From: a virus
Virus record (IMG/VR): IMGVR_UViG_3300040856_002888
Span: 1-64,000 of that record
DNA length: 64,000 bases
Direction: 5' to 3' (one strand)
Of this stretch, positions 1-64,000 are shown piece by piece. The translations under genes were made by a program, and so were the position numbers. The notes beneath the pieces were generated by a model. It did not search any database and was not told where the DNA came from. It was given only the letters and a program-made list of their open reading frames with translations. The number at the start of each line of letters is the position of its first letter. Within the stretch, counting starts at the first letter, position 1.

Positions 1-132
1 GTCCCAAAAGCTGAATGTTGACAGGTCTGCAGCGGAAAGACCTACACGGGCGAGATCAGCCTGCGGAACTGCTAGCCAACCGTGACTGGGATCTGAGCAG
101 AATGAGTAAACTGTATTGGATAGTTCTGACAT
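1..132 (-). CDS. Conserved phage protein, partial (runs off left edge)
   Basis: An open frame of 44 codons starts at an ATG at 132 (complement), with GGAG 6 nt upstream, and continues past the left edge. The protein starts MSELSNTVYSFCSDPSHGWL. The 'DPsHGWLaVP' block resembles a small protein family widespread in tailed phages with no known function (recognised from memory, not searched). It lies about 50 nt downstream of a strong leftward promoter with its -35 at 212-217, so it is probably an early gene. The C-terminus is not visible. Confidence 0.7.
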   Translation of the reverse strand, partial: MSELSNTVYSFCSDPSHGWLAVPQADLARVGLSAADLSTFSFWD

Positions 133-188
133 TGGATCTCCGTAGCAGGAGTTATTGGAAGCGTGAGCCGTTCACTCACTGTATTAAT

Positions 189-217
189 AGTATAGCTGAC
201 TCCCTTTCGGAAGTCAA
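189..217 (-). promoter_or_regulatory. Leftward sigma70-type promoter P1
   Basis: On the complement, the -35 TTGACT (212-217) and -10 TATACT (189-194) are separated by exactly 17 nt. Downstream is a 12-nt box, here ACAGTGAGTGAA, that recurs after two other promoters in this window. It would drive the partial gene at the left edge. Confidence 0.8.
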
Positions 218-235
218 CCATTTTTTTTATTTTTT

Positions 236-466
236 TTAGAGGACGTAGTTGATCAACTCAGTTGGACGGAACAGATGTGTCTCTTCGTCCGGAGTGCCTA
301 GCACATGGGCTGAGATGACAGGAACATTGTTAGGATCACGCCATACCGCACGGAGTCCTACATAGGTCTCGTGTACCGTACTCCAGGCTGTCCGGTATAG
401 TGTGAGCTTGTCGCAGAAGTCTCGGTCTGTGTAGTATGGATGGGCTGAGCGGGTGAAACTGTTCAT
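236..466 (-). CDS. Hypothetical early protein, 76 aa
   Basis: Small soluble protein starting MNSFTRSAHPYY, with no family recognised. The ATG at 466 is preceded by GGAG at 5 nt spacing. It is the first gene after promoter P2 (-10 at 520-525) and stands alone before promoter P1, so it is likely a monocistronic early transcript. It contains 'WSTVHETYVGLRAVWRDP' and has no membrane segment or metal-binding Cys pairs. Confidence 0.6.
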   Translation of the reverse strand: MNSFTRSAHPYYTDRDFCDKLTLYRTAWSTVHETYVGLRAVWRDPNNVPVISAHVLGTPDEETHLFRPTELINYVL

Positions 467-519
467 GGAGTCTCCTAGTGTGGAGTTTGCAATTGGAGCT
501 GTTCGCTCACTGTCTTAAT

Positions 520-548
520 AGTATAGTTGATCGAACTGGGAAAGTCAA
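520..548 (-). promoter_or_regulatory. Leftward sigma70-type promoter P2
   Basis: On the complement, -35 TTGACT (543-548), a 17-nt spacer and -10 TATACT (520-525). The conserved box ACAGTGAGCGAA begins about 6 nt after the -10. A probable terminator ends in a T-run directly upstream, insulating P2 from the operon to the right. Confidence 0.8.
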
Positions 549-600
549 CAAAAAAGATCCCTTGTGATCACAGTGACTTAGCACTAACCTACTGATATTG
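549..600 (-). terminator. Probable terminator, copy A of a duplicated hairpin element
   Basis: Read leftward, a dyad-rich segment (the palindrome TGTGATCACA and TTAGTGCTAA) is followed by GGGATCTTTTTTG, then at once by the -35 of P2. It follows the end of the 824-1315/642-827 operon. About 45 bp are repeated in inverted orientation at 1407-1467. Confidence 0.5.
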
Positions 601-641
601 TTAGGTAAATCGCCCCTCGGTGGATGCTGTTCGTCGTCTCC

Positions 642-827
642 TCAAACCGAGCCTTTTAGGTCTTGCAATTGTCGTTCAAGTCTCCTCAGTCCCGCAAATC
701 CCAAACCGGGAACGTCCCAATCTCGTATCTTTTGTTCTACGATCTTAATCCGTGCGATCTGAGCATTCCGTTCTAGCTCCTGTTCCTGCTTATTCAGTAT
801 GTCATTCTTTACTGTATTCGGAATCAT
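642..827 (-). CDS. Hypothetical small helical protein, 61 aa
   Basis: Starts MIPNTVKNDILNKQEQELER. It is mostly charged and helical with heptad-like leucines, so a short coiled coil is likely. Its ATG overlaps the stop of the upstream gene as ATGA, implying translational coupling in a two-gene operon driven by P3. No family recognised. Confidence 0.6.
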   Translation of the reverse strand: MIPNTVKNDILNKQEQELERNAQIARIKIVEQKIRDWDVPGLGFAGLRRLERQLQDLKGSV

Positions 828-1315
828 TTCAGTGTCCCTTTCTTTGCAAGAGTTTCAAATGAGTCTACACGGAACTTTTCAAAAGAATTATAATTGTCTC
901 GACCTGCGTTCCATCTAGCAAGTATACGAGTCTTATGACTGTTCTTCCCCCAACAAGCAACCTCAGTCGCCCTCAATTGACTCTGTGTCATGTAGAAAAA
1001 GTCAATGCGATCTGCGATTGGATTGTAGGCACAAATACGGAGACTACCGATCTTATTTTCTACTGAGCATATCGTAAGCACAAGAGTTTTCTCATTTATA
1101 CTGGTAGTCTTTGAGTCTGAATAGTCTGTAAAGTCATATCCTTCTTCATCTACAAACTCGTAGCCGCCAACCTTGGCTAGGCATATTTCTACGAGATGTT
1201 CTACATTATATATATGCGGATTTTTCATTGCATATTCACGGGACTCTTCTGTAGGAAACAGTTCTGGAAGAGTAGGAATGATCACGTCTCTTAAGAATGT
1301 TCTTTGCTTGGACAT
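824..1315 (-). CDS. Hypothetical early protein, 163 aa
   Basis: The frame is open further upstream to 1384, but that region holds the promoter and initial transcribed box, so the start is placed at the ATG at 1315 (MSKQRTFLRDVIIP). GGAG stands 7 nt before it. The protein is soluble, of mixed alpha/beta composition, with an acidic segment 'FVDEEGYDFTDYSD' near its middle. No family recognised. It is first in a two-gene early operon with 642-827. Confidence 0.6.
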   Translation of the reverse strand: MSKQRTFLRDVIIPTLPELFPTEESREYAMKNPHIYNVEHLVEICLAKVGGYEFVDEEGYDFTDYSDSKTTSINEKTLVLTICSVENKIGSLRICAYNPIADRIDFFYMTQSQLRATEVACWGKNSHKTRILARWNAGRDNYNSFEKFRVDSFETLAKKGTLK

Positions 1316-1371
1316 CAAGTATCTCCGTTTGTGTTGCGTATAAAAGCAAGCCCTTCGCTCACTGTCCATAT

Positions 1372-1400
1372 AGTATACTAGCACGGGGTGAGAATTGCAA
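1372..1400 (-). promoter_or_regulatory. Leftward sigma70-type promoter P3
   Basis: On the complement, -35 TTGCAA (1395-1400), a 17-nt spacer and -10 TATACT (1372-1377), followed by the same ACAGTGAGCGAA box found after P1 and P2. Drives 824-1315 and 642-827. Confidence 0.7.
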
Positions 1401-1406
1401 CGGAAA

Positions 1407-1467
1407 TGATCCCGTGCAATATCAGTGACTTACTGCTAAGTCACTGTGATCATTACGGATCTTTTTT
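1407..1467 (+). terminator. Hairpin element copy B, T-run on the plus strand
   Basis: AGTGACTTA and TAAGTCACT form a perfect 9-bp stem around CTGC, inside an outer GATC-containing stem, followed by GGATCTTTTTTC. It is an inverted copy of the element at 549-600 and, like it, lies directly beyond a leftward promoter. In the plus direction it has the form of a rho-independent terminator. Confidence 0.5.
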
Positions 1468-1497
1468 CAAGGTCCATCTCACCACCCCTCCGCCTGG

Positions 1498-1679
1498 ATT
1501 AGGAAAACATAATATTCAGTTTCAATCTGACGGAGATTTGGAAAACATAATATTCAGTTCCAACCCAATTAGGAAAACATAATATTCAGTTCCAACGGTA
1601 TGCAAGAACCGTGCTAGGGCAAATTAGGAAAACATAATATTCAGTTCCAACCAGATTTGGAAAACATAATATTCAGTTT
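1498..1679. repeat. Five iteron-like direct repeats with internal dyad
   Basis: The core GGAAAACATAATATTCAGTT occurs five times, in units starting near 1498, 1536, 1568, 1623 and 1655. The best units read TTGGAA-14 nt-TTCCAA, so each is also a dyad. Spacings are 38, 32, 55 and 32 nt. No gene was found here. The very AT-rich tract directly to the right makes an origin-like arrangement (iterons plus unwinding element) the most natural reading. This is inference. Confidence 0.75.
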
Positions 1680-2231
1680 ATGGTGGAATTTGGGGTAGGG
1701 GTGAAAACAGGTGAGGATTTGCATATATAAATATCTAAATATGCAAATATTTAAATATATAAATGTAAAAATATACAAATATCTAAATAAACAAATATTT
1801 AAATATACAAATGTAAAAATATACAAATATTTGTATATGCACATATGCATATATGCACATATAGTTATATGCAAATTTAGTATCTACTAACCAAAAAAGT
1901 TAGTATCTGCTAACTTTTGTTGTAATTTAAATGTGAATTTTCTTACGAAAAAAGAGGCACGGTTGAGAATGGTGAAAAAAGGTGGAGAATGGTGGTGACA
2001 GGCATAGTTTAAATACTCTGTCTCCATAATGCATCACAATGCATCACTTTGCAAACCGACTCGATCACTTTGCAAACTCGAGTCTATTACAGTAGTCGAC
2101 AGTCTCTCGACTGGTTTCACTGACTCTACGGTTGTGTCTCAACGACTGCACGTGGTACTATTCACAGTACCAATCACATATAGCATATGAAGTTAATGCT
2201 ACAAATGCTGCATGCATATGTATATGTTTCT
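1680..2231. other. Non-coding AT-rich and hairpin-rich region (origin-like)
   Basis: No supported gene. 1719-1880 is almost pure A/T with a 48-nt direct repeat (starting 1744 and 1792) and alternating purine-pyrimidine runs (CATATGCATATATGCACATA). 1875-1920 has two TTAGTATCT(A/G)CTAA palindromes. 2030-2175 has repeated ATCACTTTGCAAAC and hairpins GACTCGA/TCGAGTC, AGTCGA/TCGACT and TGGTACT/AGTACCA. The combination suggests replication or regulatory function, not coding. Confidence 0.5.
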
Positions 2232-2405
2232 CTATTCATCTTTCGTATCCTGGTTTGTAAATCTTACAGTTGCGATTTGATCTATTACTGCACTGGGTTT
2301 ACCTACTAACTGGTCTAAGCTCTGTTTCTCTTTACATGCAGCACTATAGGTAGATCTAAGCTTTGGTTCTATCTGTTGGTTGTCTGGTATGTGTATTATG
2401 TACAT
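2232..2405 (-). CDS. Small hypothetical protein, 57 aa
   Basis: Short frame starting MYIIHIPDNQQIEPKL and ending with an acidic tail. AGGAG stands 5-6 nt before the ATG at 2405. No family recognised. It is hydrophilic and probably helical. Its upstream side is a 43-bp tandem repeat array, so the repeats lie in its leader or promoter region, and the protein or a partner could bind them (speculative). Confidence 0.6.
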   Translation of the reverse strand: MYIIHIPDNQQIEPKLRSTYSAACKEKQSLDQLVGKPSAVIDQIATVRFTNQDTKDE

Positions 2406-2428
2406 AGTGTCTCCTTTCGGTATTTAGC

Positions 2429-2609
2429 AGACCTTAACAGCGGTGACCATTATCCGTATCTGTGTAGTACTAGACCTTAACAGCGGTGACCATTGGTCTA
2501 TCCTGTTGTGTACTAGACCTTAACAGCGGTGACCATTAGTGTTCGCTGTGTAACACTAGACCGTAGCAGCGGTGACCACTGGCTAGCACTTGACTAGCAG
2601 CGGTGACCT
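2429..2609. repeat. 43-bp tandem repeat array, five copies
   Basis: The core ACCTTAACAGCGGTGACCA starts at about 2430, 2473 and 2516. A variant (ACCGTAGCAGCGGTGACCA) starts near 2559, and a shortened last copy near 2591. The first four are exactly 43 bp apart, and the 20-bp intervals also resemble one another (TGTGTAGTACT-like), so this is a degenerate tandem repeat. The GGTGACC core is nearly palindromic. It lies between two leftward genes. Confidence 0.85.
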
Positions 2610-2877
2610 ATTCTGATATATTGTCTATGAATGTAACTTGGATGTCGAAAGGTAAGTCTTGTAGGTTTATTCCGGCTTGGTCTGTGTTTGGTTCCTGTGT
2701 GATCGTGGCGAACTCTATACCAAACCTATGTGCGGTGGTGAACACTATGTCCATTACTGACTGTGTGTTCTTAGGATCAAGCTGTAGGTTAGCGCTCATC
2801 AGTGCCAGTTCTAGTACTGTCTGCAAGAGTGCCTGTGTGTCTGGATCTAATTCATACTCAGGGATTTGATCTTCCAT
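2608..2877 (-). CDS. Hypothetical protein, 89 aa
   Basis: Acidic protein starting MEDQIPEYELDPDTQALLQT. AAAGGAG stands at good spacing before the ATG at 2877. It is divergent from the fibre gene that begins at 2914, sharing a 36-bp intergenic segment with a GATAAATA box in its own direction. No family recognised. A fibre chaperone role is possible only by position. Confidence 0.6.
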   Translation of the reverse strand: MEDQIPEYELDPDTQALLQTVLELALMSANLQLDPKNTQSVMDIVFTTAHRFGIEFATITQEPNTDQAGINLQDLPFDIQVTFIDNISE

Positions 2878-2913
2878 GTTGCTCTCCTTTAATATATTTA
2901 TCTGACACTAAAT

Positions 2914-4401
2914 ATGTATATGGCACTACAGAGTTCAGGACAGATATCCGCTGCGAACATACAATCAGAACTAGGAGGTTCGAATCCTATTGGTTTATCA
3001 GAATACTACGCAGGTGGTGCATACACTCCTGCAGGTGCTGGTCCTCCCAGTTCGGGAACGATTCGATTCAGCGATTTCTATGGAGTTAGCAGCCAAGCAA
3101 CTGGCCTAGCCAACACCGCAGGGAAGATAGGCTATATTGCCTCGCTTGGTCTAAAGTTCCGACCAACTGTGAATACCTACACGGAGAGTAACGATGTTAA
3201 CCTTGCCAACAATCGTATCAGCGCAGACATAGGCTCAGACTGGACAGTGGCGGATTGGAATGATTTCTCAAGTTTATCAAACGCACAACTCCAGTATCTC
3301 TCGGTGACTACCTGGCAGTATGGTGCAGGTGCTGACATGGGCATGGTAACAAGAGGTGGAACTTTTTACTACAGCAGCATTCGCAGATACTTTGCCAGCT
3401 TCCATAACTACAACAGACCTGGTTTCTATGCTGCCCATGCAAACTACTATTCGTATTACTGGAGTTTAGGCAGTTGGTTTAATTATACAATGCCTTATCT
3501 GTGTAAATCAACCGCTTACATGGTATTGGCAGGTGGCGGCACTTCAGGGGGATATACAGCTTCGTTTACACGCCGTGCATGGAACTCAGGTACCAATGAA
3601 GCCAGCTTTGGCACCTTACCTTCCACGACTGGCGGGAACGGAGCAGGCTGTACCAACTGGCAGGTGATGATGTCAGGTGGTTACAACGGCTATGGCGGAT
3701 ATACTGATGTAGCCTACAAGGATCTCTCTCGCAATTCAAATGCTATCAGCTGGGGTAACTCGGCGGCTGTTCACTATCTTGGTGCAGCATCAGGTAATTC
3801 AGAAGTGTGTATCATGACCGGCGGATGGTGGAATCCATCCAATTCGCCAGGACCAACCGGTAACACACGACCTATTTCATACAAGAGTTTCAGTACTGAT
3901 TCTACCAGCTTAACCTGGGGACAGATGCTGACCTTCGGACGACGGCATGTGTTTAATGTATCAAATGGCGTGGATACTTCGTTGGCAGGTGCTGGCGATT
4001 GGTCAACCGCACGACGATCAGACACCATGCGTATTTCACATGTGACACAGAATTCAGTGGTAGGATCCGGCAGCCTAGGTGAGGTCATGTATGTGATGCA
4101 GTCGGCGGGCAACAGTACCTACGCATACATCACTGGTAACTATGGAAATTATCCTTACACACCAAGAGATTATGTAAAACGGTATACCTGGAGTTCAGGT
4201 GCAATGAACACCAACTTTATGTCGTTGACCGTGTCCGATTCGGGAGTGAGCAGCAGTGATTTTAGTGACATAGTTTTGCACGGTGCAGGATCCAGATCTA
4301 ACTATGTGTGGCGTAAACTGAGTTTAAGTAGTAGTGCAGCCGCAGTAAATTTTGGCAGCACCACTTTTTCGAACGGAGACAACGGACATGGACCAGGATA
4401 A
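2914..4401 (+). CDS. Putative tail fibre / virion adhesin, 495 aa
   Basis: The N-terminus (about residues 3-60: ALQSSGQISAANIQSELGG, then IRFSDFYG) has the pattern of a short phage tail-protein N-terminal module that recurs in many caudoviruses. The rest is rich in Gly, Ser, Thr, Asn, Tyr and Trp, as in beta-stranded fibres and ending without a recognisable chaperone. Two starts are possible, 2914 (MYMALQ) and 2920 (MALQ), and neither has a clear ribosome site. The gene overlaps the next by 14 nt, suggesting a fibre plus accessory pair. GC content looks higher than in the later fibre genes. Confidence 0.65.
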   Translation: MYMALQSSGQISAANIQSELGGSNPIGLSEYYAGGAYTPAGAGPPSSGTIRFSDFYGVSSQATGLANTAGKIGYIASLGLKFRPTVNTYTESNDVNLANNRISADIGSDWTVADWNDFSSLSNAQLQYLSVTTWQYGAGADMGMVTRGGTFYYSSIRRYFASFHNYNRPGFYAAHANYYSYYWSLGSWFNYTMPYLCKSTAYMVLAGGGTSGGYTASFTRRAWNSGTNEASFGTLPSTTGGNGAGCTNWQVMMSGGYNGYGGYTDVAYKDLSRNSNAISWGNSAAVHYLGAASGNSEVCIMTGGWWNPSNSPGPTGNTRPISYKSFSTDSTSLTWGQMLTFGRRHVFNVSNGVDTSLAGAGDWSTARRSDTMRISHVTQNSVVGSGSLGEVMYVMQSAGNSTYAYITGNYGNYPYTPRDYVKRYTWSSGAMNTNFMSLTVSDSGVSSSDFSDIVLHGAGSRSNYVWRKLSLSSSAAAVNFGSTTFSNGDNGHGPG

Positions 4402-5161
4402 AGATTACGGTTTACAAATTAAGGCCGCAGAAACTTATCAGGTAGCTGAAGTAGAACGCAGACTCGAATATTATGAGCAACAATTAAGCCCACACGTGAA
4501 CCAGCTAGAACGCATCAAACGCACCATAGGCAAACCACAAACACTAAATGAAAGGCAGATAGGCAATCTACAGATGGCCGGAGACTCGCCGGTAATTTGG
4601 TATAAACAGGCCTATAGCCAAGCCAATCAACGTGCTGAAGCCAGTGTACAGGCATTCTACGATCTACAGAAATCTGCTGTAAAAATCCGTCGGCTCGAAG
4701 CTCGGACCGATCGATCGGAATTAGATGATATAAAATTGGCAGAATTAAAAACACAATATGTTATTTCACAGGGTTATGTAGAGAACAGTATCACTGAATT
4801 AAATCAATACATGGCTACAGCAGAACGCATCAAGGCGGCTTTTGATATACCCGATGATCTTAGTGATGAAGAGCTTGATCGTGCCAGTATTGAAGACCAT
4901 ATCAAGCAGGCATTTAAACAGGCTGTGCAGGATATTACACAACAGGGGACAATTACTAAAGGAACTTTTGGACATTTAGAATCTTGGGGAGTACATCCTT
5001 ATGCAGCAAAATACTATGTACATCAATATATCGCTAACTGTGAACATATGCTAAAAGAAAATCAGTTGCCAATGGTCACACACCTTTATGCATTCCTAGA
5101 AGACATGTATCAACTACATAAAGATGCATATCAGCAAAACATGACTAGATTAGGTATCTAA
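4388..5161 (+). CDS. Coiled-coil protein downstream of fibre, 257 aa
   Basis: The start is placed at the ATG at 4388 (MDQDKDYGLQIKAAETYQVA). The frame is open earlier, but that part overlaps the fibre gene end. It is highly helical with long charged heptad-like stretches from about residue 10 to 160, then a conserved-looking C-terminal part ('WGVHPYAAKYYVHQYIANCE'). No family recognised. The overlap with the fibre gene suggests an assembly or attachment partner (inference). Confidence 0.5.
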   Translation: MDQDKDYGLQIKAAETYQVAEVERRLEYYEQQLSPHVNQLERIKRTIGKPQTLNERQIGNLQMAGDSPVIWYKQAYSQANQRAEASVQAFYDLQKSAVKIRRLEARTDRSELDDIKLAELKTQYVISQGYVENSITELNQYMATAERIKAAFDIPDDLSDEELDRASIEDHIKQAFKQAVQDITQQGTITKGTFGHLESWGVHPYAAKYYVHQYIANCEHMLKENQLPMVTHLYAFLEDMYQLHKDAYQQNMTRLGI

Positions 5162-5307
5162 CGGTTATTGTAGGCAGCATCGTCCATGTAGTTGAGTTCT
5201 TGTTGTAGCTGGGCTTCTGTAGCACGATCTCCACGTTCTCTAGCTTCTTGTATTCGCTTTAGATATTCGTCATGCTGTCGTTTACGTTGTTCCTGTTGTT
5301 CCGTCAT
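5158..5307 (-). CDS. Small charged protein, 49 aa
   Basis: Frame starting MTEQQEQRKRQHDEYLKRIQ with a perfect AGGAGG ribosome site. It is entirely helical and charged. Its ATG overlaps the stop of 5304-6365 as ATGA, so it is the last gene of that operon. Its 3' end touches the convergent gene ending at 5161. No family recognised. Confidence 0.65.
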   Translation of the reverse strand: MTEQQEQRKRQHDEYLKRIQEARERGDRATEAQLQQELNYMDDAAYNNR

Positions 5308-6365
5308 TGTGCCCTCCTGTGATTACGGTTTACCATTTCTCGTTCGAGACGATCTCTGAGATCGTGTTCAGTAGTAAATTCTACTGGAAAATCTAATGCG
5401 ATGCATTGCCGACGTGGTTCACTGCAGAATACTCCTTCCTCAGGAAAATAATCTCTTGGCCATCCGTCTCGCTTTCCATCATCTGCATCGATGTATTCTG
5501 CGATAACATATAGTTTTTCAATCCGAAAGTTGCCCATTACTAATTCATCATAGTCTTCCACAAGGTCTTCCCATGCGGTACTCTGCCGTTCTACGTGCTG
5601 GAAGAACATCTCCTGGAACACTGGTTTATGTTGTGCAATCACACGTTCAACACCGTCAATGTACTGTTTAATGGCACGAGCTTTTTGTTCGCCTGTAAAA
5701 CTATCGCTGTCTACCAGCATACGGCTGCCTAGTGTATTACGTCTGATGTCTGGGGGTACAGGAGGTTCTACACCCGTTGATTTAAGCTCTGCTATGATAG
5801 GAGTACGCATATCTACCAGCGCATTCCATAGTAGATTGTAAGGTCTTTCGTCATAGATATCGTAAGGAAATTCTCCTTGGAAGTCTGGCTCAGGACCAAG
5901 GTCTATCAATCTACGTCCGCCTTTGTCCACTACTGACATGATATCTGCTGCGGCACCTACTGATACATCACCTGTTAAGATTGCTACTAAGCCGCCTCCG
6001 CCCCAAATACCTGACGCTGAGATAAAGCCTTCTACATCTGATGTAAACACAGATATTTGCTTTTGCCTTCGACCTTGTATAGCAATCAATTGCTTGAGCT
6101 TATCTACACCTAACACATGACAACCTGCCATACGCCGGGTCATTTCAAGTCTTTCCATCATGCTAGGAACCACAGGCGTCCAGAATTTTTTATGATTTGG
6201 TTGTATAAGGTAGGGGTATCGTTTTTCTTCGTTATATCCTGAGTCAGGATTGAAGTCGTATATTTTGATATCATCTACGAAGAGATGATCGAAGAGGCTT
6301 TTTTGCCAGCGCACCTCTTCGTTCAGTTGGTCTATGACATTGATGTAATGTCTTATATCCTGCAT
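5304..6365 (-). CDS. Hypothetical protein, 353 aa
   Basis: Starts MQDIRHYINVIDQLNEEVRW. A central block around residues 95-150 ('IQGRRQKQISVFTSD', then a Gly-rich 'GIWGGGGLVAILTGDVSVG') suggests a folded alpha/beta domain, and its C-terminal half is helical. I know of similar unannotated proteins in marine phages but cannot name the family. It belongs to a leftward operon of small genes coupled by ATGA overlaps, probably early or middle expressed. Confidence 0.55.
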   Translation of the reverse strand: MQDIRHYINVIDQLNEEVRWQKSLFDHLFVDDIKIYDFNPDSGYNEEKRYPYLIQPNHKKFWTPVVPSMMERLEMTRRMAGCHVLGVDKLKQLIAIQGRRQKQISVFTSDVEGFISASGIWGGGGLVAILTGDVSVGAAADIMSVVDKGGRRLIDLGPEPDFQGEFPYDIYDERPYNLLWNALVDMRTPIIAELKSTGVEPPVPPDIRRNTLGSRMLVDSDSFTGEQKARAIKQYIDGVERVIAQHKPVFQEMFFQHVERQSTAWEDLVEDYDELVMGNFRIEKLYVIAEYIDADDGKRDGWPRDYFPEEGVFCSEPRRQCIALDFPVEFTTEHDLRDRLEREMVNRNHRRAQ

Positions 6366-6388
6366 ATTCTAATCCTTGTTTAGAATAT

Positions 6389-6634
6389 TTATGCAGCAGT
6401 TGCCTTTAACAGTCTCGTTGTGTTGTCCAGCGTGGTCTTGCACTTAGCTAACTTGTCTTCTGCGATCCTTAATAGATCTTCCTGCAATTGTTCTTCCTGC
6501 TTATCTTTGTGATTACGAGCCGTCTTGAGAGCTTCTTTAATCTCTCTTACCTTATCACTGTAATGAGTGTGCTGGTATTCTAGTCTTTCAACTGCTGCCT
6601 TACGTCTAATACGTTGTGCTGTTCTACCTTTCAT
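6389..6634 (-). CDS. Basic coiled-coil protein, 81 aa
   Basis: Starts MKGRTAQRIRRKAAVERLEY, with an Arg-rich N-terminus followed by a long charged helix ('LQEDLLRIAEDKLAKCKTTL'). ATGA-type overlap with the upstream 6631-6828 gene. No family recognised. The basic head could bind nucleic acid (inference). Confidence 0.6.
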   Translation of the reverse strand: MKGRTAQRIRRKAAVERLEYQHTHYSDKVREIKEALKTARNHKDKQEEQLQEDLLRIAEDKLAKCKTTLDNTTRLLKATAA

Positions 6635-6828
6635 TCGTCTCCTTTAATTGTATAATGTTTGTGTTCTTCAACCGTATAACCAACCGTGTCGCCATGGAAG
6701 ATCATAATCTTGTCCGCATCTACGCCATCCAGTAATAGTGTTTCAAGGAAACCAAATGCTTCCTGTGCAGTCTTATACTGGAGATATTCTAAACCAAAAT
6801 CCTGTGCCCAAACTACAAAATATTTCAT
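6631..6828 (-). CDS. Hypothetical small protein, 65 aa
   Basis: Starts MKYFVVWAQDFGLEYLQYKT, a small alpha/beta protein. Overlaps genes on both sides by ATGA junctions, so it is translated within one operon. No family recognised. Confidence 0.6.
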   Translation of the reverse strand: MKYFVVWAQDFGLEYLQYKTAQEAFGFLETLLLDGVDADKIMIFHGDTVGYTVEEHKHYTIKGDE

Positions 6829-6896
6829 ATTCCTACCTGGTCAAGAAGTGCTAACACAACGATAGCCGCAATGAACCAATTTAAATAACGTGTCAT
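6825..6896 (-). CDS. Tiny membrane peptide, 23 aa
   Basis: MTRYLNWFIAAIVVLALLDQ plus three residues: one short hydrophobic helix after a basic start. AGGGA is upstream, and its stop overlaps the next ATG (ATGA). It may be real or may serve as a translational coupler. Confidence 0.4.
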   Translation of the reverse strand: MTRYLNWFIAAIVVLALLDQVGI

Positions 6897-6897
6897 A

Positions 6898-7341
6898 TTA
6901 TTCCCTGTAGTCTACAATATAACGATTAACTTCGTCTTCAAGTATGTCTAATCTTGTTAGGATTTCATCAATCTGTTCTTGTATATTTGTTTTTGATTGT
7001 TTAGTCTGGTCAAAGATCATCATGTCATGTTCGACTACAAACTTGACATCTAATGTACCAGCACGTTCTTCGTCTAAATGGTCTGGGTGATAAATGGAGA
7101 TTTCAAAACCACCTGTGCTTAGGAATGCTTCTCCTGTAGGCGAATCTAATACACGTTCAATTGTTTCGTGTAGTAGTCTGCGGCAAAAAATACGGATATC
7201 ACCCTCAGACTGCCGTTCTCCTTGATACCGCCAGTCTAGCACCTGCATGGTATGATGGATGCGAGTGAAATCCATATTCTGCATAAGTTCACTCGCCATC
7301 CGATGGAATCGATCTTTTGTTTCTGTTCTAGTCATATCCAT
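6898..7341 (-). CDS. Hypothetical protein, 147 aa
   Basis: Starts MDMTRTETKDRFHRMASELM. It has a helical N-terminal part, a central beta-rich section ('FLSTGGFEISIYHPDHLDE') and a C-terminal coiled coil ('QEQIDEILTRLDILEDEVNR'). No family recognised. It sits 33 nt downstream of 7375-7776 in the leftward operon. Confidence 0.55.
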   Translation of the reverse strand: MDMTRTETKDRFHRMASELMQNMDFTRIHHTMQVLDWRYQGERQSEGDIRIFCRRLLHETIERVLDSPTGEAFLSTGGFEISIYHPDHLDEERAGTLDVKFVVEHDMMIFDQTKQSKTNIQEQIDEILTRLDILEDEVNRYIVDYRE

Positions 7342-7374
7342 TTATTATAAATTGTTAATTTAATTCTTAATATA

Positions 7375-7776
7375 TTACCACCATAAACTCTGGTAATATT
7401 TACCAAACAAACGCAGAGCGTTATTGATCCTTGCAGCATCCGACTTAGAATGGATATTCACATCTTGCTTTATCTGGTCAAATGCCCAGATCATTTCATC
7501 TAAGATGTAGTCAAAACGGTCAAACCACAGTTCGTCAGTACGTGCATCCTCTTCGTAGTTTGCCAGCTCTTCGGGTGTGGGTCTCAGCTCCTCTGGTACA
7601 TCCATAGGGTCAACCCAAGGAGCCCCATTCTTTTGTTGCTTCAACATCATAAGGGCAGGGTGTATTATCTGTGCAAGTGTCCAGTCTAAGCTCCATACGT
7701 CATGGGGTTCAACTAGTACATCTACACGTTGATTGCGTTCTGGATTCTTAGGCGGTCGCCTGATGTTCACTCGCAT
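7375..7776 (-). CDS. Conserved phage protein, 133 aa
   Basis: Starts MRVNIRRPPKNPERNQRVDV. The motif 'WSLDWTLAQIIHPALMMLK' followed by 'GAPWVDPMDVPEEL' and 'FDYILDEMIWAFDQI' matches a small family common in marine and T4-like phages with no assigned function (from memory). It is probably cytoplasmic. Overlaps the upstream small gene by 29 nt. Confidence 0.65.
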   Translation of the reverse strand: MRVNIRRPPKNPERNQRVDVLVEPHDVWSLDWTLAQIIHPALMMLKQQKNGAPWVDPMDVPEELRPTPEELANYEEDARTDELWFDRFDYILDEMIWAFDQIKQDVNIHSKSDAARINNALRLFGKYYQSLWW

Positions 7777-7912
7777 ATTTTACCTCGTCTAATAGGTCAG
7801 TTACTTCTCTAAGCTGCCTACTTACCTGTGCGATATTAGTAGCAAACTCGTTGAGCATACTCTGCTGTTCACGTAGGATATATTCAAGTTCTTGGATAGT
7901 TTCTTCAGTCAT
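7748..7912 (-). CDS. Small coiled-coil protein, 54 aa
   Basis: Starts MTEETIQELEYILREQQSML. It is fully helical with heptad spacing of Leu/Ile/Val, so a short oligomerising coil is likely. Its start overlaps the end of 7905-8588 and its end overlaps 7375-7776, as expected inside a compact operon. No family recognised. Confidence 0.55.
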   Translation of the reverse strand: MTEETIQELEYILREQQSMLNEFATNIAQVSRQLREVTDLLDEVKYASEHQATA

Positions 7913-8588
7913 TAAAAATCTCGTTTAAAAGGTTATCTCTACAAAAAGAGTAGTCAATCTCGGCATACTGCTGTATATATTTGCCATCAGCAGCATCTAT
8001 GCCTTCTGCTTCATAGGTAAACATATGATTACGTTTAAGGTAATCTACCCTAACTCCTTTGATCATGTCAAGCATGTCTAACTTACTGTAATGCTTTTCG
8101 ATTAGAGGCCAATCCTGCAGCCAGATAGTAAAAGTCCAACTGTAAAGGATGGGTTCAGGATAGTCTAACTTTATCCTTGTACGCCAACGCCTATGCTGCT
8201 GATGCCAGGTTGCATATAGCTGGTCCCATGGGCCTTCATATGACCCGCCCCCACCTGATCCTAAGTGACAACAAGTACCCTCAAAGTAATCAGTAACAGA
8301 CCATCCAGGAGGCTTGGCTAGTCTCAGCCATACCTTACCATAAAACGCAGGAAACCTCTCAGGTTCATGCCAGCTACATGGTACCCCCACTGGTGCGTTG
8401 TGGCTGTTGCACTGCTCGCCTGAGCTAATATTCCAAACTAAGCCCAGCACCCGCTGACCCTTATCACGGCCCTTTGAGCTTTCACCAAGGTTGTTGATAT
8501 GGGCGACAAGGGCTCGTCCTAATTCATCTAGGTTAGCTGGTTCCCCGTGTTGTGCTACAAAACGATCTCGTACACGTTTAGATATCAT
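7905..8588 (-). CDS. Hypothetical protein, 227 aa
   Basis: Starts MISKRVRDRFVAQHGEPANL. It is rich in Trp, His and Cys ('CNSHNAPVGVPCSWHEPERF', 'GTCCHLGSGGGGSYEGPWDQ'), which could form a metal site, but the pattern matches no family I know. Its GC content seems higher than the flanks. It is first of an operon downstream of the tRNA-like gene at 8611-8697. Confidence 0.5.
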   Translation of the reverse strand: MISKRVRDRFVAQHGEPANLDELGRALVAHINNLGESSKGRDKGQRVLGLVWNISSGEQCNSHNAPVGVPCSWHEPERFPAFYGKVWLRLAKPPGWSVTDYFEGTCCHLGSGGGGSYEGPWDQLYATWHQQHRRWRTRIKLDYPEPILYSWTFTIWLQDWPLIEKHYSKLDMLDMIKGVRVDYLKRNHMFTYEAEGIDAADGKYIQQYAEIDYSFCRDNLLNEIFND

Positions 8589-8610
8589 AAGATGGGTGAT
8601 TAGGGTTGAG

Positions 8611-8697
8611 TGGTACGGGGCGGAGGAGTTGAACCTCTATAGCACCGCCTCCCTGTTTGGCTGACTGCTTATAAGACAGCTGGAAGGAACGCCCCGC
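8611..8697 (-). tRNA. tRNA-like gene, aberrant; anticodon perhaps UAU (Ile)
   Basis: On the complement, acceptor strands GCGGGGC/GCCCCGT (one G-U pair), an encoded ACCA and a TTCAACT T-loop with a four-pair stem are clear. An anticodon arm GCTGT-CTTATAA-GCAGT gives UAU. However, only 10 nt lie between the acceptor and this arm (no room for a normal D-arm), and about 25 nt separate it from the T-arm. It may be a degenerate tRNA, a D-armless form, or one I have folded wrongly. Confidence 0.45.
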
Positions 8698-8728
8698 ATT
8701 TTCAATATAACTTTATTATAGCATGTAA

Positions 8729-8911
8729 TTAAGGTATGTCAAGTTCTTCTTTGCATTCGTCTATCCAACCAAATTTACCATCTAATGGACAGTGGATTGC
8801 AAAGCCTCGTTCGATTGCTTGCCGTTCTCGTTCTTGCTCACCTAGAACATATCCAAAGATACCGAAAGCAAATGCAGTAGCTAACATTAATACAAAGTGA
8901 TTAAAATCCAT
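8729..8911 (-). CDS. Small membrane protein, 60 aa
   Basis: Starts MDFNHFVLMLATAFAFGIFG: one N-terminal transmembrane helix (about residues 6-24), followed by a charged tail ('EQERERQAIERG'). AGGAG precedes the ATG at 8911. It lies between two tRNA genes. No family recognised. Confidence 0.6.
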   Translation of the reverse strand: MDFNHFVLMLATAFAFGIFGYVLGEQERERQAIERGFAIHCPLDGKFGWIDECKEELDIP

Positions 8912-8938
8912 TATAATTCTCCTGGGGTGTAATGGTGT

Positions 8939-9015
8939 TGGTGGACCCCCTCGGACTTGAACCGAGAACCTAACGATTATGAGTCGTGTGCTCTAACCTA
9001 TTGAGCTAGAGGTCC
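8939..9015 (-). tRNA. tRNA with CAU anticodon (Met, or Ile2)
   Basis: On the complement, acceptor GGACCTC/GGGGTCC, D-arm with AGCTCAATAGGTTAGAGC, anticodon arm ACGAC-TCATAAT-CG around CAU, T-arm CTCGG-TTCAAGT-CCGAG, then A and an encoded CCA. A CAU anticodon reads AUG, or AUA if lysidine-modified. The sequence alone does not decide. Confidence 0.9.
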
Positions 9016-9025
9016 AATTTCAAAT

Positions 9026-9604
9026 TTATTTATTTTCAAGAATTTTATTTAATCGAATTCTATATGCTAACAATTGTGTTATTCTATAGCTATCTGCAAA
9101 TACTCCGTCATCAAACCAAGGTTTGTGTGCTAAAGTCATTGGAAACAAAATAAGCCTATTCCATCTTCCTTCAACATTTAAAATTGTATCGCCACACTTG
9201 AAACTTGTGCCACCAGAATTCTGTCTTTCATTTAAGAAAATTATACCTGCTATTCCCTTTCCATCTGTATGCCATTCTTCTTTTACTTGTTCTTCATTAT
9301 GACAGTCAACAAATCTAAATCTTATTGTGTCTGAAGGCTTAACTATTTTACTTAAATGAGGGTAATGTTCCTTAATTAATTCTTCTACTATAATAAAAAT
9401 ATTATTTGGAACTATAACTTCTGCAGTATAAGATATATCGGTCTCTTTTAAGTAAGGTAATTTAGTTGCAAAATTCCTTACATGGTGCGGATATTGATAA
9501 AAATTGTCAACTAGTATAATAATATTATCATAAAAATGTTTTTGTTGTACAGTAAAATTTGTAGTAATATCTAAAATATTATTTTCAAATATTTCAAGTT
9601 TCAT
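9026..9604 (-). CDS. 2OG-Fe(II) oxygenase-like protein, 192 aa
   Basis: The central segment 'EEWHTDGKGIAGIIFLNE' carries an HxD motif, followed by 'GGTSF' and a distal His in 'MTLAHKPWF', the order of iron ligands in the double-stranded beta-helix oxygenases. The N-terminal 'VDNFYQYPHHVRNFA' suggests the DUF6445-type group (from memory). The substrate is unknown. It lies next to the Met tRNA in a leftward operon and overlaps nothing upstream except the adjacent start region. Such enzymes can modify protein, nucleic acid or small molecules. Confidence 0.65.
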   Translation of the reverse strand: MKLEIFENNILDITTNFTVQQKHFYDNIIILVDNFYQYPHHVRNFATKLPYLKETDISYTAEVIVPNNIFIIVEELIKEHYPHLSKIVKPSDTIRFRFVDCHNEEQVKEEWHTDGKGIAGIIFLNERQNSGGTSFKCGDTILNVEGRWNRLILFPMTLAHKPWFDDGVFADSYRITQLLAYRIRLNKILENK

Positions 9605-9914
9605 TTCTTAAACCAAATACTGAAAGAGGCTGTGAGTCAGTAAGGAATTGCATTTTTAAGATTATACAAGAAACTTCTTCGGGTGTGAGAAATCCTTTTA
9701 CAGTATCACCTTCTGCTGTGATACCTGGTAGTTCCGCCATGCTGTCACAGTCACCGAAGACACCGATTTCAAATAATCCTTCACGGTATCCCATACTACC
9801 ACGATGACGGATGATGCTGAGTTGGTAGTCATTACCAAACTGTACTAGCCATTGTTTCCCGTCATCATCATAGTAGGATTTAGATGCATACGCCTTTTGA
9901 AAATCTATTCGCAT
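9594..9914 (-). CDS. Hypothetical protein, 106 aa
   Basis: Start placed at the ATG at 9914 (MRIDFQKAYASKSYYDDDGK). It is a beta-rich small protein containing 'DYQLSIIRHRGSMGYREGLF'. Similar unannotated proteins occur in T4-like phages, but I cannot name the family. It overlaps both neighbours (9880-10185 upstream, 9026-9604 downstream), implying coupled translation. Confidence 0.6.
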   Translation of the reverse strand: MRIDFQKAYASKSYYDDDGKQWLVQFGNDYQLSIIRHRGSMGYREGLFEIGVFGDCDSMAELPGITAEGDTVKGFLTPEEVSCIILKMQFLTDSQPLSVFGLRNET

Positions 9915-10185
9915 AATCAATCCTTAGGCAATCTAGGTTAATTGGAGCTTTATAGCCGCGGTCTAGCAATACCTGTGCAGCCTTGCGTAATTTTGCGGCT
10001 TGACGTTGAGCTTCTTTAGGAGAACGTTCTCCGTCTTGATACAAGTGTTCTGGACTAAGTTCTCGATCAATATAGCGGAAAAGATCAATAGAATCTTTAA
10101 CGCTTACATGTCTAGGATCGATAGGCATTTGTCTGCAAAATTTACGATAAATGTTTGCTTCTTTAATCACTGTTGACAGGGACAT
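9880..10185 (-). CDS. Hypothetical protein, 101 aa
   Basis: Starts MSLSTVIKEANIYRKFCRQM with an excellent GAGGAGG ribosome site. It is a helical, basic protein with 'SPKEAQRQAAKLRKAAQVLL'. No family recognised. It overlaps the small membrane gene upstream and the 9594-9914 gene downstream. Confidence 0.6.
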   Translation of the reverse strand: MSLSTVIKEANIYRKFCRQMPIDPRHVSVKDSIDLFRYIDRELSPEHLYQDGERSPKEAQRQAAKLRKAAQVLLDRGYKAPINLDCLRIDYANRFSKGVCI

Positions 10186-10298
10186 AGTACCTCCTCAAAG
10201 ATGTAAACTTCTAGTAGTAAAGCAATTAGTATAATACTAACAATAATAAATGTCAAGGAAAAACTGGCGTAAAATAACCCTCGCAGGAATCTAAGCAT
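10167..10298 (-). CDS. Small membrane peptide, 43 aa
   Basis: Starts MLRFLRGLFYASFSLTFIIV: a basic start and a long hydrophobic helix (about residues 8-32), then a short tail with CPC. Its start overlaps the end of 10291-10419 and its end overlaps 9880-10185. A perfect-looking -35/-10 pair lies inside its coding sequence, so part of this region may double as a promoter. Confidence 0.5.
   Translation of the reverse strand: MLRFLRGLFYASFSLTFIIVSIILIALLLEVYIFEEVLCPCQQ
10228..10256 (-). promoter_or_regulatory. Possible leftward promoter inside a coding region
   Basis: On the complement, TTGACA (10251-10256), 17 nt and TATACT (10228-10233), with TATAAT-like bases overlapping. It matches consensus well but falls inside the 43-aa peptide gene at 10167-10298. 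It could drive 9880-10185 onward. Confidence 0.5.
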
Positions 10299-10419
10299 AT
10301 CTCTCTTTATGTTTTTGCTTGCGGGTATACTTAGAACGGTCACACTCTACAGTAGGACGGAATGGACCTTTTAAATCCCTACATTGTTGAGCTACCCAAT
10401 TACGTGGTGGTGTTTTCAT
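10291..10419 (-). CDS. Small basic protein, 42 aa
   Basis: Starts MKTPPRNWVAQQCRDLKGPF and ends with a basic tail ('SKYTRKQKHKERY'). The C-terminal 'D-R/K-x-KYxRKxKHK' pattern recurs in very small proteins of T4-like and other phages (from memory). No function known. Confidence 0.6.
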   Translation of the reverse strand: MKTPPRNWVAQQCRDLKGPFRPTVECDRSKYTRKQKHKERYA

Positions 10420-10423
10420 TTTC

Positions 10424-10861
10424 TTACTCAATAATAAAAAATTCGTTTATTTTAGGATCGTATAAACTATTTGAACCTTTTTCGTATTTTTTCTTAAGAT
10501 GGTCACCAACTAAATAAGTTTTTTTCTTATGACAGCAAGGACATAGGACCACTAGATTATCTTCTTCTACATTATAGCGATCTCCGTCCCAGTGATCTAT
10601 CTCTAGTACATGCCACGGTTGATTAGGAGCATCGCAAACAAACCCACATCTTCCGTCAACATTTTCACAACCGCCTTTACGCATTTTGAAAGCTTTCATT
10701 GCTTTTTTACCAACGACATGTGTTGTATGGTAAGAACAAAATGCTCTGAATTTATAACTTACATTACCATTTTTATCAATAAGCTGTTTATGGTAACCAA
10801 CTAGAGTAGTGCAAGCTGGCATCGCACATACTGGCGCTATGCATTTATGTAAATTTTTCAT
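10424..10861 (-). CDS. HNH endonuclease, 145 aa
   Basis: Start placed at 10861 (MKNLHKCIAPVCAMPACTTL), because the frame upstream runs into tRNA-Leu. The C-terminal half has 'LEIDHWDGDRYNVEEDNLVV', then 'CPCCHKKKT', the His-Asn-His core with a Cys pair as in zinc-containing HNH nucleases, plus N-terminal CxxxC pairs. It is probably a free-standing homing-type nuclease. It sits directly beside the tRNA cluster, a common insertion point. No sign of truncation. Confidence 0.8.
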   Translation of the reverse strand: MKNLHKCIAPVCAMPACTTLVGYHKQLIDKNGNVSYKFRAFCSYHTTHVVGKKAMKAFKMRKGGCENVDGRCGFVCDAPNQPWHVLEIDHWDGDRYNVEEDNLVVLCPCCHKKKTYLVGDHLKKKYEKGSNSLYDPKINEFFIIE

Positions 10862-10883
10862 GTAAATGTTTAAGTAATAATGG

Positions 10884-10970
10884 TGGTGCGACTGGCCGGA
10901 ATCGAACCGGCAAAGCATCACTGCCGCTGGATTTTAAGTCCAGTGTGTTTACCTGTTTCACCACAGTCGC
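10884..10970 (-). tRNA. tRNA-Leu (UAA)
   Basis: On the complement, acceptor GCGACTG/CAGTCGC, anticodon arm CTGGA-CTTAAAA-TCCAG (UAA), a long variable arm typical of Leu, T-arm GCCGG-TTCGATT-CCGGC, then A and an encoded CCA. It reads UUA, a codon abundant in this AT-rich genome. Confidence 0.93.
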
Positions 10971-11022
10971 TTAATGTTCTAAAAGTATAACATAGCTGTT
11001 TATTATGTCAACTATTTTTTTA

Positions 11023-11097
11023 TGGTGTCCCGACCAGGAATTGAACCTAGAATAGAAGATTAGAAGTCTACTGTTATATCCATTTAACTACCGGGAC
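11023..11097 (-). tRNA. tRNA-Arg (UCU)
   Basis: On the complement, acceptor GTCCCGG/TCGGGAC, anticodon loop CTTCTAA (UCU), T-arm with GGTTCAATTCC, then A and an encoded CCA. The anticodon stem has one T-T mismatch. It reads AGA, the favoured Arg codon of the AT-rich genes here. Confidence 0.9.
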
Positions 11098-11103
11098 TCA
11101 AAA

Positions 11104-11217
11104 TTAATGATAGAAACGCAGACTCGCAAATGCTATTAGGCCTGCAAACCAAGCAAAGATAAGATAGGTATAAAAAACTCTTTCAAAGGTAATACCCTTT
11201 CTAATTGTTTTCCACAT
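11104..11217 (-). CDS. Small membrane peptide, 37 aa
   Basis: Starts MWKTIRKGITFERVFYTYLI: a basic start, then one hydrophobic helix. AGAGGAAC precedes the ATG at 11217. It is first after the promoter at about 11242-11270 and just before tRNA-Arg. No family recognised. Confidence 0.55.
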   Translation of the reverse strand: MWKTIRKGITFERVFYTYLIFAWFAGLIAFASLRFYH

Positions 11218-11241
11218 AGTTCCTCTTTGTTAGCGTTAAGT

Positions 11242-11270
11242 TATAATTATATATACAATATTAAAAAAGT
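11242..11270 (-). promoter_or_regulatory. Leftward promoter before the tRNA/small-gene operon
   Basis: On the complement, TTGACT, a 16-nt A/T-rich spacer and TATAAT, about 25 nt before the ribosome site of 11104-11217. It would drive the membrane peptide and the tRNAs. It lacks the ACAGTGAGCGAA box of P1-P3. Confidence 0.6.
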
Positions 11271-11280
11271 CAACTGAAAA

Positions 11281-11392
11281 GTTGGAGAGGCCCCCCAGTT
11301 TCCCAGGGGGTGGGGTAATGGCTATCGGCGGCCGTAGAACAATAAGCCTTTAACCGGAAGGAATTGTGGACCGATCGCCGGGGTCGTTAAAA
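11281..11392 (-). other. GC-rich structured intergenic element
   Basis: A sharply GC-rich island in AT-rich DNA, with no open frame. On the complement it has CCCCCTGGGAAACTGGGGGG, an eight-pair hairpin (two G-U pairs) with a GAAA tetraloop, and upstream CGGCG/CGCCG arms about 45 nt apart. It follows gene 11393-11656 and precedes a promoter, so it could be a terminator, a stable 3' end or a small structured RNA. Confidence 0.45.
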
Positions 11393-11656
11393 TTAGTCTT
11401 GGATCCATTCAACAGTGTCTACATCCCAAACTGAATCAAAATCGACTATAAATTTTATATTGGTTTTTTGATCTATAATGGCTAATAGTTTGTTTTCTAA
11501 ATCTCTTTGTTGAATAACCCCAAAAGATTCGTAATCTTTAATCTCATTATTTTCTGATATTACTTCAGTTGGCTCTCCACTTTTATCGAGCAAAGTTTTT
11601 ATTTTAAATTTACAAGCATAGGATTTGCCGGCTTGGATATCATTGATTGTTAACAT
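11393..11656 (-). CDS. Conserved phage protein, 87 aa
   Basis: Starts MLTINDIQAGKSYACKFKIK. The pattern 'AGKSYACKF' plus 'YESFGVIQQRD' and C-terminal 'FDSVWDVDTVEW' matches a small beta-rich family in marine T4-like phages (from memory), function unknown. Overlaps the membrane gene at 11640-11804. Confidence 0.65.
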   Translation of the reverse strand: MLTINDIQAGKSYACKFKIKTLLDKSGEPTEVISENNEIKDYESFGVIQQRDLENKLLAIIDQKTNIKFIVDFDSVWDVDTVEWIQD

Positions 11657-11804
11657 TTTTACTTATTTCCTCTTCGAGAGACTGGATAAATTCAAGGACA
11701 AGTTGGTTGGAATATTCAAATAGTTGTTTATATTTTTCGTTGGGCATAACATAATTAAATGTTACGAAGCATCCTAATAAAAATCCTAAAAGTATTTTAA
11801 ACAT
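11640..11804 (-). CDS. Small membrane-anchored protein, 54 aa
   Basis: Starts MFKILLGFLLGCFVTFNYVM: an N-terminal hydrophobic segment ending near a Cys, then a charged tail ('NQLVLEFIQSLEEEISKN'). It could be a single-pass membrane protein. Overlaps the next gene's start. No family recognised. Confidence 0.5.
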   Translation of the reverse strand: MFKILLGFLLGCFVTFNYVMPNEKYKQLFEYSNQLVLEFIQSLEEEISKNVNNQ

Positions 11805-11835
11805 GTTGATTACTATTATTTATAAAATTATGAAT

Positions 11836-11869
11836 AACATTAAAATATTTCGATAAATATTTTAATGTT
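11836..11869. promoter_or_regulatory. 15-bp perfect inverted repeat covering a start codon
   Basis: AACATTAAAATATTT, the loop CGAT and AAATATTTTAATGTT form a perfect 15-pair dyad. The right arm holds the late-promoter-like GATAAATA (11852-11859) and the ATG of the 81-aa gene (11865-11867). It can act as a protein-binding operator or as an RNA hairpin hiding the start. Confidence 0.7.
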
Positions 11870-12110
11870 AATATTAGAATTAGACGACGACTTAGTCCAA
11901 GAATGGCAAGCTAGTCGTGAATTATGTACAAGTAGTAGACCTAATAGTTCTCTTGGTGCAAGTGCATTAGCAAGTTGTAAGAGCCAAGGATATAGATCTA
12001 GATCAGGTAATATGCGCCATAACTACACTGGCAAAGGCAGGAGCAAAGTTGCTGGTAAAAAAATTAGGGGCAAAAAATATGGCGGACCATTACCCGATTG
12101 GTCTAGTTAA
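11865..12110 (+). CDS. Small basic protein, 81 aa
   Basis: Starts MLILELDDDLVQEWQASREL. An acidic start is followed by a Ser/Gly/Lys/Arg-rich basic C-terminal half ('GKGRSKVAGKKIRGKKYGG'), so nucleic-acid or head-core binding is possible. No ribosome site is visible. The ATG is inside a 15-bp inverted repeat. It is rightward, opposite to its neighbours, with an ATAAATA late box 13 nt upstream of the ATG, so probably late. Confidence 0.55.
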   Translation: MLILELDDDLVQEWQASRELCTSSRPNSSLGASALASCKSQGYRSRSGNMRHNYTGKGRSKVAGKKIRGKKYGGPLPDWSS

Positions 12111-12298
12111 GACCTTGTATCATGATATTTTAATATTACAACATTACCCGCATCATCTTTCCTATGACGTAAAAATCCATTATCAACAAGATTATCTAAC
12201 ATAAGATGCACGGCATCATTAATCTGATGCCGTGTGATTAACAATCCAGTTAGTGTGCCTATTCCATAAGCAAGCAATTGAAATATCCATTCTTCCAT
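12107..12298 (-). CDS. Small membrane-anchored protein, 63 aa
   Basis: Starts MEEWIFQLLAYGIGTLTGLL: an N-terminal transmembrane helix (about residues 4-22), then a soluble tail ('NDAVHLMLDNLVDNGFLRHR'). Just downstream of 12300-12512. Similar small proteins occur in T4-like marine phages. Function unknown. Confidence 0.6.
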   Translation of the reverse strand: MEEWIFQLLAYGIGTLTGLLITRHQINDAVHLMLDNLVDNGFLRHRKDDAGNVVILKYHDTRS

Positions 12299-12299
12299 A

Positions 12300-12512
12300 T
12301 CAATCTGTAAATGTAATATGTTGTGGTCTTAGTGTTTTTGCATCCCAGTCAACATCAACACCGTCACCGCTTTGATGTGCTGGATAAAATTCCCAGTCGT
12401 CGCCACAACGGAAGCACGGATCATACTTTGTGTACCCTTTTGGTGCTGGATTAGGATCTACTTCATAGATCGCTAATTGTATGATTAGATAAATTACGAC
12501 AGCTTCAATCAT
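12300..12512 (-). CDS. Small hypothetical protein, 70 aa
   Basis: Starts MIEAVVIYLIIQLAIYEVDP: a hydrophobic start (signal anchor or membrane helix), then a soluble part with CFRCG, a possible metal-binding pair. AAGGAG stands before the ATG at 12512. First gene of a leftward pair behind a promoter at about 12550-12576. Confidence 0.6.
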   Translation of the reverse strand: MIEAVVIYLIIQLAIYEVDPNPAPKGYTKYDPCFRCGDDWEFYPAHQSGDGVDVDWDAKTLRPQHITFTD

Positions 12513-12547
12513 ATTACTCCTTTTGTTGGGATTTAGCTAAGTTTATA

Positions 12548-12576
12548 CTATTTAAATTTTTTTGTCAATAATAATT
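12548..12576 (-). promoter_or_regulatory. Leftward promoter
   Basis: On the complement, TTGACA, a 17-nt A/T spacer and TAAACT (or TATAAA at 15 nt), just before the ribosome site of 12300-12512. It marks the boundary between leftward early genes and the rightward late block. Confidence 0.55.
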
Positions 12577-12583
12577 TATATCC

Positions 12584-12591
12584 TATAAATA
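12584..12591 (+). promoter_or_regulatory. T4-type late promoter box TATAAATA
   Basis: Exact TATAAATA about 30 nt before the endolysin start. This is the consensus late -10 read by sigma-gp55 in T4-like phages. Confidence 0.7.
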
Positions 12592-12614
12592 TATAAAAAT
12601 TATAAGGATAGATG

Positions 12615-13463
12615 ATGAATTTATTTGAAATTAATCTAGATAAAGATACTACAACATTTATGTATCTTGATCCTAAGATGAAGGGCGGACTGGCACGTAG
12701 AGGCAGACGAGAACAGGTTAAAGAACTGCAACAATGGTTAAATGATAATAATTATGCTGCAGGCCCTGTAGATGGGATTTACGGTTCTAAGACAGCAATG
12801 GCTGTAAAAAAATTCCAAAAAGACGCAGGGCTGAAACCAGACGGAGATGCAGGCAGGAAAACCATCCTGGCGATGATGGGATGGAATGGTAAGAAGACTG
12901 TGCAACCTAATAAGCTATCTGCAATGGTAGCATCCCCTAAGCGTGATCCTGAGACAATTGAAAAACCCCTTGCCACATCATTTAATAAAGAAAAAGAAAT
13001 TTTAGATATTATTGCTAAACCTGAGTCGTCTGGCAATTACGATGCGATATATCCTGGTAAGAGACGTCCACAAATCATTTCAATGACACTTACAGAACTT
13101 TTCCAAGACATGCGGAAAAGGATAAGATCACATGGCGGCTCTGCTTCCGGTAGGTATCAATATATATACAAAACACTTCGAAGCCTTGTACGTCAAATGG
13201 GTCTTGATCCTAAAACAACAGTGTTTAACGAAGCTACACAGGATAAAATTGCATTATTCCATCTAAAAAAAGAACATAATTTAGATAAGTTTTTAGATGG
13301 ACAAATAACAAGCGAAAAATTTTTAAAACGATTATCTAAAACTTGGGCAGGTTTACCAGATCCATCTACTGGTAAATCTTTTTATTTAGGTCTTGGCAAC
13401 AACAAAGCTAATGTCAATGCTGAAGATACAATAGCTCAACTAGATCAACTACAAATTGTATAA
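12615..13463 (+). CDS. Endolysin: peptidoglycan-binding domain plus lambda-R-type lysozyme
   Basis: Residues about 30-85 form a PG_binding_1 domain ('VKELQQWLNDNNYAAGPVDG', 'AVKKFQKDAGLKPDGDAG'). The C-terminal part (about 135-270) resembles lambda R lytic transglycosylase (GH104-like), with ASGRYQ, the likely catalytic Glu in 'KPESSGNYDAI' and 'WAGLPDPSTGKS'. It would cleave the glycan backbone in the periplasm. No signal peptide is seen, so a holin or other release is needed. Start: of two adjacent ATGs (12612, 12615), the second has better spacing to AAGGA. It opens the rightward late block. Confidence 0.82.
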   Translation: MNLFEINLDKDTTTFMYLDPKMKGGLARRGRREQVKELQQWLNDNNYAAGPVDGIYGSKTAMAVKKFQKDAGLKPDGDAGRKTILAMMGWNGKKTVQPNKLSAMVASPKRDPETIEKPLATSFNKEKEILDIIAKPESSGNYDAIYPGKRRPQIISMTLTELFQDMRKRIRSHGGSASGRYQYIYKTLRSLVRQMGLDPKTTVFNEATQDKIALFHLKKEHNLDKFLDGQITSEKFLKRLSKTWAGLPDPSTGKSFYLGLGNNKANVNAEDTIAQLDQLQIV

Positions 13464-13465
13464 TT

Positions 13466-14020
13466 ATGTCATTAGAAGGTAAATTTTTAATTGCTCATCC
13501 AAATTGTCCAAGAGATTCTTTGTTTTATAAATCTGTAATTTATCTTTATCAAGATAGGAAAGATCAAGGATCAATTGGTGTTATTGTAAATAAGCCTAGC
13601 AAATTTTTTGTTAAAGATGTATGCGAGGAAAAAAATGTTCAATTTACAGGAAGTAATGTTCCTATCTACCATGGTGGCCCAGTTAATTCAAATGCATTAA
13701 TTTTATTGCATAGTAATGATTGGACCAGTGTAAACACTGTCGATGCAGGCAACAATCTTAGAATTAGCAGTGATAATATGATGTTGGAAAAAATTGCCCG
13801 AGTAGATCAACCACGTTATTGGAAACTATTTGGAGGGTTATCCACTTGGGCACCGCAACAACTGCAGGCAGAACTCACAGGTAAATGGCCATATCGACCT
13901 GAAAATAGTTGGTTAATTTCTAACGCATCGGCTGATATTATTTTTAAAACAACAGATGATCGTATTTGGCATGCTGCATTTGAAGCATGTGGATCGCAGA
14001 TGTTTGACCAATACTTCTAG
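13466..14020 (+). CDS. YqgE/AlgH (UPF0301) family protein
   Basis: Matches the DUF179 family throughout: N-terminal 'GKFLIAHPNCPRDSLFYKSV', 'GSIGVIVNKPS', 'PIYHGGPVNSNALILLHS' and 'LFGGLSTWAPQQLQAEL' then W. Normal family length (184 aa). The cellular function is poorly defined. Homologues occur in marine T4-like phages. It begins 2 nt after the endolysin stop, so is probably co-transcribed late. No missing segments. Confidence 0.88.
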   Translation: MSLEGKFLIAHPNCPRDSLFYKSVIYLYQDRKDQGSIGVIVNKPSKFFVKDVCEEKNVQFTGSNVPIYHGGPVNSNALILLHSNDWTSVNTVDAGNNLRISSDNMMLEKIARVDQPRYWKLFGGLSTWAPQQLQAELTGKWPYRPENSWLISNASADIIFKTTDDRIWHAAFEACGSQMFDQYF

Positions 14021-14023
14021 TAT

Positions 14024-14031
14024 AATAAATA
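14024..14031 (+). promoter_or_regulatory. Late promoter box AATAAATA
   Basis: AATAAATA 28 nt before the ATG of the secreted protein gene at 14052. Same geometry as other late boxes here. Confidence 0.55.
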
Positions 14032-14051
14032 TATGTTTATAGGAGTATAAA

Positions 14052-14489
14052 ATGAAGCTAACCCTAATATCGCTTTTCAGCGGGTTGGCGATATTGCTCA
14101 CAACAGTATCCTTACACGCCGAAGAGCCGAGCACACAAAAACCACAACCTGTGGTACCACCACAGTTACAATTACACAAGATGCCAATGGCAATGGATTG
14201 CGGAACTTTACCAGCTATTATGGCAAAGTTGGCACCTTACCAGGAAATTCCTTTTATCCACAGTAACAAAAGCATTATGCAAGTTCCTATGGATCCAAAA
14301 GGTCAATTACCTCCACGGGTTGTAACAGGCGAAACGGCAATGTTTATGAACCCTAATACAGGATCCTACAGCATTGTTTTTAAGTTACCCGACGAGATGT
14401 TATCTAATCCTATGGGTATAGCCGCTTGCATTATTGGCAGTGGTACAAATCTAAAACCAGCACAATTTGAGAAACCTATCGAAACATGA
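14052..14489 (+). CDS. Secreted protein with signal peptide, 145 aa
   Basis: Starts MKLTLISLFSGLAILLTTVS then LHAEE: a classical Sec signal peptide with a probable cleavage after HA (residue about 23). The mature part is Pro-rich at first ('QKPQPVVPPQLQ'), then a compact domain with two Cys (about residues 50 and 127) that may pair in the periplasm. Similar unnamed proteins occur in marine T4-like phages. A lysis or superinfection-related envelope role is possible. AGGAG stands before the ATG. Confidence 0.65.
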   Translation: MKLTLISLFSGLAILLTTVSLHAEEPSTQKPQPVVPPQLQLHKMPMAMDCGTLPAIMAKLAPYQEIPFIHSNKSIMQVPMDPKGQLPPRVVTGETAMFMNPNTGSYSIVFKLPDEMLSNPMGIAACIIGSGTNLKPAQFEKPIET

Positions 14490-14490
14490 T

Positions 14491-14997
14491 ATGACCGACG
14501 TTCTAGTTTTAAGCACAGACGGACTCCCACTTAACTACCTTCCACTGAGCGCAATACAGTGGAAGGATGCTATAACTTATTTGTTCTTAGATAAATGCAC
14601 AGTATTAGAATGGTATGATGATTGGGTAGTTAGGAGCCCAAGTTGGGAAACCCGTGTGCCTGCTGTAATAATGTTGAAAGAACGACTAAGGACAAAACGT
14701 AAACCGAGATTTTCAAAAACTAATATCTGTATCAGAGATTTGTACACCTGTCAGTATTGCGAACAAAGACTAGCCCATAGCCAATGTACAATGGACCATG
14801 TTATTCCTCTAAGCAAAGGTGGCAGGACGAATTGGGAAAATATTGTTGTAGCGTGTCACTGCTGTAACGAGCGTAAAGGCAATAGGGTAGAAAGGCCTAA
14901 GCAATTACCGTTTAAGCCTGACTATTGGGAATTGGTTGCAAAGCGTAAGCAATTAGAGTTTGATATAAAACATCCAGTTTGGGAAAAATATCTCTAG
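14491..14997 (+). CDS. HNH endonuclease, 168 aa
   Basis: Start at 14491 (MTDVLVLSTDGLPLNYLPLS), overlapping the upstream stop region. The C-terminal core is 'NICIRDLYTCQYCEQRLAHS', 'CTMDHVIPLSKGGRTNWENI' and 'ACHCCNERKGNR', a complete HNH_5-type nuclease with two CxxC zinc pairs. N-terminal 'VLSTDGLPLNYLPLSAIQWK' is typical of phage and bacterial members. Probably mobile or used in DNA processing. Confidence 0.87.
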   Translation: MTDVLVLSTDGLPLNYLPLSAIQWKDAITYLFLDKCTVLEWYDDWVVRSPSWETRVPAVIMLKERLRTKRKPRFSKTNICIRDLYTCQYCEQRLAHSQCTMDHVIPLSKGGRTNWENIVVACHCCNERKGNRVERPKQLPFKPDYWELVAKRKQLEFDIKHPVWEKYL

Positions 14998-15410
14998 CGG
15001 ATCCACGCTATCTTTTCACCTGCATCTTTCCTGCGTAGCCATTCTGCTTCGCTGCCTGGATATCTCCAGCCCCATATCACTACCAGTGCCATAAAGCCTG
15101 CAGTCCAATAGATTGCAGTTAGATTACCAGTTGTAAACCACATTAGGATCAAACTGCTGCACATTGTAATCACCATAAAGTATTTGAACTTGGTAGGGAA
15201 TATCCTTTTCTCTTGCCAGCCAGTAAGGAATGGCCCAAACAGTTTATGATTATACAACCAGCGATGCATCCTGTCGCTGCTCTTACTAAAACAAAATGCT
15301 GCAATTACAGCAGGAGTACTCCACGGTAATCCTGGCAAATATACTCCAACAAATGCAACAGCTAGGAAAAACATTCCTGCTGAAAACCAAAGTGCTTTAC
15401 GAATGTTCAT
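14994..15410 (-). CDS. DUF454/YbaN family inner-membrane protein
   Basis: Starts MNIRKALWFSAGMFFLAVAF. Typical DUF454 features: first helix, 'VYLPGLPWSTPAVIAAFCFS', 'SDRMHRWLYNHKLFGPFLTGW' and two further helices. Function not established. It overlaps the 3' end of the ALAS gene by 14 nt, so the two form a leftward cassette inside a rightward block. Found occasionally in marine phages. Confidence 0.85.
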   Translation of the reverse strand: MNIRKALWFSAGMFFLAVAFVGVYLPGLPWSTPAVIAAFCFSKSSDRMHRWLYNHKLFGPFLTGWQEKRIFPTKFKYFMVITMCSSLILMWFTTGNLTAIYWTAGFMALVVIWGWRYPGSEAEWLRRKDAGEKIAWIR

Positions 15411-16590
15411 TAAATACCTGTGTCAAAGCGGTTACCAGTTCGTTAATCATGTTATCAGTATGGAGAGGTGTAGGAGTAAACCGCAAACGCTCCGTTCCTT
15501 CTTCAACTGTAGGAAAGTTTATAGGTTGTACATAAATGCTATAATCATTTAGGAGAACATCGCTCATTGCTTTACATTTTACAGCATCTCCTATTATTAC
15601 AGGTACGATATGTGTACTAGCTGCAGGATGTATTTCAAAGCCTAATGCCTGCAAATGTTGTTTAAGTTTTTGTGATTGTGCTTGATGCTTTATCCTTAGA
15701 TCGTTATGATCCATGACATATTTTATACTGGTTAAAGCTCCTGCACACATCACAGGACTGTGGCTAGTTGTAAATATGAAACCACTAGCAATAGAGCGCA
15801 CAGCATCACAAATAATTTCATCTGCAGCAATATAACCTCCTTGCATTCCAAATGCTTTACCTAATGTACCATTTACGATATCAACACGATCTTGTAAACC
15901 TAATTCTTCTAGCTTACCTGCACCTGTTGTGCCATATAGTCCAACAGCATGCACTTCGTCTATGTAAGTTATAGCTCCGTAACGATCGGCGAGGTTGCAA
16001 ATGTCGTGCATTGGCGAAACATCTCCATCCATGCTATACACGGATTCAAACACGATACAAGGCGTGCCTTCTGTTTCTTGCAATGCACGTTCTAAATCGC
16101 CCATATCATTATGCTGCCAAATCCGTTTGGGAGCCCCACTATGCCGGATCCCTTGTATAAGGGATGCGTGATTCTTGCTATCACTTAGGAATACTAGGTC
16201 GGGTATGATTTTGCTTAAGGCGATCAACGTCCATTCATTTGCAACGTAGGCGGACGTAAACAATAGCCCCCGTTCCTTCCGATGGAGCATGGCTAGTTGT
16301 TTTTCTAACGCAACATGATAGTGGCTAGTGCCTCCAATGTTACGAGTTCCTCCACTACCACTGCCTGTTTGATCAAGTGCAGTGTGCATAGCATCTATTA
16401 CAACTTTGTTCTGCCCCATGCCAAGATAGTCGTTGCTACACCAGTTTACAACTGTTTTAATAGCGTACGGTCCATACCAGATAGCACGGGGGAAGTCTCC
16501 TCGTTCTCGTACAATATCGTTAAACACACGATATCTACCTTGTTGCTTTAATGCTTCTATTGTATCATGAAACGGCTTTTTATCTATCAT
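15397..16590 (-). CDS. hemA: 5-aminolevulinate synthase (ALAS)
   Basis: Condenses glycine and succinyl-CoA to 5-aminolevulinate, the first step of tetrapyrrole synthesis in alphaproteobacteria (C4 pathway). Start at 16590 (MIDKKPFHDTIEALKQQGRY) gives 397 aa, the usual length. Residues seen: 'WCSNDYLGMGQ' (about 50-60), 'GTRNIGGTSHYH' (81-92), 'DEVHAVGLYG' (D211 for the PLP nitrogen, H214), and the PLP lysine in 'GTLGKAF' (K245). The 'YVQPINFPTVEEGTERLRFTP' tail fits ALAS rather than KBL or BioF. Complete, no frame damage. Cassette with DUF454, divergent from 16640. It should raise haem or cobalamin precursor supply. Confidence 0.93.
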   Translation of the reverse strand: MIDKKPFHDTIEALKQQGRYRVFNDIVRERGDFPRAIWYGPYAIKTVVNWCSNDYLGMGQNKVVIDAMHTALDQTGSGSGGTRNIGGTSHYHVALEKQLAMLHRKERGLLFTSAYVANEWTLIALSKIIPDLVFLSDSKNHASLIQGIRHSGAPKRIWQHNDMGDLERALQETEGTPCIVFESVYSMDGDVSPMHDICNLADRYGAITYIDEVHAVGLYGTTGAGKLEELGLQDRVDIVNGTLGKAFGMQGGYIAADEIICDAVRSIASGFIFTTSHSPVMCAGALTSIKYVMDHNDLRIKHQAQSQKLKQHLQALGFEIHPAASTHIVPVIIGDAVKCKAMSDVLLNDYSIYVQPINFPTVEEGTERLRFTPTPLHTDNMINELVTALTQVFNEHS

Positions 16591-16597
16591 ACAGCTA

Positions 16598-16615
16598 TTT
16601 ACATAAATATGTAAA
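16598..16615. promoter_or_regulatory. Palindrome between divergent ALAS and 16640 genes
   Basis: TTTACATA-AA-TATGTAAA is a perfect 8-bp dyad centred in the 49-bp gap between divergent genes. It contains ATAAATA on the plus strand. It could be an operator for both directions. Confidence 0.5.
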
Positions 16616-16639
16616 CAAGAAATAATAAAAGGACAAGCT

Positions 16640-17560
16640 GTGAGATTCAAAGAATTTAAAAGGATTAAGGAAGCTCCTATTAGCGATTTCCAACCAATGG
16701 GCGACTGGGATTATGATCATGAAGAAGAATGGGGAGATGATTATGAAGAGCCTTGGAAAGCAGGAGAAAAGAAAAAAATCTTTAATCCGCAATGGAAACA
16801 AAAAGTTTATAAGAGCTGGAGCAAAACTAAGAATGATTACATCCTAATTCCTGTATCAGGAGAAGCCACATACAATCCGGAAATCGTAGAAAGAGGCGTT
16901 GTAACTGTAGACGACCTATTCCAAGAGTTTGAAGAAGGCTTTGATCAGTTGGTTGAAATGGGCATTGTAGATCCCAAAACAATGACTAGGACTCCGCAGC
17001 ACAAAGATAAAACTGTTGTGTTCTTCCTAGGCAATGCAGCTGACAATTGGATTGCTGTTAGCGGATGGATGTTGTTACACAGATTAGGACACGGCAGTAG
17101 GATGACACAAGGAGAAGAAAATCCTGCTTACTCTGCGATTGTAACCGCAGTGTTTGAAGGACTACATAGTATATTTGGTAACTTTGGTGTTGACCTACAG
17201 CACAATCCTAAGAATCCTAACAAGATGTTAGATGACAAGCAAGCTAAATGGGCTGACTACGGATTGCAAAAGATAATGACTACAGGTAGCGCAAGGAAAG
17301 GTGTTGTGAGAGACAGATACGAAGGTATATATGAAATGTGGGCACAGTATCTCAACAGAGGAGCAGTACAATTACGAGCACCTGATGCACTTGATATTGA
17401 AAATGTAACGAAAGCACCTAACCCACGTAACGAGCAAGAGTTGACTGATATGGATAAAAGTATCCTAGAAGGTTATATAGAAGACTTGCAAGACCAATTA
17501 AATGACGAATTGTTTCCTGCTTTCGAAGACAGCATTAAAGGCCAAATTATATTAATGTGA
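16640..17560 (+). CDS. Putative internal head protein, 306 aa
   Basis: GTG start with AAAGGA upstream. N-terminus MRFKEFKRIKE|A has the form of the T4 capsid-targeting sequence (IPIII MKTYQEFIAE|A), with an (I/L)xE site for a gp21-like prohead protease. This reading is inference. The body is acidic near residue 30-45, then mixed alpha/beta. 'WMLLHRLGHGSR' near residue 140 looks like HxxxH, but no metallopeptidase pattern is complete. No family recognised. Followed 6 nt later by 17567, a gene with the same N-terminal type. Confidence 0.55.
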   Translation: MRFKEFKRIKEAPISDFQPMGDWDYDHEEEWGDDYEEPWKAGEKKKIFNPQWKQKVYKSWSKTKNDYILIPVSGEATYNPEIVERGVVTVDDLFQEFEEGFDQLVEMGIVDPKTMTRTPQHKDKTVVFFLGNAADNWIAVSGWMLLHRLGHGSRMTQGEENPAYSAIVTAVFEGLHSIFGNFGVDLQHNPKNPNKMLDDKQAKWADYGLQKIMTTGSARKGVVRDRYEGIYEMWAQYLNRGAVQLRAPDALDIENVTKAPNPRNEQELTDMDKSILEGYIEDLQDQLNDELFPAFEDSIKGQIILM

Positions 17561-17566
17561 GAAGCT

Positions 17567-19036
17567 ATGAGATTTAGAGAATTTAAAATAGACGAAGCAA
17601 GACGCAATCCAGAACAAAATCCTAAAGTTAGTTTGTATGATGCACTGGAAAAATACAAAGATGATCCTGATATCTATATCAGTTATACGATGGATGTAGG
17701 GAGAGGCATAACAAGTAAGACATCTGTTGCTAAAGGTAGGAATACCAGTGGCTTTAAGATAGGAATAAATCCAAAAAGCAAGTACAATACACCTAATGGA
17801 ATATACACTTATCCGCTACCTGAAATGTGGCGAGATGGTGCAGATCCTAGTAGGCGGGTTTTTACTGTTCCGTTTGCTGGTGAACAGCCTGCTGTATATA
17901 TCATCCGAGCAACAGGTAACATGCTTGATCTTGAAAAATATGGCAGTGATCAAATAGACAAAGATTTAGAAATAGTAGCAAAAAAACTTGTAGACCATTT
18001 CCACTCTAAAGGTCACAGTCAAGTGCTGAGTTGGGAAATGGCCAAAGGATTATTAGATAGTGCTAAGTCAGCAGCACGAATACGGACTCCAGGAGGTATG
18101 TTTTGGAATGCTACACGCATGGCATTTTTTGCCCTTTCCGGATCTGTAAATGACAGTAACCTTATTCCTATTAAACAGTATACAATGGAATTGAAACGCA
18201 TGGAGCAGAAAGCACAGGACGAAGGCGATGCTCCTCCTAACTACAATGATGAAGTAGTGCGTTTTAAATTATTTGACAAACCTTCACCGCCAAAAGATAC
18301 GAACAAGTGGAATAAGTTATTTAGAGATATGGGATACGATGGTGTGGTAGATAGGAAAGGGCAAGAAATTATACATCCATATGAACCTATACAAGCAGTG
18401 TTCTTCCATACAGGCGCATTTAAAGTTGTTGACATGGTTTACAACAAAGAGTATGGGGCAAAGCCTATGGAGTGGGATGTACCGCTTAGTGAAGTATCTA
18501 ATCCTCATGTAGTATTTGGAACTTTCTTTACACTACACGAAGACATAGATGGCAAGAATGCATGGGCGGTAGGCATACGCATCTGGGGAGCCTGTGTTGT
18601 AGCGCAAAATATGGTAAACACAAAGTTGACAATCGCAAAGGGCACTGGCTTTGATCAATGGGGTAAGCAATCTAAAATGGCGCTTATAAATGCTACCAAG
18701 TATGGAGTTGACTTTAACGAGCAACAGTATGAAGACTTTCCGGAAGAGATAAATTTAATGTCAGGCGGTTACGATATGGTAAATTTATTCGGTGGAGCCA
18801 ATAAGATACAATTTAAAATACCTGCTCCGCTGAAACAAGAATATATGAAAAAATATCCTGACACTAAAGAAAAAGAATTTTCTAAATGGTATGATGTAGA
18901 CAGTCTACCTACTGGACAGGAGCTAGAAGGAGAAATTGAAATGTTCTATAGACGATTTAAGGATATGGAAAAAGAAGAAGTAATAAAGCTCAAGTGGACT
19001 GACGATAGCCCAGACTACGACGATATAAATTATTAG
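17567..19036 (+). CDS. Putative packaged protein with ART-like segment, 489 aa
   Basis: N-terminus MRFREFKIDE|A closely resembles T4 capsid-targeting sequences and ends in IxE. Around residues 250-285, 'FRDMGYDGVVDRKGQ' then 'IIHPYEPIQAVFF' resembles a segment seen in ADP-ribosyltransferase-like domains of phage polyvalent proteins (weak, from memory). T4 Alt is a packaged ADP-ribosyltransferase, so an analogous role is attractive but unproven. The C-terminal third (about 310-489) is a separate alpha/beta region with no match I know. Confidence 0.45.
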   Translation: MRFREFKIDEARRNPEQNPKVSLYDALEKYKDDPDIYISYTMDVGRGITSKTSVAKGRNTSGFKIGINPKSKYNTPNGIYTYPLPEMWRDGADPSRRVFTVPFAGEQPAVYIIRATGNMLDLEKYGSDQIDKDLEIVAKKLVDHFHSKGHSQVLSWEMAKGLLDSAKSAARIRTPGGMFWNATRMAFFALSGSVNDSNLIPIKQYTMELKRMEQKAQDEGDAPPNYNDEVVRFKLFDKPSPPKDTNKWNKLFRDMGYDGVVDRKGQEIIHPYEPIQAVFFHTGAFKVVDMVYNKEYGAKPMEWDVPLSEVSNPHVVFGTFFTLHEDIDGKNAWAVGIRIWGACVVAQNMVNTKLTIAKGTGFDQWGKQSKMALINATKYGVDFNEQQYEDFPEEINLMSGGYDMVNLFGGANKIQFKIPAPLKQEYMKKYPDTKEKEFSKWYDVDSLPTGQELEGEIEMFYRRFKDMEKEEVIKLKWTDDSPDYDDINY

Positions 19037-19044
19037 GAAAAAGA

Positions 19045-19329
19045 ATGAAAACAACTGATATGATTAGAGCTGTGCTTGATTTAATTGACGCATTTGACAA
19101 GGACCCGAAAGAAGGCAATATCGAATCACCGTCTAGAGATAATGAAGAATTAAGAAGATTTGAGCAAATAGCAGCAGTATTGGCAAATAGAGGACCACAA
19201 TATTATTCAAACAGTCCTAACGAAATTGTTACTGGTATAGACAGCGTAACAACTGGTGCAGGCGGAGGATTAAATGGACCAAAACATGTTGATGATTTAA
19301 GGGTAAAAGATCCTAGGGGGTGGTCATAA
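19045..19329 (+). CDS. Small protein before virion gene, 94 aa
   Basis: Starts MKTTDMIRAVLDLIDAFDKD, with an N-terminal helix and a Gly/Asn-rich tail. AGGAAAA stands upstream. Its stop overlaps the next ATG (TAATG), and the pattern repeats at the following junction, so 19045, 19329 and 19550 are translated in series. Probably virion- or assembly-related; similar small genes precede the same structural gene in marine T4-like phages. Confidence 0.6.
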   Translation: MKTTDMIRAVLDLIDAFDKDPKEGNIESPSRDNEELRRFEQIAAVLANRGPQYYSNSPNEIVTGIDSVTTGAGGGLNGPKHVDDLRVKDPRGWS

Positions 19330-19550
19330 TGGCAGCAAACGGCATTTCAACTATACCATTAAAAAAGGATAGACAAATAGCAAAACTCGATCTTGCAAGT
19401 GCAAAGCGGGCAGCAATGCCCGGTAGATATCCAAATGCTAATTATGATTTGACACAATTGCCAAAAACTTATAATCCAGCAGATAATACTGATCCTGTAG
19501 ATACTAATCCAAATGCAGGTGGACTATTACCAGGGAGACCGTGGGCATAA
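19329..19550 (+). CDS. Small basic protein, 73 aa
   Basis: Start placed at the ATG at 19329 (MAANGISTIPLKKDRQIAKL), joined to the upstream stop by TAATG. Low complexity, Pro- and Asn-rich C-terminal half ('NPNAGGLLPGRPWA'). No family recognised. Its stop again overlaps the ATG at 19550. Confidence 0.55.
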   Translation: MAANGISTIPLKKDRQIAKLDLASAKRAAMPGRYPNANYDLTQLPKTYNPADNTDPVDTNPNAGGLLPGRPWA

Positions 19551-20893
19551 TGGCTTATAGCAGATTATCAAATAATACAACAAATTACGATCATCCAGAT
19601 GAATCGCATCTTCTTAATTTGCATTACGCAATGGAATATAGTCCTTCCGGGGAGCCTGTCCTAAGGGTTAATAATATCGGAGGTGTCAGCTATAATGGAG
19701 CAGGAAATATAAGTTCTAGTTCAGATGCGTTTGGTAGATTAAGGGTAAGCTCTCCTTATACATTATTTGACGGTGCTATGCGGTATAGGGACGATGCATT
19801 TTTATGGGACCAACAGGATACAGGTGCAGCAACATCAACTCATGTCCTAAACGAAAGCACAATTGATATGACTGTATCAGGCGCAGGTGACGAAAGTATA
19901 AGAGAAACTAAAAGGGTCTTCGCATATCAACCTGGTAAGAGTCTTTTAATTATGAGTACTTTTGTAATGGAAGCTCCAATTGTAGGGTTACGCCAACGGG
20001 TAGGGTATTTTGGCAGTGAAAATGGTATATATTTTGAGCAGTCGGATAATGAACTCTATCTAGTTATAAGGAAAAACACTAGCGGAGTTGTAGATGATAC
20101 CAGTGAAAGGGTTGCACAATCTTCCTGGAATGTTGATAGATTAAATGGAGAAGGTGGACAATATAATTTAACAGGAATAGAAATAGATGTTTCAAAAACA
20201 CAAATATGGTGGTGTGATGTAGAATGGTTAGGAGTTGGTTCTGTAAGGGCAGGTTTTGTGTTAAATGGACAATTTGTAACTTGCCATATATTTCATCATG
20301 CTAATATATTTGATAAGGTATATATGACAACCGCCACCCTTCCATGCAGATATGAAATAACTTCAACCGCTGCTAGTGGTACTATGAAAGCTATTTGTGC
20401 CACTGTTATAAGCGAAGGAGGATACTTAAATAAGAGTTTTACAAGATCTGCTAGCACATCTTTAGAGGGTAAAAGTTTATCACAAACTGTTTATAGACCT
20501 TTAATTTCTATAAGATTAAAATCTTCGAATTTAGATAGTGTAGTGATACCTACTAAATATGATCTATTAGGATTAGAACAAGTTGCTTATAAATATGCAT
20601 TGATTATGAATCCTACATTAACGGGTGCAGTATGGACAAGTGCAGGATCCGACAGCAGTGTAGAATATGATATAACTGGAACTGGTTTAACAGGCGGAAT
20701 AATAATAGACACAGGTATATTTGTTGGTGGAAATAAAGGCGGAACCGCGAGCATATCTTCTGGTCAAGTAGACTTTTCGCAACAAATAGGAAGATTTTTA
20801 GATGGTACCAGCGATGTTTATGTACTAGCAGCAATTGCTACCTCAAACAATGATCACGCTGTAGGAAGTCTTACCTGGCAGGAACACAGATAA
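19550..20893 (+). CDS. Putative virion structural protein, 447 aa
   Basis: Start at the ATG in TAATG (MAYSRLSNNTTNYDHPDESH). Contains 'SDAFGRLRVSSPYTLFDGAM', a motif I associate with a structural protein of marine T4-like phages. The protein is beta-rich with repeats of Ser/Thr/Gly and no enzyme motif. It ends at the late box of the next gene. A capsid- or tail-surface role is likely. Confidence 0.6.
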   Translation: MAYSRLSNNTTNYDHPDESHLLNLHYAMEYSPSGEPVLRVNNIGGVSYNGAGNISSSSDAFGRLRVSSPYTLFDGAMRYRDDAFLWDQQDTGAATSTHVLNESTIDMTVSGAGDESIRETKRVFAYQPGKSLLIMSTFVMEAPIVGLRQRVGYFGSENGIYFEQSDNELYLVIRKNTSGVVDDTSERVAQSSWNVDRLNGEGGQYNLTGIEIDVSKTQIWWCDVEWLGVGSVRAGFVLNGQFVTCHIFHHANIFDKVYMTTATLPCRYEITSTAASGTMKAICATVISEGGYLNKSFTRSASTSLEGKSLSQTVYRPLISIRLKSSNLDSVVIPTKYDLLGLEQVAYKYALIMNPTLTGAVWTSAGSDSSVEYDITGTGLTGGIIIDTGIFVGGNKGGTASISSGQVDFSQQIGRFLDGTSDVYVLAAIATSNNDHAVGSLTWQEHR

Positions 20894-20896
20894 ATA
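20889..20896 (+). promoter_or_regulatory. Late promoter box GATAAATA
   Basis: GATAAATA overlapping the stop of 19550-20893 and 24 nt before the ATG at 20913; it would start the 20.9-24 kb fibre transcript. Confidence 0.6.
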
Positions 20897-20912
20897 TTAA
20901 AAAAGGTAAAGT

Positions 20913-21146
20913 ATGAGAGCAAGAGAATTTACAATTAATGTACCCATTAACATTAAAATAAACGGCGACGGTGATCCTGAAATTGATATGCCAGGAGCAC
21001 AGGATGAACCACAAGCTGACGATAAGCCACCTGTATTAGTTAGTCCGCTACAACAAGAATTAGAATTAAAAAAAGCAGAGCAAGGTAAACCAACTGTAGT
21101 GTCTGCACAACTCTTAGACGAACCAGAGGAAGATGAAATAGCCTAA
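20913..21146 (+). CDS. Small acidic protein, 77 aa
   Basis: Starts MRAREFTINVPINIKINGDG. Begins like the MRxREF group at 16640/17567/48357 but lacks a clear (L/I)xE site nearby. Strongly acidic and Pro-rich ('GDPEIDMPGAQDEPQADDKP'). Joined to the next gene by TAATG. No family recognised. Confidence 0.55.
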   Translation: MRAREFTINVPINIKINGDGDPEIDMPGAQDEPQADDKPPVLVSPLQQELELKKAEQGKPTVVSAQLLDEPEEDEIA

Positions 21147-22405
21147 TGAATTTTACTCGTAAAATCAAAGCCGGTTTAGTCAAAGTTGACTTAAATCTTT
21201 TCGTTGGCGAATATGGAACAATTTTTTACAATGAAGATACTGGCGATTTACGGTTATCAGACGGAGTAACGCCAGGAGGTATACCTCTTGGTGCAGGTGG
21301 CGGTGGTGGAGCAACAGTTTTCAGACAATTAACAGATACTCCTAGCACCTATGTAGGATCAGCTGGATATTTTGTTAAAGTCAAACAAGATGCAACAGGT
21401 CTAGAATTTGTAAATCAAATTATATTTGATGGAGATTTTAATAATCTTACAAATAAACCTACAACCCTGGCAGGGTATGGTATCACTGATGCATTTACTG
21501 GTAGCTGGGATGACTTAACAGATAAACCAACTCTGTTTAGTGGTGATTATAATGACTTAACAAATCTACCTACATTGTTTAGTGGTAGCTGGGATGACTT
21601 AACAGATAAACCTAACGCTCTTTCAGTTGGCGTAGTTGATACAAATAATACACTCATTAGTAATACAACCGACGTTACAGCAATCAGGTTTGATACTGAT
21701 AGTGGCTTTGATGTAGTTGATCTAGGATCTGGTATTGTTAAAGTCCAGATGAACTCAACGTTTAAGTATTGGAAATCAGCAGGGCAACAGGATCTTGTTG
21801 CTACAGGTTTAGATACTGTAGAGTTTGTCGCAGGGACAGGCATCGCAATAGAGCTTGATCCTAATGGTTCTCCTTACCAGCAAATAAAAATTACCAACAC
21901 CGGCGGAGGAACCGGAGGTGGTGCCACAACTCTAAATCAATTAACAGACGTTGCGTACAGTACATTTGACATACAAATAGGAGATACATTAACCTGGAAC
22001 GGTACACAATGGGTTCCTGATACAGATAGCACTGCACGTGGATTGAATGATTTATTTGATGTGACCTATGACAGTTCAATCCAAGTAGGAGATACATTAA
22101 CCTGGAACGGTTATGAGTTTGTACCAGATACAGATAGCACAGCACGTGGATTGAATGATTTATTTGATGTTGCATATGATAGTTCTGTTGCAGTAGGTGA
22201 TGTCTTAAAATGGAATGGTTATGAGTGGGTACCTGGCACAGATCAACAAGGAACCGGCGGAGGAAGTGGTAATTTATTAGGAGTAATCATTGATCTTAGT
22301 ATTGACAACGATGGCGATCTGATTTTGACCCATGTTGACAATTTTTCTGCTGATAATGCATTTATTAATAACAATGGAGAATTTGTCTTCACAGACGGAT
22401 TATAA
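21146..22405 (+). CDS. Tail fibre / adhesin with repeats, 419 aa
   Basis: The N-terminal module (residues 1-50: 'VDLNLFVGEYGTIFYNEDTG', 'DLRLSDGVTPGGIPLGAG') is a common attachment module of phage fibres. Then come 'LTNKPTTLAGYGITDAF' and 'SWDDLTDKPTLF' repeats, a middle domain paralogous to part of the 1734-aa fibre ('FVAGTGIAIELDPN'), and three 36-residue repeats (period 108 nt at 21991, 22099 and 22207, with 'GLNDLFDVTYDSS'). Likely trimeric. Late expressed. No C-terminal chaperone. Confidence 0.8.
   Translation: MNFTRKIKAGLVKVDLNLFVGEYGTIFYNEDTGDLRLSDGVTPGGIPLGAGGGGGATVFRQLTDTPSTYVGSAGYFVKVKQDATGLEFVNQIIFDGDFNNLTNKPTTLAGYGITDAFTGSWDDLTDKPTLFSGDYNDLTNLPTLFSGSWDDLTDKPNALSVGVVDTNNTLISNTTDVTAIRFDTDSGFDVVDLGSGIVKVQMNSTFKYWKSAGQQDLVATGLDTVEFVAGTGIAIELDPNGSPYQQIKITNTGGGTGGGATTLNQLTDVAYSTFDIQIGDTLTWNGTQWVPDTDSTARGLNDLFDVTYDSSIQVGDTLTWNGYEFVPDTDSTARGLNDLFDVAYDSSVAVGDVLKWNGYEWVPGTDQQGTGGGSGNLLGVIIDLSIDNDGDLILTHVDNFSADNAFINNNGEFVFTDGL
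21991..22260 (+). repeat. 108-bp tandem repeat inside fibre gene
   Basis: Units start at 21991, 22099 and 22207, exactly 108 bp apart, encoding 36-residue repeats (ARGLNDLFDVxYDSSxxVGD). The first two are nearly identical in DNA, indicating recent duplication. Confidence 0.8.
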
Positions 22406-22408
22406 AAT

Positions 22409-23980
22409 ATGGCAACTTTAAATCTTGGCCGTGTAAGGATGGTCTTCAAAGGCGACTTTGAATCTTACAATGGACAGCAATTAGAATTTTTTGACGCGGT
22501 AACATTTGCCGGATCTTTATATGTTGTAAAAGTCGAAACTGTAACAGTTGACGATAGTGACAACGGCAACCGTCCGCCTACTCCTAACGGACAAGCAAGT
22601 TTTTTACAAATAACAGAAGGGGTAAGTTTTTTAGGGGCCTGGTCCGAAGATCAAACAGGTCTTTCCGATCGTATATATTATAAAAATCAAATCGTTCAAT
22701 ATGGTCCTAATACTTTTATAGCCTTACAGACAGTTCCAATTGGTAGGGCTAACCCTAATGTTGATCTATATACAGGTAGTGGATATTGGGAAGTACTAGC
22801 TAAAGGTTTTGGTAATTATATTCCTAATTTTAATAGCACACAAGATTTAGATCCTGGCGATATTATTAGCTATGAAAGCACTATTTGGCTAGCAATTGAA
22901 ACTGTAGCAGTAGGACAAAATCCAAGCACTGATCCTGATAAGTTTGAAAGACTGGATGGTAGATTAGATCCTAAGGGTAAATGGCAAGCAGGCACCCTTT
23001 ATGAAACAAGTGATGTCGTAGTATTCCATGGCACGACTTATGTAGTGATTGCTCCATCCACTACAAATAGACCTGTAAATCAAACAGGAGCAATTAATGC
23101 AGATTGGCAATTACTCGTCCAAGGTTTTGATTGGGTAGGAGAGTTTGATCCAACTAGTTATGAAGGTTATTATAAAGGCGATATTGTAGTTTACGATTCT
23201 TCTACCTATGTGGTCCTAGAAAAAACACAATTTCAGCAGAATCCTTATAATACGCCTACCAAATTTCAACTTTTATTAAATGGAGATTCATTACAAGAAT
23301 CTGATTTCACTGTAGACGGTTTCTTAGTAAGAAAAGATGCTGTCATTACCATTGATGAAAATACATACCTGCAAGAAAATCAAAATATCAATTTAACAGG
23401 AGATGCGACAGGTTCAGGTAAAACCAATATAGCAGTTACTTTAACGGTTGATGCAGTAATTAACCAAAGCACTGCAACTGAATCAGAAACTAATGCCCTA
23501 CAGACAACCTTCTTAGGTGCAATCGAAACCGCTCCTAATACATTTGAATTACGTAAATTTAATCCAGAACTAATTAGAGCAGATTTACCAAATGATTTCA
23601 CTCCAGATGGTGGTATTGAAAGGATCTCAAGCGAAACTGGTCCATTTGTAACTTTAGGTTTGAATGATAAAATAATTGCAAACCTTGATGGTACAACAGA
23701 AACTAATTTAGTACCAGATTTAGATGCCGCGGATCAGTTTATGTATCGTGATGCAGCAAATGAAACTCTACAATCTATTTCTTACCAGCAATTGGTCAAC
23801 AAACTTAACACACAAATTGTTGGCAGTAATGTAGACGGTGTTACTAATTTTAGGGCTTTAATAGATACCCCAAATTCTTATGCAGGATTCAAAGGAGGTT
23901 ATTTAAGAATTAACCAAGCAGAAAATGCAATTGAATTTGCCGAAGATGATATTTTACTGCAAATATTAATTTTTGGGTAA
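22409..23980 (+). CDS. Tail fibre with carbohydrate-binding-like repeats, 523 aa
   Basis: Four repeats of about 50 residues in the N-terminal 290 (for example 'FLGAWSEDQTGLSDRIYYKN', 'KWQAGTLYETSDVVVFHGTT', 'YYKGDIVVYDSSTYVVLE') have the aromatic 'W..G..Y..GDVV.Y.G..Y' signature of chitin-binding CBM5/12-like modules. Then a Gly/Thr-rich stalk ('ENQNINLTGDATGSGK') and a C-terminal 'VTNFRALIDTPNSYAGFKGG' end module. Probably recognises a cell-surface glycan. Starts 3 nt after the previous stop. Confidence 0.75.
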   Translation: MATLNLGRVRMVFKGDFESYNGQQLEFFDAVTFAGSLYVVKVETVTVDDSDNGNRPPTPNGQASFLQITEGVSFLGAWSEDQTGLSDRIYYKNQIVQYGPNTFIALQTVPIGRANPNVDLYTGSGYWEVLAKGFGNYIPNFNSTQDLDPGDIISYESTIWLAIETVAVGQNPSTDPDKFERLDGRLDPKGKWQAGTLYETSDVVVFHGTTYVVIAPSTTNRPVNQTGAINADWQLLVQGFDWVGEFDPTSYEGYYKGDIVVYDSSTYVVLEKTQFQQNPYNTPTKFQLLLNGDSLQESDFTVDGFLVRKDAVITIDENTYLQENQNINLTGDATGSGKTNIAVTLTVDAVINQSTATESETNALQTTFLGAIETAPNTFELRKFNPELIRADLPNDFTPDGGIERISSETGPFVTLGLNDKIIANLDGTTETNLVPDLDAADQFMYRDAANETLQSISYQQLVNKLNTQIVGSNVDGVTNFRALIDTPNSYAGFKGGYLRINQAENAIEFAEDDILLQILIFG

Positions 23981-23981
23981 C

Positions 23982-23989
23982 AATAAATA
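23982..23989 (+). promoter_or_regulatory. Late promoter box AATAAATA
   Basis: AATAAATA 26 nt before the giant fibre gene at 24008. Confidence 0.65.
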
Positions 23990-24007
23990 TAACTATTAGG
24001 ATTATAA

Positions 24008-27000
24008 ATGGCAGTAATAGGTAATAAAATTGTAAAAAATATTGGTTTAGATGATACGCAAATCTTAGAATCAACAGCATTTGCAAGATATACATTACTT
24101 GGATTAAGTTTAACTAATGTCACAAACTTAATGGTAAATGTTGACGTGGTTATTGACAACGGATATTATATAAAAGATGTCGTGTTACCTAGTCGGACAA
24201 GTTTGCGAGTTGTGTCAACTGGCGAAAAATTAATTTTAGGATATAATACCAGATTATCTGTTAAGAGTTCATTACCCGATAGTGTTGATGTAGTTGCCAG
24301 TTATGCTGCTATTGTTGATCAATCATTGCCAACTGATGTTGAGCTAAATGAAGGATATGGTATCTCTTTCATTAGAGACTCAGCAAATGACATTACTGTA
24401 AGTGTTAAATTAGAAGACATCTATTTAAAAATTGCTGCAGATGATAGCAATATAATTTCTATACCGCTTACCGACAGTATTAAGATTTCAGGCGAAAGAA
24501 ATATTGCAACCTATAGTGATGCAGATGGTAACATACGGATACAAGGACCTGATCTAACGCCTTATCAGTTAGCATCAACTGCATTCAATGGACAATTTAA
24601 TAATCTTTTAAATAAACCAACAACACTTGCAGGATATGGTATCACAGATGCTGCTACTTCTACCCAAGGAAGTCTTGCAGATAGCGCATTACAACCAGCA
24701 GACAATATTACACAACTTACCAATAATGCAAACTTTACAACTAAAACTTATGTTGATAATGCAATAACCAATGCAACATTTGATAAAGAGTTTAGCAGTT
24801 TATTAAACATACCAACTACATTAGTTGGTTATGGCATCACTGATGCATTTAGTGGTAATGTGACTGATTTATTACAGATTACAAATAATCCAAGTGCTGG
24901 ACAAGTTTTATATGCTGCATCGAGCAACTCTTTTTATTGGGGTGCAAGCTCGGCTCTTACTCTGGCAACCCTACAAGATGTTACAGCAACATCTAATGCA
25001 AACGATGTCTTAACCTCTGCAGGCAATGGAACATTTTATTTTAAGTCATTTCAAGCAGGGTTACTATCTGCTTTAGAAGATGTTGATACAGATTCTAGCG
25101 TCTTACCTGGATTAGTCTTGACAGCAGATGGTAATGGTTTATATAGTTTTCAAGAAACTCTAGGCGATAACCAAAAGTTCTTCACTTCTGAAGTTACGGT
25201 CAACAAAGGTGATGTAGTAGTTGTTAATTCAAATGGGAACGTAGAACCAGTAACTGAATTTGTCGGTGGCGACACGTTAAATGCAGCTACTAATACATTA
25301 CCTATAGTTTTTACAGACATTGGCGAAGAAGCATCGATTATAGATGTTGCTTACAGCTCCGATAATAATAAAATTGCTGTGATATGGAAAAACCAAGACG
25401 GATATGGTTTTGTGCGTATTGGAGAAATTACAGGTAACAATATTAATTTCGGACCATCTTATAAAATCCTTAATGATGAAATAGCATATACTGCTATTAA
25501 TTTTATTCCTAATAATCAATTGATATTCGCCTATACTGATGTAAACGATTCTAACAAAGGCTTTGCTGTTGCAGCAGATATAATTACATCTAACAATACC
25601 CTATCTATTGGAACTGCTGTTGAAACTTCAAATGGTTTCCAAGGATTATATCACTCAATTAGTTATGATGCTCTAGCAAATGTAACAGTATTAGCATTTA
25701 AGGGTGAGTCTAATAGAGGTCAGGTAAGATTATTAACTACTACTGGTACAACTATTAATTTAGTTTATCTTGCAGGATTTAGTGTAAATCCTGCAGAAAC
25801 TATGAACTGGATAGATTCTATTACAAATGTACCCGGTGACGGCACAGTATCAAATGATTTCACACTCCTTGCTTATCAAGACGGAGCTACAGGACAAGGG
25901 TATGCAAATTTAATTTGGACGAACGCATTAGGAACAAGTTTCCAGGTAGGGCCTCATTACATTTTTTCGAGTAGTAATCCTATCAGCGATATATCAGTGG
26001 TATGGGATAGCTTTACAGATCATTGTGTAATATGTTATTCAGATGGAGGTAACAGCGGCAGAGGTACTGCGGTAACAGGATATCTTGTAGGTAGTTATAT
26101 TAATTTTGGTACTCCTGTGGTGTTTGATACTGGATTTACTTCAAAAATTTCAGCATCATTTGATAATCAAAATCAAAAAGTAATCATTTCATATGAAAGA
26201 AATACAACTGATCCTGTAAAAATTGGCATCACAAAAGTAGGCATTGTTAGACCTGCTACCAACACAATAGAATTTGAACCTGATTTTATCTTCGCAGACG
26301 GGCAAGGTTATCCTCTCACTGCTGTGGCATCAGTTTTTGATACCACAACTAATAAAACAGTCATTGCTTATGGAGACAAAGTTGACAATAATAAAGGAGA
26401 AATTACTTTATTTTCTGCAGAGTCTAATTTATATGGTAATGCTAACCGTTTTATAGGCGTTGCAGATGATGACATACCTGCAGGTCAGTCTGGAAAAATT
26501 AACCTAAGAGGAGCAGTAGATAGGCATCAGACATCACTTACCTTTGATCAAATCTATTATTTAAATTCAGATGCTAGTTTCACAACAACAAAAACTGACT
26601 TTGGTTTAATAGGAAAAGGGCTCAACTCAGATCATTTGCAAATATTTCCAGAAACATCCTGGGAAAAAATTTACAATACTCCAACTACATTATCCGGTTA
26701 TGGTATAGAAGATGCCGATGCTCAATTTGAATTTCATGAGTTCATCCGTGGTGGTACGACCGTTGCACTGAGAGCCGATGGTAAAATAGAAAAAGTATCT
26801 GCAGTTTACACTGAAAACTTGAGTATAACCCATACTGATCATACGTTTACTGCAAATGATATTAATGATGTTGATTCTGTGTTTAATGGAAAAGATAAAG
26901 TTATAGTTGTATACAAGGATATAACAGAGTCTGATACTAAAGTTGTGGTAGGACAAATAAAAGCTGACAATACAATTGATTATGGAACTCCTAAACAGGT

Positions 27001-29212
27001 TTCAAGCTCAGTCTTTGATGTCGCTGTTGCCTATCATGTTGAATTAGATTTTGTAGTAATCGTGTATAACAATGAGGTTAGATTAGCAGAAATTGCAGGA
27101 ACAGAAATTAATCTACGCTCTCCTATAAATCTTCCAAATTCGGCTATAGCAGGTTCGGTATATGCGGTTTATAACACAACCGATGAATCAGTTTTGTTGC
27201 ACTACGAAGATACTAATGATAATAGTCAAGGAAAAATTGTTGTAGGCACAATAATAAATGGTGCTCTAAGTTTAGGCACAGAACAAATATTTGACACTAA
27301 CATTATCAATAATATTAGAGCGGCATATGATCCTAACACGAATCAAAGCATTATAGCTTATCATAGATCTAATGGTAATGTAATGTTGGTTTCAGCATCA
27401 TTTAACACAGTTACTACAATTACAGTTAATATCGGTGATGCAACAGTGGTTGCCAATAATGGTGATTATAATGATATCATTACTACTCCTGAAAATGATA
27501 GGCTTGTAGTCGTATATCGTGACATAGATAACAGCAATTATGGAACATATAGAACTGGTACCATAGTTGGTACAGGTTTTGATTTGAAATTACCGTACAC
27601 ATTTGCTGAGTATAACGTACTTTACTTATCAGCAGCATATGAATCTAATTCTAAAAGAGTTTGTATTGCGTTCCGAGACACTACCAATGGTAGAGGAAAA
27701 ATACAAACAGGCGTAATTAATCCAGCAGGAACATTCCTTTTCTTAGATCCAGAAGATATTTATTTTAATCCTAGTTGGTACAATGATATTACTACCGACA
27801 CTGTAAAAAATAAAATTATAATTTCCTACAGAGGCAACACTTCAGGGCCAGGCCAAAGTACTTTATATGACACCGCCTATACAACAATTGAATCGAATGC
27901 TGGTAAATTTATAGGTATAGTAAAAACTAGCACAGGAGCAGGGCAAATAGGTCCGGTGTATACTAACGGTAAAATTGCAGATCAACAAGCAGGATTAGTT
28001 ACCAATGAAGATTATTATTTAGATGCAGATGGAAGCTTGACTCTTACGCAAACAGAATACGGCATTATTGGTAAATCTCTATCAGCTGAATCTCTATTAT
28101 TATCTTCAGATTCAATTACGCAATTATATATTGATAATGCAATAGCCGGTGTTACATTCAGTTTTAATTACACCGGTACCGATAATATCTCAAGAGAAAT
28201 TGGATCAGGTGATACCTTAAAAATTATTGGTAATGACAATGTCTATACCGAAAGTGCAAGCGATGGATCGCTCACTATTTTTTCAGGAACCCATGTTGAT
28301 GTAATTGACAATACTAATACTCCTATAAAGTCAGCAAATGATTTTGTTAGATTGCAATTTGATGAAGATAGCGGTTTTGATTTTGTTGATCTAGGAAACA
28401 AAGAAGTTAAAATTTCACTTACCCATAGCACTTTTCGTACATGGCAAGCCGAAGCACAAGACGATTTAATCGCAGAAGGTTATGATACTCTTACATGGAT
28501 TGCCGGAGCTGGTATAGGTATAGTTTTCAATGCTATCAATAAAACAGTAGAATTTTCAAACACTGCTGTAGGTGATGGTAGTGGTGTTTGGAAAATTACA
28601 GGAGACGATTCTACTGTAAGAGCAGTTGCAGGTGGACAAACTATACAATTTATTGGTGGAGATAATATCAATACTAATAGTAGTGTAACTGGTGATGTTA
28701 CCATTAATCTTGACACCTATGTATCAACTACAAAATTACAAGCGCAACAGTTAACCAGAGAGTCAGAAGATGGATATGGCTTCTACTTTGGTACTGATAC
28801 TGCAAAAACTATTGTAGGAAGAAGCACTACAGCAGTTGATAATATATTTTTAGAATGCGAAACAGGTAATATACTTGCAACTGGAGATATAACCACAGAA
28901 TATACATCAGATGTAAGACTTAAAACCATTACTGGTGGTCTTGAAAACGTTTTAGATACAATTTCAAACATTGATACCATTAAATTTAAATGGAACGGTC
29001 TGGCAAAAGAAAAGTTTTTATATAAAAATGATAAAGAAGAGATTGGTGTTAAGGCGCAACAGATACAGGAATATTATCCAGAATTAGTTGTTGAAAGAGG
29101 CGATACAGGATTTTTAAAGGTTGATTATCAAAAATTTACAGTTGTATTATTAGAGGCTGTTAAAGAATTATCTAAAAAAGTTAGTGAATTAGAAAAAAGA
29201 TTGGAAAAATAA
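24008..29212 (+). CDS. Giant tail fibre with S74 intramolecular chaperone, 1734 aa
   Basis: Order: an N-terminal domain; 'LLNKPTTLAGYGITDA'-type linkers at about 200, 265 and 890; two long modules (about 380-870 and 910-1370) of repeated 'AYDxxxxKxIIAYRD…GxGxVGTI' blades typical of beta-propeller-like fibre repeats; a domain paralogous to 21146-22405 (about 1435-1530); and a C-terminal endosialidase-type chaperone (S74) with 'SDVRLKTITGGLENVLDTIS', then 'IGVKAQQIQEYYPELV' and a coiled coil. The S74 domain usually trims itself off after trimer folding. Likely the main receptor-binding fibre. Confidence 0.88.
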   Translation: MAVIGNKIVKNIGLDDTQILESTAFARYTLLGLSLTNVTNLMVNVDVVIDNGYYIKDVVLPSRTSLRVVSTGEKLILGYNTRLSVKSSLPDSVDVVASYAAIVDQSLPTDVELNEGYGISFIRDSANDITVSVKLEDIYLKIAADDSNIISIPLTDSIKISGERNIATYSDADGNIRIQGPDLTPYQLASTAFNGQFNNLLNKPTTLAGYGITDAATSTQGSLADSALQPADNITQLTNNANFTTKTYVDNAITNATFDKEFSSLLNIPTTLVGYGITDAFSGNVTDLLQITNNPSAGQVLYAASSNSFYWGASSALTLATLQDVTATSNANDVLTSAGNGTFYFKSFQAGLLSALEDVDTDSSVLPGLVLTADGNGLYSFQETLGDNQKFFTSEVTVNKGDVVVVNSNGNVEPVTEFVGGDTLNAATNTLPIVFTDIGEEASIIDVAYSSDNNKIAVIWKNQDGYGFVRIGEITGNNINFGPSYKILNDEIAYTAINFIPNNQLIFAYTDVNDSNKGFAVAADIITSNNTLSIGTAVETSNGFQGLYHSISYDALANVTVLAFKGESNRGQVRLLTTTGTTINLVYLAGFSVNPAETMNWIDSITNVPGDGTVSNDFTLLAYQDGATGQGYANLIWTNALGTSFQVGPHYIFSSSNPISDISVVWDSFTDHCVICYSDGGNSGRGTAVTGYLVGSYINFGTPVVFDTGFTSKISASFDNQNQKVIISYERNTTDPVKIGITKVGIVRPATNTIEFEPDFIFADGQGYPLTAVASVFDTTTNKTVIAYGDKVDNNKGEITLFSAESNLYGNANRFIGVADDDIPAGQSGKINLRGAVDRHQTSLTFDQIYYLNSDASFTTTKTDFGLIGKGLNSDHLQIFPETSWEKIYNTPTTLSGYGIEDADAQFEFHEFIRGGTTVALRADGKIEKVSAVYTENLSITHTDHTFTANDINDVDSVFNGKDKVIVVYKDITESDTKVVVGQIKADNTIDYGTPKQVSSSVFDVAVAYHVELDFVVIVYNNEVRLAEIAGTEINLRSPINLPNSAIAGSVYAVYNTTDESVLLHYEDTNDNSQGKIVVGTIINGALSLGTEQIFDTNIINNIRAAYDPNTNQSIIAYHRSNGNVMLVSASFNTVTTITVNIGDATVVANNGDYNDIITTPENDRLVVVYRDIDNSNYGTYRTGTIVGTGFDLKLPYTFAEYNVLYLSAAYESNSKRVCIAFRDTTNGRGKIQTGVINPAGTFLFLDPEDIYFNPSWYNDITTDTVKNKIIISYRGNTSGPGQSTLYDTAYTTIESNAGKFIGIVKTSTGAGQIGPVYTNGKIADQQAGLVTNEDYYLDADGSLTLTQTEYGIIGKSLSAESLLLSSDSITQLYIDNAIAGVTFSFNYTGTDNISREIGSGDTLKIIGNDNVYTESASDGSLTIFSGTHVDVIDNTNTPIKSANDFVRLQFDEDSGFDFVDLGNKEVKISLTHSTFRTWQAEAQDDLIAEGYDTLTWIAGAGIGIVFNAINKTVEFSNTAVGDGSGVWKITGDDSTVRAVAGGQTIQFIGGDNINTNSSVTGDVTINLDTYVSTTKLQAQQLTRESEDGYGFYFGTDTAKTIVGRSTTAVDNIFLECETGNILATGDITTEYTSDVRLKTITGGLENVLDTISNIDTIKFKWNGLAKEKFLYKNDKEEIGVKAQQIQEYYPELVVERGDTGFLKVDYQKFTVVLLEAVKELSKKVSELEKRLEK

Positions 29213-30405
29213 TGCGACAATATTTTAGGGCCACAAATGATTTATTAGATAATTTATTTCTTAAAATAGAAGTAGATACCAATACAATTACAATTAAAGC
29301 CTTTCATGAAGAAATCTATGATGAATTGCCAGAAAACATACTATTCATAGATAATAAAGATGGAGTTTCGTTCTTACAAGATCATAATATTGATATGGAT
29401 GCAAATTTCTTAGAGTCGGTGGTTTCTGGTTCAATTTTCTATGAACCATCAGTGCAGTCAAAATATTTTAGGTATTTTGGCGGAGCACAAATTCGCAGAG
29501 CTTTTGATCAAGATGGTAACATTTCAATACTGACAAGAACAACAACCTATGATAGAGGGTTTGATAAAAATGTTGGATTTGATAAAAATACTTTTGTTGA
29601 ATGGTCCGATTGCGCCTTATGGGCGTTTGATTTTAATTTTGACGGTATGAATTGGTTTTATCCTAAAAATATCCTATTTGATTCTGTAATAACAAAGTCG
29701 CCTTTTGTTAGGCATGAACTTAATAGTTCTTATGTAACAGCTCCAAAATTAATAAGGACAACACCAGAGGGCGCATCTTTCTGGACTAGCGGCGAATTTA
29801 GGAAAAGACTTTTTTCTATTTTCATACTAGATAAAGACGATGATTTTACAGAATGTAGTTATTACGTTAGATGTCACGGAGAATTTCATTTTGATTTTAA
29901 ATTAGGTACAAATGAAATCGGCGGGGCAAACTTTGCTTATGTTTTTCCTTTACTTACTAGTTATGCAGAGCTTCCTTTACCTAAAATTCAATTACACGCT
30001 CCTCTTGAAATATCTAAAGATGATGTCATTTTAGTCAATGTAAGTCTATATGATAATGAAGAAGTTCTGCTTACGGAAGATGCTGATAAAATTACATATG
30101 AACATATAGATAGTAAACTTTGCTTGGAGGATCTAAATACGACTGATCTTAAAATTTTAACACCTACTAATTTAAGCGATAAAGAAGGTACAATTTCAGA
30201 TCACTATATAATTCAAAAAGATATTGACTTTTACGTTTCGGCCAATGCAGGCTATTTGAGTAAACGTAAATGTAATGTAAAAAACGGTAGGGGTAGATTT
30301 TTATATAGAGCGCTTGATTTAGAAGTAGGTGACGATGTAGAAATCAAAATTGGCTTTAAATCATTTTCAAATGTTGGTAGTTTGAAACTTAAGGTAATAC
30401 CATAA
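29212..30405 (+). CDS. Unknown virion-associated protein, 397 aa
   Basis: Joined to the fibre stop by TAATG. Starts MRQYFRATNDLLDNLFLKIE. It is beta-rich and acidic, with a central aromatic part ('FVEWSDCALWAFDFNFDGMN') and a C-terminal immunoglobulin-like stretch ('KDIDFYVSANAGYLSKRKCN'). No family recognised. Located between the giant fibre and the Cys-rich proteins, so probably part of the same tip assembly (inference). Confidence 0.5.
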   Translation: MRQYFRATNDLLDNLFLKIEVDTNTITIKAFHEEIYDELPENILFIDNKDGVSFLQDHNIDMDANFLESVVSGSIFYEPSVQSKYFRYFGGAQIRRAFDQDGNISILTRTTTYDRGFDKNVGFDKNTFVEWSDCALWAFDFNFDGMNWFYPKNILFDSVITKSPFVRHELNSSYVTAPKLIRTTPEGASFWTSGEFRKRLFSIFILDKDDDFTECSYYVRCHGEFHFDFKLGTNEIGGANFAYVFPLLTSYAELPLPKIQLHAPLEISKDDVILVNVSLYDNEEVLLTEDADKITYEHIDSKLCLEDLNTTDLKILTPTNLSDKEGTISDHYIIQKDIDFYVSANAGYLSKRKCNVKNGRGRFLYRALDLEVGDDVEIKIGFKSFSNVGSLKLKVIP

Positions 30406-30848
30406 TGGCTTTTTATATTAACGGCGTCCTTGTAGATGCAGTAGGTTTAACAACATCAATAGATTTTAAAGATACCATTGTTCCGTATGGGCAAGGAATG
30501 AATTCTAACACATCATTTACCGATAATCAAGTATGGTTACGCTGTCCAAAAGTTATTGCCTATTTAGCCTCAGGGACTAGGAGCACAACAGGAACTGCGA
30601 TTGATAAATGCGGACTATCCAGGAGAGCGTTCTTATTAGGGTCGCATTCTTCTGTTGCAAATAGCCATAGGTATTGTGATACCCGGACTCCTAAACACAC
30701 AGGACCACCATATTATAATACTGTCCAAAATCCTTATTACTATAGTAGGTGTGTATATGATTCATATATGGTAGGCTGTGCAAATTTAATTAAATTTTGT
30801 GACTACAACGGAGATTCTAGTGTGAAGTATGTTTATATAGGAGATTAA
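30405..30848 (+). CDS. Cys/Tyr-rich small protein, fibre locus, 147 aa
   Basis: Coupled by TAATG. Starts MAFYINGVLVDAVGLTTSID. Cysteines are spread over the C-terminal two thirds ('CGLSRRAFL', 'RYCDTRTPKHTGPPYYNT', 'YYYSRCVYDSYMVGCANLIK'), with many Tyr. No family recognised. It looks like a fibre-tip component, and its Cys/Tyr content makes it a candidate substrate for the modifying enzymes downstream (inference). Confidence 0.55.
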   Translation: MAFYINGVLVDAVGLTTSIDFKDTIVPYGQGMNSNTSFTDNQVWLRCPKVIAYLASGTRSTTGTAIDKCGLSRRAFLLGSHSSVANSHRYCDTRTPKHTGPPYYNTVQNPYYYSRCVYDSYMVGCANLIKFCDYNGDSSVKYVYIGD

Positions 30849-30849
30849 A

Positions 30850-31446
30850 TTGGCATTTAGAATTAGAGATAAGATAATAATTTTAGAAGCAGGACTCACC
30901 CAAGCGGAAAGGAACGCACAAGCACCAGGAAAGCAACATACAACAGGACAATTGATAGTTTGTAATCCAAGCATTGCGGCATGCCAACGGGTGTTAGGAT
31001 TAGATCCCGAAACTGATTTAACTTTTTTTTCAAATCCACAAGGAACATATACTTTGTTAGATATTTTTTGTGGAGATTTTGACTCATGGGCTGATACAGT
31101 GACTAATGTTTATGTTGGTAAAGGCAGCGATTTTTTTATGTGTGCAAATACTACGTCTTACGGATCATATGTGCAACCCAGTAGTAATATACCTGCTACA
31201 CAAGGAACCCTTACATGCTTTGATGTTACAGCCGGCGTCAGATGGACATTAGGCGGATACACAAATCAAATTTGTTTTGCAATAGTTAATAATTGTTTAG
31301 TTTGCTGTTGTATAGGTACTGCAAATTACTATTGTGCTATGGTATGTTCATATAATCGTGGAAGTGGAGCTTATTACGACGATACTACTGTCGAGGATTC
31401 TTGTCAATGTAGCTATCCAGTGAATAGTTATATCACGGTCTCATAA
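30850..31446 (+). CDS. Cys-rich protein, fibre locus, 198 aa
   Basis: TTG start at 30850, chosen because AGGAG stands 6 nt before it and no ATG fits. Sequence MAFRIRDKIIILEAGLTQAE, then many Cys, dense near the end ('IVNNCLVCCCIGTANYYCAM', 'DSCQCSYPVNSYITVS'). About a dozen or more Cys in all. No family recognised. One base after 30848, before the poly-Cys gene, and plausibly part of the same adhesin tip. Confidence 0.55.
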   Translation: MAFRIRDKIIILEAGLTQAERNAQAPGKQHTTGQLIVCNPSIAACQRVLGLDPETDLTFFSNPQGTYTLLDIFCGDFDSWADTVTNVYVGKGSDFFMCANTTSYGSYVQPSSNIPATQGTLTCFDVTAGVRWTLGGYTNQICFAIVNNCLVCCCIGTANYYCAMVCSYNRGSGAYYDDTTVEDSCQCSYPVNSYITVS

Positions 31447-31454
31447 ATCATAAA

Positions 31455-31462
31455 GATAAATA
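31455..31462 (+). promoter_or_regulatory. Late promoter box GATAAATA
   Basis: GATAAATA 26 nt before the poly-Cys gene at 31481. It would start the transcript carrying the poly-Cys protein and probably the modification cluster. Confidence 0.65.
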
Positions 31463-31480
31463 ATTCAAACAGAGGTTATA

Positions 31481-32188
31481 ATGGCATTAAAAATTGGAAA
31501 TACCGTTGTAGGTGATCCGGCAGATAAAATTGATATTAGTAATGTAGATCCTACAACTATTCCTGCTTCTTTTGTGAGTCCAAGTTGGTTATTAAATGGA
31601 GTGTCTCTAGTTCCAACTCCTAGCAATGGTCCATTTACCGGCGCTGCTATTAACAAAATTTATCAAATACGGAATAATGTAGCAGGATCAGAAGGTACAC
31701 TAAGGATAGAATATACAACCAACTGCAATTGCAAATGCAAGTGCCAGTGCAAATGCAAATGCAAGTGCAAGTGTAAGTGCAAGTGCCTTTGTGCATGCAA
31801 GTGCCAATGTAAATGCAAATGTGCATGCAAGTGCCAATGTAAATGCAAATGTGCTTGTAAATGTTGGTGTGGTAAATGTAAATGTTCATTTAATTTAGGA
31901 AAAGACTCCGATGGATTTATTATAGATCAACTTAGCGTAGAAAAATTAAAATCTTTACAAGAGATTATAATAGATTATATAGATAAAGGGCTTGATATTG
32001 AAAGTTTGATAGAAAATGACAATGATATTACTGACGATGAAAAAGTTTTGCTAGATCAATTTGCTCAAGAGGCAGAAAATATTTTACCAGACCTAATAAA
32101 TATTCTAGAAAAAGACGGAAATAAATTAAAGGGTTTAATTTACATTGAACAAATTCCGATTTTATTAGAAAAAATAGAAAACCTATAA
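31481..32188 (+). CDS. Protein with 27-Cys alternating Cys-X tract, 235 aa
   Basis: Residues 1-78 form a fibre-like N-terminal module ('ALKIGNTVVGDPADKIDISN'). Residues 82-135 alternate Cys with another residue (mainly Lys, also Gln, Ala, Asn, Leu, Trp), with 27 Cys in 54 positions, including a repeated 10-residue unit CACKCQCKCK. Residues about 140-235 are acidic and helical. I know no family with this tract. Alternating Cys could bind metal, form disulfide ladders or be cross-linked. It is the gene immediately before the radical SAM/halogenase/oxygenase cluster, hence a candidate substrate or scaffold. Ribosome site AGAGG. Confidence 0.7.
   Translation: MALKIGNTVVGDPADKIDISNVDPTTIPASFVSPSWLLNGVSLVPTPSNGPFTGAAINKIYQIRNNVAGSEGTLRIEYTTNCNCKCKCQCKCKCKCKCKCKCLCACKCQCKCKCACKCQCKCKCACKCWCGKCKCSFNLGKDSDGFIIDQLSVEKLKSLQEIIIDYIDKGLDIESLIENDNDITDDEKVLLDQFAQEAENILPDLINILEKDGNKLKGLIYIEQIPILLEKIENL
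31724..31890 (+). repeat. Six-nucleotide (TGYAAR) microsatellite in the Cys tract
   Basis: The coding DNA is near-perfect TGCAAA/TGCAAG hexamers, with a 30-bp unit repeated in tandem (near 31791 and 31821). Such runs can expand or contract by slippage in 6-bp steps without frameshift. Confidence 0.75.
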
Positions 32189-32203
32189 ACATAAAGAGTT
32201 ATA

Positions 32204-32791
32204 ATGAATATAATGGAATATGACTATTCTTCTCTTCTTAAAAAAGAATGTTTTACTATATATCCTAAAATATTCTATAGCGACGAATGCGCTGAAATTT
32301 GCGAATTGCAAATCGACAATGATATTGTCAACATAGAACCCAATCCAGTTACAAATCCGAGAACACCTAAACAAAACTTTGAGTCTTACACAATTGAAAA
32401 TCAACTGCATTTAGAAGAAAAAATATTAAAATATATTTTTGATTGCAATACTAGAAATTATGGATATGAAATTTGGGGATTTGAAAACGATCCAAGATTA
32501 ATAACCTTCCAGCAAGGTTGTGAGTACGGATACCATTCAAGATTAGATTTTTTTTCAAATGAGTCCTGTGACCAAAAACTAACTGGTTATGTTTTTCTAA
32601 GTGATAAACAAAAATATGAAGGTGGGCAATTCTTAGTAGACCCTTTATATGGCATATCACTACCTAAATATTATAATGAGCAAGGTAATTTGTTAATTTA
32701 TCCATCTTTTGTACCTATAAAAATAAATCCATTATTACAAGGAGCTATGCAAGTTCTTACATTCGATATTGTAGGTCCTAAATTGAAATAA
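32204..32791 (+). CDS. Degenerate 2OG-Fe(II) oxygenase-fold protein, 195 aa
   Basis: Fold signs of prolyl-4-hydroxylase-type enzymes: 'KLTGYVFLSDKQKYEGGQFL', then 'GNLLIYPSFVPIKINPLLQG' and a terminal 'FDIVGPKLK' like the 'IxGPKFR' ending of its paralogues at 38792 and 39415. The iron ligands are not conserved: 'YHSRLD' instead of HxD, and no distal His or Arg. It is probably a binding or structural paralogue rather than an active oxygenase. Start is an ATG after AAAGAG. First gene of the modification cluster. Confidence 0.55.
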   Translation: MNIMEYDYSSLLKKECFTIYPKIFYSDECAEICELQIDNDIVNIEPNPVTNPRTPKQNFESYTIENQLHLEEKILKYIFDCNTRNYGYEIWGFENDPRLITFQQGCEYGYHSRLDFFSNESCDQKLTGYVFLSDKQKYEGGQFLVDPLYGISLPKYYNEQGNLLIYPSFVPIKINPLLQGAMQVLTFDIVGPKLK

Positions 32792-32796
32792 ATATT

Positions 32797-33345
32797 ATGC
32801 TTTACGATCATATAACCTTTCCTGGTGCTGTTGAAAATGTAGTACCAGAATTTCTAAATATTATTGAAAATTTACAAGTTAAAAGTAATCTATCTAGTGG
32901 TAAAGGTAAAAATGTAGATGTCAAATGGTACGGTGGTGGTTACATTTCTGATATAGAAGATGCAATTTATTATTATTTCCAAAAAGCAAATAATAATAAT
33001 TTTGGTTATTCAATTAATAGCATCGATGCAATTAGATTAGAATCATATTCAAAAGACGGATCATTTTCAGAACGAATGGAATTAAACCATTGGGTGCAGA
33101 ATTATTATGATAGAAAACTTGTAGCTATCATAAATTTAAATCCTCCTTTTGATCCAGATATTGCTGGTGGAAAAATTAAACTAATCGCACCTAATGGAAG
33201 TCAAAGTGAGATTGATAAGATTTTTTATCAAAAAACTGGTGCCATTGTAGTATTTAACAGCTTTCAAAAATATATAATTGATACTGTTTCTGTACCACAA
33301 TTAAAATACTTGTTTGCATTTTGTATAGGATCAAAATGGCAATAA
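32797..33345 (+). CDS. Degenerate oxygenase-like protein, 182 aa
   Basis: Starts MLYDHITFPGAVENVVPEFL. The 'RMELNHWVQNYYDRKLVAII', 'AGGKIKLIAP' and 'GAIVVFNSF' order resembles the beta-helix core of 2OG-Fe(II) oxygenases, but the HxD and distal His/Arg are not evident. Terminal Trp-Gln. Overlaps the next gene by about 10 nt. Function uncertain; may be an inactive partner. Confidence 0.4.
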   Translation: MLYDHITFPGAVENVVPEFLNIIENLQVKSNLSSGKGKNVDVKWYGGGYISDIEDAIYYYFQKANNNNFGYSINSIDAIRLESYSKDGSFSERMELNHWVQNYYDRKLVAIINLNPPFDPDIAGGKIKLIAPNGSQSEIDKIFYQKTGAIVVFNSFQKYIIDTVSVPQLKYLFAFCIGSKWQ

Positions 33346-34988
33346 AAAATATTGCAGTATTAGGAAATACATTTGCTGCAAAGGTGATTGCATTATCCTT
33401 GAAGATAAATAATCCGCAAAGTAATCCAATATTATTTACTAATAATGAAAGTTTCAGAACACAAATAATTTCAAATCAATATCTACCTGTAGCTGAACAA
33501 TATTCCTTTCCTTCGTTGTTTTTTAAACATTGTAATATAAGCGTTGCAGAGATTTTTACACAAACAAAGAGCACAGTCGGGCATGGAATTTCTTTTGAAG
33601 GTATAATAGAAAATGAGATAATATTACCAGCTAGGATGACACAGTTACAATTTAGTTTATTAAACTATTATTGTACAAAATATGATTTTTTAAAATTTGA
33701 TTCAACAGAAAGAAAATATCAAGCTTTTATAGAATATCTACTACAAAAAAATAAAAATATCCTTGATGTGCTTACAATCTTTCCATATGATTTATATAAA
33801 AATAATGATAATTTATATCATCTCACCGGCAAATTTCTAACCGAAGGATCTGCAGGTCCTTTATGGTTTAGAATGCCAGGATGTTATGATTTAGATAATC
33901 TTGCTCTTCTTCTAGATAACAAAATATCAGAATTAGGGTTAGACATTATAACTGATAATATAGTAGATGGATCAACTGAAATCCTACCAGTATTAGATGG
34001 AAAAAATAAAAAAAATATAACACAAATTACGACTAGTAGTCAATCTTTTAATGTAGATTTGGTGATTAATACAGGTATAAATAATCTATTTTTTAATAAT
34101 TTTATAGAAAGTGATAAAGAACTTACTACTACAAATCCTACAATAATTTTTTCTGGTTATGAAGATGAACAAATTGATTTTCTTGAACCAGCAATCTATA
34201 ATAACCAGCTTTTAGATAATAAATTTGTTAAAATTTTAAAATATCAAGATTATGCAAAAAAAATATCATTTAGCAATAATGTCAATAATATTAATACACT
34301 TCAAAATAATTTTTTAATTAATGATCTAAATCATTCTAATTATATAGAATTTAATTTAGAAAAATTAGGTTTGAATCCTATATTTAACGAAGAGTTAGTG
34401 GCAGCTAATATTTATATAGATACAATTGTATCAACGATTAATTCTTCCATAATCGATCCAGCAAATTTATATCAATACATTGATTCACTTCAACATAAAT
34501 GGGAAAATTTTAACAAAAATCTTAAGAAATTTAGTTTTTATTTATTGCAGGATAACAATTTGCAAGGTTATGGAATTTTTAATAATACACCAGATACATT
34601 AAAAACTAATTTTAATGATAAAGTACCTAGTTTTAGTACAGATTTTAATAATGAAATTACTTTTGGCAATTCCTACGACAAAGACCCAAATAGTGTAATT
34701 GATTATATAATTTTAGCAGCTCAACTTGGTAACATTACTGCATTTGATTTTGATTTTTCAAGCAGCAACGTGTTTGATAGGTTAGCATTATATCTTGAAA
34801 TTAATGTAAAAGAAAATTTTTACTTTAATGGCTATTTTACTTTTGATGAATTTTTAAATTTATTAATTTTAGAGACTCCGAACTATGGTAATGTAGGACA
34901 AATTACATCAAAAAATGGAGAATACTTTGAAACTTATATAGAACATGTTCCATTCAAACGATTAAGGGCAAGTAATAATGCTATATGA
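33336..34988 (+). CDS. Possible halogenase-related flavoprotein, degenerate, 550 aa
   Basis: ATG at 33336 (MAIKNIAVLGNTFAAKVIAL), with overlap into the preceding gene. The N-terminal beta-strand plus 'LGNTFAAKVIAL' looks like a degraded dinucleotide-binding motif at the place where Trp halogenases have GxGxxG. The size and position next to a clearer halogenase-like gene (35676) support relationship. I see no WxWxIP-like motif or catalytic Lys that I can align, so function is unproven. Asn/Ile/Lys-rich. Confidence 0.4.
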   Translation: MAIKNIAVLGNTFAAKVIALSLKINNPQSNPILFTNNESFRTQIISNQYLPVAEQYSFPSLFFKHCNISVAEIFTQTKSTVGHGISFEGIIENEIILPARMTQLQFSLLNYYCTKYDFLKFDSTERKYQAFIEYLLQKNKNILDVLTIFPYDLYKNNDNLYHLTGKFLTEGSAGPLWFRMPGCYDLDNLALLLDNKISELGLDIITDNIVDGSTEILPVLDGKNKKNITQITTSSQSFNVDLVINTGINNLFFNNFIESDKELTTTNPTIIFSGYEDEQIDFLEPAIYNNQLLDNKFVKILKYQDYAKKISFSNNVNNINTLQNNFLINDLNHSNYIEFNLEKLGLNPIFNEELVAANIYIDTIVSTINSSIIDPANLYQYIDSLQHKWENFNKNLKKFSFYLLQDNNLQGYGIFNNTPDTLKTNFNDKVPSFSTDFNNEITFGNSYDKDPNSVIDYIILAAQLGNITAFDFDFSSSNVFDRLALYLEINVKENFYFNGYFTFDEFLNLLILETPNYGNVGQITSKNGEYFETYIEHVPFKRLRASNNAI

Positions 34989-35679
34989 AAAACAATTGTT
35001 ATCTAAAAAAGATGTAACACGTCTTAAATATTTTTTTGATATAATAAGGTCAGTTCATGATTTTAATAAACATAGAATTCAACAGGAATTAGATGACGTG
35101 CGACTACTTGCTAATGGTATTGTCAGAAAAATTACAGAAACAAATAGTTATTCAATTATTTTTTGTATTGATCCTATAATTGATATCATTAGAACCATTT
35201 ACAATAATATTTTGCAAATTAATACTGACATATATTTAGAAGATATCCAATTTCTTGATTTATCAACAAGTCTAGATTATATTGACAATGGTATTAAAAA
35301 TATAGTTACTCCGGAAAGGTTTAGAAAAACAAAACTTTTAAAATATTCTGATAATTTTTGTCTAGTTCCTTTAAATATAGAATCTATATATTATACCAGT
35401 GATAATAAAAATATTTCAAAATGTGTTGTTAATCCTGGTGATTTTTTATTTTTCCAGCAAGAAGCTTTTTTTTGTAAAAATATGACATACTATCCTATTT
35501 TCCTTGTAATGTTTTATAATAAGGTAAGAAATAAAATTAATATGACTAGACTTTTAAAAAATGATAATACTGATATAAAGAAAAATAATTTGAATCTACA
35601 TAATAAATTATCAAACGTACCGATATCACATTCATTGAAGGATATCAACGATATAATACAAAAAATTGAGGAAGCATGA
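34978..35679 (+). CDS. Unknown protein in modification cluster, 233 aa
   Basis: Starts MLYEKQLLSKKDVTRLKYFF and overlaps the upstream gene by 11 nt. Helical N-terminal half; the central part 'VVNPGDFLFFQQEAFFCKNM' has the 'PGDxxFF' turn seen in cupin and oxygenase folds, but no metal ligands are clear. No family recognised. Tightly coupled to 35676 by a 4-nt overlap. Confidence 0.45.
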   Translation: MLYEKQLLSKKDVTRLKYFFDIIRSVHDFNKHRIQQELDDVRLLANGIVRKITETNSYSIIFCIDPIIDIIRTIYNNILQINTDIYLEDIQFLDLSTSLDYIDNGIKNIVTPERFRKTKLLKYSDNFCLVPLNIESIYYTSDNKNISKCVVNPGDFLFFQQEAFFCKNMTYYPIFLVMFYNKVRNKINMTRLLKNDNTDIKKNNLNLHNKLSNVPISHSLKDINDIIQKIEEA

Positions 35680-37325
35680 GATTAAAAAAGATCATTATTG
35701 TTGGATCAGGTCTTGAAGGTTGGTTAACCGCTTATATATTAAAAACGCAATTACCATTTCTTGAAATTAAAATTATAAATCAGCCTATTCTTGAAGGTAA
35801 TGATATACAAGAAGGAACTTTATACCTTACAAAAAACTTAATTGAATATTTAGACATAAAAGACTTATTCCAAGAAACCCAAGGAGTTATTAACTTTGGG
35901 TCAAGGTATAATAATTGGAATACTACAGACGAAATTTTTGTACATAGTAATTCTATGAATTTTATGAAAATTGATGAAATTCATTGGCCAGAAAAAACTG
36001 AAGACAACGCTGATCAAGATGAAATAGATCCAAATGATGAAGTCGAGAAGTTTAATAAGACATGGAAACGATCCTATCTTAATAGACTATTAAATGACGA
36101 AAAAAAAATTAATTTTTCAGAAATTACATCATTTTTTACCGAAGATAAAATTCCAGATTTAGATATTGCTAGTTTAATGAATTTATTTGACAATAAAGAC
36201 AGATCAATTGCAATCACCTACACAAGTGAAAAACTATTGCCATATATTAAAAGATTAGCTTTACAGCAAGATGTTGAGGTAATAGACGATTATTACCAAC
36301 AACTAATTCAAGAAGAAGACGAAACTATTATCCAAGTTAAAGGAACAAATGATGTTTATGACTGTGATTTTGTTATAGATTGCACAGGAATTCATAGAGA
36401 TGTTGTTACAAATTTTTCTTTTTATAATTTTTGGTTATTTCCTACGCATAAAGTGAATAAAGTAATTTCATATGAAAGTGATATTGCATTAGAAAAAATT
36501 TGGAAAGATTTTTATCCTTTATCAGCAGGTTATGTATATCAAATTCCATTACAAAACTGCACAAGGTATTCTTATGTTTATGCACAAAATTATATCAGTG
36601 ACGAAGATGCGCTGTCAGAGTTAGAAAATCATCTTAATTTGAAAATTGAGAAATATCAAATTATAGATTTAAACATAGGATCAATAGATAAAATTCTTAA
36701 CAAAAATTGCATAGCGTTAGGTAATGCTTCATCGATTATTGAACCTATTTTTATTGATCCCTTAAATCTAATTGTAAAACAGATAGAATCGCTAATTAAT
36801 ATTTTAATTGAAAGCGATAACGACACGGAAGATGATTGTTTTAGTATAGATGAAGAAACATTGATGTTGAAAACTTTAGAATTTAATGAAACTTACTCTA
36901 ATTTTTTTAAAGAAATTTCAGATTTGTCTTTATTATATACTTGGACTAATAATTCTGCTAATTTTTGGAAAGATTGTAAAAATATATATAATCCAAATTC
37001 TACTGAAATTACAACAGGAATAGACGAAACAATGTCTTTTAAAATAAATTACTGGCGTTTTTTTCATGTCTATTACCATACCGAAAATAAACTTTTTAAT
37101 TTTATTAATGAATATGATTTTTTGGTTCCTGTTTTTCATAATAAACTTTATGATATTGAAAAAAGAAAAGAATTATTACAAAACAATGATGTATTAGATT
37201 TTTGTAGTGAAGAAAATTATCTAATTGCCAAAGATTTATTCCAGCAGTTTAAAGAACAATTGTTATCAAATAGTCTTACAATTCAATTATATCAACAAAA
37301 ATATGAGCTTGCTTCTAAAATATAA
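35676..37325 (+). CDS. Tryptophan-halogenase-family flavoprotein, 549 aa
   Basis: Residues 6-16 are 'IIIVGSGLEGW', the FAD-binding GxGxxGW motif. About residue 285 has 'GYVYQIPLQNCTRYSYVYAQ', the position of the halogenase 'GWxWxIPLQ…GYVYS' block with the WxWxIP Trp residues changed. 'NCIALGNASSIIEPI' near 347 matches the 'xAxGxxxxFxEPL' FAD segment. Marine cyanophages encode related halogenases, one shown to be active (VirX1). The altered WxWxIP leaves halogenation versus oxygenation open. Partner flavin reductase not seen. Confidence 0.7.
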   Translation: MRLKKIIIVGSGLEGWLTAYILKTQLPFLEIKIINQPILEGNDIQEGTLYLTKNLIEYLDIKDLFQETQGVINFGSRYNNWNTTDEIFVHSNSMNFMKIDEIHWPEKTEDNADQDEIDPNDEVEKFNKTWKRSYLNRLLNDEKKINFSEITSFFTEDKIPDLDIASLMNLFDNKDRSIAITYTSEKLLPYIKRLALQQDVEVIDDYYQQLIQEEDETIIQVKGTNDVYDCDFVIDCTGIHRDVVTNFSFYNFWLFPTHKVNKVISYESDIALEKIWKDFYPLSAGYVYQIPLQNCTRYSYVYAQNYISDEDALSELENHLNLKIEKYQIIDLNIGSIDKILNKNCIALGNASSIIEPIFIDPLNLIVKQIESLINILIESDNDTEDDCFSIDEETLMLKTLEFNETYSNFFKEISDLSLLYTWTNNSANFWKDCKNIYNPNSTEITTGIDETMSFKINYWRFFHVYYHTENKLFNFINEYDFLVPVFHNKLYDIEKRKELLQNNDVLDFCSEENYLIAKDLFQQFKEQLLSNSLTIQLYQQKYELASKI

Positions 37326-37461
37326 AAAATGTAAAATTAATTTTACGCAAAAAAACAATAGAGAGTACGAGTCAACATTAACTAGTACAAAGAAAATTAT
37401 ATGCACTCATGCATATTCAGTTGATTCTCGAATTTCTTACGTTTATAGGATTATAGAATGA
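37303..37461 (+). CDS. Small ORF directly before radical SAM gene, 52 aa
   Basis: Open frame starting at the ATG at 37303 (MSLLLKYKKCKINFTQKNNR), overlapping 35676-37325 by 23 nt and joined to 37458 by ATGA. No clear ribosome site. Contains two Cys and a Ser/Thr-rich middle. It could be a short partner or precursor peptide for the radical SAM enzyme. It could also be a chance frame. Confidence 0.35.
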   Translation: MSLLLKYKKCKINFTQKNNREYESTLTSTKKIICTHAYSVDSRISYVYRIIE

Positions 37462-38801
37462 AAAATAAAAATCTTGTTTATACACTAATTTGCGACGACG
37501 GGGAAGAATTTTTTTATTATCCATATAAAAGTTTACTTACTAATGCCGACGGTCAAAATTTATATGAAAAAAATCCAATCGGTATTGAAAAAATCAATGA
37601 AATGTATGTATATAGTCCTAAAGATTATCCTCATCAAACTAATGTAAATCCTATTCATCCTTTTTTTAATCCTGGAAAAAAATTAAAAAACCCAAGTAGA
37701 ATTAAAATTCAGTTGGGATTAAAATGTAATTATAAATGTGAATATTGTAGTCAAGCATCTTTTGTTCCTGCTGCATCTCGTACAGATGAAAATGATACAG
37801 ATGTTTTTATGCATAATTTAGAAAATAGTATTGATTTATCATCTTGTACAATGGTGGAACTTTGGGGCGGCGAGCCGCTACTTTATTGGAAAAAAATAAA
37901 AAAATTAGTACCTTTTTTAAAAGAAAAATGTGATGAAGATATTGAATTTACGATGGTTACAAATGGAAGTTTGTTAACACAAGAAAAAATTGATTTTTTT
38001 AAAAAATATAGATTTAATTTAGCAATGTCACATGACGGACCCGGATATCATCTTAGAGGGCCTGATCCATTAGATAATCCTAAAAAGTTTGAATTTGTAA
38101 AACAATTAATAGAAGCTGATAAAAAACAAGAACTTGGGTTTGCTTTTTCAATTGTTTGGACAAAAGAAAATGATGATTACGATCAAACTGTAAAATGGTT
38201 TAGAGATAAATTTGGAACCGATGTTAATATTAATTGTGAAGGAGTTGTCGAAGCCTACGATTTAAAAACTGCACTAAATGATAAAACTGGAAAATTTGAT
38301 CAAAAGTATGTTTATGATTTTAGAGAAAAAATATACAACGGGATAGTAGAAGGTAAGCAACCATTATTACAAGTTGTAGGTATTGTAGAAAAAATTAACG
38401 AATGGTATGGTTCTTTATTATATAAAAAAGATGCAGAGTTTCTTGGGCAAAAATGTGGAATGGATCAAGACGATGAACTAGCTCTAGATTTAAAAGGTAA
38501 TGTACTCACATGCCAAAATGTAGGTTTGGAAAACAAACACCTTGCTGGTCATCTTGACAATTTTGATGCCGTTAGAATTAAATCTAGCAGGCATTGGTCC
38601 TGGAGAAACGAATGTACACATTGTCCTGTTTTACAATTATGCAAAGGGTCCTGTATGTTTCTTACTGGAAAAGAGTTTGCTCAAACTTGCTGGAATGAGT
38701 ATGCCTATAATTTAGGAATTATGTTTGGAGCTATAAAACTATTAACAGGAAAAAAAGTTGTTGATATTCAAGGAGATATACGGAGACCGTCATGGGTGTA
38801 A
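37458..38801 (+). CDS. Radical SAM/SPASM peptide-maturase-type enzyme, 447 aa
   Basis: The radical SAM cluster motif is C90xxxC94xxC97 ('LGLKCNYKCEYCSQASF'), with the SAM-binding 'ELWGGEPLLYW' and 'DGP' elements following. A C-terminal SPASM-like Cys set ('CGMDQDDELALDLKGNVLTC', 'CTHCPVLQLCKGSCMFL', then 'CWNEY') would hold one or two more 4Fe-4S clusters, as in anSME and RiPP maturases. These enzymes modify peptide side chains (thioether, C-C bonds, formylglycine). Here the likely substrate is phage protein, possibly the Cys tract. Full length, no damage. Confidence 0.85.
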   Translation: MKNKNLVYTLICDDGEEFFYYPYKSLLTNADGQNLYEKNPIGIEKINEMYVYSPKDYPHQTNVNPIHPFFNPGKKLKNPSRIKIQLGLKCNYKCEYCSQASFVPAASRTDENDTDVFMHNLENSIDLSSCTMVELWGGEPLLYWKKIKKLVPFLKEKCDEDIEFTMVTNGSLLTQEKIDFFKKYRFNLAMSHDGPGYHLRGPDPLDNPKKFEFVKQLIEADKKQELGFAFSIVWTKENDDYDQTVKWFRDKFGTDVNINCEGVVEAYDLKTALNDKTGKFDQKYVYDFREKIYNGIVEGKQPLLQVVGIVEKINEWYGSLLYKKDAEFLGQKCGMDQDDELALDLKGNVLTCQNVGLENKHLAGHLDNFDAVRIKSSRHWSWRNECTHCPVLQLCKGSCMFLTGKEFAQTCWNEYAYNLGIMFGAIKLLTGKKVVDIQGDIRRPSWV

Positions 38802-39418
38802 ATATTCAAGATGCAAGAGAACCAGGATCGCCTTACCCTCCTATATTTGGCAAGGTAACTGATTATTCTCCTATAAATTACAAAAAATCTCCATTTGTAA
38901 TTTATGAAAAACTTTTTAGTGAAAACGCTTGTAAAGAGATAATAACCAAATTTGAAAAAGGCGGATATAATCATATCAATAACGATTTTGGTAATTTCTT
39001 TTCTATCTCACTAAAGAAAAATTTTTTCCCAGAAGATTATAAATTTTTAGAAAAAATTTTCAACGAAGTTGGCGCAGATGCCAATAAAAATTTTATGCTA
39101 GATCTTATGAATGTAGAAAACCTATATCTGTGTAAATTTGAAAAAGACCAGTTTATAAATTGGCACCATGATTGCGAGTGGTGGAACAATGAAAAACCTT
39201 ACGATAATAAGTTGAGTCTTTTATTATTTTTAAATGACGAAGATATTGTAGGAGGTGAAATTGTTGAATTTCATAGCACAGTTCCTATTCCGCAAAAATT
39301 TCTTTCACAGGGATCTTTATGTATATTACCTGCTTATTATTTTTACAAGATTGCTCCTATTACAAAAGGAACGAAGTATATATTAATCTCTCATATTATT
39401 GGACCAAAATTTAGATGA
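38792..39418 (+). CDS. 2OG-Fe(II) oxygenase-fold protein, altered distal site, 208 aa
   Basis: HxD is present (H125-H126-D127 in 'NWHHDCEWW'). The beta-helix core is 'KLSLLLFLNDEDIVGGEIVEF' (in two parts), and the paralogue-type ending is 'IIGPKFR'. At the distal site, the His of paralogue 39415 (H190) is Tyr185 and the Arg (R200) is Lys195, so iron or 2OG binding is likely weakened. Overlaps the radical SAM gene end by 10 nt and is followed by 39415 with a 4-nt overlap. Confidence 0.6.
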   Translation: MGVNIQDAREPGSPYPPIFGKVTDYSPINYKKSPFVIYEKLFSENACKEIITKFEKGGYNHINNDFGNFFSISLKKNFFPEDYKFLEKIFNEVGADANKNFMLDLMNVENLYLCKFEKDQFINWHHDCEWWNNEKPYDNKLSLLLFLNDEDIVGGEIVEFHSTVPIPQKFLSQGSLCILPAYYFYKIAPITKGTKYILISHIIGPKFR

Positions 39419-40056
39419 TATATGAACCTAATGACATAGCAAAAGCTTCAAAAGAAACAAAGCAAAGAGTTTTTTCTGATTCAAACGGTAGTAGACAACC
39501 TTACTATTTTAAAGAAAATATTTTTACAAAAGAAGAATGTGATAAAATTTGGTCATATTGGAAAAATGAAGATGTTTTCATAGAAATAGTAAATAACGAA
39601 GAAAGTCCGTGGTATAAATATTTTAGAGAAAAAAGGTCTAGGAAACACATGTTCTTGGAAAATGAGATTGATTGGTTAGATGCAAAATTAGATAAAATTG
39701 CTTTAATGGCTAACAGAGATTGTTTTCATCTAGATATAAGTTATGGCTGCTTATCTAAACAATTGATGCAATATGATATTGATGATTGGTTTGATACACA
39801 CGATGATACAAATCATTGGGATAATCATCATCATGATAGAAAATTAACTTTTATAATTCAGTTATCAAACGAAGAAGATTATGATGGAGGTGAGACCATT
39901 GTAGAAGAACATTTAAATATTGCACAACCGAACAATGTAAAGCTTCAAGGTAGTGTGCTTTTATTTCCAACATTTGCAATCCATAAAGTGAATAAAATAA
40001 CAGCTGGTACACGCAGAGCTTTTATTTGCTGGTACGGAGGTCCAAAATTTAGATAG
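39415..40056 (+). CDS. 2OG-Fe(II) oxygenase, prolyl-hydroxylase type, 213 aa
   Basis: Complete catalytic set: H129 and D131 (HxD in 'WFDTHDDTNHWD'), distal H190 and 2OG-binding R200 ('FPTFAIHKVNKITAGTRRAF'), and the 'DGGE' turn. It probably hydroxylates a protein or peptide using O2 and 2-oxoglutarate. It ends in 'GPKFR' like 38792, its apparent degenerate paralogue. Located in the modification cluster, so a phage fibre protein is the likely substrate (inference). Confidence 0.82.
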   Translation: MIYEPNDIAKASKETKQRVFSDSNGSRQPYYFKENIFTKEECDKIWSYWKNEDVFIEIVNNEESPWYKYFREKRSRKHMFLENEIDWLDAKLDKIALMANRDCFHLDISYGCLSKQLMQYDIDDWFDTHDDTNHWDNHHHDRKLTFIIQLSNEEDYDGGETIVEEHLNIAQPNNVKLQGSVLLFPTFAIHKVNKITAGTRRAFICWYGGPKFR

Positions 40057-40058
40057 TT

Positions 40059-40970
40059 ATGATTATTCCACAAATATTTCCTGAAAATAAAACACCTTTG
40101 TACATGATACAGAATGGTGTAGGCAAGTGTGTTTTGTTTAGCAATTTAATAAAAGATCTCTATAATCGTCATGAATCAAAAATTTCTATTAGTTCACCAT
40201 ACCCTAATTTATTTATAAATCATCCACTTGTTGCATCTTCTCTAAGTATGGCCTTGCCAAATGTTACGGTAATGAAGAATTATTTTACCAGTATAACTTA
40301 TTTTGAACCTTACAGATCTGATTACTTATTTGAAGATGAGCATATATTGACTAGTTGGAGAAAAGGTTTGAATTTAGATATTGAAAACTATCAAGATTTT
40401 GTAGAAATTTACACAGATGAAACAGCCCGTACATTTTATGAACAGGTTACAAAAAAAATAGGAAAAAAGTATATCATATTTCAATTAAAAGGCGGAAATA
40501 CTAATAACGGAGAGGATAGACATGATATAATGGTATTTAGAAATTATAGAAAAGAATATGATTTTATTAAAGCTATCCATGATGCTTTTCCAGATTATTT
40601 TTTTATGTGTGTAAAGGTAAAAAACGATAAGTATGATCCAAGAATTGACACGTTGGATAGAATTTGCACGGTTGAAGATGAACCTTTATTAACAATTCAA
40701 GAGTTAGTAAATAATTGCAGCTCATTTATATCTATAGATAGTTGTATACAGCATATGGCTTGCAACAAAATATCGCCTACGCCTGGTGTAGTTTTATGGA
40801 GTACAATAACAAATCCTACCCAAATAGGGCATTTGTTGCATCATAATTTTCAATCTGATACAGTAGAATTTGTAGAGATTGATCCAATCAAAGTAATTAA
40901 AATTCTTAAAGGTATTTTAAATGGAAAAAATCAATCAATGGTCCCAAAAACACAATATCAGCAAAAATGA
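40059..40970 (+). CDS. GT9-like (heptosyltransferase-type) glycosyltransferase, 303 aa
   Basis: Two-domain GT-B look: an N-terminal 'GVGKCVLFSNLIKDLYN' strand-helix and a C-terminal 'CSSFISIDSCIQHMACN', then 'PGVVLWSTITNPTQIGHLL', the pattern of GT9 heptosyltransferases (sugar-nucleotide-binding 'DSxxxHxA'). It may glycosylate the fibre or another phage product. Begins 3 nt after 40056. Its end overlaps the next ATG region by 50 nt. Confidence 0.55.
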   Translation: MIIPQIFPENKTPLYMIQNGVGKCVLFSNLIKDLYNRHESKISISSPYPNLFINHPLVASSLSMALPNVTVMKNYFTSITYFEPYRSDYLFEDEHILTSWRKGLNLDIENYQDFVEIYTDETARTFYEQVTKKIGKKYIIFQLKGGNTNNGEDRHDIMVFRNYRKEYDFIKAIHDAFPDYFFMCVKVKNDKYDPRIDTLDRICTVEDEPLLTIQELVNNCSSFISIDSCIQHMACNKISPTPGVVLWSTITNPTQIGHLLHHNFQSDTVEFVEIDPIKVIKILKGILNGKNQSMVPKTQYQQK

Positions 40971-41712
40971 TATTAACTTACATAAGAAATACCTACTAGA
41001 ATATTCTAATAAAATTAATATTTTTCAAAAATCTTTTCTTTCTTCAAAAGAATTACTCGAAATATGGCAAACAATGCCAAAAAATTGTGAAAATGATATC
41101 AAAGGAAGATTTCCTACATTAAGATTGTACAATAATCAAAAGTTAATAGAAAATTTAAAGAAAAAATTACTAGATTATTATAAATTTCCATTAACAATAC
41201 ATATTGATAATTGTAATGTTTGTTTTATTCCAGAACCTACAAGACCTCACATTGATGGTCATTTTCCTTTTTATCCAAATGATGAAAGAGAATTTTGTGT
41301 TTTAAAAATAGGCGTAATACCATTAGCATTTGATACAGAAGAATTATCAACAGACACAATCTCTTCAACTTTAATAACTTTCAAAGAACATTACGAATAT
41401 AGTTATGGCGGAGTAGAATTTCAAGAAGATTTCTATGGAAAAACCAATTATGATAATTTTGATTTTTTTGATAAATTTTTTAATGCATTACCAAAAAATA
41501 CCGATCCTTGGATAGGAGATGACGATAGCTGGAATCATATTTTGGCCATTCCTGGTATGGAGACAGGATTACATATTGAAAACATTTATCAAATGCAGTT
41601 AGGAGATTTAGTTACTTTTAATCCTTATCAGGCACATTGTACCCAAGGATATTCAAAGATTACTTCAAAATATGTATTTAGATTTTTAATTTGTGGTAAG
41701 TTAGATGAATAA
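40921..41712 (+). CDS. 2OG-Fe(II) oxygenase-like protein, 263 aa
   Basis: H110-I-D112 gives the HxD motif ('TRPHIDGHFPFY'). The 'GDLVTFNPYQAHCTQGYSKI', then 'YVFRFLICG' supplies a distal His and an Arg in the right order. The intervening long insertion is unusual. No exact family named. The start at 40921 overlaps 40059-40970. Overlaps the following radical SAM gene. Confidence 0.55.
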   Translation: MEKINQWSQKHNISKNDINLHKKYLLEYSNKINIFQKSFLSSKELLEIWQTMPKNCENDIKGRFPTLRLYNNQKLIENLKKKLLDYYKFPLTIHIDNCNVCFIPEPTRPHIDGHFPFYPNDEREFCVLKIGVIPLAFDTEELSTDTISSTLITFKEHYEYSYGGVEFQEDFYGKTNYDNFDFFDKFFNALPKNTDPWIGDDDSWNHILAIPGMETGLHIENIYQMQLGDLVTFNPYQAHCTQGYSKITSKYVFRFLICGKLDE

Positions 41713-42862
41713 AACTTATTGTCCTGTTCCATTTTATTCAGTTGAATTAAATCCAAATAATTTTAAATTATGCTGTGTTAGTAGCAAACAGTATAATTAT
41801 CCTAATCATAATTTTTTAGATTTTTGGAAAGCTGATACATTAGATGCTATTAGGAAAAAAAACTTGGATAATATACCAATAGAAGATTGTACGTTGTGTT
41901 ATAATAGAGACAAAAAAATAGGACAATCAAAAAGGCTAAATGAGATAACTACTAATAAATTTTATAAAGAAGCAACTGAATTTCCAACTCATCTACAAAT
42001 AAAATTAAGCAATATCTGTAATTTAAAATGTATCATGTGCAGCCCAGATTATTCAACAAAATGGAATGAAGATGTTCAGTCATTTTCGTTGATGCGTAAT
42101 TTACAAAAAAGCAAAACCAATTATTTTAAAAAAGAAGAAATAGAAGCCATTTTAACAAAATTTATCAAAACTAATCCTACATCAAATAAAACTTTAGAAT
42201 TGTATGGTGGTGAGCCAATGCTAGCAAAAAAGTTTTGGAGTTATCTTGATAATTTTGATGCAGATTGCCTAAAAAATGTTAATTTACAATTAGTTTCAAA
42301 TGGAACTTTTATAAAAGATTATCATTTAAATAATATGATTAAATTTAAATCTGTAAATTTTGTTATTAGTGTTGATGGAATAGATGAGGTATTTGAATTT
42401 GTAAGGTTTCCAGCAAAATGGTGTATTGTTGATAGAAATATAAAAAAAATAAATGATTTTGCTGCTTTACAAAGAAATAAATTTAAATTTACACTAAATT
42501 TTACCTTGAGCAGTTTTAGTGCAATAGGTTTAAAACATTTTTTAATATATTGTAAAAAATATAATTATCCTTATTGTATCAATGTAGCAACACATGAAAG
42601 TTCTACAAGTAAAGGCTATAGTAACCCTGGAATTTTGCAAGAACACCTAAAATTTTTAATATTAAATGATATTAAAAATATAATTGAGGCACGTTGGTTT
42701 CCTATTGTAAAAAATGCTCTTGCAGATGAAAATAGTCTTGAAATGAAACAAAAAATTTTTGATTATTACAATTTAATTAAACAACACCGAAAACAAGACT
42801 TCATAAGTTTGGTAGGTAGTTTATATGGTATAGATTATGTTAAACCGTGTAATCATTACTGA
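41705..42862 (+). CDS. Radical SAM protein, twitch-type, 385 aa
   Basis: Cluster motif C105xxxC109xxC112 ('LSNICNLKCIMCSPDYS'), with 'ELYGGEPMLAKKFW' and 'VISVDGI' following. The N-terminus has additional Cys ('MNKTYCPVPF', 'KLCCVSS', 'DCTLCYN') in the arrangement of an N-terminal twitch/SPASM-like auxiliary cluster. Similar proteins are annotated in cyanophages. The reaction is unknown; peptide or sugar modification is possible. Overlaps the next gene by 26 nt. Confidence 0.78.
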   Translation: MNKTYCPVPFYSVELNPNNFKLCCVSSKQYNYPNHNFLDFWKADTLDAIRKKNLDNIPIEDCTLCYNRDKKIGQSKRLNEITTNKFYKEATEFPTHLQIKLSNICNLKCIMCSPDYSTKWNEDVQSFSLMRNLQKSKTNYFKKEEIEAILTKFIKTNPTSNKTLELYGGEPMLAKKFWSYLDNFDADCLKNVNLQLVSNGTFIKDYHLNNMIKFKSVNFVISVDGIDEVFEFVRFPAKWCIVDRNIKKINDFAALQRNKFKFTLNFTLSSFSAIGLKHFLIYCKKYNYPYCINVATHESSTSKGYSNPGILQEHLKFLILNDIKNIIEARWFPIVKNALADENSLEMKQKIFDYYNLIKQHRKQDFISLVGSLYGIDYVKPCNHY

Positions 42863-43562
42863 TTTTCAGAAAATAGATTTAGAAAATTTTTGTGCTACCT
42901 ATTGTCCTGCCAAAGTAACAAAAAATTTATTTACAGAAAATCATTATCCTCCTTTGGCAGACAATAATAATAAATTAGTAAATAAAATAGAATTTGACCA
43001 ACTTAGTTTCAATTTCAATTTTAAAAATATTTTCCAAAAATTATTAAAAAAATTTGATATTCCTAATTTTAACCTTGTCTTATATGCAAGCTTACAACAT
43101 TTAGGTGCAGCAACTCATAGTGTCCATAGCGACAGTGATGGTGGTTTTAGAAAAATTCATAATCCAATATGTAGATTTCTAATACCTTTGACTAATGCAT
43201 CACCTACATGTTATTTTGATAAATTAATGCCAGACAATCGATTTTATCGCAGAGAATCAAAATTTGATTTTAAAGTAGAGATTCCTGAAGGACCTGCAGG
43301 AAAATTAAAATCTGTAAGTATTACCCATTTAGTATCCTTAAAAAATAATTTAAAAAAACCGATAAGCAATTTTTTACCTAAATATCCACATATATCTCAT
43401 ATTTCACCTGAGCAGTTGTATGGCCTTGAAGTAGATACATTAGGCGAATGGGAAATAGGAGCTATTCATTTATTTCCGTGTTCATTACTTCATGCAAGCA
43501 CTGACTTTGATTGGTATGATTCTAAGTACATGATTAATGGCGTTATCTATACTCCTAAATAA
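42837..43562 (+). CDS. Possible 2OG-Fe(II) oxygenase-like protein, 241 aa
   Basis: Starts MLNRVIITDFQKIDLENFCA inside the end of 41705. 'ATHSVHSDSDGGF' offers an HxD, and 'IHLFPCSLLHASTDFDW' a distal His, but an Arg is not obvious (Lys instead). Probably a member of the oxygenase set with unusual cofactor pocket. Last enzyme of the cluster before a late box at 43558. Confidence 0.45.
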   Translation: MLNRVIITDFQKIDLENFCATYCPAKVTKNLFTENHYPPLADNNNKLVNKIEFDQLSFNFNFKNIFQKLLKKFDIPNFNLVLYASLQHLGAATHSVHSDSDGGFRKIHNPICRFLIPLTNASPTCYFDKLMPDNRFYRRESKFDFKVEIPEGPAGKLKSVSITHLVSLKNNLKKPISNFLPKYPHISHISPEQLYGLEVDTLGEWEIGAIHLFPCSLLHASTDFDWYDSKYMINGVIYTPK

Positions 43563-43565
43563 ATA
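43558..43565 (+). promoter_or_regulatory. Late promoter box AATAAATA
   Basis: AATAAATA 23 nt before the small gene at 43581, overlapping the stop of the modification cluster's last gene. Confidence 0.6.
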
Positions 43566-43580
43566 CAATAAAGGAAAAGA

Positions 43581-43736
43581 ATGACAAAGAAAAAAATGCA
43601 AAAACAAAAACTTAGAGAAAAGAAAATAAAAAAAGCTCGTAATATTAAGAGAAATAATACAGTTTCTAATCATTGCGATTTTTGTGCAAAAGGCTTACCC
43701 CATCAGCACGATGAAAATTTTATTGAAACATTATAG
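43581..43736 (+). CDS. Very basic small protein, 51 aa
   Basis: Starts MTKKKMQKQKLREKKIKKAR. Lys/Arg-rich first 35 residues, then a short CDFC-containing part with His ('NHCDFC…LPHQHDE'), which could bind zinc. AAAGGAAA precedes the ATG. Likely nucleic-acid binding. No family recognised. Confidence 0.55.
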   Translation: MTKKKMQKQKLREKKIKKARNIKRNNTVSNHCDFCAKGLPHQHDENFIETL

Positions 43737-43743
43737 GTAAAAT

Positions 43744-44208
43744 ATGGCAGATAAAAAAATTTCAGAACTACCCTACAGAGGTCCAAATCTTACTGCTGAT
43801 GATTTATTAGTGCTCGTGGCCCGAGATGACGACGGCGAAGGAAATATTAATAGGATGACTACTAATATTGCAGTGCAAGATATTTTTAAAAATATTAAAT
43901 CTTTTATCGCATTTAACGACGGAGTTGATTCTGCAGGCGATAGTAAAGCCGATTGCTCAATTACTCAAACCGTTACACATCTAACTGGATCTACTTCAGG
44001 TGAATTGACAGTAACATTGGCAAATGGAAGTAACGGTCAATACAAAGTAATCACTATGACGAACTATCAGAACAATACAGTTAATTTAACAGCAACTTTT
44101 GCTGGAGCAACTAATATCGCTTTTAATGCGGTAGGAGATACGGTAAGTTTGTTATATACAAATCAAACTTGGATTATTTTATCATCACATGGTGTGATAA
44201 TAAGCTAA
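43744..44208 (+). CDS. Putative fibre/structural protein, 154 aa
   Basis: Starts MADKKISELPYRGPNLTADD, an N-terminal pattern common in small phage structural proteins ('MADKKISELP'). Later strands 'VTVTLANGSNGQYKVITMTN'-like are beta-rich and Thr/Asn-rich. Function in the virion probable. Followed by TAATG to a small membrane protein gene. Confidence 0.6.
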   Translation: MADKKISELPYRGPNLTADDLLVLVARDDDGEGNINRMTTNIAVQDIFKNIKSFIAFNDGVDSAGDSKADCSITQTVTHLTGSTSGELTVTLANGSNGQYKVITMTNYQNNTVNLTATFAGATNIAFNAVGDTVSLLYTNQTWIILSSHGVIIS

Positions 44209-44363
44209 TGCCGCCTTTGTACGATAAATTAAAAGACGATATTAGATTGATTAAAGACGTGTGTAAAGGATGTGCTACAAGAAAATTTCTCAGTACACTT
44301 TTTATACTTTTCTTTGTACAAATATTTTTTGCAATTCTATTAGATATATATTTGAAGATTTAA
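44208..44363 (+). CDS. Small membrane protein, 51 aa
   Basis: Starts MPPLYDKLKDDIRLIKDVCK (TAATG coupling), with one C-terminal hydrophobic helix ('FILFFVQIFFAILLDIYL'). Could be a holin-like or membrane-anchored protein. A strong terminator follows. Confidence 0.55.
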   Translation: MPPLYDKLKDDIRLIKDVCKGCATRKFLSTLFILFFVQIFFAILLDIYLKI

Positions 44364-44370
44364 AAAGGTT

Positions 44371-44440
44371 AACCCCTAACAACCGTTAAACAGTGCCTCG
44401 CTCAAGCGAGCTGTTAGATTCAATTGCTAGGGGCTTTTTT
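44371..44440 (+). terminator. Strong rho-independent terminator
   Basis: CCCCTA … TAGGGG outer stem, inner AACAG/CTGTT and a perfect CTCGCT-CA-AGCGAG hairpin, then CTTTTTTGG. Ends the late transcript that carries the 43.6-44.4 kb genes. Confidence 0.85.
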
Positions 44441-44501
44441 GGCTAAATTTATATTTCCCGAGCTATGCTCTCGTTTCCTATTTAGGGCTTCTGGTTACAA
44501 C

Positions 44502-44801
44502 TTATTTATTATTACCAGTGACGAATGCATACATTCTTTCTGCTGCTGATAAAACTGACTCTACACCAGGTACTTCGGGCATCTTTACTTCTGTAACAAT
44601 TTCGTCTCCGTCCTTAGAGATCTTAGTTTCCCAAGCTCCCCATTTTGCATGGTAGTCTTGCCACATTTGGTTTTGTGCCATTTCTAGCACTTTAGTCCGG
44701 ATTTCATATCCATTCTTATTAGGCTTTACCACGGGCATGAAGTTTTTCATCATATCATTCATTTGGTCAAAGGTTTGGTTGGTATAATTATTTTTGGTCA
44801 T
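44502..44801 (-). CDS. Hypothetical helical protein, 99 aa
   Basis: Start at 44801 (MTKNNYTNQTFDQMNDMMKN), with GAGGAG at 5 nt; the upstream open part overlaps the promoter. Predicted all-helical with amphipathic stretches ('EIRTKVLEMAQNQMWQDYHA'), similar in style to phasins, but I cannot confirm the family. Isolated leftward gene among rightward late genes with its own promoter. Confidence 0.6.
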   Translation of the reverse strand: MTKNNYTNQTFDQMNDMMKNFMPVVKPNKNGYEIRTKVLEMAQNQMWQDYHAKWGAWETKISKDGDEIVTEVKMPEVPGVESVLSAAERMYAFVTGNNK

Positions 44802-44832
44802 GTTGTACTCCTCTGTGTGTGTAAAAAAAATT

Positions 44833-44861
44833 AATATATAACATTTGCTTTCAAATGTCAA
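44833..44861 (-). promoter_or_regulatory. Leftward promoter with operator-like dyad
   Basis: On the complement, TTGACA (44856-44861), 17 nt and TATATT (44833-44838). The spacer contains a 7-bp dyad ACATTTG-CTTT-CAAATGT, a likely repressor site. Confidence 0.65.
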
Positions 44862-44882
44862 ATATATTTACCAACATTACAC

Positions 44883-44890
44883 GATAAATA
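44883..44890 (+). promoter_or_regulatory. Late promoter box GATAAATA
   Basis: GATAAATA 27 nt before the gene at 44910. Divergent from the promoter at 44833-44861. Confidence 0.6.
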
Positions 44891-44909
44891 TTCTAAAGAG
44901 GATTTTTTT

Positions 44910-45395
44910 ATGTCATCATCGCCGATTGTAAATAGGATTAGGATTATTCCACGAGGTTCAGATTTCCTTGAAGAATATGTAGGTTCTCGGGGGGAAGTAT
45001 ATTTTGATAACGATAATAATAGTCTACGTCTTTTCAACAAAGAATCTAAAGGAGGCTTCCTTCTTGTAACTGAAAAATTACTTAATGATACTGTAGCAGG
45101 ATTATCTACAGGCAGTTCAATATCAACGATATTTGATATCACTGATGTTGATTCTAATTCGGTTACATTAGATGCAGATAATGGACAAGGAAAAATACTA
45201 AGTTGGGATCAAACTGCTAATGCATTTGTACCAACTGATTTACCACAACAACAAACCGCTTCAGCACAGGCAATTGTGTCAGACAATTCCCCTAGTAATC
45301 CTAGTCAAGGAGATTTATGGTGGAATTCTGCCGATGGTAAGCTTAAAATATATTATGATGATGGCCAAAGTGCCCAGTGGGTGGATGCAAATTAA
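44910..45395 (+). CDS. Fibre-like structural protein, 161 aa
   Basis: Starts MSSSPIVNRIRIIPRGSDFL. 'GSRGEVYFDNDNNSLRLFNK' is the fibre N-terminal attachment pattern seen in other fibre genes here. C-terminal 'GDLWWNSADGKLKIYYDDGQ' plus 'WVDAN' is a typical small fibre end module. Probably a short accessory fibre. Confidence 0.65.
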   Translation: MSSSPIVNRIRIIPRGSDFLEEYVGSRGEVYFDNDNNSLRLFNKESKGGFLLVTEKLLNDTVAGLSTGSSISTIFDITDVDSNSVTLDADNGQGKILSWDQTANAFVPTDLPQQQTASAQAIVSDNSPSNPSQGDLWWNSADGKLKIYYDDGQSAQWVDAN

Positions 45396-45610
45396 TAACG
45401 TCTATCTGCATTTATCAGTTCTACATAATCTGCAGCGTCATTCCAACAACTAAATCTTTTAATTATTTTTGTTTTACTCGGTGTAATAGTTTTAATAATG
45501 ATATCATCTCTTGCAAATATTGCAATTGTATATACATAGCCCCAACTGTTTCGATTGGGGCCAAGTATGTTATGACCAATTTCTTTAAAAGCAAATTGAT
45601 CTAGCTCCAT
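45392..45610 (-). CDS. Hypothetical small protein, 72 aa
   Basis: Starts MELDQFAFKEIGHNILGPNR, a small alpha/beta protein. Last of three overlapping leftward small genes (45695-45868, 45601-45705, 45392-45610). No family recognised. No late box, so probably early or middle. Confidence 0.55.
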   Translation of the reverse strand: MELDQFAFKEIGHNILGPNRNSWGYVYTIAIFARDDIIIKTITPSKTKIIKRFSCWNDAADYVELINADRRY

Positions 45611-45705
45611 CCGCCTTGCTCCATCTCACGACGAGCCCTACGCATTTGGCTTTTTTCAATAGCTGCAAGCAAACGTTTTCCTAATGCTCGTAGCTTATCT
45701 AACAT
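45601..45705 (-). CDS. Small basic protein, 34 aa
   Basis: Starts MLDKLRALGKRLLAAIEKSQ, followed by an Arg-rich helix (RRARREME). Overlaps both neighbours. Amphipathic and basic. No family recognised. Confidence 0.5.
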   Translation of the reverse strand: MLDKLRALGKRLLAAIEKSQMRRARREMEQGGWS

Positions 45706-45868
45706 TCCATCTATCCTCTAGAAGAGGTAGCTGTCGGCTTTCTTTTAGGGTATTAAAAGCATATTCCCAATCATGTTTATATTCTGATTTTACGAAAGAT
45801 TTGAGTTCGCGATCTCGCTCACTGGCGCTGCCATTCAACCAATCAAAAATTGATGTTACAATGTTCAT
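45695..45868 (-). CDS. Small hypothetical protein, 57 aa
   Basis: Starts MNIVTSIFDWLNGSASERDR with AAGGAG before the ATG at 45868. First of the three-gene leftward mini-operon. No family recognised. Confidence 0.55.
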   Translation of the reverse strand: MNIVTSIFDWLNGSASERDRELKSFVKSEYKHDWEYAFNTLKESRQLPLLEDRWNVR

Positions 45869-45962
45869 TTGTGTCTCCTTCTATGTGTGTAAATGTTTGT
45901 GTGTAACTGTGCAAATGCACAAAACTATTTATCATTATAAAATATCTATAATTAAAAATCAA

Positions 45963-45970
45963 CATAAATA
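45963..45970 (+). promoter_or_regulatory. Late promoter box CATAAATA
   Basis: CATAAATA 15 nt before the ATG at 45978. Confidence 0.45.
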
Positions 45971-45977
45971 TTTTGTT

Positions 45978-46352
45978 ATGGAAGATAATGAAATTGACCG
46001 TACGATATGGAACAGAGAAAATCCTGCGAAACTGTACTGCGGTAGACCAATAGTAATTACAGTTAGTCTAGGGTGTGCAGAAGAACAGCTTGCTGAATTT
46101 TGCGAACTTGAACTACCTGCGAGAGCGACTTGTGTTGTGCTTGCCCATTCCGCACTTAACGACCTACCTGATACAATCTTTGTAAGTTATCAAACTGATC
46201 AAGAACTTGCAGGATGGTTTAAGGCCTGTGATTTTTTTGTAAGTATCTGTAACAACAATGCACATAAATTGCTTGCAAAAGAAGCCGAAGCTTGCGGTGC
46301 CAAGATCGCAGATATATCTAATCAAAACATCCTTGATATATTATTAGGTTGA
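45978..46352 (+). CDS. Hypothetical protein upstream of prs, 124 aa
   Basis: Start chosen at the ATG at 45978 (MEDNEIDRTIWNRENPAKLY), just after a late box; the frame is open far upstream but that stretch overlaps leftward genes. A compact alpha/beta protein with 'VITVSLGCAEEQLAEFCELE' and 'EAEACGAKIADISNQ'. No family recognised. Ends 52 nt before prs. Confidence 0.55.
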   Translation: MEDNEIDRTIWNRENPAKLYCGRPIVITVSLGCAEEQLAEFCELELPARATCVVLAHSALNDLPDTIFVSYQTDQELAGWFKACDFFVSICNNNAHKLLAKEAEACGAKIADISNQNILDILLG

Positions 46353-46404
46353 CGTAAATAACTTTTTACAGTATTATAATAATTTAACCTTAATCTAAAG
46401 AATA

Positions 46405-47334
46405 ATGAAACTAATCGCAGGAAATTCAAATCAGCCTCTTGCAAACGCAATTGCAGAGCATAGTTTTAGTACACTTGTACCGGCTAAGATTGACAGGTTT
46501 TCAGACGGAGAAACTTCTGTAGAATTCTTAGAAAATATCCGAGGAGAAGATGTTTTTATAATCCAATCAACAAGTACTCCGGTCAACGATAACCTAATGG
46601 AACTCATGGTTATGATTGATGCGGCTAAACGTAGTTCTGCACAACGCATTACAGCAGTCATTCCATATTTCGGATATGCTAGACAAGACCGCAAGAGTGC
46701 CAGCCGCACACCCATTACAGCAAAGCTAGTTGCTGACCTACTTACTACAGCAGGTGCTGATCGTGTACTGACTATGGATTTACATGCAGGACAGATACAA
46801 GGGTTTTTTGATATTCCTGTTGACGATCTTACCAGTAGGATTATCTTTGCAAGAGATATCAAGGAACATCAAAAAGACAGTAGTGAGTATGTGTTTGTAA
46901 GTCCAGACGCAGGCGGTGCTGTCCGTGCTCGTAAATTTGCAGACGCTTTCCATGGTAACATTGCTATTGTTGACAAGCGTAGACCTGCGGCTGGTAAGAG
47001 TGAAGTAATGCATTTAATTGGTGATGTGGAAGGCCGGCATGCTATCCTAGTAGATGATATCGTAGACAGTGGAGGTACATTATGCAATGCTGCAAAAGCC
47101 ATTATGGATGCAGGTGCAATTGATGTAAAGGCCTACATTACACATGGTGTATTAAGTCGCAGTGCCTGTATTAGAGTAAGAGAGAGCGTTTTAACTGAGC
47201 TAGTGATTACTGATACGATTGCAGATCACTGTGAAGATGGTTGTAGGGTAAGACAAGTAAGTGTAGCTAATTTGTTTGGAGAAGCTATCCGACGTGTAAC
47301 TAATGAGGAATCTATTAGTAGCCTCTTTGTGTAA
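46405..47334 (+). CDS. prs: Ribose-phosphate pyrophosphokinase (PRPP synthetase)
   Basis: Makes PRPP from ribose-5-phosphate and ATP for nucleotide synthesis. N-terminal 'MKLIAGNSNQPLANAIAEHS', 'RFSDGETSVEF', 'YFGYARQDRKSASRTPITAK' (ATP/flexible loop) and 'TMDLHAGQIQGFFDIPVDDL' are all present, as is the PRPP-binding loop 'AILVDDIVDSGGTL'. Normal length (309 aa). With NrdA/B downstream it supports DNA precursor supply. Marine phages commonly carry this gene. Confidence 0.95.
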   Translation: MKLIAGNSNQPLANAIAEHSFSTLVPAKIDRFSDGETSVEFLENIRGEDVFIIQSTSTPVNDNLMELMVMIDAAKRSSAQRITAVIPYFGYARQDRKSASRTPITAKLVADLLTTAGADRVLTMDLHAGQIQGFFDIPVDDLTSRIIFARDIKEHQKDSSEYVFVSPDAGGAVRARKFADAFHGNIAIVDKRRPAAGKSEVMHLIGDVEGRHAILVDDIVDSGGTLCNAAKAIMDAGAIDVKAYITHGVLSRSACIRVRESVLTELVITDTIADHCEDGCRVRQVSVANLFGEAIRRVTNEESISSLFV

Positions 47335-47342
47335 CATTTTAA

Positions 47343-47350
47343 AATAAATA
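47343..47350 (+). promoter_or_regulatory. Late promoter box AATAAATA
   Basis: AATAAATA 26 nt before the gene at 47369, with AAGAGG as ribosome site further on. Starts the 47.4-50.4 kb transcript. Confidence 0.65.
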
Positions 47351-47368
47351 CAATAAGAGGATACGTGT

Positions 47369-47626
47369 ATGCGAAAACAAACTAGATCTATATTGCAAGA
47401 ATTAAGTAATCTTGCTTTAAATAAAAACAATGATTTAATCATTGATACAACAGCTAATAATATTATTAACAGTTCTATTAATTTGATTAATTTAATTTAT
47501 GAATATTATACTCCTGCAGAAGCTGCTGAATTAGAAAAAAGATTTATTAATAGTATCCGTTCGGCTGATCCAAATAAATTTAAAAGAGGCATACAACGTA
47601 TAATTGAGAATAAAAGGAAACTTTAA
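47369..47626 (+). CDS. Small helical protein, 85 aa
   Basis: Starts MRKQTRSILQELSNLALNKN: helical, with a basic C-terminus ('KFKRGIQRIIENKRKL'). TAATG coupling to 47626. Similar small genes sit at this place in marine T4-like phages. Function unknown. Confidence 0.55.
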   Translation: MRKQTRSILQELSNLALNKNNDLIIDTTANNIINSSINLINLIYEYYTPAEAAELEKRFINSIRSADPNKFKRGIQRIIENKRKL

Positions 47627-48360
47627 TGCTCTTAAAAGAAGGCGGTAACGTTTTTAAAAATCCGGACAAATCACTAGCAACTAAAAGGATAGACAGGGTT
47701 GATGTTGAAACTACACTTGCTTGGCTAGAAAAAATTACAGGATTGCCACATAATGATTTTAAGTTAGGTAGTACTGGCGTAGCAGACACTTCAGGTGATC
47801 TAGATGTTGCTGTCAACATAGATGATGTATCAAAAGATGAAATGGTACAAAAATTATCTGCTTGGTGTAAACAAAATGGAAAAAATCCAAAAGAATGGAT
47901 TGCCAAGTCCGGCATCAATGTACACTTTAAAACACCAATAAACGGCGATGAGTCACTAGGATTTGTACAAACGGATTTAATGTTTGGAAATCCTGAATGG
48001 TTAAAATGGAGTATGCGTGGTGAACCTGGTGGCAGTCAATACAAAGGTAAACATAGACATATACTTTTAGCAAGTATTGCTAAAGCACAAGGCATGAAAT
48101 GGAGTTACCTGCGAGGACTACTTGATAGGGCAACTGACGATGTTATTTCAGATCAACCCGATGAGATAGCAAAAATGTTACTTGGTAAAAATAATGATGC
48201 TAAAAGTCTAGAAACTGTTACCAGTATATATGATGCTATTAGAGGAAGAAGCGATCTAGAACAACTTACTGCAGATGCTCGCACTGCATTCGAAAGAGAC
48301 AGACTCACACTACCGGAAAGCACGGAGATTCAGCGTATTAAGGAGCTAGCCGGAATATGA
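47626..48360 (+). CDS. Nucleotidyltransferase-like protein, candidate internal head protein, 244 aa
   Basis: 'LGSTGVADTSGDLDVAVNID' (about residues 47-66) has the GS-x-DxD pattern of the pol-beta nucleotidyltransferase fold, and 'FVQTDLMFGN' (about 122) could give the third acidic residue. N-terminus MLLKE|GG fits a minimal LxE capsid-targeting site. No substrate can be named. Overlaps 48357 as ATGA. Prohead-core or packaged role is inference. Confidence 0.55.
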   Translation: MLLKEGGNVFKNPDKSLATKRIDRVDVETTLAWLEKITGLPHNDFKLGSTGVADTSGDLDVAVNIDDVSKDEMVQKLSAWCKQNGKNPKEWIAKSGINVHFKTPINGDESLGFVQTDLMFGNPEWLKWSMRGEPGGSQYKGKHRHILLASIAKAQGMKWSYLRGLLDRATDDVISDQPDEIAKMLLGKNNDAKSLETVTSIYDAIRGRSDLEQLTADARTAFERDRLTLPESTEIQRIKELAGI

Positions 48361-49505
48361 GATTTTTTGAATTTTATCAGTCCAACTCAATACCATTAAT
48401 GGAAGGAGCACGTATCCAGCATGCCGAAGACATAGTCTTCTGGGAAGGAAGTAAAGGTGCTACACGGGCAATCGAAGCTTTGAAAAATCTCGAACAAGGC
48501 GGACATACTGACGTCACTGTAAAGTGGGATGGGTCTCCTGCTATTATTTTTGGAAGGAACGAAAAAGGCGAATTTGTATTAACAGATAAAAGCGGTTTTT
48601 CAGCTAAAGGATATGACGGTAAAAGCACTAGCGCCAAAGATCTAGAAAAAATGATCTTAAATAGGAAACTAAGCAGAGGAATTGAACCTGAAGATTCATA
48701 TAGACAGTTTGCAGGAAGTATGCGTGATATCTTCGATGAATACGAAAAAGCAACGCCTCGAGATCACGTAGGCTATTTTAAAGGAGATTTACTTTACTAC
48801 AATACACCTCTACTGGTAAAAGGTAAGTTTACATTTAAGCCTAACATTGTAACCTACACTGTAGATGCAAAAAGCGTCCTTGGTATGCAAATTGCTAAAA
48901 GTAAATCAGCAGTAGTTATACATAATGAAATTGATATTAATGGTGATGAAACAAGTTTAAAAATTGATCCTGAGACTTTCTTTAAAGGCAACGAAGTGCT
49001 AGTTATGCCTCCTGTTACAGCACAGGAAGCACCACAGGTTGACGATACTGAAATAAAAAAATTACAGGCTTTAACTAGCAAAAATGCTACAGCTATAGAT
49101 TCTTTACTTGATAAGAACACTTTAGCGTCAATGAAAATAACAGACTTTCCTAATATTTTGTATACCTATGTAAACAGCAAAGTTGATACAGGTATGGAAA
49201 ATTTAGGTAAGGATTTCCTAGAATGGCTATCAACAAGCAAAGTTAGTCAAAACAAAAAAGCAAAAATTGCAGAATTTGTCGGACGACAACAAGGAGGGGT
49301 TGCAGCTTTATGGCAAATTGTTACAGGTATACAAAATGTAAAACACAATATAATTAATCAGCTAGAAGCACAAGATGTTCCTGTAAAAGCTTACATAAAC
49401 GATAAGCCAGGCGGTGAAGGCTTTGTAATGGCGCATCCTGAAGGAGCAATTAAGCTAGTAGACAGAGGCGGGTTTACAGCCGCAAATAGAGCAGTAGAAA
49501 GATAA
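48357..49505 (+). CDS. Ligase-like covalent nucleotidyltransferase (DUF6267-like), 382 aa
   Basis: 'VTVKWDGSPAIIFG' (K56xDG) is motif I of ATP-dependent DNA/RNA ligases and capping enzymes. 'DHVGYFKGDLLYY' fits motif III/IIIa, and near the C-terminus 'GEGFVMAHPEGAIKLVDR' fits motifs IV-V (EG…KLV). N-terminus MRFFEFYQSNSIPLME|G carries an LxE|G site like T4 capsid-targeting peptides. The combination suggests a packaged RNA- or DNA-end enzyme. Family name recalled, not searched. Biochemical activity unknown. Confidence 0.62.
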   Translation: MRFFEFYQSNSIPLMEGARIQHAEDIVFWEGSKGATRAIEALKNLEQGGHTDVTVKWDGSPAIIFGRNEKGEFVLTDKSGFSAKGYDGKSTSAKDLEKMILNRKLSRGIEPEDSYRQFAGSMRDIFDEYEKATPRDHVGYFKGDLLYYNTPLLVKGKFTFKPNIVTYTVDAKSVLGMQIAKSKSAVVIHNEIDINGDETSLKIDPETFFKGNEVLVMPPVTAQEAPQVDDTEIKKLQALTSKNATAIDSLLDKNTLASMKITDFPNILYTYVNSKVDTGMENLGKDFLEWLSTSKVSQNKKAKIAEFVGRQQGGVAALWQIVTGIQNVKHNIINQLEAQDVPVKAYINDKPGGEGFVMAHPEGAIKLVDRGGFTAANRAVER

Positions 49506-49506
49506 T

Positions 49507-50382
49507 ATGGACTTCCTTAGAGATTTAAACGAAGGTCGAATGACCCGTGATGAGAGTAATCAAAAAACCCTAACCTATAATGATTGCTGCGAAAAATTTT
49601 ATCTAATAATGCTTGTGCTAGAAATGATGCGTGAAATGCCTTACAGCACACACTTTGTACAAAACTATTGTAGGCGCACAAAATATGATAATTTTAAACA
49701 TTTTAAGATAAGCGGCACTGATGCTTACAATTTCCTATATTTTTTAAATGGCGACGAACATGCATTAGGAAAATTAAAAGATCTCGAAGCTGCACAAAGA
49801 GCCCAGGCTTCGACCGCATTACCATTACCAGATGTAATAGATTACTTTGCAAAAGTTTCAAATGGTAATAGGCCCTTTATGGTGCAACAAATGTTTATAA
49901 GGTTAGAGAATGGCCTTCATATAAACAACAGCGATTACAAAGAAATTAGGAGAAGCGTTGGCAAGCTTAACAAGCAGGATAAACGTAGGCAAAAAGCCAT
50001 TGCTACCAGATTGTTATTTGCAGCACGAGCAAAATTACGTAACAGTGATATAATAGAAGACTTTGAAAAATTAATTAATCACTTTGATTTAGAAAGTCAA
50101 TGGCAAGCTGATCCTGAACCAACCGTTAGCAAGCCTGATATTGTTACAACTAGTCAAGACTTGACCTATTATCGCTTATTAGCAAAGCCAGAAAATTTAA
50201 TATTAATCAAAAATTTCCTACAAAACACAAGAGAAGGTAAGGCAATACCCAGTAATATGGTTAGGGCTTACGCTCCTGTAGCCGAAATCATGGATGACAT
50301 TGTTACTGCAGGACCTACTTACATCAATATGTTAAAATCTTTACAAAAAAGAGCTAAAAAACAGCGTAACAAAAAGTTTTAA
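49507..50382 (+). CDS. Candidate internal head protein, 291 aa
   Basis: N-terminus MDFLRDLNE|GRMTRD carries an LxE|G site. The rest is helical and basic ('LNKQDKRRQKAIATRLLFAA', C-terminal 'KRAKKQRNKKF'), suited to DNA contact. Related unnamed proteins follow the same ligase-like gene in marine T4-like phages. Ends the 47.4-50.4 kb transcript. Confidence 0.5.
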   Translation: MDFLRDLNEGRMTRDESNQKTLTYNDCCEKFYLIMLVLEMMREMPYSTHFVQNYCRRTKYDNFKHFKISGTDAYNFLYFLNGDEHALGKLKDLEAAQRAQASTALPLPDVIDYFAKVSNGNRPFMVQQMFIRLENGLHINNSDYKEIRRSVGKLNKQDKRRQKAIATRLLFAARAKLRNSDIIEDFEKLINHFDLESQWQADPEPTVSKPDIVTTSQDLTYYRLLAKPENLILIKNFLQNTREGKAIPSNMVRAYAPVAEIMDDIVTAGPTYINMLKSLQKRAKKQRNKKF

Positions 50383-50391
50383 TTTATCGAT

Positions 50392-50399
50392 GATAAATA
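50392..50399 (+). promoter_or_regulatory. Late promoter box GATAAATA
   Basis: GATAAATA 58 nt before the gene at 50450, further than usual. Preceded by the end of 49507-50382. Confidence 0.5.
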
Positions 50400-50449
50400 A
50401 AAGTAGAAGCCTTATAGGCATAAGGTATATGAATTAAAAGGAGAAAAAA

Positions 50450-50821
50450 ATGCCAAGTTTAATAGGAACGGATATTGCCGCAAATTATAGAGTACATCAA
50501 ATTTCTCAATCTGATGTTGGAATGGAAATGGTTATGGAGATTGCTCCAAAAACAGGTAATTTAACAAATGCTAAATTAGAAGGCGCTTTGTTTTGGTTAA
50601 CTACACCACACGGAACAGGTGACGGAGCAACGCAAACAGATAATGCCTACACTGTAGCTGCTGTTGGTACAGCAGATGGCTCTGCTATTGATTGGACTAC
50701 ATGGACAACTGGATCTGTTTATGTAAGAGTACAAGGTACAACTGCATTTACTGATGCAAACATGGCAACTAATACAGATTGTTCAGCAACTACTGTAGCA
50801 ATTTTTAAGCCAGCACTATAA
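50450..50821 (+). CDS. Small virion-type protein, 123 aa
   Basis: Starts MPSLIGTDIAANYRVHQISQ with AAAGGAG upstream. Beta-rich and Thr/Ala/Gly-rich ('TVAAVGTADGSAIDWTTWTT'), as in capsid decoration or fibre proteins. It stands alone between a late box and a terminator, suggesting high expression. No family recognised. Confidence 0.6.
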   Translation: MPSLIGTDIAANYRVHQISQSDVGMEMVMEIAPKTGNLTNAKLEGALFWLTTPHGTGDGATQTDNAYTVAAVGTADGSAIDWTTWTTGSVYVRVQGTTAFTDANMATNTDCSATTVAIFKPAL

Positions 50822-50847
50822 TTTAAACCATAAATTATAACCGATAA

Positions 50848-50879
50848 AAGCACCATTTTTACATGGTGCTTTTTTTTTG
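50848..50879 (+). terminator. Rho-independent terminator
   Basis: AGCACCAT-TTTTAC-ATGGTGCT perfect 8-bp stem followed by eight or more T. Ends the transcript of 50450-50821. Confidence 0.9.
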
Positions 50880-50895
50880 GCTTGTAAATAATACT

Positions 50896-51288
50896 ATGAG
50901 AATACAAGCAATTTCTCTTGTTGACGTCACCGAGACAAGAGAAAAAAGAGATGGTGACACAAAAAAATATTCACAGCAATCAAATTTCAACACACTTGTA
51001 CAAACGGTTAACATAAGGGCTAACATGATGCCTGTTAATTGTGAACTAAAATCAGGCGGCATAACGCAATATAATTTAGGTAGTAATTTCAAAGGCAAAC
51101 AAAATTATTGGGTTGTGACCTTTGAAAGTGAAAGAGAAGCAACATCAATTGATGAAAATACGCTTATAGAAGACTTCCAGCTAGTTCCAATTGTATTAAA
51201 TCTCAACGAAACAGCAGAAATATCTGAACCAGTTTTTAATCCAGACAATGAGTCTAATAAAAATATAAGTTTTATCTTTGATATATAA
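50896..51288 (+). CDS. Hypothetical protein, 130 aa
   Basis: Start at 50896 (MRIQAISLVDVTETREKRDG), after a TGTAAATA box at 50883-50890. A beta-rich protein with 'GITQYNLGSNFKGKQNYWVV'. Likely virion- or assembly-associated, similar to short unnamed proteins of T4-like marine phages. Confidence 0.55.
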   Translation: MRIQAISLVDVTETREKRDGDTKKYSQQSNFNTLVQTVNIRANMMPVNCELKSGGITQYNLGSNFKGKQNYWVVTFESEREATSIDENTLIEDFQLVPIVLNLNETAEISEPVFNPDNESNKNISFIFDI

Positions 51289-51289
51289 G

Positions 51290-51297
51290 CATAAATA
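51290..51297 (+). promoter_or_regulatory. Late promoter box CATAAATA
   Basis: CATAAATA 29 nt before the TTG start at 51319. Begins the run of small capsid-core-like genes. Confidence 0.55.
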
Positions 51298-51318
51298 ATA
51301 TATATTTGGAGGATTACA

Positions 51319-51552
51319 TTGTCTGCAACGGAAATTGAAAAACAACATCTTGAAGCGCACGTTGAACTGTGCCAAGAAAGATATCAACAATTAGATAAAC
51401 GATTATCTGTTATAGAAGATAAAGTAGAACGTGTGCATAATGATATCCTTGCAGGCAATAAGGCAATGATAAAAGTCTTTATAGGAGCTGCAGCCACTAT
51501 TATTGTAGGATTTCTATCTACAGTAGTGGTTATACTGGATAAGATAAACTAA
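51319..51552 (+). CDS. Small coiled-coil plus membrane-helix protein (holin- or XhlA-like), 77 aa
   Basis: TTG start, decided by GGAGG 6 nt before. Residues 1-50 form a coiled coil ('QERYQQLDKRLSVIEDKVER'); about 51-73 form one membrane helix ('MIKVFIGAAATIIVGFLSTV'). This layout resembles XhlA/DUF-type haemolysin proteins and small holin partners. TAATG junction to 51552. Confidence 0.6.
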   Translation: MSATEIEKQHLEAHVELCQERYQQLDKRLSVIEDKVERVHNDILAGNKAMIKVFIGAAATIIVGFLSTVVVILDKIN

Positions 51553-51824
51553 TGTTAGTTAACGAAATACTAGGTGAAAAGCAGGTTTGGGCAAGATCAG
51601 GACAATCTGTTGTCCGTAAATATCGTTGTTCAGGCGGAAGACGTAACGGCCGTGTAGTTAGCAATCCTGCACAGTGTTTTGCACCAGTTGATATCAAAAA
51701 AAGATTAACGTTAAAAAAGACAAAAGCTAGATTAGGTTCAAAATTAGCTAGGAAAGCAAAAAAAACAAAACGTGTAAACCCAGCGTCTAAAAGGGTACAA
51801 AGCATGAATAAAAGGAATAACTAA
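51552..51824 (+). CDS. Very basic internal-protein candidate, 90 aa
   Basis: N-terminus MLVNEILGE|K with LxE. The body is Lys/Arg-rich ('KRLTLKKTKARLGSKLARKA', 'KKTKRVNPASKRVQSMNKRN'), with CSGGRRNGR and one Cys pair. Related basic proteins occur next to the core protein in marine T4-like phages. Probably packaged and DNA-binding. Confidence 0.6.
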   Translation: MLVNEILGEKQVWARSGQSVVRKYRCSGGRRNGRVVSNPAQCFAPVDIKKRLTLKKTKARLGSKLARKAKKTKRVNPASKRVQSMNKRNN

Positions 51825-52231
51825 TGAAAGTAGCTGATATACTAGGAGAGCAAACTTTACAAGTAGTAGCAGATGACCCAAAGCAAACCACGCTGGTAGA
51901 CCCAAAAACAAAGATACAAACTCTGATACCTAAGGATCCAAATAAGCCAGGAATGATTACAAAAGATCCTACCAGTAACAAGTTCATAGTAAATACGCAA
52001 CAATCTGGAGAAGTTGACCAAACCATTAAACCAGGCGAACAGGTAGAAGTTGCAGCAATGGAGAAGGCAGTATCAAGAAAACAACAACGTTTTATGGGCA
52101 TGGTACACGCAGCACAAAAAGGAGAGCAACCGGCATCAGGTGAAGTTGCAAAGGTAGCAAGCAGTATGAAAAAGAAAGATGCAAAGGATTATGCGAGCAC
52201 CAAGCACAAAGGATTACCTGAGAAAAAATGA
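51824..52231 (+). CDS. DUF3008 family protein, 135 aa
   Basis: The C-terminal half ('SRKQQRFMGMVHAAQKGEQP', 'VASSMKKKDAKDYASTKHKG', 'LPEKK') matches DUF3008, a short family common in T4-like and other phages (from memory). N-terminus MKVADILGE|Q carries an LxE site. Function unknown. Prohead-core location suggested by neighbours. Confidence 0.75.
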   Translation: MKVADILGEQTLQVVADDPKQTTLVDPKTKIQTLIPKDPNKPGMITKDPTSNKFIVNTQQSGEVDQTIKPGEQVEVAAMEKAVSRKQQRFMGMVHAAQKGEQPASGEVAKVASSMKKKDAKDYASTKHKGLPEKK

Positions 52232-52437
52232 AAGTGAATGAATTGTTAGGCGAATTTGGTATCTACACAAACGGTGAAGAACAAACACTGTTAGATAAAT
52301 TAGATACAAAACCAAAACGCTATAAAGATCTAGACGAACATGATCAGTTTATAGCGGATTCTTTAATACGTAAAAGTTTAGTTACAAAAATTAACAATCA
52401 ATCAGATGTTTATATAAGGAAAAATGAACAAAAATAA
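52228..52437 (+). CDS. Small protein with LxE N-terminus, 69 aa
   Basis: MKVNELLGE|FGIYTNG start, ATGA overlap with 51824-52231, then an acidic/basic mix ('LDKLDTKPKRYKDLDEHDQF'). Its end overlaps the next ATG (52424). Candidate minor internal protein. Confidence 0.55.
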   Translation: MKVNELLGEFGIYTNGEEQTLLDKLDTKPKRYKDLDEHDQFIADSLIRKSLVTKINNQSDVYIRKNEQK

Positions 52438-52834
52438 AATTTTACAACAATTAGAACTTTTATTCCAAAATGAAATCCTTACGTCTATTCCACAAGTAAA
52501 AGATAATCAAATTCAAATTAAAGACTGGATTATAAATTATAAAAATAATTTATATTACATTACTAAAAACAATAAATGTATTGCAACCACCTACACAAAA
52601 GCCGCTGCCCTAGCCATAGTAAAAGCAAAATTAAAAAATGATAAGAATGAAAAGTATATACTTGAATTGGATAAGACAATTGAAAAAAATCAAAATGATT
52701 GTACTTTTTATAAACATACAATAGCAACCGTAAAAAATAAAAATAAAAGATTTTCTACAATGACAAGGCTAGAAATTGCTGATCAAATATTACAAAGTTC
52801 AAAAAAAGAATTACATGGATTGATATTACATTAG
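52424..52834 (+). CDS. Hypothetical protein, 136 aa
   Basis: Starts MNKNKILQQLELLFQNEILT. Lys/Asn-rich, helical, with a long charged helix ('DKNEKYILELDKTIEKNQND'). No family recognised. Last gene before a late box and the prohead-core-like gene. Confidence 0.5.
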   Translation: MNKNKILQQLELLFQNEILTSIPQVKDNQIQIKDWIINYKNNLYYITKNNKCIATTYTKAAALAIVKAKLKNDKNEKYILELDKTIEKNQNDCTFYKHTIATVKNKNKRFSTMTRLEIADQILQSSKKELHGLILH

Positions 52835-52836
52835 AT

Positions 52837-52844
52837 GATAAATA
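52837..52844 (+). promoter_or_regulatory. Late promoter box GATAAATA
   Basis: GATAAATA 36 nt before the core protein gene at 52873. Confidence 0.6.
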
Positions 52845-52872
52845 AATGTAAAGTTTAATTAGGATTATTCAT

Positions 52873-54066
52873 ATGAAGTTACGAGAAATTTCTAAACCAA
52901 CCACAGTTAAAACACTTAACGAAAATTTAGCCAAAATGTTTAACACTACAATTGACGTTGACACATTTACACTTGAACAATTACAAGATGCTAGGAATAA
53001 ATTACGAACAACATTAAGTCAAATTGAGACCAATGAAAGCTTTGATGCACCTTCTAATAATGCTTCTTATCAAAAAAATAAAATGTTTTTAGATGTTTTA
53101 AATCAAGCTATTGCAGAAAGAAGCATCCAAGAAGGCGGCATACAAGACAGGGCAGATGCAGCTTTTGCTGATATGGACTCAGGAATGGCTGATATGTATG
53201 GTATGGTAACAAATCCTGCAGTTGTAAAGATACTTAGAAAAGCTTTTGCTCCTCTTTACAAAAAAGGTTTTGACGACGGAGATATTGTGCAGGCATTATA
53301 TAATCGAGGTCATAATACAGCAGAGAAAATTATGAAATTTGCAAATCAAATTTATCAAAAATCAAAGGCTAAGGGTATGGCAGAAGGCCAAAAGAAAGAT
53401 CAAAACGGCGACGGTAAGAACGATTTCAAAGATGTTCAAATTGCTAGAATGATTAAGTCAGGAATGAGCAAACCCGAAGCTATTGCAAAAGTCAATGGTA
53501 AGAAAAGTACACAAAATTCTTCTATTTCTCGTAACCAAAAATCAATAGTAGAAGGTGAAGAAGATAAAGCAGAACTAGTAATGGCTGCTAAAGATATGGT
53601 TGATCGCATTACAGCATGGATGGAAGATACTGCAGAAATGCAAACAGAATCTATGCTAGAACTAGGTGATGCTATCCGCGACGAATTGGGCCAAGAACAA
53701 TCACAAACATTTATCGATTCTGTAAAACCAGCACTTGAGGCACTATATCAAGCACTTGAAAGCACAAGAGGCACACTAACACAAGGTGTAACCATGTTAA
53801 CAGGCGAAGAAATGCCTGCTCCAATGGGTGCAGAACCAGGAATGGAAGAACCAGGAATGGAAGAACCAGGAATGGAGCCTACTGTTGATGCTGAAGCAGA
53901 GATGGGCGACGAGTTTGCTGCAGCCGAACCATCCGCAGGCGGAATGGAAGAAACAGGCAGAGAACAAAGAGAATCAATCCGCAGGGAATTCCGAAAAGCT
54001 AGAATTATTGAAAGACAAAATTTATCAAGATCTCTAGGCCAAATCCTTAGCTCAAAAAAAAACTAA
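52873..54066 (+). CDS. Prohead-core/scaffold-like protein, 397 aa
   Basis: MKLREISKPTTVKTLNE|NLAK has an LxE site. Later come acidic helices, 'GQKKDQNGDGKNDFKDVQIA' (an EF-hand-like DxNxDGxND loop at about residue 176-188), and a low-complexity repeat (GMEEP in four near-copies, about residues 320-340). The composition is acidic, soluble and helical, typical of T4-like scaffold or core proteins. It ends at AAAAAAC-TAA, a slippery heptamer in frame with the stop, with a stem-loop after it (see findings), so a longer -1 product is likely. Confidence 0.65.
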   Translation: MKLREISKPTTVKTLNENLAKMFNTTIDVDTFTLEQLQDARNKLRTTLSQIETNESFDAPSNNASYQKNKMFLDVLNQAIAERSIQEGGIQDRADAAFADMDSGMADMYGMVTNPAVVKILRKAFAPLYKKGFDDGDIVQALYNRGHNTAEKIMKFANQIYQKSKAKGMAEGQKKDQNGDGKNDFKDVQIARMIKSGMSKPEAIAKVNGKKSTQNSSISRNQKSIVEGEEDKAELVMAAKDMVDRITAWMEDTAEMQTESMLELGDAIRDELGQEQSQTFIDSVKPALEALYQALESTRGTLTQGVTMLTGEEMPAPMGAEPGMEEPGMEEPGMEPTVDAEAEMGDEFAAAEPSAGGMEETGREQRESIRREFRKARIIERQNLSRSLGQILSSKKN

Positions 54067-54110
54067 GTATTACTGAAGACTTGGACCATTCTAAAAAGTT
54101 AGTCCAAGTC
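54057..54110 (+). promoter_or_regulatory. Probable -1 frameshift signal (slippery site plus stem-loop)
   Basis: A AAA AAC at 54057-54063 is correctly phased (AAA, AAC codons), followed by the TAA stop. A 9-bp stem GACTTGGAC/GTCCAAGTC (54078-54086 with 54102-54110) starts 14 nt downstream, extendable by a bulged GAA/TTC. Confidence 0.6.
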
Positions 54111-54452
54111 CTTCGCACAGTAATAGCAACAGCCGATAAGGATAATGTTGCATTATTCTTACACTTTAATACCCCTCCAAAAAAAGAAGATATGAAACAA
54201 GATGCAATGAATCTTGACCTTAATAAACTCATGCAAAATGTCGAAGGAGAACAGTTTGATTATGGTAGTTTTAAGGCTGCATATGATACTGATCCTAGAA
54301 TCAAAACTATGGTAAACAATTTTAATCAAACAGGAATTGAACCTAAAACAGCAAATACTATATCAGATCAACCTGAACAAGGAGATGCTGGAGGCGACGA
54401 AGTTGCACAAATGGCAAAATCAGCAACCGATTTAGGAGACCAGTTGACATAA
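54063..54452 (+). CDS. -1-frame extension of the core protein, 129 codons
   Basis: Frame -1 relative to 52873-54066. No ATG/GTG start and no ribosome site are near its beginning; a TTG at 54081 is the only candidate start. Read through the slip it continues LSITEDLDHSKKLVQVLRTV and ends at 54452, giving a fused product of about 526 aa. Middle 'ALFLHFNTPPKKEDMKQDAM', C-terminal acidic tail. Either a real frameshift product or the broken half of one gene (homopolymer indel). Confidence 0.55.
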   Translation, partial: LSITEDLDHSKKLVQVLRTVIATADKDNVALFLHFNTPPKKEDMKQDAMNLDLNKLMQNVEGEQFDYGSFKAAYDTDPRIKTMVNNFNQTGIEPKTANTISDQPEQGDAGGDEVAQMAKSATDLGDQLT

Positions 54453-54490
54453 ACTTAAATTAACGTTACAATTAAAAATTAAAAGGTTTT

Positions 54491-54820
54491 ATGACTGAAA
54501 GAACAAACGAAGAAATAGTTACCGCAATTAAGGAAGCATTAGAAGATTATGTACAACCAGCAGTGGCAGAACATGGCGGACATATAGACTTTGTAAGCTT
54601 TGATAACGGCACTGTTGAATTAATGCTTAGTGGAGCATGTAGTGGTTGTGCAGGCAGCATGTACACATTGAAGCAGGGTGTAGAAGGTATGTTAATGCAT
54701 TTTGTACCCGAAGTTACTAATATTATTGCTCAAGATGATCCAAACAGCTCTGTTGATCCTTTCTATCAACACGATCCATTTATGTATCAAGATTATTATT
54801 TTAATGAAGAGGATGAATGA
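54491..54820 (+). CDS. NFU-type Fe-S cluster scaffold/carrier protein, 109 aa
   Basis: NifU C-terminal domain: 'VQPAVAEHGGHIDFVSFDNG', then 'LSGACSGCAGSMYTLKQGVE' with C50xxC53. Such proteins carry 4Fe-4S clusters to apo-enzymes. Extra acidic, aromatic C-terminal tail (about residues 82-109). In a phage that encodes two radical SAM proteins, it could support their clusters. ATGA overlap with 54817. Confidence 0.9.
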   Translation: MTERTNEEIVTAIKEALEDYVQPAVAEHGGHIDFVSFDNGTVELMLSGACSGCAGSMYTLKQGVEGMLMHFVPEVTNIIAQDDPNSSVDPFYQHDPFMYQDYYFNEEDE

Positions 54821-55500
54821 CTCTTCTTGTTAAGAAATTCAATTATGCTTCTATATCTAGAAAACAAGTTAATGGTAAAAGATTATACCTTACGCCAGAC
54901 GGTAATGCTGTAGCTAGTGTGACTACAATATTAAATAAGACGAAAGATAATACGCATCTTTTCGAATGGAAAAAAAGGGTAGGCGAACAGAAAGCTCAAG
55001 AGATAACAACAGAAGCAGCCGGTGTAGGCACAAGGATGCACAAATATTTAGAAGATTATATAGAAACAGGATTCTGGCCAGAGGCTGGTAGTAACCCTTA
55101 CGCATCTCAAGCAAATAAGATGGCTCAAATTATTAGAGAAAATGCATTTTCCTACATAGATGAAATTATAGGGTCAGAAATTAATTTATGGATGCCTAAT
55201 CTATATGCAGGAACAACAGATTTAGTTTGTACTTATAAAAGTAATCTTTGTATTTGTGATTTTAAACAAACTAACAAACCTAAAAAAGAAGAATGGGTAG
55301 ATGATTATTATCTACAACTTGTTGCATATATAGAAGCTCATAATGAACTATACAAAACTTCAATAAACGAAGGACATATCTTTATGTGTAGTCGTGATTT
55401 ACAATATCAGCAGTTTGACTTATTACCTAAAGACTATTCCTATTGGAAAAATGAATGGTATAATCGATTATATGCCTATTATGAATCTACTATTAGCTGA
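54817..55500 (+). CDS. PD-(D/E)XK exonuclease, 227 aa
   Basis: 'YAGTTDLVCTYKSNLCICDF', then K: the D-x(n)-(D/E)xK core of the RecB-like nuclease fold (Asp at about 133, DFK at about 148). The N-terminal 'VASVTTILNKTKDNTHLFEW' and 'GTRMHKYLEDYIE' with a His in the first helix are typical of the phage PD-(D/E)XK group. It may process phage or host DNA. Ends at a late box before 55531. Confidence 0.78.
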   Translation: MTLLVKKFNYASISRKQVNGKRLYLTPDGNAVASVTTILNKTKDNTHLFEWKKRVGEQKAQEITTEAAGVGTRMHKYLEDYIETGFWPEAGSNPYASQANKMAQIIRENAFSYIDEIIGSEINLWMPNLYAGTTDLVCTYKSNLCICDFKQTNKPKKEEWVDDYYLQLVAYIEAHNELYKTSINEGHIFMCSRDLQYQQFDLLPKDYSYWKNEWYNRLYAYYESTIS

Positions 55501-55506
55501 TAAATA
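55499..55506 (+). promoter_or_regulatory. Late promoter box GATAAATA
   Basis: GATAAATA, 32 nt before the GTG start at 55531. Confidence 0.6.
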
Positions 55507-55530
55507 TTAGTTATAAACAAGGAGAGGTAA

Positions 55531-57201
55531 GTGGCAATAGTTCAAATCAGTAGGATACAAATTAGAAGAGGCCAAAAAAATCAAAATGAAGGATTACCAC
55601 AACTTGCAAGTGGAGAGCTTGCCTGGGCAATTGATAGTCAAGAATTATATATAGGCAATGGTAGTTTAAGTGAAGGCGCTCCGTTTGTAGGTAATACAAA
55701 AGTTTTAACACAATCTGATGATTTATTTGAGCTTGCTGCAACTTACATTTACAAAAAAGGATCAACACAAACAGGCGATGCGTCATCTAGTCCTGTTGCA
55801 AGGACGTTACAAGATAGATTAGATGATATGGTCAGCATCCGTGCGTTTGGTGCAACCGGTGATTTTGATCAAGATGCTACCCCGATAATTCAAAGAGCTA
55901 TTGACCAACTTTATCTTACAGCGGCAGGAAGTGTAGAAGCTGGAAGAATAACAATAAATTTTGAACCTGGACATTACAAAATTCATAGTACTATTTTTAT
56001 TCCTCCGTTTACTACACTCGTAGGAGCAGGTCCTGAAAAAACGGTTATAGAACTGGTTGATCCTGCAGGCACAGAGATACCAATATTTAAAACTGTAAAC
56101 GGATTAAGCGAAATTAATCAGCCATCTCATGACAGTGCAACTGATTATGGAAATGCACCGAGAGAAATTTTAATTAAAGGCTTTACGATCAAACATTCCG
56201 TTGATGATATTGGTTTACATCTTGCCAGTTGTAGAGATAGTATTTTTGAGAACCTGCATATTATTGGACCGTGGAATATTGGACAACAAATTAAAACCAC
56301 TAATCCAATTGGTATATCTGTAGGAGTTGGCATTGTTTTTGATTCATTAAGCCCTGCAGTAAGATCAACAAATAATAAATTTAACAATTGTAAAATTAGT
56401 GGATGGTCTTATGGAATATCAGCAAATCAAGAAGTAAACAATAATATAATTGAAAATACCACTTTTCAAACATTAGGGCAAGGTGTGGATTTTGGGTCAT
56501 GGGTTGTTAACAATGAACATCCAAAAAATAATATTATTAAATACTCTAAGTTCCAAGATATCCAATATGAAGCTATTAAAATAATCCAAGGCAGCTTTAA
56601 CAGCAGCCAATATAATCATTTCCGTGATGTAGGTAACGACGGAGGATCAGAATTTCAGGCTTTAAGAAGCATTATTAAATTTGAGTCTATTTCAAATCAG
56701 ACTTTAGGCGATTATTTTTATAGAACTGATATGCTTTCACAAGAAAATTTCCGTGTATCAAGTCGTCCTTATGTGCCAGAGGTCAGTGGAGCCACACACC
56801 ATATTGATAATGCCCTTAGACGAATAACCATCATTCCTGCCACAGAAGAAAGAGATATTTTAAAATTACCTGGAGGTCAGGATCAAGCCTATATAATTAA
56901 ATACTATCTCTTTAATGCACTGGATAGTTTTCATAGAGTAGGAACTATAACCATTTTATGTGATACCACCGGCGGACTAGTGGCTAATCTTACCGATGAA
57001 TACGAACACATTGGCACAGGAAATTTCAACGAAGGTGATGCTTATATATCACGAGATATAACATTCTATAGTGAGTTTGTTAATGATGGTAGCGAAGAAG
57101 CTCCTGTTTATAGTGTTTATTTAAAATCAAAAACTGGTAATCAGGTTCAAAATGCAAGTGAATTTCGATATACAATAGAAACTCGTAGATTTACTTATTA
57201 A
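55531..57201 (+). CDS. Beta-helix tail fibre/spike, pectate-lyase-like, 556 aa
   Basis: GTG start with GGAGAGG upstream. The N-terminal fibre attachment module is 'ISRIQIRRGQKNQNEGLPQL', 'ASGELAWAIDSQELYIGNGS'. A pectate-lyase-3-type beta-helix follows from about residue 105 ('VSIRAFGATGDFDQDATPII'), with right-handed repeats to about 380. The C-terminal part is beta-sandwich-like. Could be a depolymerase or a receptor-binding spike. The catalytic residues are not identifiable by eye. Confidence 0.78.
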   Translation: MAIVQISRIQIRRGQKNQNEGLPQLASGELAWAIDSQELYIGNGSLSEGAPFVGNTKVLTQSDDLFELAATYIYKKGSTQTGDASSSPVARTLQDRLDDMVSIRAFGATGDFDQDATPIIQRAIDQLYLTAAGSVEAGRITINFEPGHYKIHSTIFIPPFTTLVGAGPEKTVIELVDPAGTEIPIFKTVNGLSEINQPSHDSATDYGNAPREILIKGFTIKHSVDDIGLHLASCRDSIFENLHIIGPWNIGQQIKTTNPIGISVGVGIVFDSLSPAVRSTNNKFNNCKISGWSYGISANQEVNNNIIENTTFQTLGQGVDFGSWVVNNEHPKNNIIKYSKFQDIQYEAIKIIQGSFNSSQYNHFRDVGNDGGSEFQALRSIIKFESISNQTLGDYFYRTDMLSQENFRVSSRPYVPEVSGATHHIDNALRRITIIPATEERDILKLPGGQDQAYIIKYYLFNALDSFHRVGTITILCDTTGGLVANLTDEYEHIGTGNFNEGDAYISRDITFYSEFVNDGSEEAPVYSVYLKSKTGNQVQNASEFRYTIETRRFTY

Positions 57202-57608
57202 TGTTCACCGAAAAAACATTCGAAGAGAGAATGGCTTCTTGGAGCCTTTATAGAAACTCTCTTGAGCTAGTTGAAAATCCTAGTGAGTTAGCTTTTAAAG
57301 ATTTTTCTAAAATAACACTGCATACTTTACAATTTGATCCTTGGAACGAAAACACCTGGCCAGATCCTTGGACATTAATAGATAAAAATAAATATTGTGC
57401 TTTTAGTCAAATCTTGTTTTTGTGCTATACCCTGCAGCTAATTAAACAATATACACAAAAAAAATTCTCTATTGTAATATATCAAAATCATGATACACAC
57501 TCTATTGAATTTGCTTTCATGATCGACACTATTTATTATTTTGATCCAACAAAAAATACAAACAATCGAACAATATTAAATATAAAAAACATACCACTAG
57601 TACACTGA
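57201..57608 (+). CDS. Hypothetical protein, 135 aa
   Basis: TAATG coupling. Starts MFTEKTFEERMASWSLYRNS. Cys/Asp/His-bearing segments 'KYCAFSQILFLCYTLQLIKQ' and 'NHDTHSIEFAFMIDTIYYFD' have the order of a transglutaminase-like Cys-His-Asp fold, but I cannot confirm this. Adjacent to RNR genes. Confidence 0.5.
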   Translation: MFTEKTFEERMASWSLYRNSLELVENPSELAFKDFSKITLHTLQFDPWNENTWPDPWTLIDKNKYCAFSQILFLCYTLQLIKQYTQKKFSIVIYQNHDTHSIEFAFMIDTIYYFDPTKNTNNRTILNIKNIPLVH

Positions 57609-57615
57609 GGAAAAA

Positions 57616-59916
57616 ATGAAAACAGAGATACAAATTGTCAAAAGAAAAGGATACAAAGAAAATTTAAACATTGATAAGATACATAAAGTTGTTGAGTTTG
57701 CGTGTGAAGGATTAGCTGGTGTAAGTAGCAGTCAAATAGAAATGAACGCTAATCTACAGTTTTATGATGGTATGACAACAAAAGAAATACAAGAAATCCT
57801 TGTACGTAGTGCAGACGATTTGATATCACTTGATCATCCAAATTACCAATATGCAGCAGCAAGACTACTTCTTTACGGTATGTACAAAGAATTGTTTGGA
57901 TCGTATGATGTTATTCCTTTGTATGACATTGTAAAAAATAATGTAGAAAGAGGTGTGTATGACAAGGATATCTTCCTTTATTACACAGAGGAAGAATTTA
58001 GCAAGTTAAACTCTTATATTAATCATAAAAGGGATGAAAATTTTACTTACGCAGGACTACGACAAATTGCTGACAAATATCTCTGTCAAGACCGGTCAAC
58101 AGGTATTATCTTTGAATCTCCACAATACATGTATATGCTAATTGCTGCGACACTTTTTGCAAAATATCCGCCCGAGACTCGCATGCACTATATAAAACGT
58201 TATTATGATGCGTTGTCATTATTTAAAATCAACATACCTACTCCGGTAATGGCTGGTGTTAGGACGCCAGTTCGACAATTTGCAAGTTGTGTGCTTGTTG
58301 ATAGTGACGATACCCTCGACAGTATTTTTTCAAGTGATATGGCAATTGGAAAATATATTGCACAGAGAGCAGGAATTGGTATTAACGCCGGTAGAATTCG
58401 TGGCGTTAACAGCAAGATCAGAGGTGGCGAAGTTGCACATACTGGCGTCGTGCCTTTTCTAAAAAAGTTTGAAGCCACTGTAAGATGTTGTACACAAAAT
58501 GGTGTGCGTGGAGGTAGTGCAACAGTGCATTTTCCTTTGTGGCATCAAGAAATTGAAGACATTTTGGTCTTGAAAAATAATAAGGGCACAGAGGATAACA
58601 GGGTTAGAAAGTTAGATTATTCTATCCAGCTTAACAAAACAATGTATGAAAGACTATTAGCTGGAGAACATATAACACTATTTTCTCCGCATGATGTTCC
58701 GGATTTGTATGATGCATATTTTAATGATACAGAACAGTTTAAAGAACTTTACGAAAAGTACGAAAGAGCAACCAGTATCAAAAAGAAAAAGATCGATGCA
58801 ATGGATCTGTTTAGTGCGCTGATTAAGGAAAGAGCAGAAACTGGTAGAATTTATATAATGAATGTAGATCACTGTAATACCCACAGCAGTTTTACTGACA
58901 CCGTTTACATGTCAAATCTATGCCAAGAGATTACGTTACCCACTAAACCACTGCAGCATATTGATGACTGCGATGGCGAAATAGCATTGTGTATACTCAG
59001 TGCAATTAACGTTGGCATAATTAAAGATCTTGGCGATTTAGAAGAACTGTGCGATTTAGCTGTAAGAGGCTTAGAAGAAATTATTGATTATCAAAAGTAT
59101 CCTGTAAAAGCAGCAGAAATTGGAACAAAGGCACGTCGGTCATTAGGTATAGGTTATATTGGACTTGCACATTATCTAGCAAAAAATAAAATGAGTTATA
59201 GTGATCCAAATGCTGCTGTCCTAGTGCATGATTTAACTGAGGCATTCCAATACTATCTTTTAAAGGCAAGTAATAGGATTGCACAGGAAAAAGGTGTGTG
59301 TGATGGTTACAAGAAAACAAAATATGCAAAAGGCCTATTACCAATTGATACTTACAAGAATGATGTAGATACTATTGTTCCAAATCAACTAAAAATGGAC
59401 TGGGACGATTTACGTAAACAAATAGAAATCTGGGGATTACGACATAGTACATTATCAGCACAAATGCCTAGCGAAAGCAGCTCTGTGGTTTCAAATGCAA
59501 CAAATGGTATTGAACCTCCAAGAGGGTTTTTATCAGTTAAGAAAAGTAAAAAAGGACCATTAAAACAAATAGTTCCGCAGTATCAAAGTTTAAAAGCATA
59601 TTACACATTACTGTGGGATATGCCAGACAACCAAGGATATATAAATATCGTAGCAGTGATGCAAAAATTCTTTGATCAGGCAATCAGTGGAAATTGGAGT
59701 TACAATCCTACACATTATCCTAATAACGAAGTACCAATGAGCGTTATGATCAAAGATTTAATTACAACCTACAAGCTCGGATGGAAAACAAGTTATTATC
59801 AGAATACATATGATTTTAAAATTGATCCAAATGATGTTGAAGAGAAAGAAGAAGAACAACTAATTGCTCCAAAGTTAGAAATCCCTGGCGAGGAGTGTGA
59901 GGCATGTGCAATTTGA
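57616..59916 (+). CDS. nrdA: Ribonucleotide reductase class Ia, large subunit
   Basis: Reduces ribonucleoside diphosphates to deoxy forms. Contains an N-terminal ATP-cone ('IVKRKGYKENLNIDKIHKVV'), the first active-site Cys in 'FASCVLVD' (about residue 223), 'MSNLCQEI' (Asn, Cys, Glu), the second disulfide Cys in 'ALCILSAINVG', and the C-terminal 'CEACAI' redox pair that glutaredoxin reduces. Full length (766 aa). It forms an operon with nrdB and grx in the usual order. Confidence 0.96.
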   Translation: MKTEIQIVKRKGYKENLNIDKIHKVVEFACEGLAGVSSSQIEMNANLQFYDGMTTKEIQEILVRSADDLISLDHPNYQYAAARLLLYGMYKELFGSYDVIPLYDIVKNNVERGVYDKDIFLYYTEEEFSKLNSYINHKRDENFTYAGLRQIADKYLCQDRSTGIIFESPQYMYMLIAATLFAKYPPETRMHYIKRYYDALSLFKINIPTPVMAGVRTPVRQFASCVLVDSDDTLDSIFSSDMAIGKYIAQRAGIGINAGRIRGVNSKIRGGEVAHTGVVPFLKKFEATVRCCTQNGVRGGSATVHFPLWHQEIEDILVLKNNKGTEDNRVRKLDYSIQLNKTMYERLLAGEHITLFSPHDVPDLYDAYFNDTEQFKELYEKYERATSIKKKKIDAMDLFSALIKERAETGRIYIMNVDHCNTHSSFTDTVYMSNLCQEITLPTKPLQHIDDCDGEIALCILSAINVGIIKDLGDLEELCDLAVRGLEEIIDYQKYPVKAAEIGTKARRSLGIGYIGLAHYLAKNKMSYSDPNAAVLVHDLTEAFQYYLLKASNRIAQEKGVCDGYKKTKYAKGLLPIDTYKNDVDTIVPNQLKMDWDDLRKQIEIWGLRHSTLSAQMPSESSSVVSNATNGIEPPRGFLSVKKSKKGPLKQIVPQYQSLKAYYTLLWDMPDNQGYINIVAVMQKFFDQAISGNWSYNPTHYPNNEVPMSVMIKDLITTYKLGWKTSYYQNTYDFKIDPNDVEEKEEEQLIAPKLEIPGEECEACAI

Positions 59917-59926
59917 AAGGAAAAAA

Positions 59927-61027
59927 ATGAAAACTGTTTTTAATAGAGATAAGATCGATTTTAGTAAACAACATATGTTTTTTGGTGCTGACCAAAACGT
60001 GCAGAGATATGACACTTTTAAATTTCCGCAATTTGATAAATTAAATCAGACGATGTTAGGTTATTTTTGGCGTCCTGAGGAAGTAAGCTTACAAAAAGAT
60101 CGTGCAGATTATCAAAATTTCCGATCAGAACAAAAACATATTTTTACTGCTAATTTAAAATATCAGACCCTGCTTGATAGCGTCCAGGGTAGAGGTCCTT
60201 GCCTAGCTTTCCTTCCATATGTATCACTGCCAGAATTAGAAGGATGCATTGTTACATGGGATTTCTTTGAAACCATCCACAGTCGATCTTATACACATAT
60301 TATGAAGAACGTGTATGCGAATCCAGAGGAAGTATTTGATACAATACTAGATGACGATATGATTATTAAACGTGCAAACAGTGTAACAAAGTACTACGAT
60401 GAATTTATGACACTGGCACAACAGTATGCACATGATAAATCAATAGATAAAAAAATCCTAAACAAAAAACTTTTCCTTGCAATGATGACAGTGAACATAC
60501 TTGAGGGGTTGAGATTTTATGTTTCATTTGCATGTACGTTTGGATTTGGCGAATTAAAATTAATGGAAGGATCTGCGAAAATTATATCGTTAATTGCACG
60601 TGACGAAGCACAGCATTTAGCAATTAGCACACACATTTTAAAATTATGGATGCAAGGCAAAGACGATCCTGCTATGCAACAGGCAGCAAAAGAATGCGAA
60701 GAAGAAGTATATGATATCTGGCGAGAGTGTGTAGGCGAAGAAAAAGCCTGGGCGGAGTATTTATTTAGGGATGGATCGATGATTGGACTAAATAAAACGC
60801 TGTTAGATCAATATGTAGAATATATTGCTAACAGACGGTTGAAAGCACTTGGATATGAAACAATATTTGAGCAACCTGTAAACACTAATCCTCTGCCATG
60901 GACAACACATTGGTTAAGCAGTTCAGGTTTACAAGTTGCTCCCCAAGAAACAGAAGTAGAGTCGTATATAATTGGCGGTATTAAACAAGATGTTAACAAA
61001 GACGTATTAAAAGGATTTTCATTATGA
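59927..61027 (+). CDS. nrdB: Ribonucleotide reductase class Ia, small subunit
   Basis: Start at 59927 (MKTVFNRDKIDFSKQHMFFG); the earlier ATG lies in the nrdA end. Diiron/tyrosyl-radical residues are recognisable: 'WDFFETIHSRSYTHI' (E, H and the radical Tyr), 'EGLRFYVSFACTFGF' (E) and 'ARDEAQHLAIS' (E, H). 366 aa, normal length. Overlaps the glutaredoxin start by 4 nt. Confidence 0.95.
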   Translation: MKTVFNRDKIDFSKQHMFFGADQNVQRYDTFKFPQFDKLNQTMLGYFWRPEEVSLQKDRADYQNFRSEQKHIFTANLKYQTLLDSVQGRGPCLAFLPYVSLPELEGCIVTWDFFETIHSRSYTHIMKNVYANPEEVFDTILDDDMIIKRANSVTKYYDEFMTLAQQYAHDKSIDKKILNKKLFLAMMTVNILEGLRFYVSFACTFGFGELKLMEGSAKIISLIARDEAQHLAISTHILKLWMQGKDDPAMQQAAKECEEEVYDIWRECVGEEKAWAEYLFRDGSMIGLNKTLLDQYVEYIANRRLKALGYETIFEQPVNTNPLPWTTHWLSSSGLQVAPQETEVESYIIGGIKQDVNKDVLKGFSL

Positions 61028-61275
61028 TAGAAATTTTTGGAAAAAGTTCTTGTCCTAAGTGTCACCAAGCAAAAGTTTTCTGTGAAACTAGGAATCTAGA
61101 TTACGAGTATAAGCAACTAGACAAAGATTTTACAAGAGAACAAATCTTTGAATGGTTTCCAGGCGCAAAGACTTTTCCACAAATTACCATTGACGGTAAA
61201 AGTGTAGGTGGGTGTGATCAAATGATTACATACGTAGAAACTATGAATTATCAAAACATTATGCACAAAGGATAA
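61024..61275 (+). CDS. Glutaredoxin, 83 aa
   Basis: MIEIFGKSSCPKCHQAK: a redox CPKC (C10, C13) after the first strand, then 'FPQITIDGKSVGGCDQMI', the cis-Pro and GG-D glutathione-binding end. ATGA coupling with nrdB. Likely reduces the NrdA C-terminal pair. Confidence 0.9.
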   Translation: MIEIFGKSSCPKCHQAKVFCETRNLDYEYKQLDKDFTREQIFEWFPGAKTFPQITIDGKSVGGCDQMITYVETMNYQNIMHKG

Positions 61276-61276
61276 A

Positions 61277-61570
61277 ATGTTAATAGAAGCACCTTATACA
61301 ACAGGTGATGTAATATCGGTTAGACTTTCGTCAGGAGAAGAAATAGTAGGAAAACTACTAGCAGACGACACAAATACAATGAAATTAAAACAGCCACTTG
61401 CGGCAATGATGTCAGAAAAAGGATTAGCAATGATACCTTTTATGCTGACCGTTGATCCAGAAAAGGATTTAACCGTAAGTAAAAACCAAATAGTAATTAC
61501 TGCAAAAAGTCACAAAGAAGTTGCAGATCATTACTTACAATCAACAACAGGAATAAGTTTAGGAGTATAA
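61277..61570 (+). CDS. Hypothetical beta-barrel (Sm-like) protein, 97 aa
   Basis: Starts MLIEAPYTTGDVISVRLSSG. 'GDVISVRLSSGEEIVGKLLA' plus 'TMKLKQPLAAMMSEKGLAMI' has the alternating strands of an LSm/Hfq-type barrel, a pattern common in small proteins of marine T4-like phages. Function unknown. Precedes a run of tiny structural genes. Confidence 0.6.
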   Translation: MLIEAPYTTGDVISVRLSSGEEIVGKLLADDTNTMKLKQPLAAMMSEKGLAMIPFMLTVDPEKDLTVSKNQIVITAKSHKEVADHYLQSTTGISLGV

Positions 61571-61571
61571 A

Positions 61572-61748
61572 ATGACATTACATGAACAAATAGTACATGC
61601 CTATACAATGTATATGGCAGAAACAGCTACATTTGATGACAAAGGCGTAAAAGCAGCCGCAGCAAGGGCAAGGAAAGCTCTTGGTGATCTAGGCAAATTA
61701 ACAAAAGATCGCAGGAAAGAAATCCAAGACAAAAAGAATGCGATGTAA
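61572..61748 (+). CDS. Small helical basic protein, 58 aa
   Basis: Starts MTLHEQIVHAYTMYMAETAT, with an Ala/Lys/Arg-rich helix ('GVKAAAARARKALGDLGKLT') and a basic tail. AGGAG precedes the ATG. Probably nucleic-acid associated. Very similar tiny genes occur next to the PAAR gene in T4-like marine phages. Confidence 0.6.
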   Translation: MTLHEQIVHAYTMYMAETATFDDKGVKAAAARARKALGDLGKLTKDRRKEIQDKKNAM

Positions 61749-61750
61749 TT

Positions 61751-62050
61751 ATGGCAGCAGTAGCAAGGAAAGACGATAAAACATTTGGTGTCTGTTCTGC
61801 ACACAGTCCTCCTTTAGCAATAGGAGGAAAAATTACAGGTAGCTCACCGACCACCTATGCAGATGGAATTGCAGTTGGAAGGGTAACTGACACAGTAACC
61901 GCAGACTGCGGTCATACAGGAAAAATTTCTAGTGGAGCTAGTACTACCTATGCAGATAATTTAGCCGTTGCAAGGACAGGCGATCCTTTCTCTGGAACCT
62001 ATTCTGGTACAATCGTAGACTCTTGCTCACCTACTACTTTTGCTGTTTAG
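61751..62050 (+). CDS. PAAR-repeat baseplate spike tip, 99 aa
   Basis: Two PAAR-type repeats ('CSAHSPPLAIGGKITGSS' and 'GHTGKISSGASTTYADNLAV') with conserved Cys/His positions for the tip metal. This protein caps the central spike of contractile tails and pierces the outer membrane. Placed next to tail/RNR genes. Complete. Confidence 0.85.
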   Translation: MAAVARKDDKTFGVCSAHSPPLAIGGKITGSSPTTYADGIAVGRVTDTVTADCGHTGKISSGASTTYADNLAVARTGDPFSGTYSGTIVDSCSPTTFAV

Positions 62051-62057
62051 GAGAAAT

Positions 62058-62189
62058 ATGGCACAATTTAAAATACAAAAAAGAACAAGATTTCGTAAAA
62101 GGACTAGTATAGGAAACAGTGGCTATAGCCGTCCCAAGAATAAAGGAATTCGAAGGGCATGGAAAAGATATCGTGGACAAGGCAAATAA
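62058..62189 (+). CDS. Small very basic protein, 43 aa
   Basis: Starts MAQFKIQKRTRFRKRTSIGN and ends 'KNKGIRRAWKRYRGQGK'. Arg/Lys content above one third, suggesting DNA or RNA binding. Similar tiny basic proteins occur in T4-like cyanophages. AGGAGA stands upstream. Confidence 0.6.
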   Translation: MAQFKIQKRTRFRKRTSIGNSGYSRPKNKGIRRAWKRYRGQGK

Positions 62190-62210
62190 ATACTTGACAA
62201 GGAGAAAATT

Positions 62211-62291
62211 ATGTGTAATAATCCAAACTGTAAATGCAATCCGTGCAACTGCAAAGACTGTAAACCTAATTGCAAAGAGTGCGGCTGCTAA
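62211..62291 (+). CDS. Metallothionein-like Cys-rich peptide, 26 aa
   Basis: MCNNPNCKCNPCNCKDCKPN, then CKECGC: nine Cys in 26 residues, in CxC and CxxC spacings, with no aromatic residues. AAGGAG precedes the ATG. This is the pattern of small metal-binding (Zn/Cu/Cd) peptides. Too short for family assignment. Downstream is the 34-aa membrane peptide gene. Confidence 0.65.
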   Translation: MCNNPNCKCNPCNCKDCKPNCKECGC

Positions 62292-62305
62292 CGTAAGAGA
62301 TTAAG

Positions 62306-62410
62306 ATGCGTGACGGTAAAAACTTGGCTATTTGGTTATTGTGCATGTTTATTATATACATATTAATTTGGTCAGCAGAAATTGCTTTACACGTACCTGA
62401 TCTAAACTAA
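62306..62410 (+). CDS. Small membrane peptide, 34 aa
   Basis: Starts MRDGKNLAIWLLCMFIIYIL: one membrane helix after a basic start. No clear ribosome site beyond a weak GAGA. It ends 2 nt before the tmRNA acceptor piece. Function unknown. Confidence 0.45.
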   Translation: MRDGKNLAIWLLCMFIIYILIWSAEIALHVPDLN

Positions 62411-62412
62411 TA

Positions 62413-62710
62413 ACGATGACGCTGAACAAAAGCTGAACTTGGACGCCGGTTCGATTCCGGCCACCTCCACCACACATTTTTCAACATACGGGGGTGTTCA
62501 GGTATTCGACAAGCAGTAAGTAGGGATGCTGAGTTATCCGGAGCAAGCTCGGTTAATGCAAGAAACTTTTATAAGTGCAAACGAAAATTTTGTACCTGGA
62601 GCATTTACTTCATTAGACATGTCAATGGCTAGTGAAGGTGAATTACTCGCAGCCTAATACGTTGTGAACTCCGCGGCATAGTCCACCGGGCAACAGAACG
62701 GACTATCCCT
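62413..62710 (+). ncRNA. ssrA: Circularly permuted (two-piece) tmRNA, ssrA
   Basis: Gene order is acceptor piece (ending at 62472), a 17-nt intervening segment (62473-62489), then the coding piece. T-arm GCCGG-TTCGATT-CCGGC is followed by the 3' acceptor strand CACCTCC, discriminator A and encoded CCA. The coding piece starts GGGGGTG, which pairs with it and yields the G3-U70 pair that AlaRS reads. The tag frame at 62577-62657 starts ANENFVPGA and ends GELLAA, then TAA (26 residues). The 5' and 3' outer limits of the two pieces are approximate. Rescues stalled ribosomes by tagging. Permuted order is characteristic of alphaproteobacteria. Confidence 0.88.
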
Positions 62711-62722
62711 CCTGCTTTTTTG
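62678..62722 (+). terminator. Probable terminator of the tmRNA gene
   Basis: ATAGTCC (about 62679-62685) and GGACTAT (62700-62706) form a 7-bp stem; CCCTCCTGCTTTTTT follows. It may also be part of the coding piece fold. Confidence 0.45.
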
Positions 62723-62729
62723 CTAAATA
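62723..62729 (+). promoter_or_regulatory. Late promoter box CTAAATA
   Basis: CTAAATA 31 nt before the gene at 62754, a weaker late box. Confidence 0.4.
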
Positions 62730-62753
62730 TAAAAAATGATGTAAGGATATACA

Positions 62754-64000
62754 ATGTTAGCAAATGAAATTTTATTTGAAGAAAAAAAGATGTCACTTAA
62801 AGACGTTGGGGAATGGTTTCAAACCTACGACCACGGTGGTATGTTTAAACGTGGCAAAAAAGGGTTGATTAAACCTCAAGTTATAGCTGTGCAACAATTT
62901 CTATCCGATAATGGTTTTAAATATAAGGTTAAAAATAAAGCTGGAAAAATTGTAACAGGCTTACCTAAGCCAGACGGTTGGTATGGTGCAAAAACTGCAT
63001 CTGCTGTAAAAGCATTCCAAAAGCAGGAAGGTTTAAAACCAGACGGCGATGTTGGACGAAACACTCTAAAGGCTATGATCAACTTTGGGAATGATGAATT
63101 AGATCCAGCTGGTGCACCAAGTAAGTTATCAGGCGATAATGCTAAATTAAAAGGACCAGAACACATTGAAGTACTTTATCAACAATGGGCTGATAATCCA
63201 GATAGTAAAGATAAAATTTTTGCTCCTAAACCTGATTGGAGTGAAGATTTAAAAAGAATGGTGAAACCATTACTACAAAAAATGCAAAACGATCCTGTAT
63301 CAGAAGTTGATGCACTTGGCCTTAATGGTGTAATAACTCAAAAAAATATAGATTTCTGGGTTAAAAACGTAACAAGGAGACTTAAAGATCCAAATAATAT
63401 CCGCGAACGAGAAAAACAAAGTTTACTTAATGGGTTTATGGAAGCTATTAAACATGCAAGGATAAGTCCTGCAAAAATTGCTACTGTAAATAACCTTATT
63501 ACCAAAGCAGGTTTAAAGCAACTAGGTAAAATCGGTAATGAATTGACTGGTAATAAAACCACAGATTTAGAAGATGTTAAGCACCGATTAGAACATCCTG
63601 CTACAACCGACAAAGACAAGGAAAAGATATTAGCTAGCCTCAAATTACCGCCACAGCAAATGAAAGAATTTTTAGCAAGCCTGGCTCCTGGTGTAGTAGA
63701 TACCCTTGCTCCTGTTTTAAAAGGATTAACATCGGTTGGTAACATGATTAGTTCAACAATGTCAAATTTGAGTAAAACAGGAAAAGAAGCAAGAGCTAAG
63801 AATAATGAATGGGCAAAACAAAATCATGGTATGTCTTTTGTAAAACTTATTAACAGTGCAAAAAATGATCTACTTGATTTTAATAATATGAGTAAGCGTG
63901 AACTTGATCAGTATAGCCGGCGAGATTTAAGATTTATAATACCACAACTTACGAGATTAAATAAAGAAGTAACTGCGGCAGAAGAATTTTTGAAAAAAGT
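62754..64000 (+). CDS. Peptidoglycan-binding-domain protein, partial (runs off right edge)
   Basis: Frame open from ATG 62754 (MLANEILFEEKKMSLKDVGE) to the window end (at least 415 aa), with AAGGA upstream. About residues 40-105: 'VIAVQQFLSDNGFKYKV', 'GWYGAKTASAVKAFQKQEGL', a PG_binding_1 domain like that of the endolysin at 12615. The rest is helical and charged, without a recognised enzyme. The N-terminus MLANEILFE|E fits the LxE capsid-targeting set, so packaging and release at the envelope is possible (inference). Confidence 0.65.
   Translation, partial: MLANEILFEEKKMSLKDVGEWFQTYDHGGMFKRGKKGLIKPQVIAVQQFLSDNGFKYKVKNKAGKIVTGLPKPDGWYGAKTASAVKAFQKQEGLKPDGDVGRNTLKAMINFGNDELDPAGAPSKLSGDNAKLKGPEHIEVLYQQWADNPDSKDKIFAPKPDWSEDLKRMVKPLLQKMQNDPVSEVDALGLNGVITQKNIDFWVKNVTRRLKDPNNIREREKQSLLNGFMEAIKHARISPAKIATVNNLITKAGLKQLGKIGNELTGNKTTDLEDVKHRLEHPATTDKDKEKILASLKLPPQQMKEFLASLAPGVVDTLAPVLKGLTSVGNMISSTMSNLSKTGKEARAKNNEWAKQNHGMSFVKLINSAKNDLLDFNNMSKRELDQYSRRDLRFIIPQLTRLNKEVTAAEEFLKK

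Follow-up and report, generated by a model that had tools for sequence, protein, structure and literature searches.

A probable fibre-tip maturation module in phages: linkage of a Cys-X tract in fibre-type proteins to a SPASM radical SAM enzyme

The DNA stretch analysed here, 64,000 nucleotides from a marine phage (the window), encodes a fibre-type protein in which 25 cysteines occupy alternate residues (CNCKCKCQCKCK...), and we found that tracts of this kind are obligately linked to a SPASM radical SAM (rSAM) enzyme in other viruses too. By codon comparison the tract is under purifying selection, and tract and enzymes are inherited as a module. We regard this locus as probably a fibre-tip maturation module, in which the tract of gene 31481 (genes are named by their first position in the window) is modified by the rSAM enzyme 37458 and the tip is then decorated by accessory enzymes.

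Downstream of 31481 there are 12 genes on the same (+) strand, with short gaps or overlaps between neighbours: the SPASM enzyme 37458, a twitch rSAM protein (41705), two halogenase-fold flavoproteins, six 2OG-oxygenase-fold proteins, a putative GT9-fold transferase, and one unknown protein. All the genes listed in a first-pass annotation made from the sequence alone were found, on the + strand and at the same coordinates or a few bases off; the enzyme cluster that it described is present, but the count of downstream genes is 12 and not about eleven. The features, in window positions, are:

24008..29212, + strand: large fibre protein with a C-terminal S74 chaperone domain, without a CX tract (Pfam PF13884, E = 1e-9)
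29212..30405, + strand: companion protein (family present at 88 of 134 rSAM loci)
30405..30848, + strand: small fibre-associated protein, 6 Cys in 147 aa (ORF, Cys count)
30850..31446, + strand: Cys-rich fibre-associated protein, 14 Cys in 198 aa (ORF, Cys count)
31481..32188, + strand: fibre-type protein with Cys-X tract and degenerate S74-like C-terminal domain (alignment to L001/L002)
31724..31870, + strand: Cys-X tract with 25 cysteines in alternate positions, the presumed substrate of the rSAM enzyme (Cys pattern, codon comparison)
32204..32791, + strand: 2OG-oxygenase-fold protein, metal triad lost (phrog_61, E = 8e-4)
32797..33345, + strand: 2OG-oxygenase-fold protein, metal triad lost (similarity to 32204/39415 families)
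33336..34988, + strand: putative flavoprotein, remote halogenase fold (weak, model-based)
34978..35679, + strand: unknown protein, little conserved among cassettes (cassette comparison)
35676..37325, + strand: halogenase-superfamily flavoprotein without catalytic Lys and WxWxIP (Pfam PF04820, E = 7e-42)
37458..38801, + strand: SPASM radical SAM enzyme (phrog_1802), the system's central enzyme (Pfam, phrog, NCBIfam, alignment)
38792..39418, + strand: 2OG-fold protein that retains HxD but not the distal His (motif comparison)
39415..40056, + strand: 2OG-Fe(II) oxygenase, intact triad (family match, E = 1e-11)
40059..40970, + strand: putative GT9-fold transferase (predicted structure)
40921..41712, + strand: 2OG-like protein, intact HxD...H...R (motif comparison)
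41705..42862, + strand: twitch-domain radical SAM protein (NF033640, 203.7 bits)
42837..43562, + strand: 2OG-like protein, intact HxD...H (motif comparison)

Cysteine accounts for 27 of 235 residues in 31481, 14 of 198 in 30850 and 6 of 147 in 30405, compared to 1.4% across the ORFs of the window (binomial tails of 1e-16, 1e-6 and 0.018, respectively), so the description of all three as Cys-rich holds for 31481 and 30850, but 30405 is only weakly unusual. The 24008 fibre has no Cys-X tract. Over the 50 codons of the tract, the window and locus L004 differ by 17 synonymous changes and 1 non-synonymous change, with 25 of 25 cysteines kept; this 17:1 ratio, on which the case for purifying selection is built, rules out a microsatellite or chance origin. 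The C-terminal domain of 31481 aligns to the S74 domain of L001 and L002. These two, in which a Trp stands ahead of the cleavage site, have both the SDxxLK cleavage motif and a Pfam match to S74, and both are lost in the window and L004; because the cleavage motif is lost there, the tract may not be the mature C-terminus in the window and L004.

When 31481 was used as a tblastn query against phage records it hit no direct relatives, and low-complexity filtering possibly masks the tract. Scanning IMG/VR with a permissive nucleotide pattern of eight CX units, and the genomes of viruses and prokaryotes with (CK)4C, gave for the most part microsatellites or short ORFs in the wrong frame, and the only long fibre-type tracts in the viral set were those of the window's relatives.

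The enzyme 37458 is a radical SAM protein (Pfam PF04055, E = 2e-13; phrog_1802, E = 8e-56). In an alignment it has CxxxCxxC and the complete 7-Cys SPASM pattern, Cx9-15Gx4C...Cx2Cx5Cx3C...C, which makes it a SPASM protein and is found in full in 95 of 96 family members; the NCBIfam SPASM domain TIGR04085 scores above its cut-off in the homologues from L307 and from phage JWF. The second of the two radical SAM genes that had been proposed also stands, as 41705 scores 203.7 bits against the NCBIfam twitch rSAM family NF033640 (cut-off 170). The named families closest to 37458 are PapB, HxsB, CcpM, QhpD and anaerobic sulfatase maturase, which are all peptide or protein maturases, and it reaches the equivalog cut-off of none of the named NCBIfam maturase families (PapB, CcpM, SCIFF, HxsB, QhpD, anSME and others), its best score being 67.8 bits versus 340. 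Relatives of the rSAM enzyme occur in at least 529 viral stretches. Full-length relatives in cultured phages number only two in 50,697 records, the Achromobacter phages JWF and 2-1, and both have NCNCDCNC... ahead of a Hint domain in the fibre gene two upstream of the rSAM gene (PJWF_00028 in JWF, Phage2-1_00027 in 2-1).

By searching IMG/VR we found 62 viral stretches that match NCNCNCxC followed by a stop codon, of which 47 encode the SPASM family of 37458. The enzyme is on the strand of the tract in all 47, and nearly always at most 4 kb downstream. In the other 15, the match lies in an ORF of 39 amino acids or fewer, or the sequence ends less than 1.5 kb past the tract. Taking as testable only real genes that end in NCNCNCxC-stop and have enough downstream sequence, there were no exceptions among the 47 testable IMG/VR stretches to the rule that a C-terminal NCNCNCxC implies a SPASM enzyme. 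In the forward direction, 60 of the 85 loci in which the enzyme was found have, on the same strand and no more than 8 kb away, a tract of (CX)3+C; the remaining loci mostly have an adjacent protein with 13–23 cysteines or are cut off, and at one that is seemingly complete around the enzyme (L322) no Cys-rich partner was seen. Both tests used stop-to-stop ORFs. Gene-level counts, for which we used a longest-ORF caller that misses fibre genes in GC-rich phages, also show enrichment of tracts near the rSAM gene (50/605, versus 6/688 far from it; P = 1e-11), with none on the opposite strand (0/291).

Poly-Cys fibre genes and SPASM enzymes thus co-occur in related genomes, and we did not see Cys-rich genes and enzymes vary independently: tract and enzymes form one inherited block in four distinct cassettes whose flanking genes are 87–100% identical, and the gene order of the whole cassette is identical in three related phage contigs. 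A search for sister phages that have the flanks and lack the cassette gave contigs that stop short of the locus. This strict linkage and co-inheritance support the first-pass proposal, in which the phage subjects the tip of its own fibre to chemical modification. They also weigh against a different explanation, that the enzymes act on host LPS or small molecules (in superinfection exclusion, or as AMGs) and that fibre loci are merely hypervariable points of insertion. Clusters for host recognition in pelagimyophages do contain glycosyltransferases and radical SAM cassettes (PMC7029224), and LPS heptosyltransferases have the GT9 fold, but a linkage between rSAM and CX tail that is specific in strand and motif in many unrelated phages, with the entire block co-inherited, makes this explanation quite improbable. 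It may apply to 40059 alone.

37458 shares one feature of RiPP biosynthesis, a genetic tie of the maturase to a specific ribosomal substrate sequence, and the enzyme very probably modifies the Cys-X tail. We see the CX tract of 31481 as the most likely substrate, and 30405 and 30850 as possible additional ones. Adjacency alone cannot establish a substrate, and the enzyme could act instead on the 29212-family companion or on other Cys-rich proteins. If the companion, 30405 or 30850 were the rSAM substrate, the CX tail would be a binding handle, a disulphide-linked clamp of the trimer or a redox switch. The companion family is on the same strand at 88 of 134 rSAM loci, and Cys-rich proteins of the 30850 type occur with the tract in 4 of 4 cassettes, but the CX tail is present more constantly, even where no companion was detected, and it is short, repetitive and C-terminal in the manner of a maturase substrate. 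We consider this the least probable of the explanations.

Tracts range from 4 to 29 cysteines across viruses, and one type of carrier, seen in L388, is an adhesin of only 133 aa. Their architectures comprise 88 at the C-terminus, 6 before Hint, 3 with S74, 2 with a degenerate S74, and 10 before another conserved domain. When mapped on the rSAM tree these labels change in a way that implies repeated switching among architectures. A tract at or near the C-terminus is also what a metal-binding apex motif would look like, and we considered whether inward-facing cysteines of the trimer hold metal ions or iron-sulfur clusters stacked in a column, with the rSAM enzyme only preparing or loading the site and leaving no stable peptide modification. 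An alternating Cys-X sequence suits a beta strand with every Cys on one face, and HxH iron-binding motifs are documented in phage fibre tips (PMC11705849). This explanation, which we think unlikely, leaves the obligatory SPASM enzyme without a reason, and the SPASM enzymes nearest to 37458 are maturases of peptides or proteins. We know of no need for a SPASM rSAM enzyme in HxH fibres. Metal binding and covalent modification can coexist.

Among the candidate accessory enzymes, 35676 matches Trp_halogenase and so belongs to the halogenase superfamily as annotated, with VirX1 (6QGM, 22% identity) as its nearest solved structure. However, the catalytic lysine, kept in L001 and L002, is lost in L004 and is Asn in the window, and the WxWxIP motif reads AGYVYQIPL in the window compared to GWMWQIPL and GWLWKIPL in L001 and L002. 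Because the window copy has lost the catalytic lysine, the label "halogenase" is doubtful for it. Searching viral contigs with peptide patterns revealed nothing closely related to 35676. Its suggested relationship to 33336 is consistent with a low-confidence model of the latter (AF2 mean pLDDT 42) that best resembles tryptophan halogenases, but 33336 has no sequence match. Where several 2OG-Fe(II)-fold proteins had been proposed with 39415 as the canonical one, we found six; the HxD...H facial triad is kept across all cassettes in 39415, 40921 and 42837, but is incomplete in 4 of 4 cassettes in 32204, 32797 and 38792. 40059 also has no sequence match, and its AF2 model (pLDDT 79) best resembles GT9 structures (TM 0.6–0.66).

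The tract as substrate, the chemistry, the receptor role and the roles of single accessory enzymes are what we infer for the maturation module. The fibre-type protein 31481 would be made with its tract of cysteines at every second residue, and in the infected cell 37458 would bind the tract and alter it, most likely at the cysteines; a first guess at the chemistry is thioether cross-links or cysteine oxidation. The tip would be decorated further by 39415, 40921, 42837, 33336, 35676, 41705 and 40059, perhaps with the catalytically dead 2OG-fold homologues guiding the decorating enzymes. In most phages the tract ends the protein, and in others a trailing Hint or S74 domain could be removed, so that the mature protein would end in the modified tail, and this tail would face the receptor at the distal end of the fibre.

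We lean towards the view that these phages represent a widespread new class of receptor-binding tip, in which a dedicated SPASM rSAM enzyme turns the C-terminal Cys-X tail of a fibre or adhesin protein into a modified tip that resembles a RiPP, and flavin, 2OG, twitch rSAM and glycosyltransferase enzymes decorate it differently in different lineages. If so, viruses would apply radical chemistry to their own virions, and the window's phage, from a group with 25–29 tract cysteines and 12 downstream genes, would be the most elaborate of the cases seen. Modification of the tail by the rSAM enzyme would be, as far as we know, the first case of a virion protein altered by a radical SAM enzyme, and would extend over many phage lineages; in literature mainly outside subscription journals, we found no description of a radical SAM enzyme paired with a Cys-X phage fibre. 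The linkage suggests a function for phrog_1802, a phage family previously without assignment, and hints at where substrates may be sought for the halogenases and oxygenases of cyanophages, which are fibre-adjacent in Syn10 too. It would also add a new pair of maturase and substrate in which the sequence code is simple (NC repeats), for which JWF and 2-1 are cultured carriers.

The closest known systems are the RiPP SPASM maturases (PapB of ranthipeptides, CcpM of Cys-rich peptides, SCIFF/CteB, HxsB), which share with 37458 the 7-Cys auxiliary motif and a gene beside a Cys-rich substrate-like sequence; they are its best NCBIfam matches, and CteB (5WGG) is among its best PDB matches. However, 37458 scores at most 68 bits against cut-offs of 340–600 and is outside all these families. 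Its presumed substrate is the tail of a virion structural protein, a fibre protein of about 100–500 aa, instead of a leader-core peptide, and self-cleavage by Hint or S74 would take off the C-terminal part, unlike RiPP leader cleavage, which takes off the N-terminal part. In the quinohemoprotein amine dehydrogenase system a SPASM rSAM and a flavin enzyme, QhpD and QhpG, similarly modify a protein subunit. QhpD matches the rSAM enzyme at 58 bits and QhpG weakly matches the L001 flavoprotein at 23 bits, both far under the family cut-offs, and the phage system differs in being viral, lacking a dehydrogenase and having accessory 2OG, GT and twitch enzymes. Another Cys-modifying SPASM enzyme, anSME, matches at 53.9 bits in NCBIfam and with 4K36/4K37 in PDB, and the JWF homologue is annotated as anSME, but the score is under the cut-off of 349, there is no sulfatase nearby, and the motif is (NC)n instead of a sulfatase motif. 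TibC, the GT9-family heptosyltransferase that acts on a surface adhesin, has the fold predicted for 40059, although the latter, a putative transferase, is only about 10% identical to it. In cyanophage Syn10, the source of VirX1, the halogenase pair likewise lies downstream of genes for fibre and glycine-rich adhesin-like proteins and upstream of several genes of the 2OG-like kind; we saw no CX tail and no rSAM gene in the Syn10 stretch examined, and 35676 of the window differs from VirX1 in lacking the catalytic Lys and WxWxIP (22% identity). Finally, HxH fibre tips of the T4 gp37 type (PMC11705849) similarly have metal-binding residues in alternation at the distal end of a fibre trimer, but those are His residues in few copies with no maturase, whereas the phages described here have Cys in up to 29 copies and an obligate rSAM enzyme.

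Every gene named in the first-pass annotation is present on the + strand in a single tightly packed run, in which fibre gene 31481 (genes are named by their start positions) is followed by twelve genes spanning 32204-43562. The observation of a fibre locus with an adjoining modification cluster is confirmed. The features are:

30405, + strand: mildly Cys-rich protein (6 of 147 residues)
30850, + strand: Cys-rich protein (14 of 198 residues)
31481, + strand: fibre-type protein of 235 amino acids with an alternating Cys-X (CX) tract, containing NCNCKCKCQCKCKCKCKCKCKCLCACKCQCKCKCACKCQCKCKCACKCWC
33336, + strand: no match in sequence searches; its model, of low confidence, suggests the fold of 35676
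35676, + strand: tryptophan-halogenase superfamily member; closest solved structure is VirX1, the cyanophage Syn10 halogenase
37458, + strand: radical SAM protein with the complete SPASM cysteine set
40059, + strand: no match in sequence searches; predicted model (pLDDT 79) has a GT9 fold
41705, + strand: twitch radical SAM protein, scoring above the NCBIfam cut-off
32204, 32797, 38792, 39415, 40921 and 42837, + strand: six proteins of 2OG-oxygenase-like character

The earlier call of a GT9-like transferase for 40059 is kept because of its predicted fold. GC content is 24-30% across 32204-43562 versus about 33-37% in the surroundings, consistent with a foreign, exchanged module. Elsewhere in the window, the N-terminus of the 2914-4398 product (SGQISAANIQSELGG...) resembles those of Cys-rich adhesins adjoining radical SAM genes in viral stretches L006 and L388, and this product may be a further virion protein of that type.

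The source record is a 117,597-base IMG/VR contig. One of its virion structural proteins matches T4-like cyanophages and Puniceispirillum phage HMO-2011 at about 41-48%, and the phage encodes NrdA. Read by eye, G000:C1 80701-100552 (L431, L432) carries PurF-, PurB-, PurD-, PurL-, PurM- and aspartate carbamoyltransferase-like genes, which look like a putative purine and pyrimidine biosynthesis run unusually complete for a phage; a gene at 69703 likewise looks DnaK-like.

Using the SPASM enzyme 37458 as a query, we found four related viral contigs (L001-L004; 62-78% identity). All of them share the window's cassette order and have a (CX)n gene some 6-7 kb upstream of the enzyme. Because L002 and L003 are nearly identical, the window and these contigs amount to four distinct cassettes. 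Across 50 tract codons, the window and L004 differ by 17 synonymous changes and one amino-acid change, with 25 of 25 cysteines conserved, so the CX tract is not a sequence artefact. Identity to L004 is 97% for fibre 24008, then 94, 89, 85 and finally 73% for 31481; it is 39-78% across the enzymes and returns to 94-100% past the cassette. In the L002 comparison the downstream flank is 87-100% identical, and genes of the fibre locus and the enzymes reach 26-63% or go undetected. The tip locus and its enzymes thus behave as a single module in divergence or exchange. The first-pass annotation had proposed that the phage chemically modifies its own receptor-binding tip; independent variation of the Cys-rich genes and the enzymes was not seen among the window and L001-L004, and their inheritance as a block supports the predicted modification.

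A profile of eight enzymes found relatives in at least 529 viral stretches, although IMG/VR contigs are in part redundant or truncated, and some pattern-scan counts are lower bounds. A same-strand (CX)3+C tract lies within 8 kb of the enzyme in 60 of 85 screened loci; most of the other 25 have an adjacent protein with 13-23 cysteines or a contig that ends too soon, and L322 is an apparent exception. At the gene level, tracts are enriched near the enzyme (50 of 605, versus 6 of 688 farther off; P = 1e-11), with 0 of 291 on the opposite strand. The reverse test, from tail to enzyme, is stronger. Among 62 viral stretches matching an NCNCNCxC-stop pattern, 47 have the enzyme gene on the strand of the tail, nearly always within 4 kb downstream; the other 15 matches are ORFs of at most 39 amino acids or lie where the sequence ends less than 1.5 kb past the tail, so none of the 62 is a genuine counterexample. 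We found no earlier description of this pairing in the literature searched (mostly without subscription papers). Two papers touch on the subject: one places radical SAM cassettes in the host-recognition clusters of pelagimyophages (PMC7029224), and the other records a surplus of radical SAM genes, left unexplained, in Campylobacter phages (PMC2853527).

Of 134 loci, 88 have the tract as the very C-terminus of the protein; a Hint self-processing domain comes after it in 6, an S74 chaperone in 3 and another conserved domain in 10. These architectures switch repeatedly along the enzyme tree. A degenerate S74-like domain follows the tract in the window and L004, and the cultured Achromobacter phages JWF and 2-1 have NCNCDCNC... 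abutting Hint, in the second gene upstream of the enzyme. Asn fills 69% of the X positions (next come Ala, Arg and Asp) in the 61 non-redundant C-terminal tails, which have 4-9 cysteines; Lys fills 71% in the window group, where the tract has 25-29 cysteines. In eight stretches (L005-L009, L342, L346, L360) a Cys-rich protein just downstream of the enzyme has a CNCACNC tract followed by a conserved 'SKIICxKLY...' domain, which has no Pfam match (searched for L006) and may be one more domain of the C-terminal processing or chaperone type. In L326, L354, L363 and L366 a single enzyme follows several tandem adhesin-like ORFs that each end in an NCNC tail, and it may mature several variant tips.

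A companion family related to window gene 29212 is found with 88 of the 134 loci. A further 24 loci have accessory 2OG enzymes next to the enzyme and 6 more have halogenase-family flavoproteins there, so the window's rich enzyme set extends a simple core. L388 (2235-6337) and L417 (5672-9694) each have a small Cys-rich adhesin ending NCNCNC..., the enzyme, a companion and a halogenase-family flavoprotein in a single run, the window's system in compact form; by eye, the L388 flavoprotein has Arg for Lys at the catalytic position. In Cyanophage Syn10 (5441-24180), the VirX1 halogenase pair lies after a fibre gene and glycine-rich adhesin-like genes and ahead of several genes resembling 2OG oxygenases; this candidate cluster for fibre modification could contain the natural VirX1 substrate.

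An alignment of the four cassettes (window, L001, L002, L004) corrected the halogenase call and half of the six oxygenase calls. The HxD...H triad is intact in 39415, 40921 and 42837; in 38792 HxD remains and the distal His is gone; 32204 and 32797 lack the triad in all the cassettes compared, the pattern expected of conserved partners with no catalytic role. Protein 35676 has Asn at the flavin-halogenase catalytic lysine position (the lysine is lost in L004 too) and YVYQIP where halogenases have WxWxIP. Catalytic lysine and WxWxIP are both retained only in L001 and L002, the two phages in which a Trp closes the CX tract, just ahead of the S74 Ser-Asp cleavage site. Four cases give no more than a hint that this Trp is the flavoprotein's target.

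In the simplest reading, the enzyme would recognise and modify the CX tail while the phage infects its host; the modified tail would become the fibre end through self-cleavage (Hint, S74) or natural termination, and hydroxyl, halogen or sugar groups would be attached by the accessory enzymes. The main rival is a column of metal-binding cysteines in a trimeric tip, which could coexist with tail modification. For the modification itself, the leading chemistries by analogy are thioether links, which we rate at a little under even chances, and cysteine oxidation, which we consider improbable. The sequence comparisons support the proposed tip modification and widen it to a system general among phages. 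No named maturase family includes the enzyme; nearly all of its nearest families act on peptides or proteins, several at Cys (PapB, CcpM, QhpD, SCIFF and anSME). We place the system with an already known kind, a SPASM maturase with a dedicated substrate, in which the tail would be the part modified.
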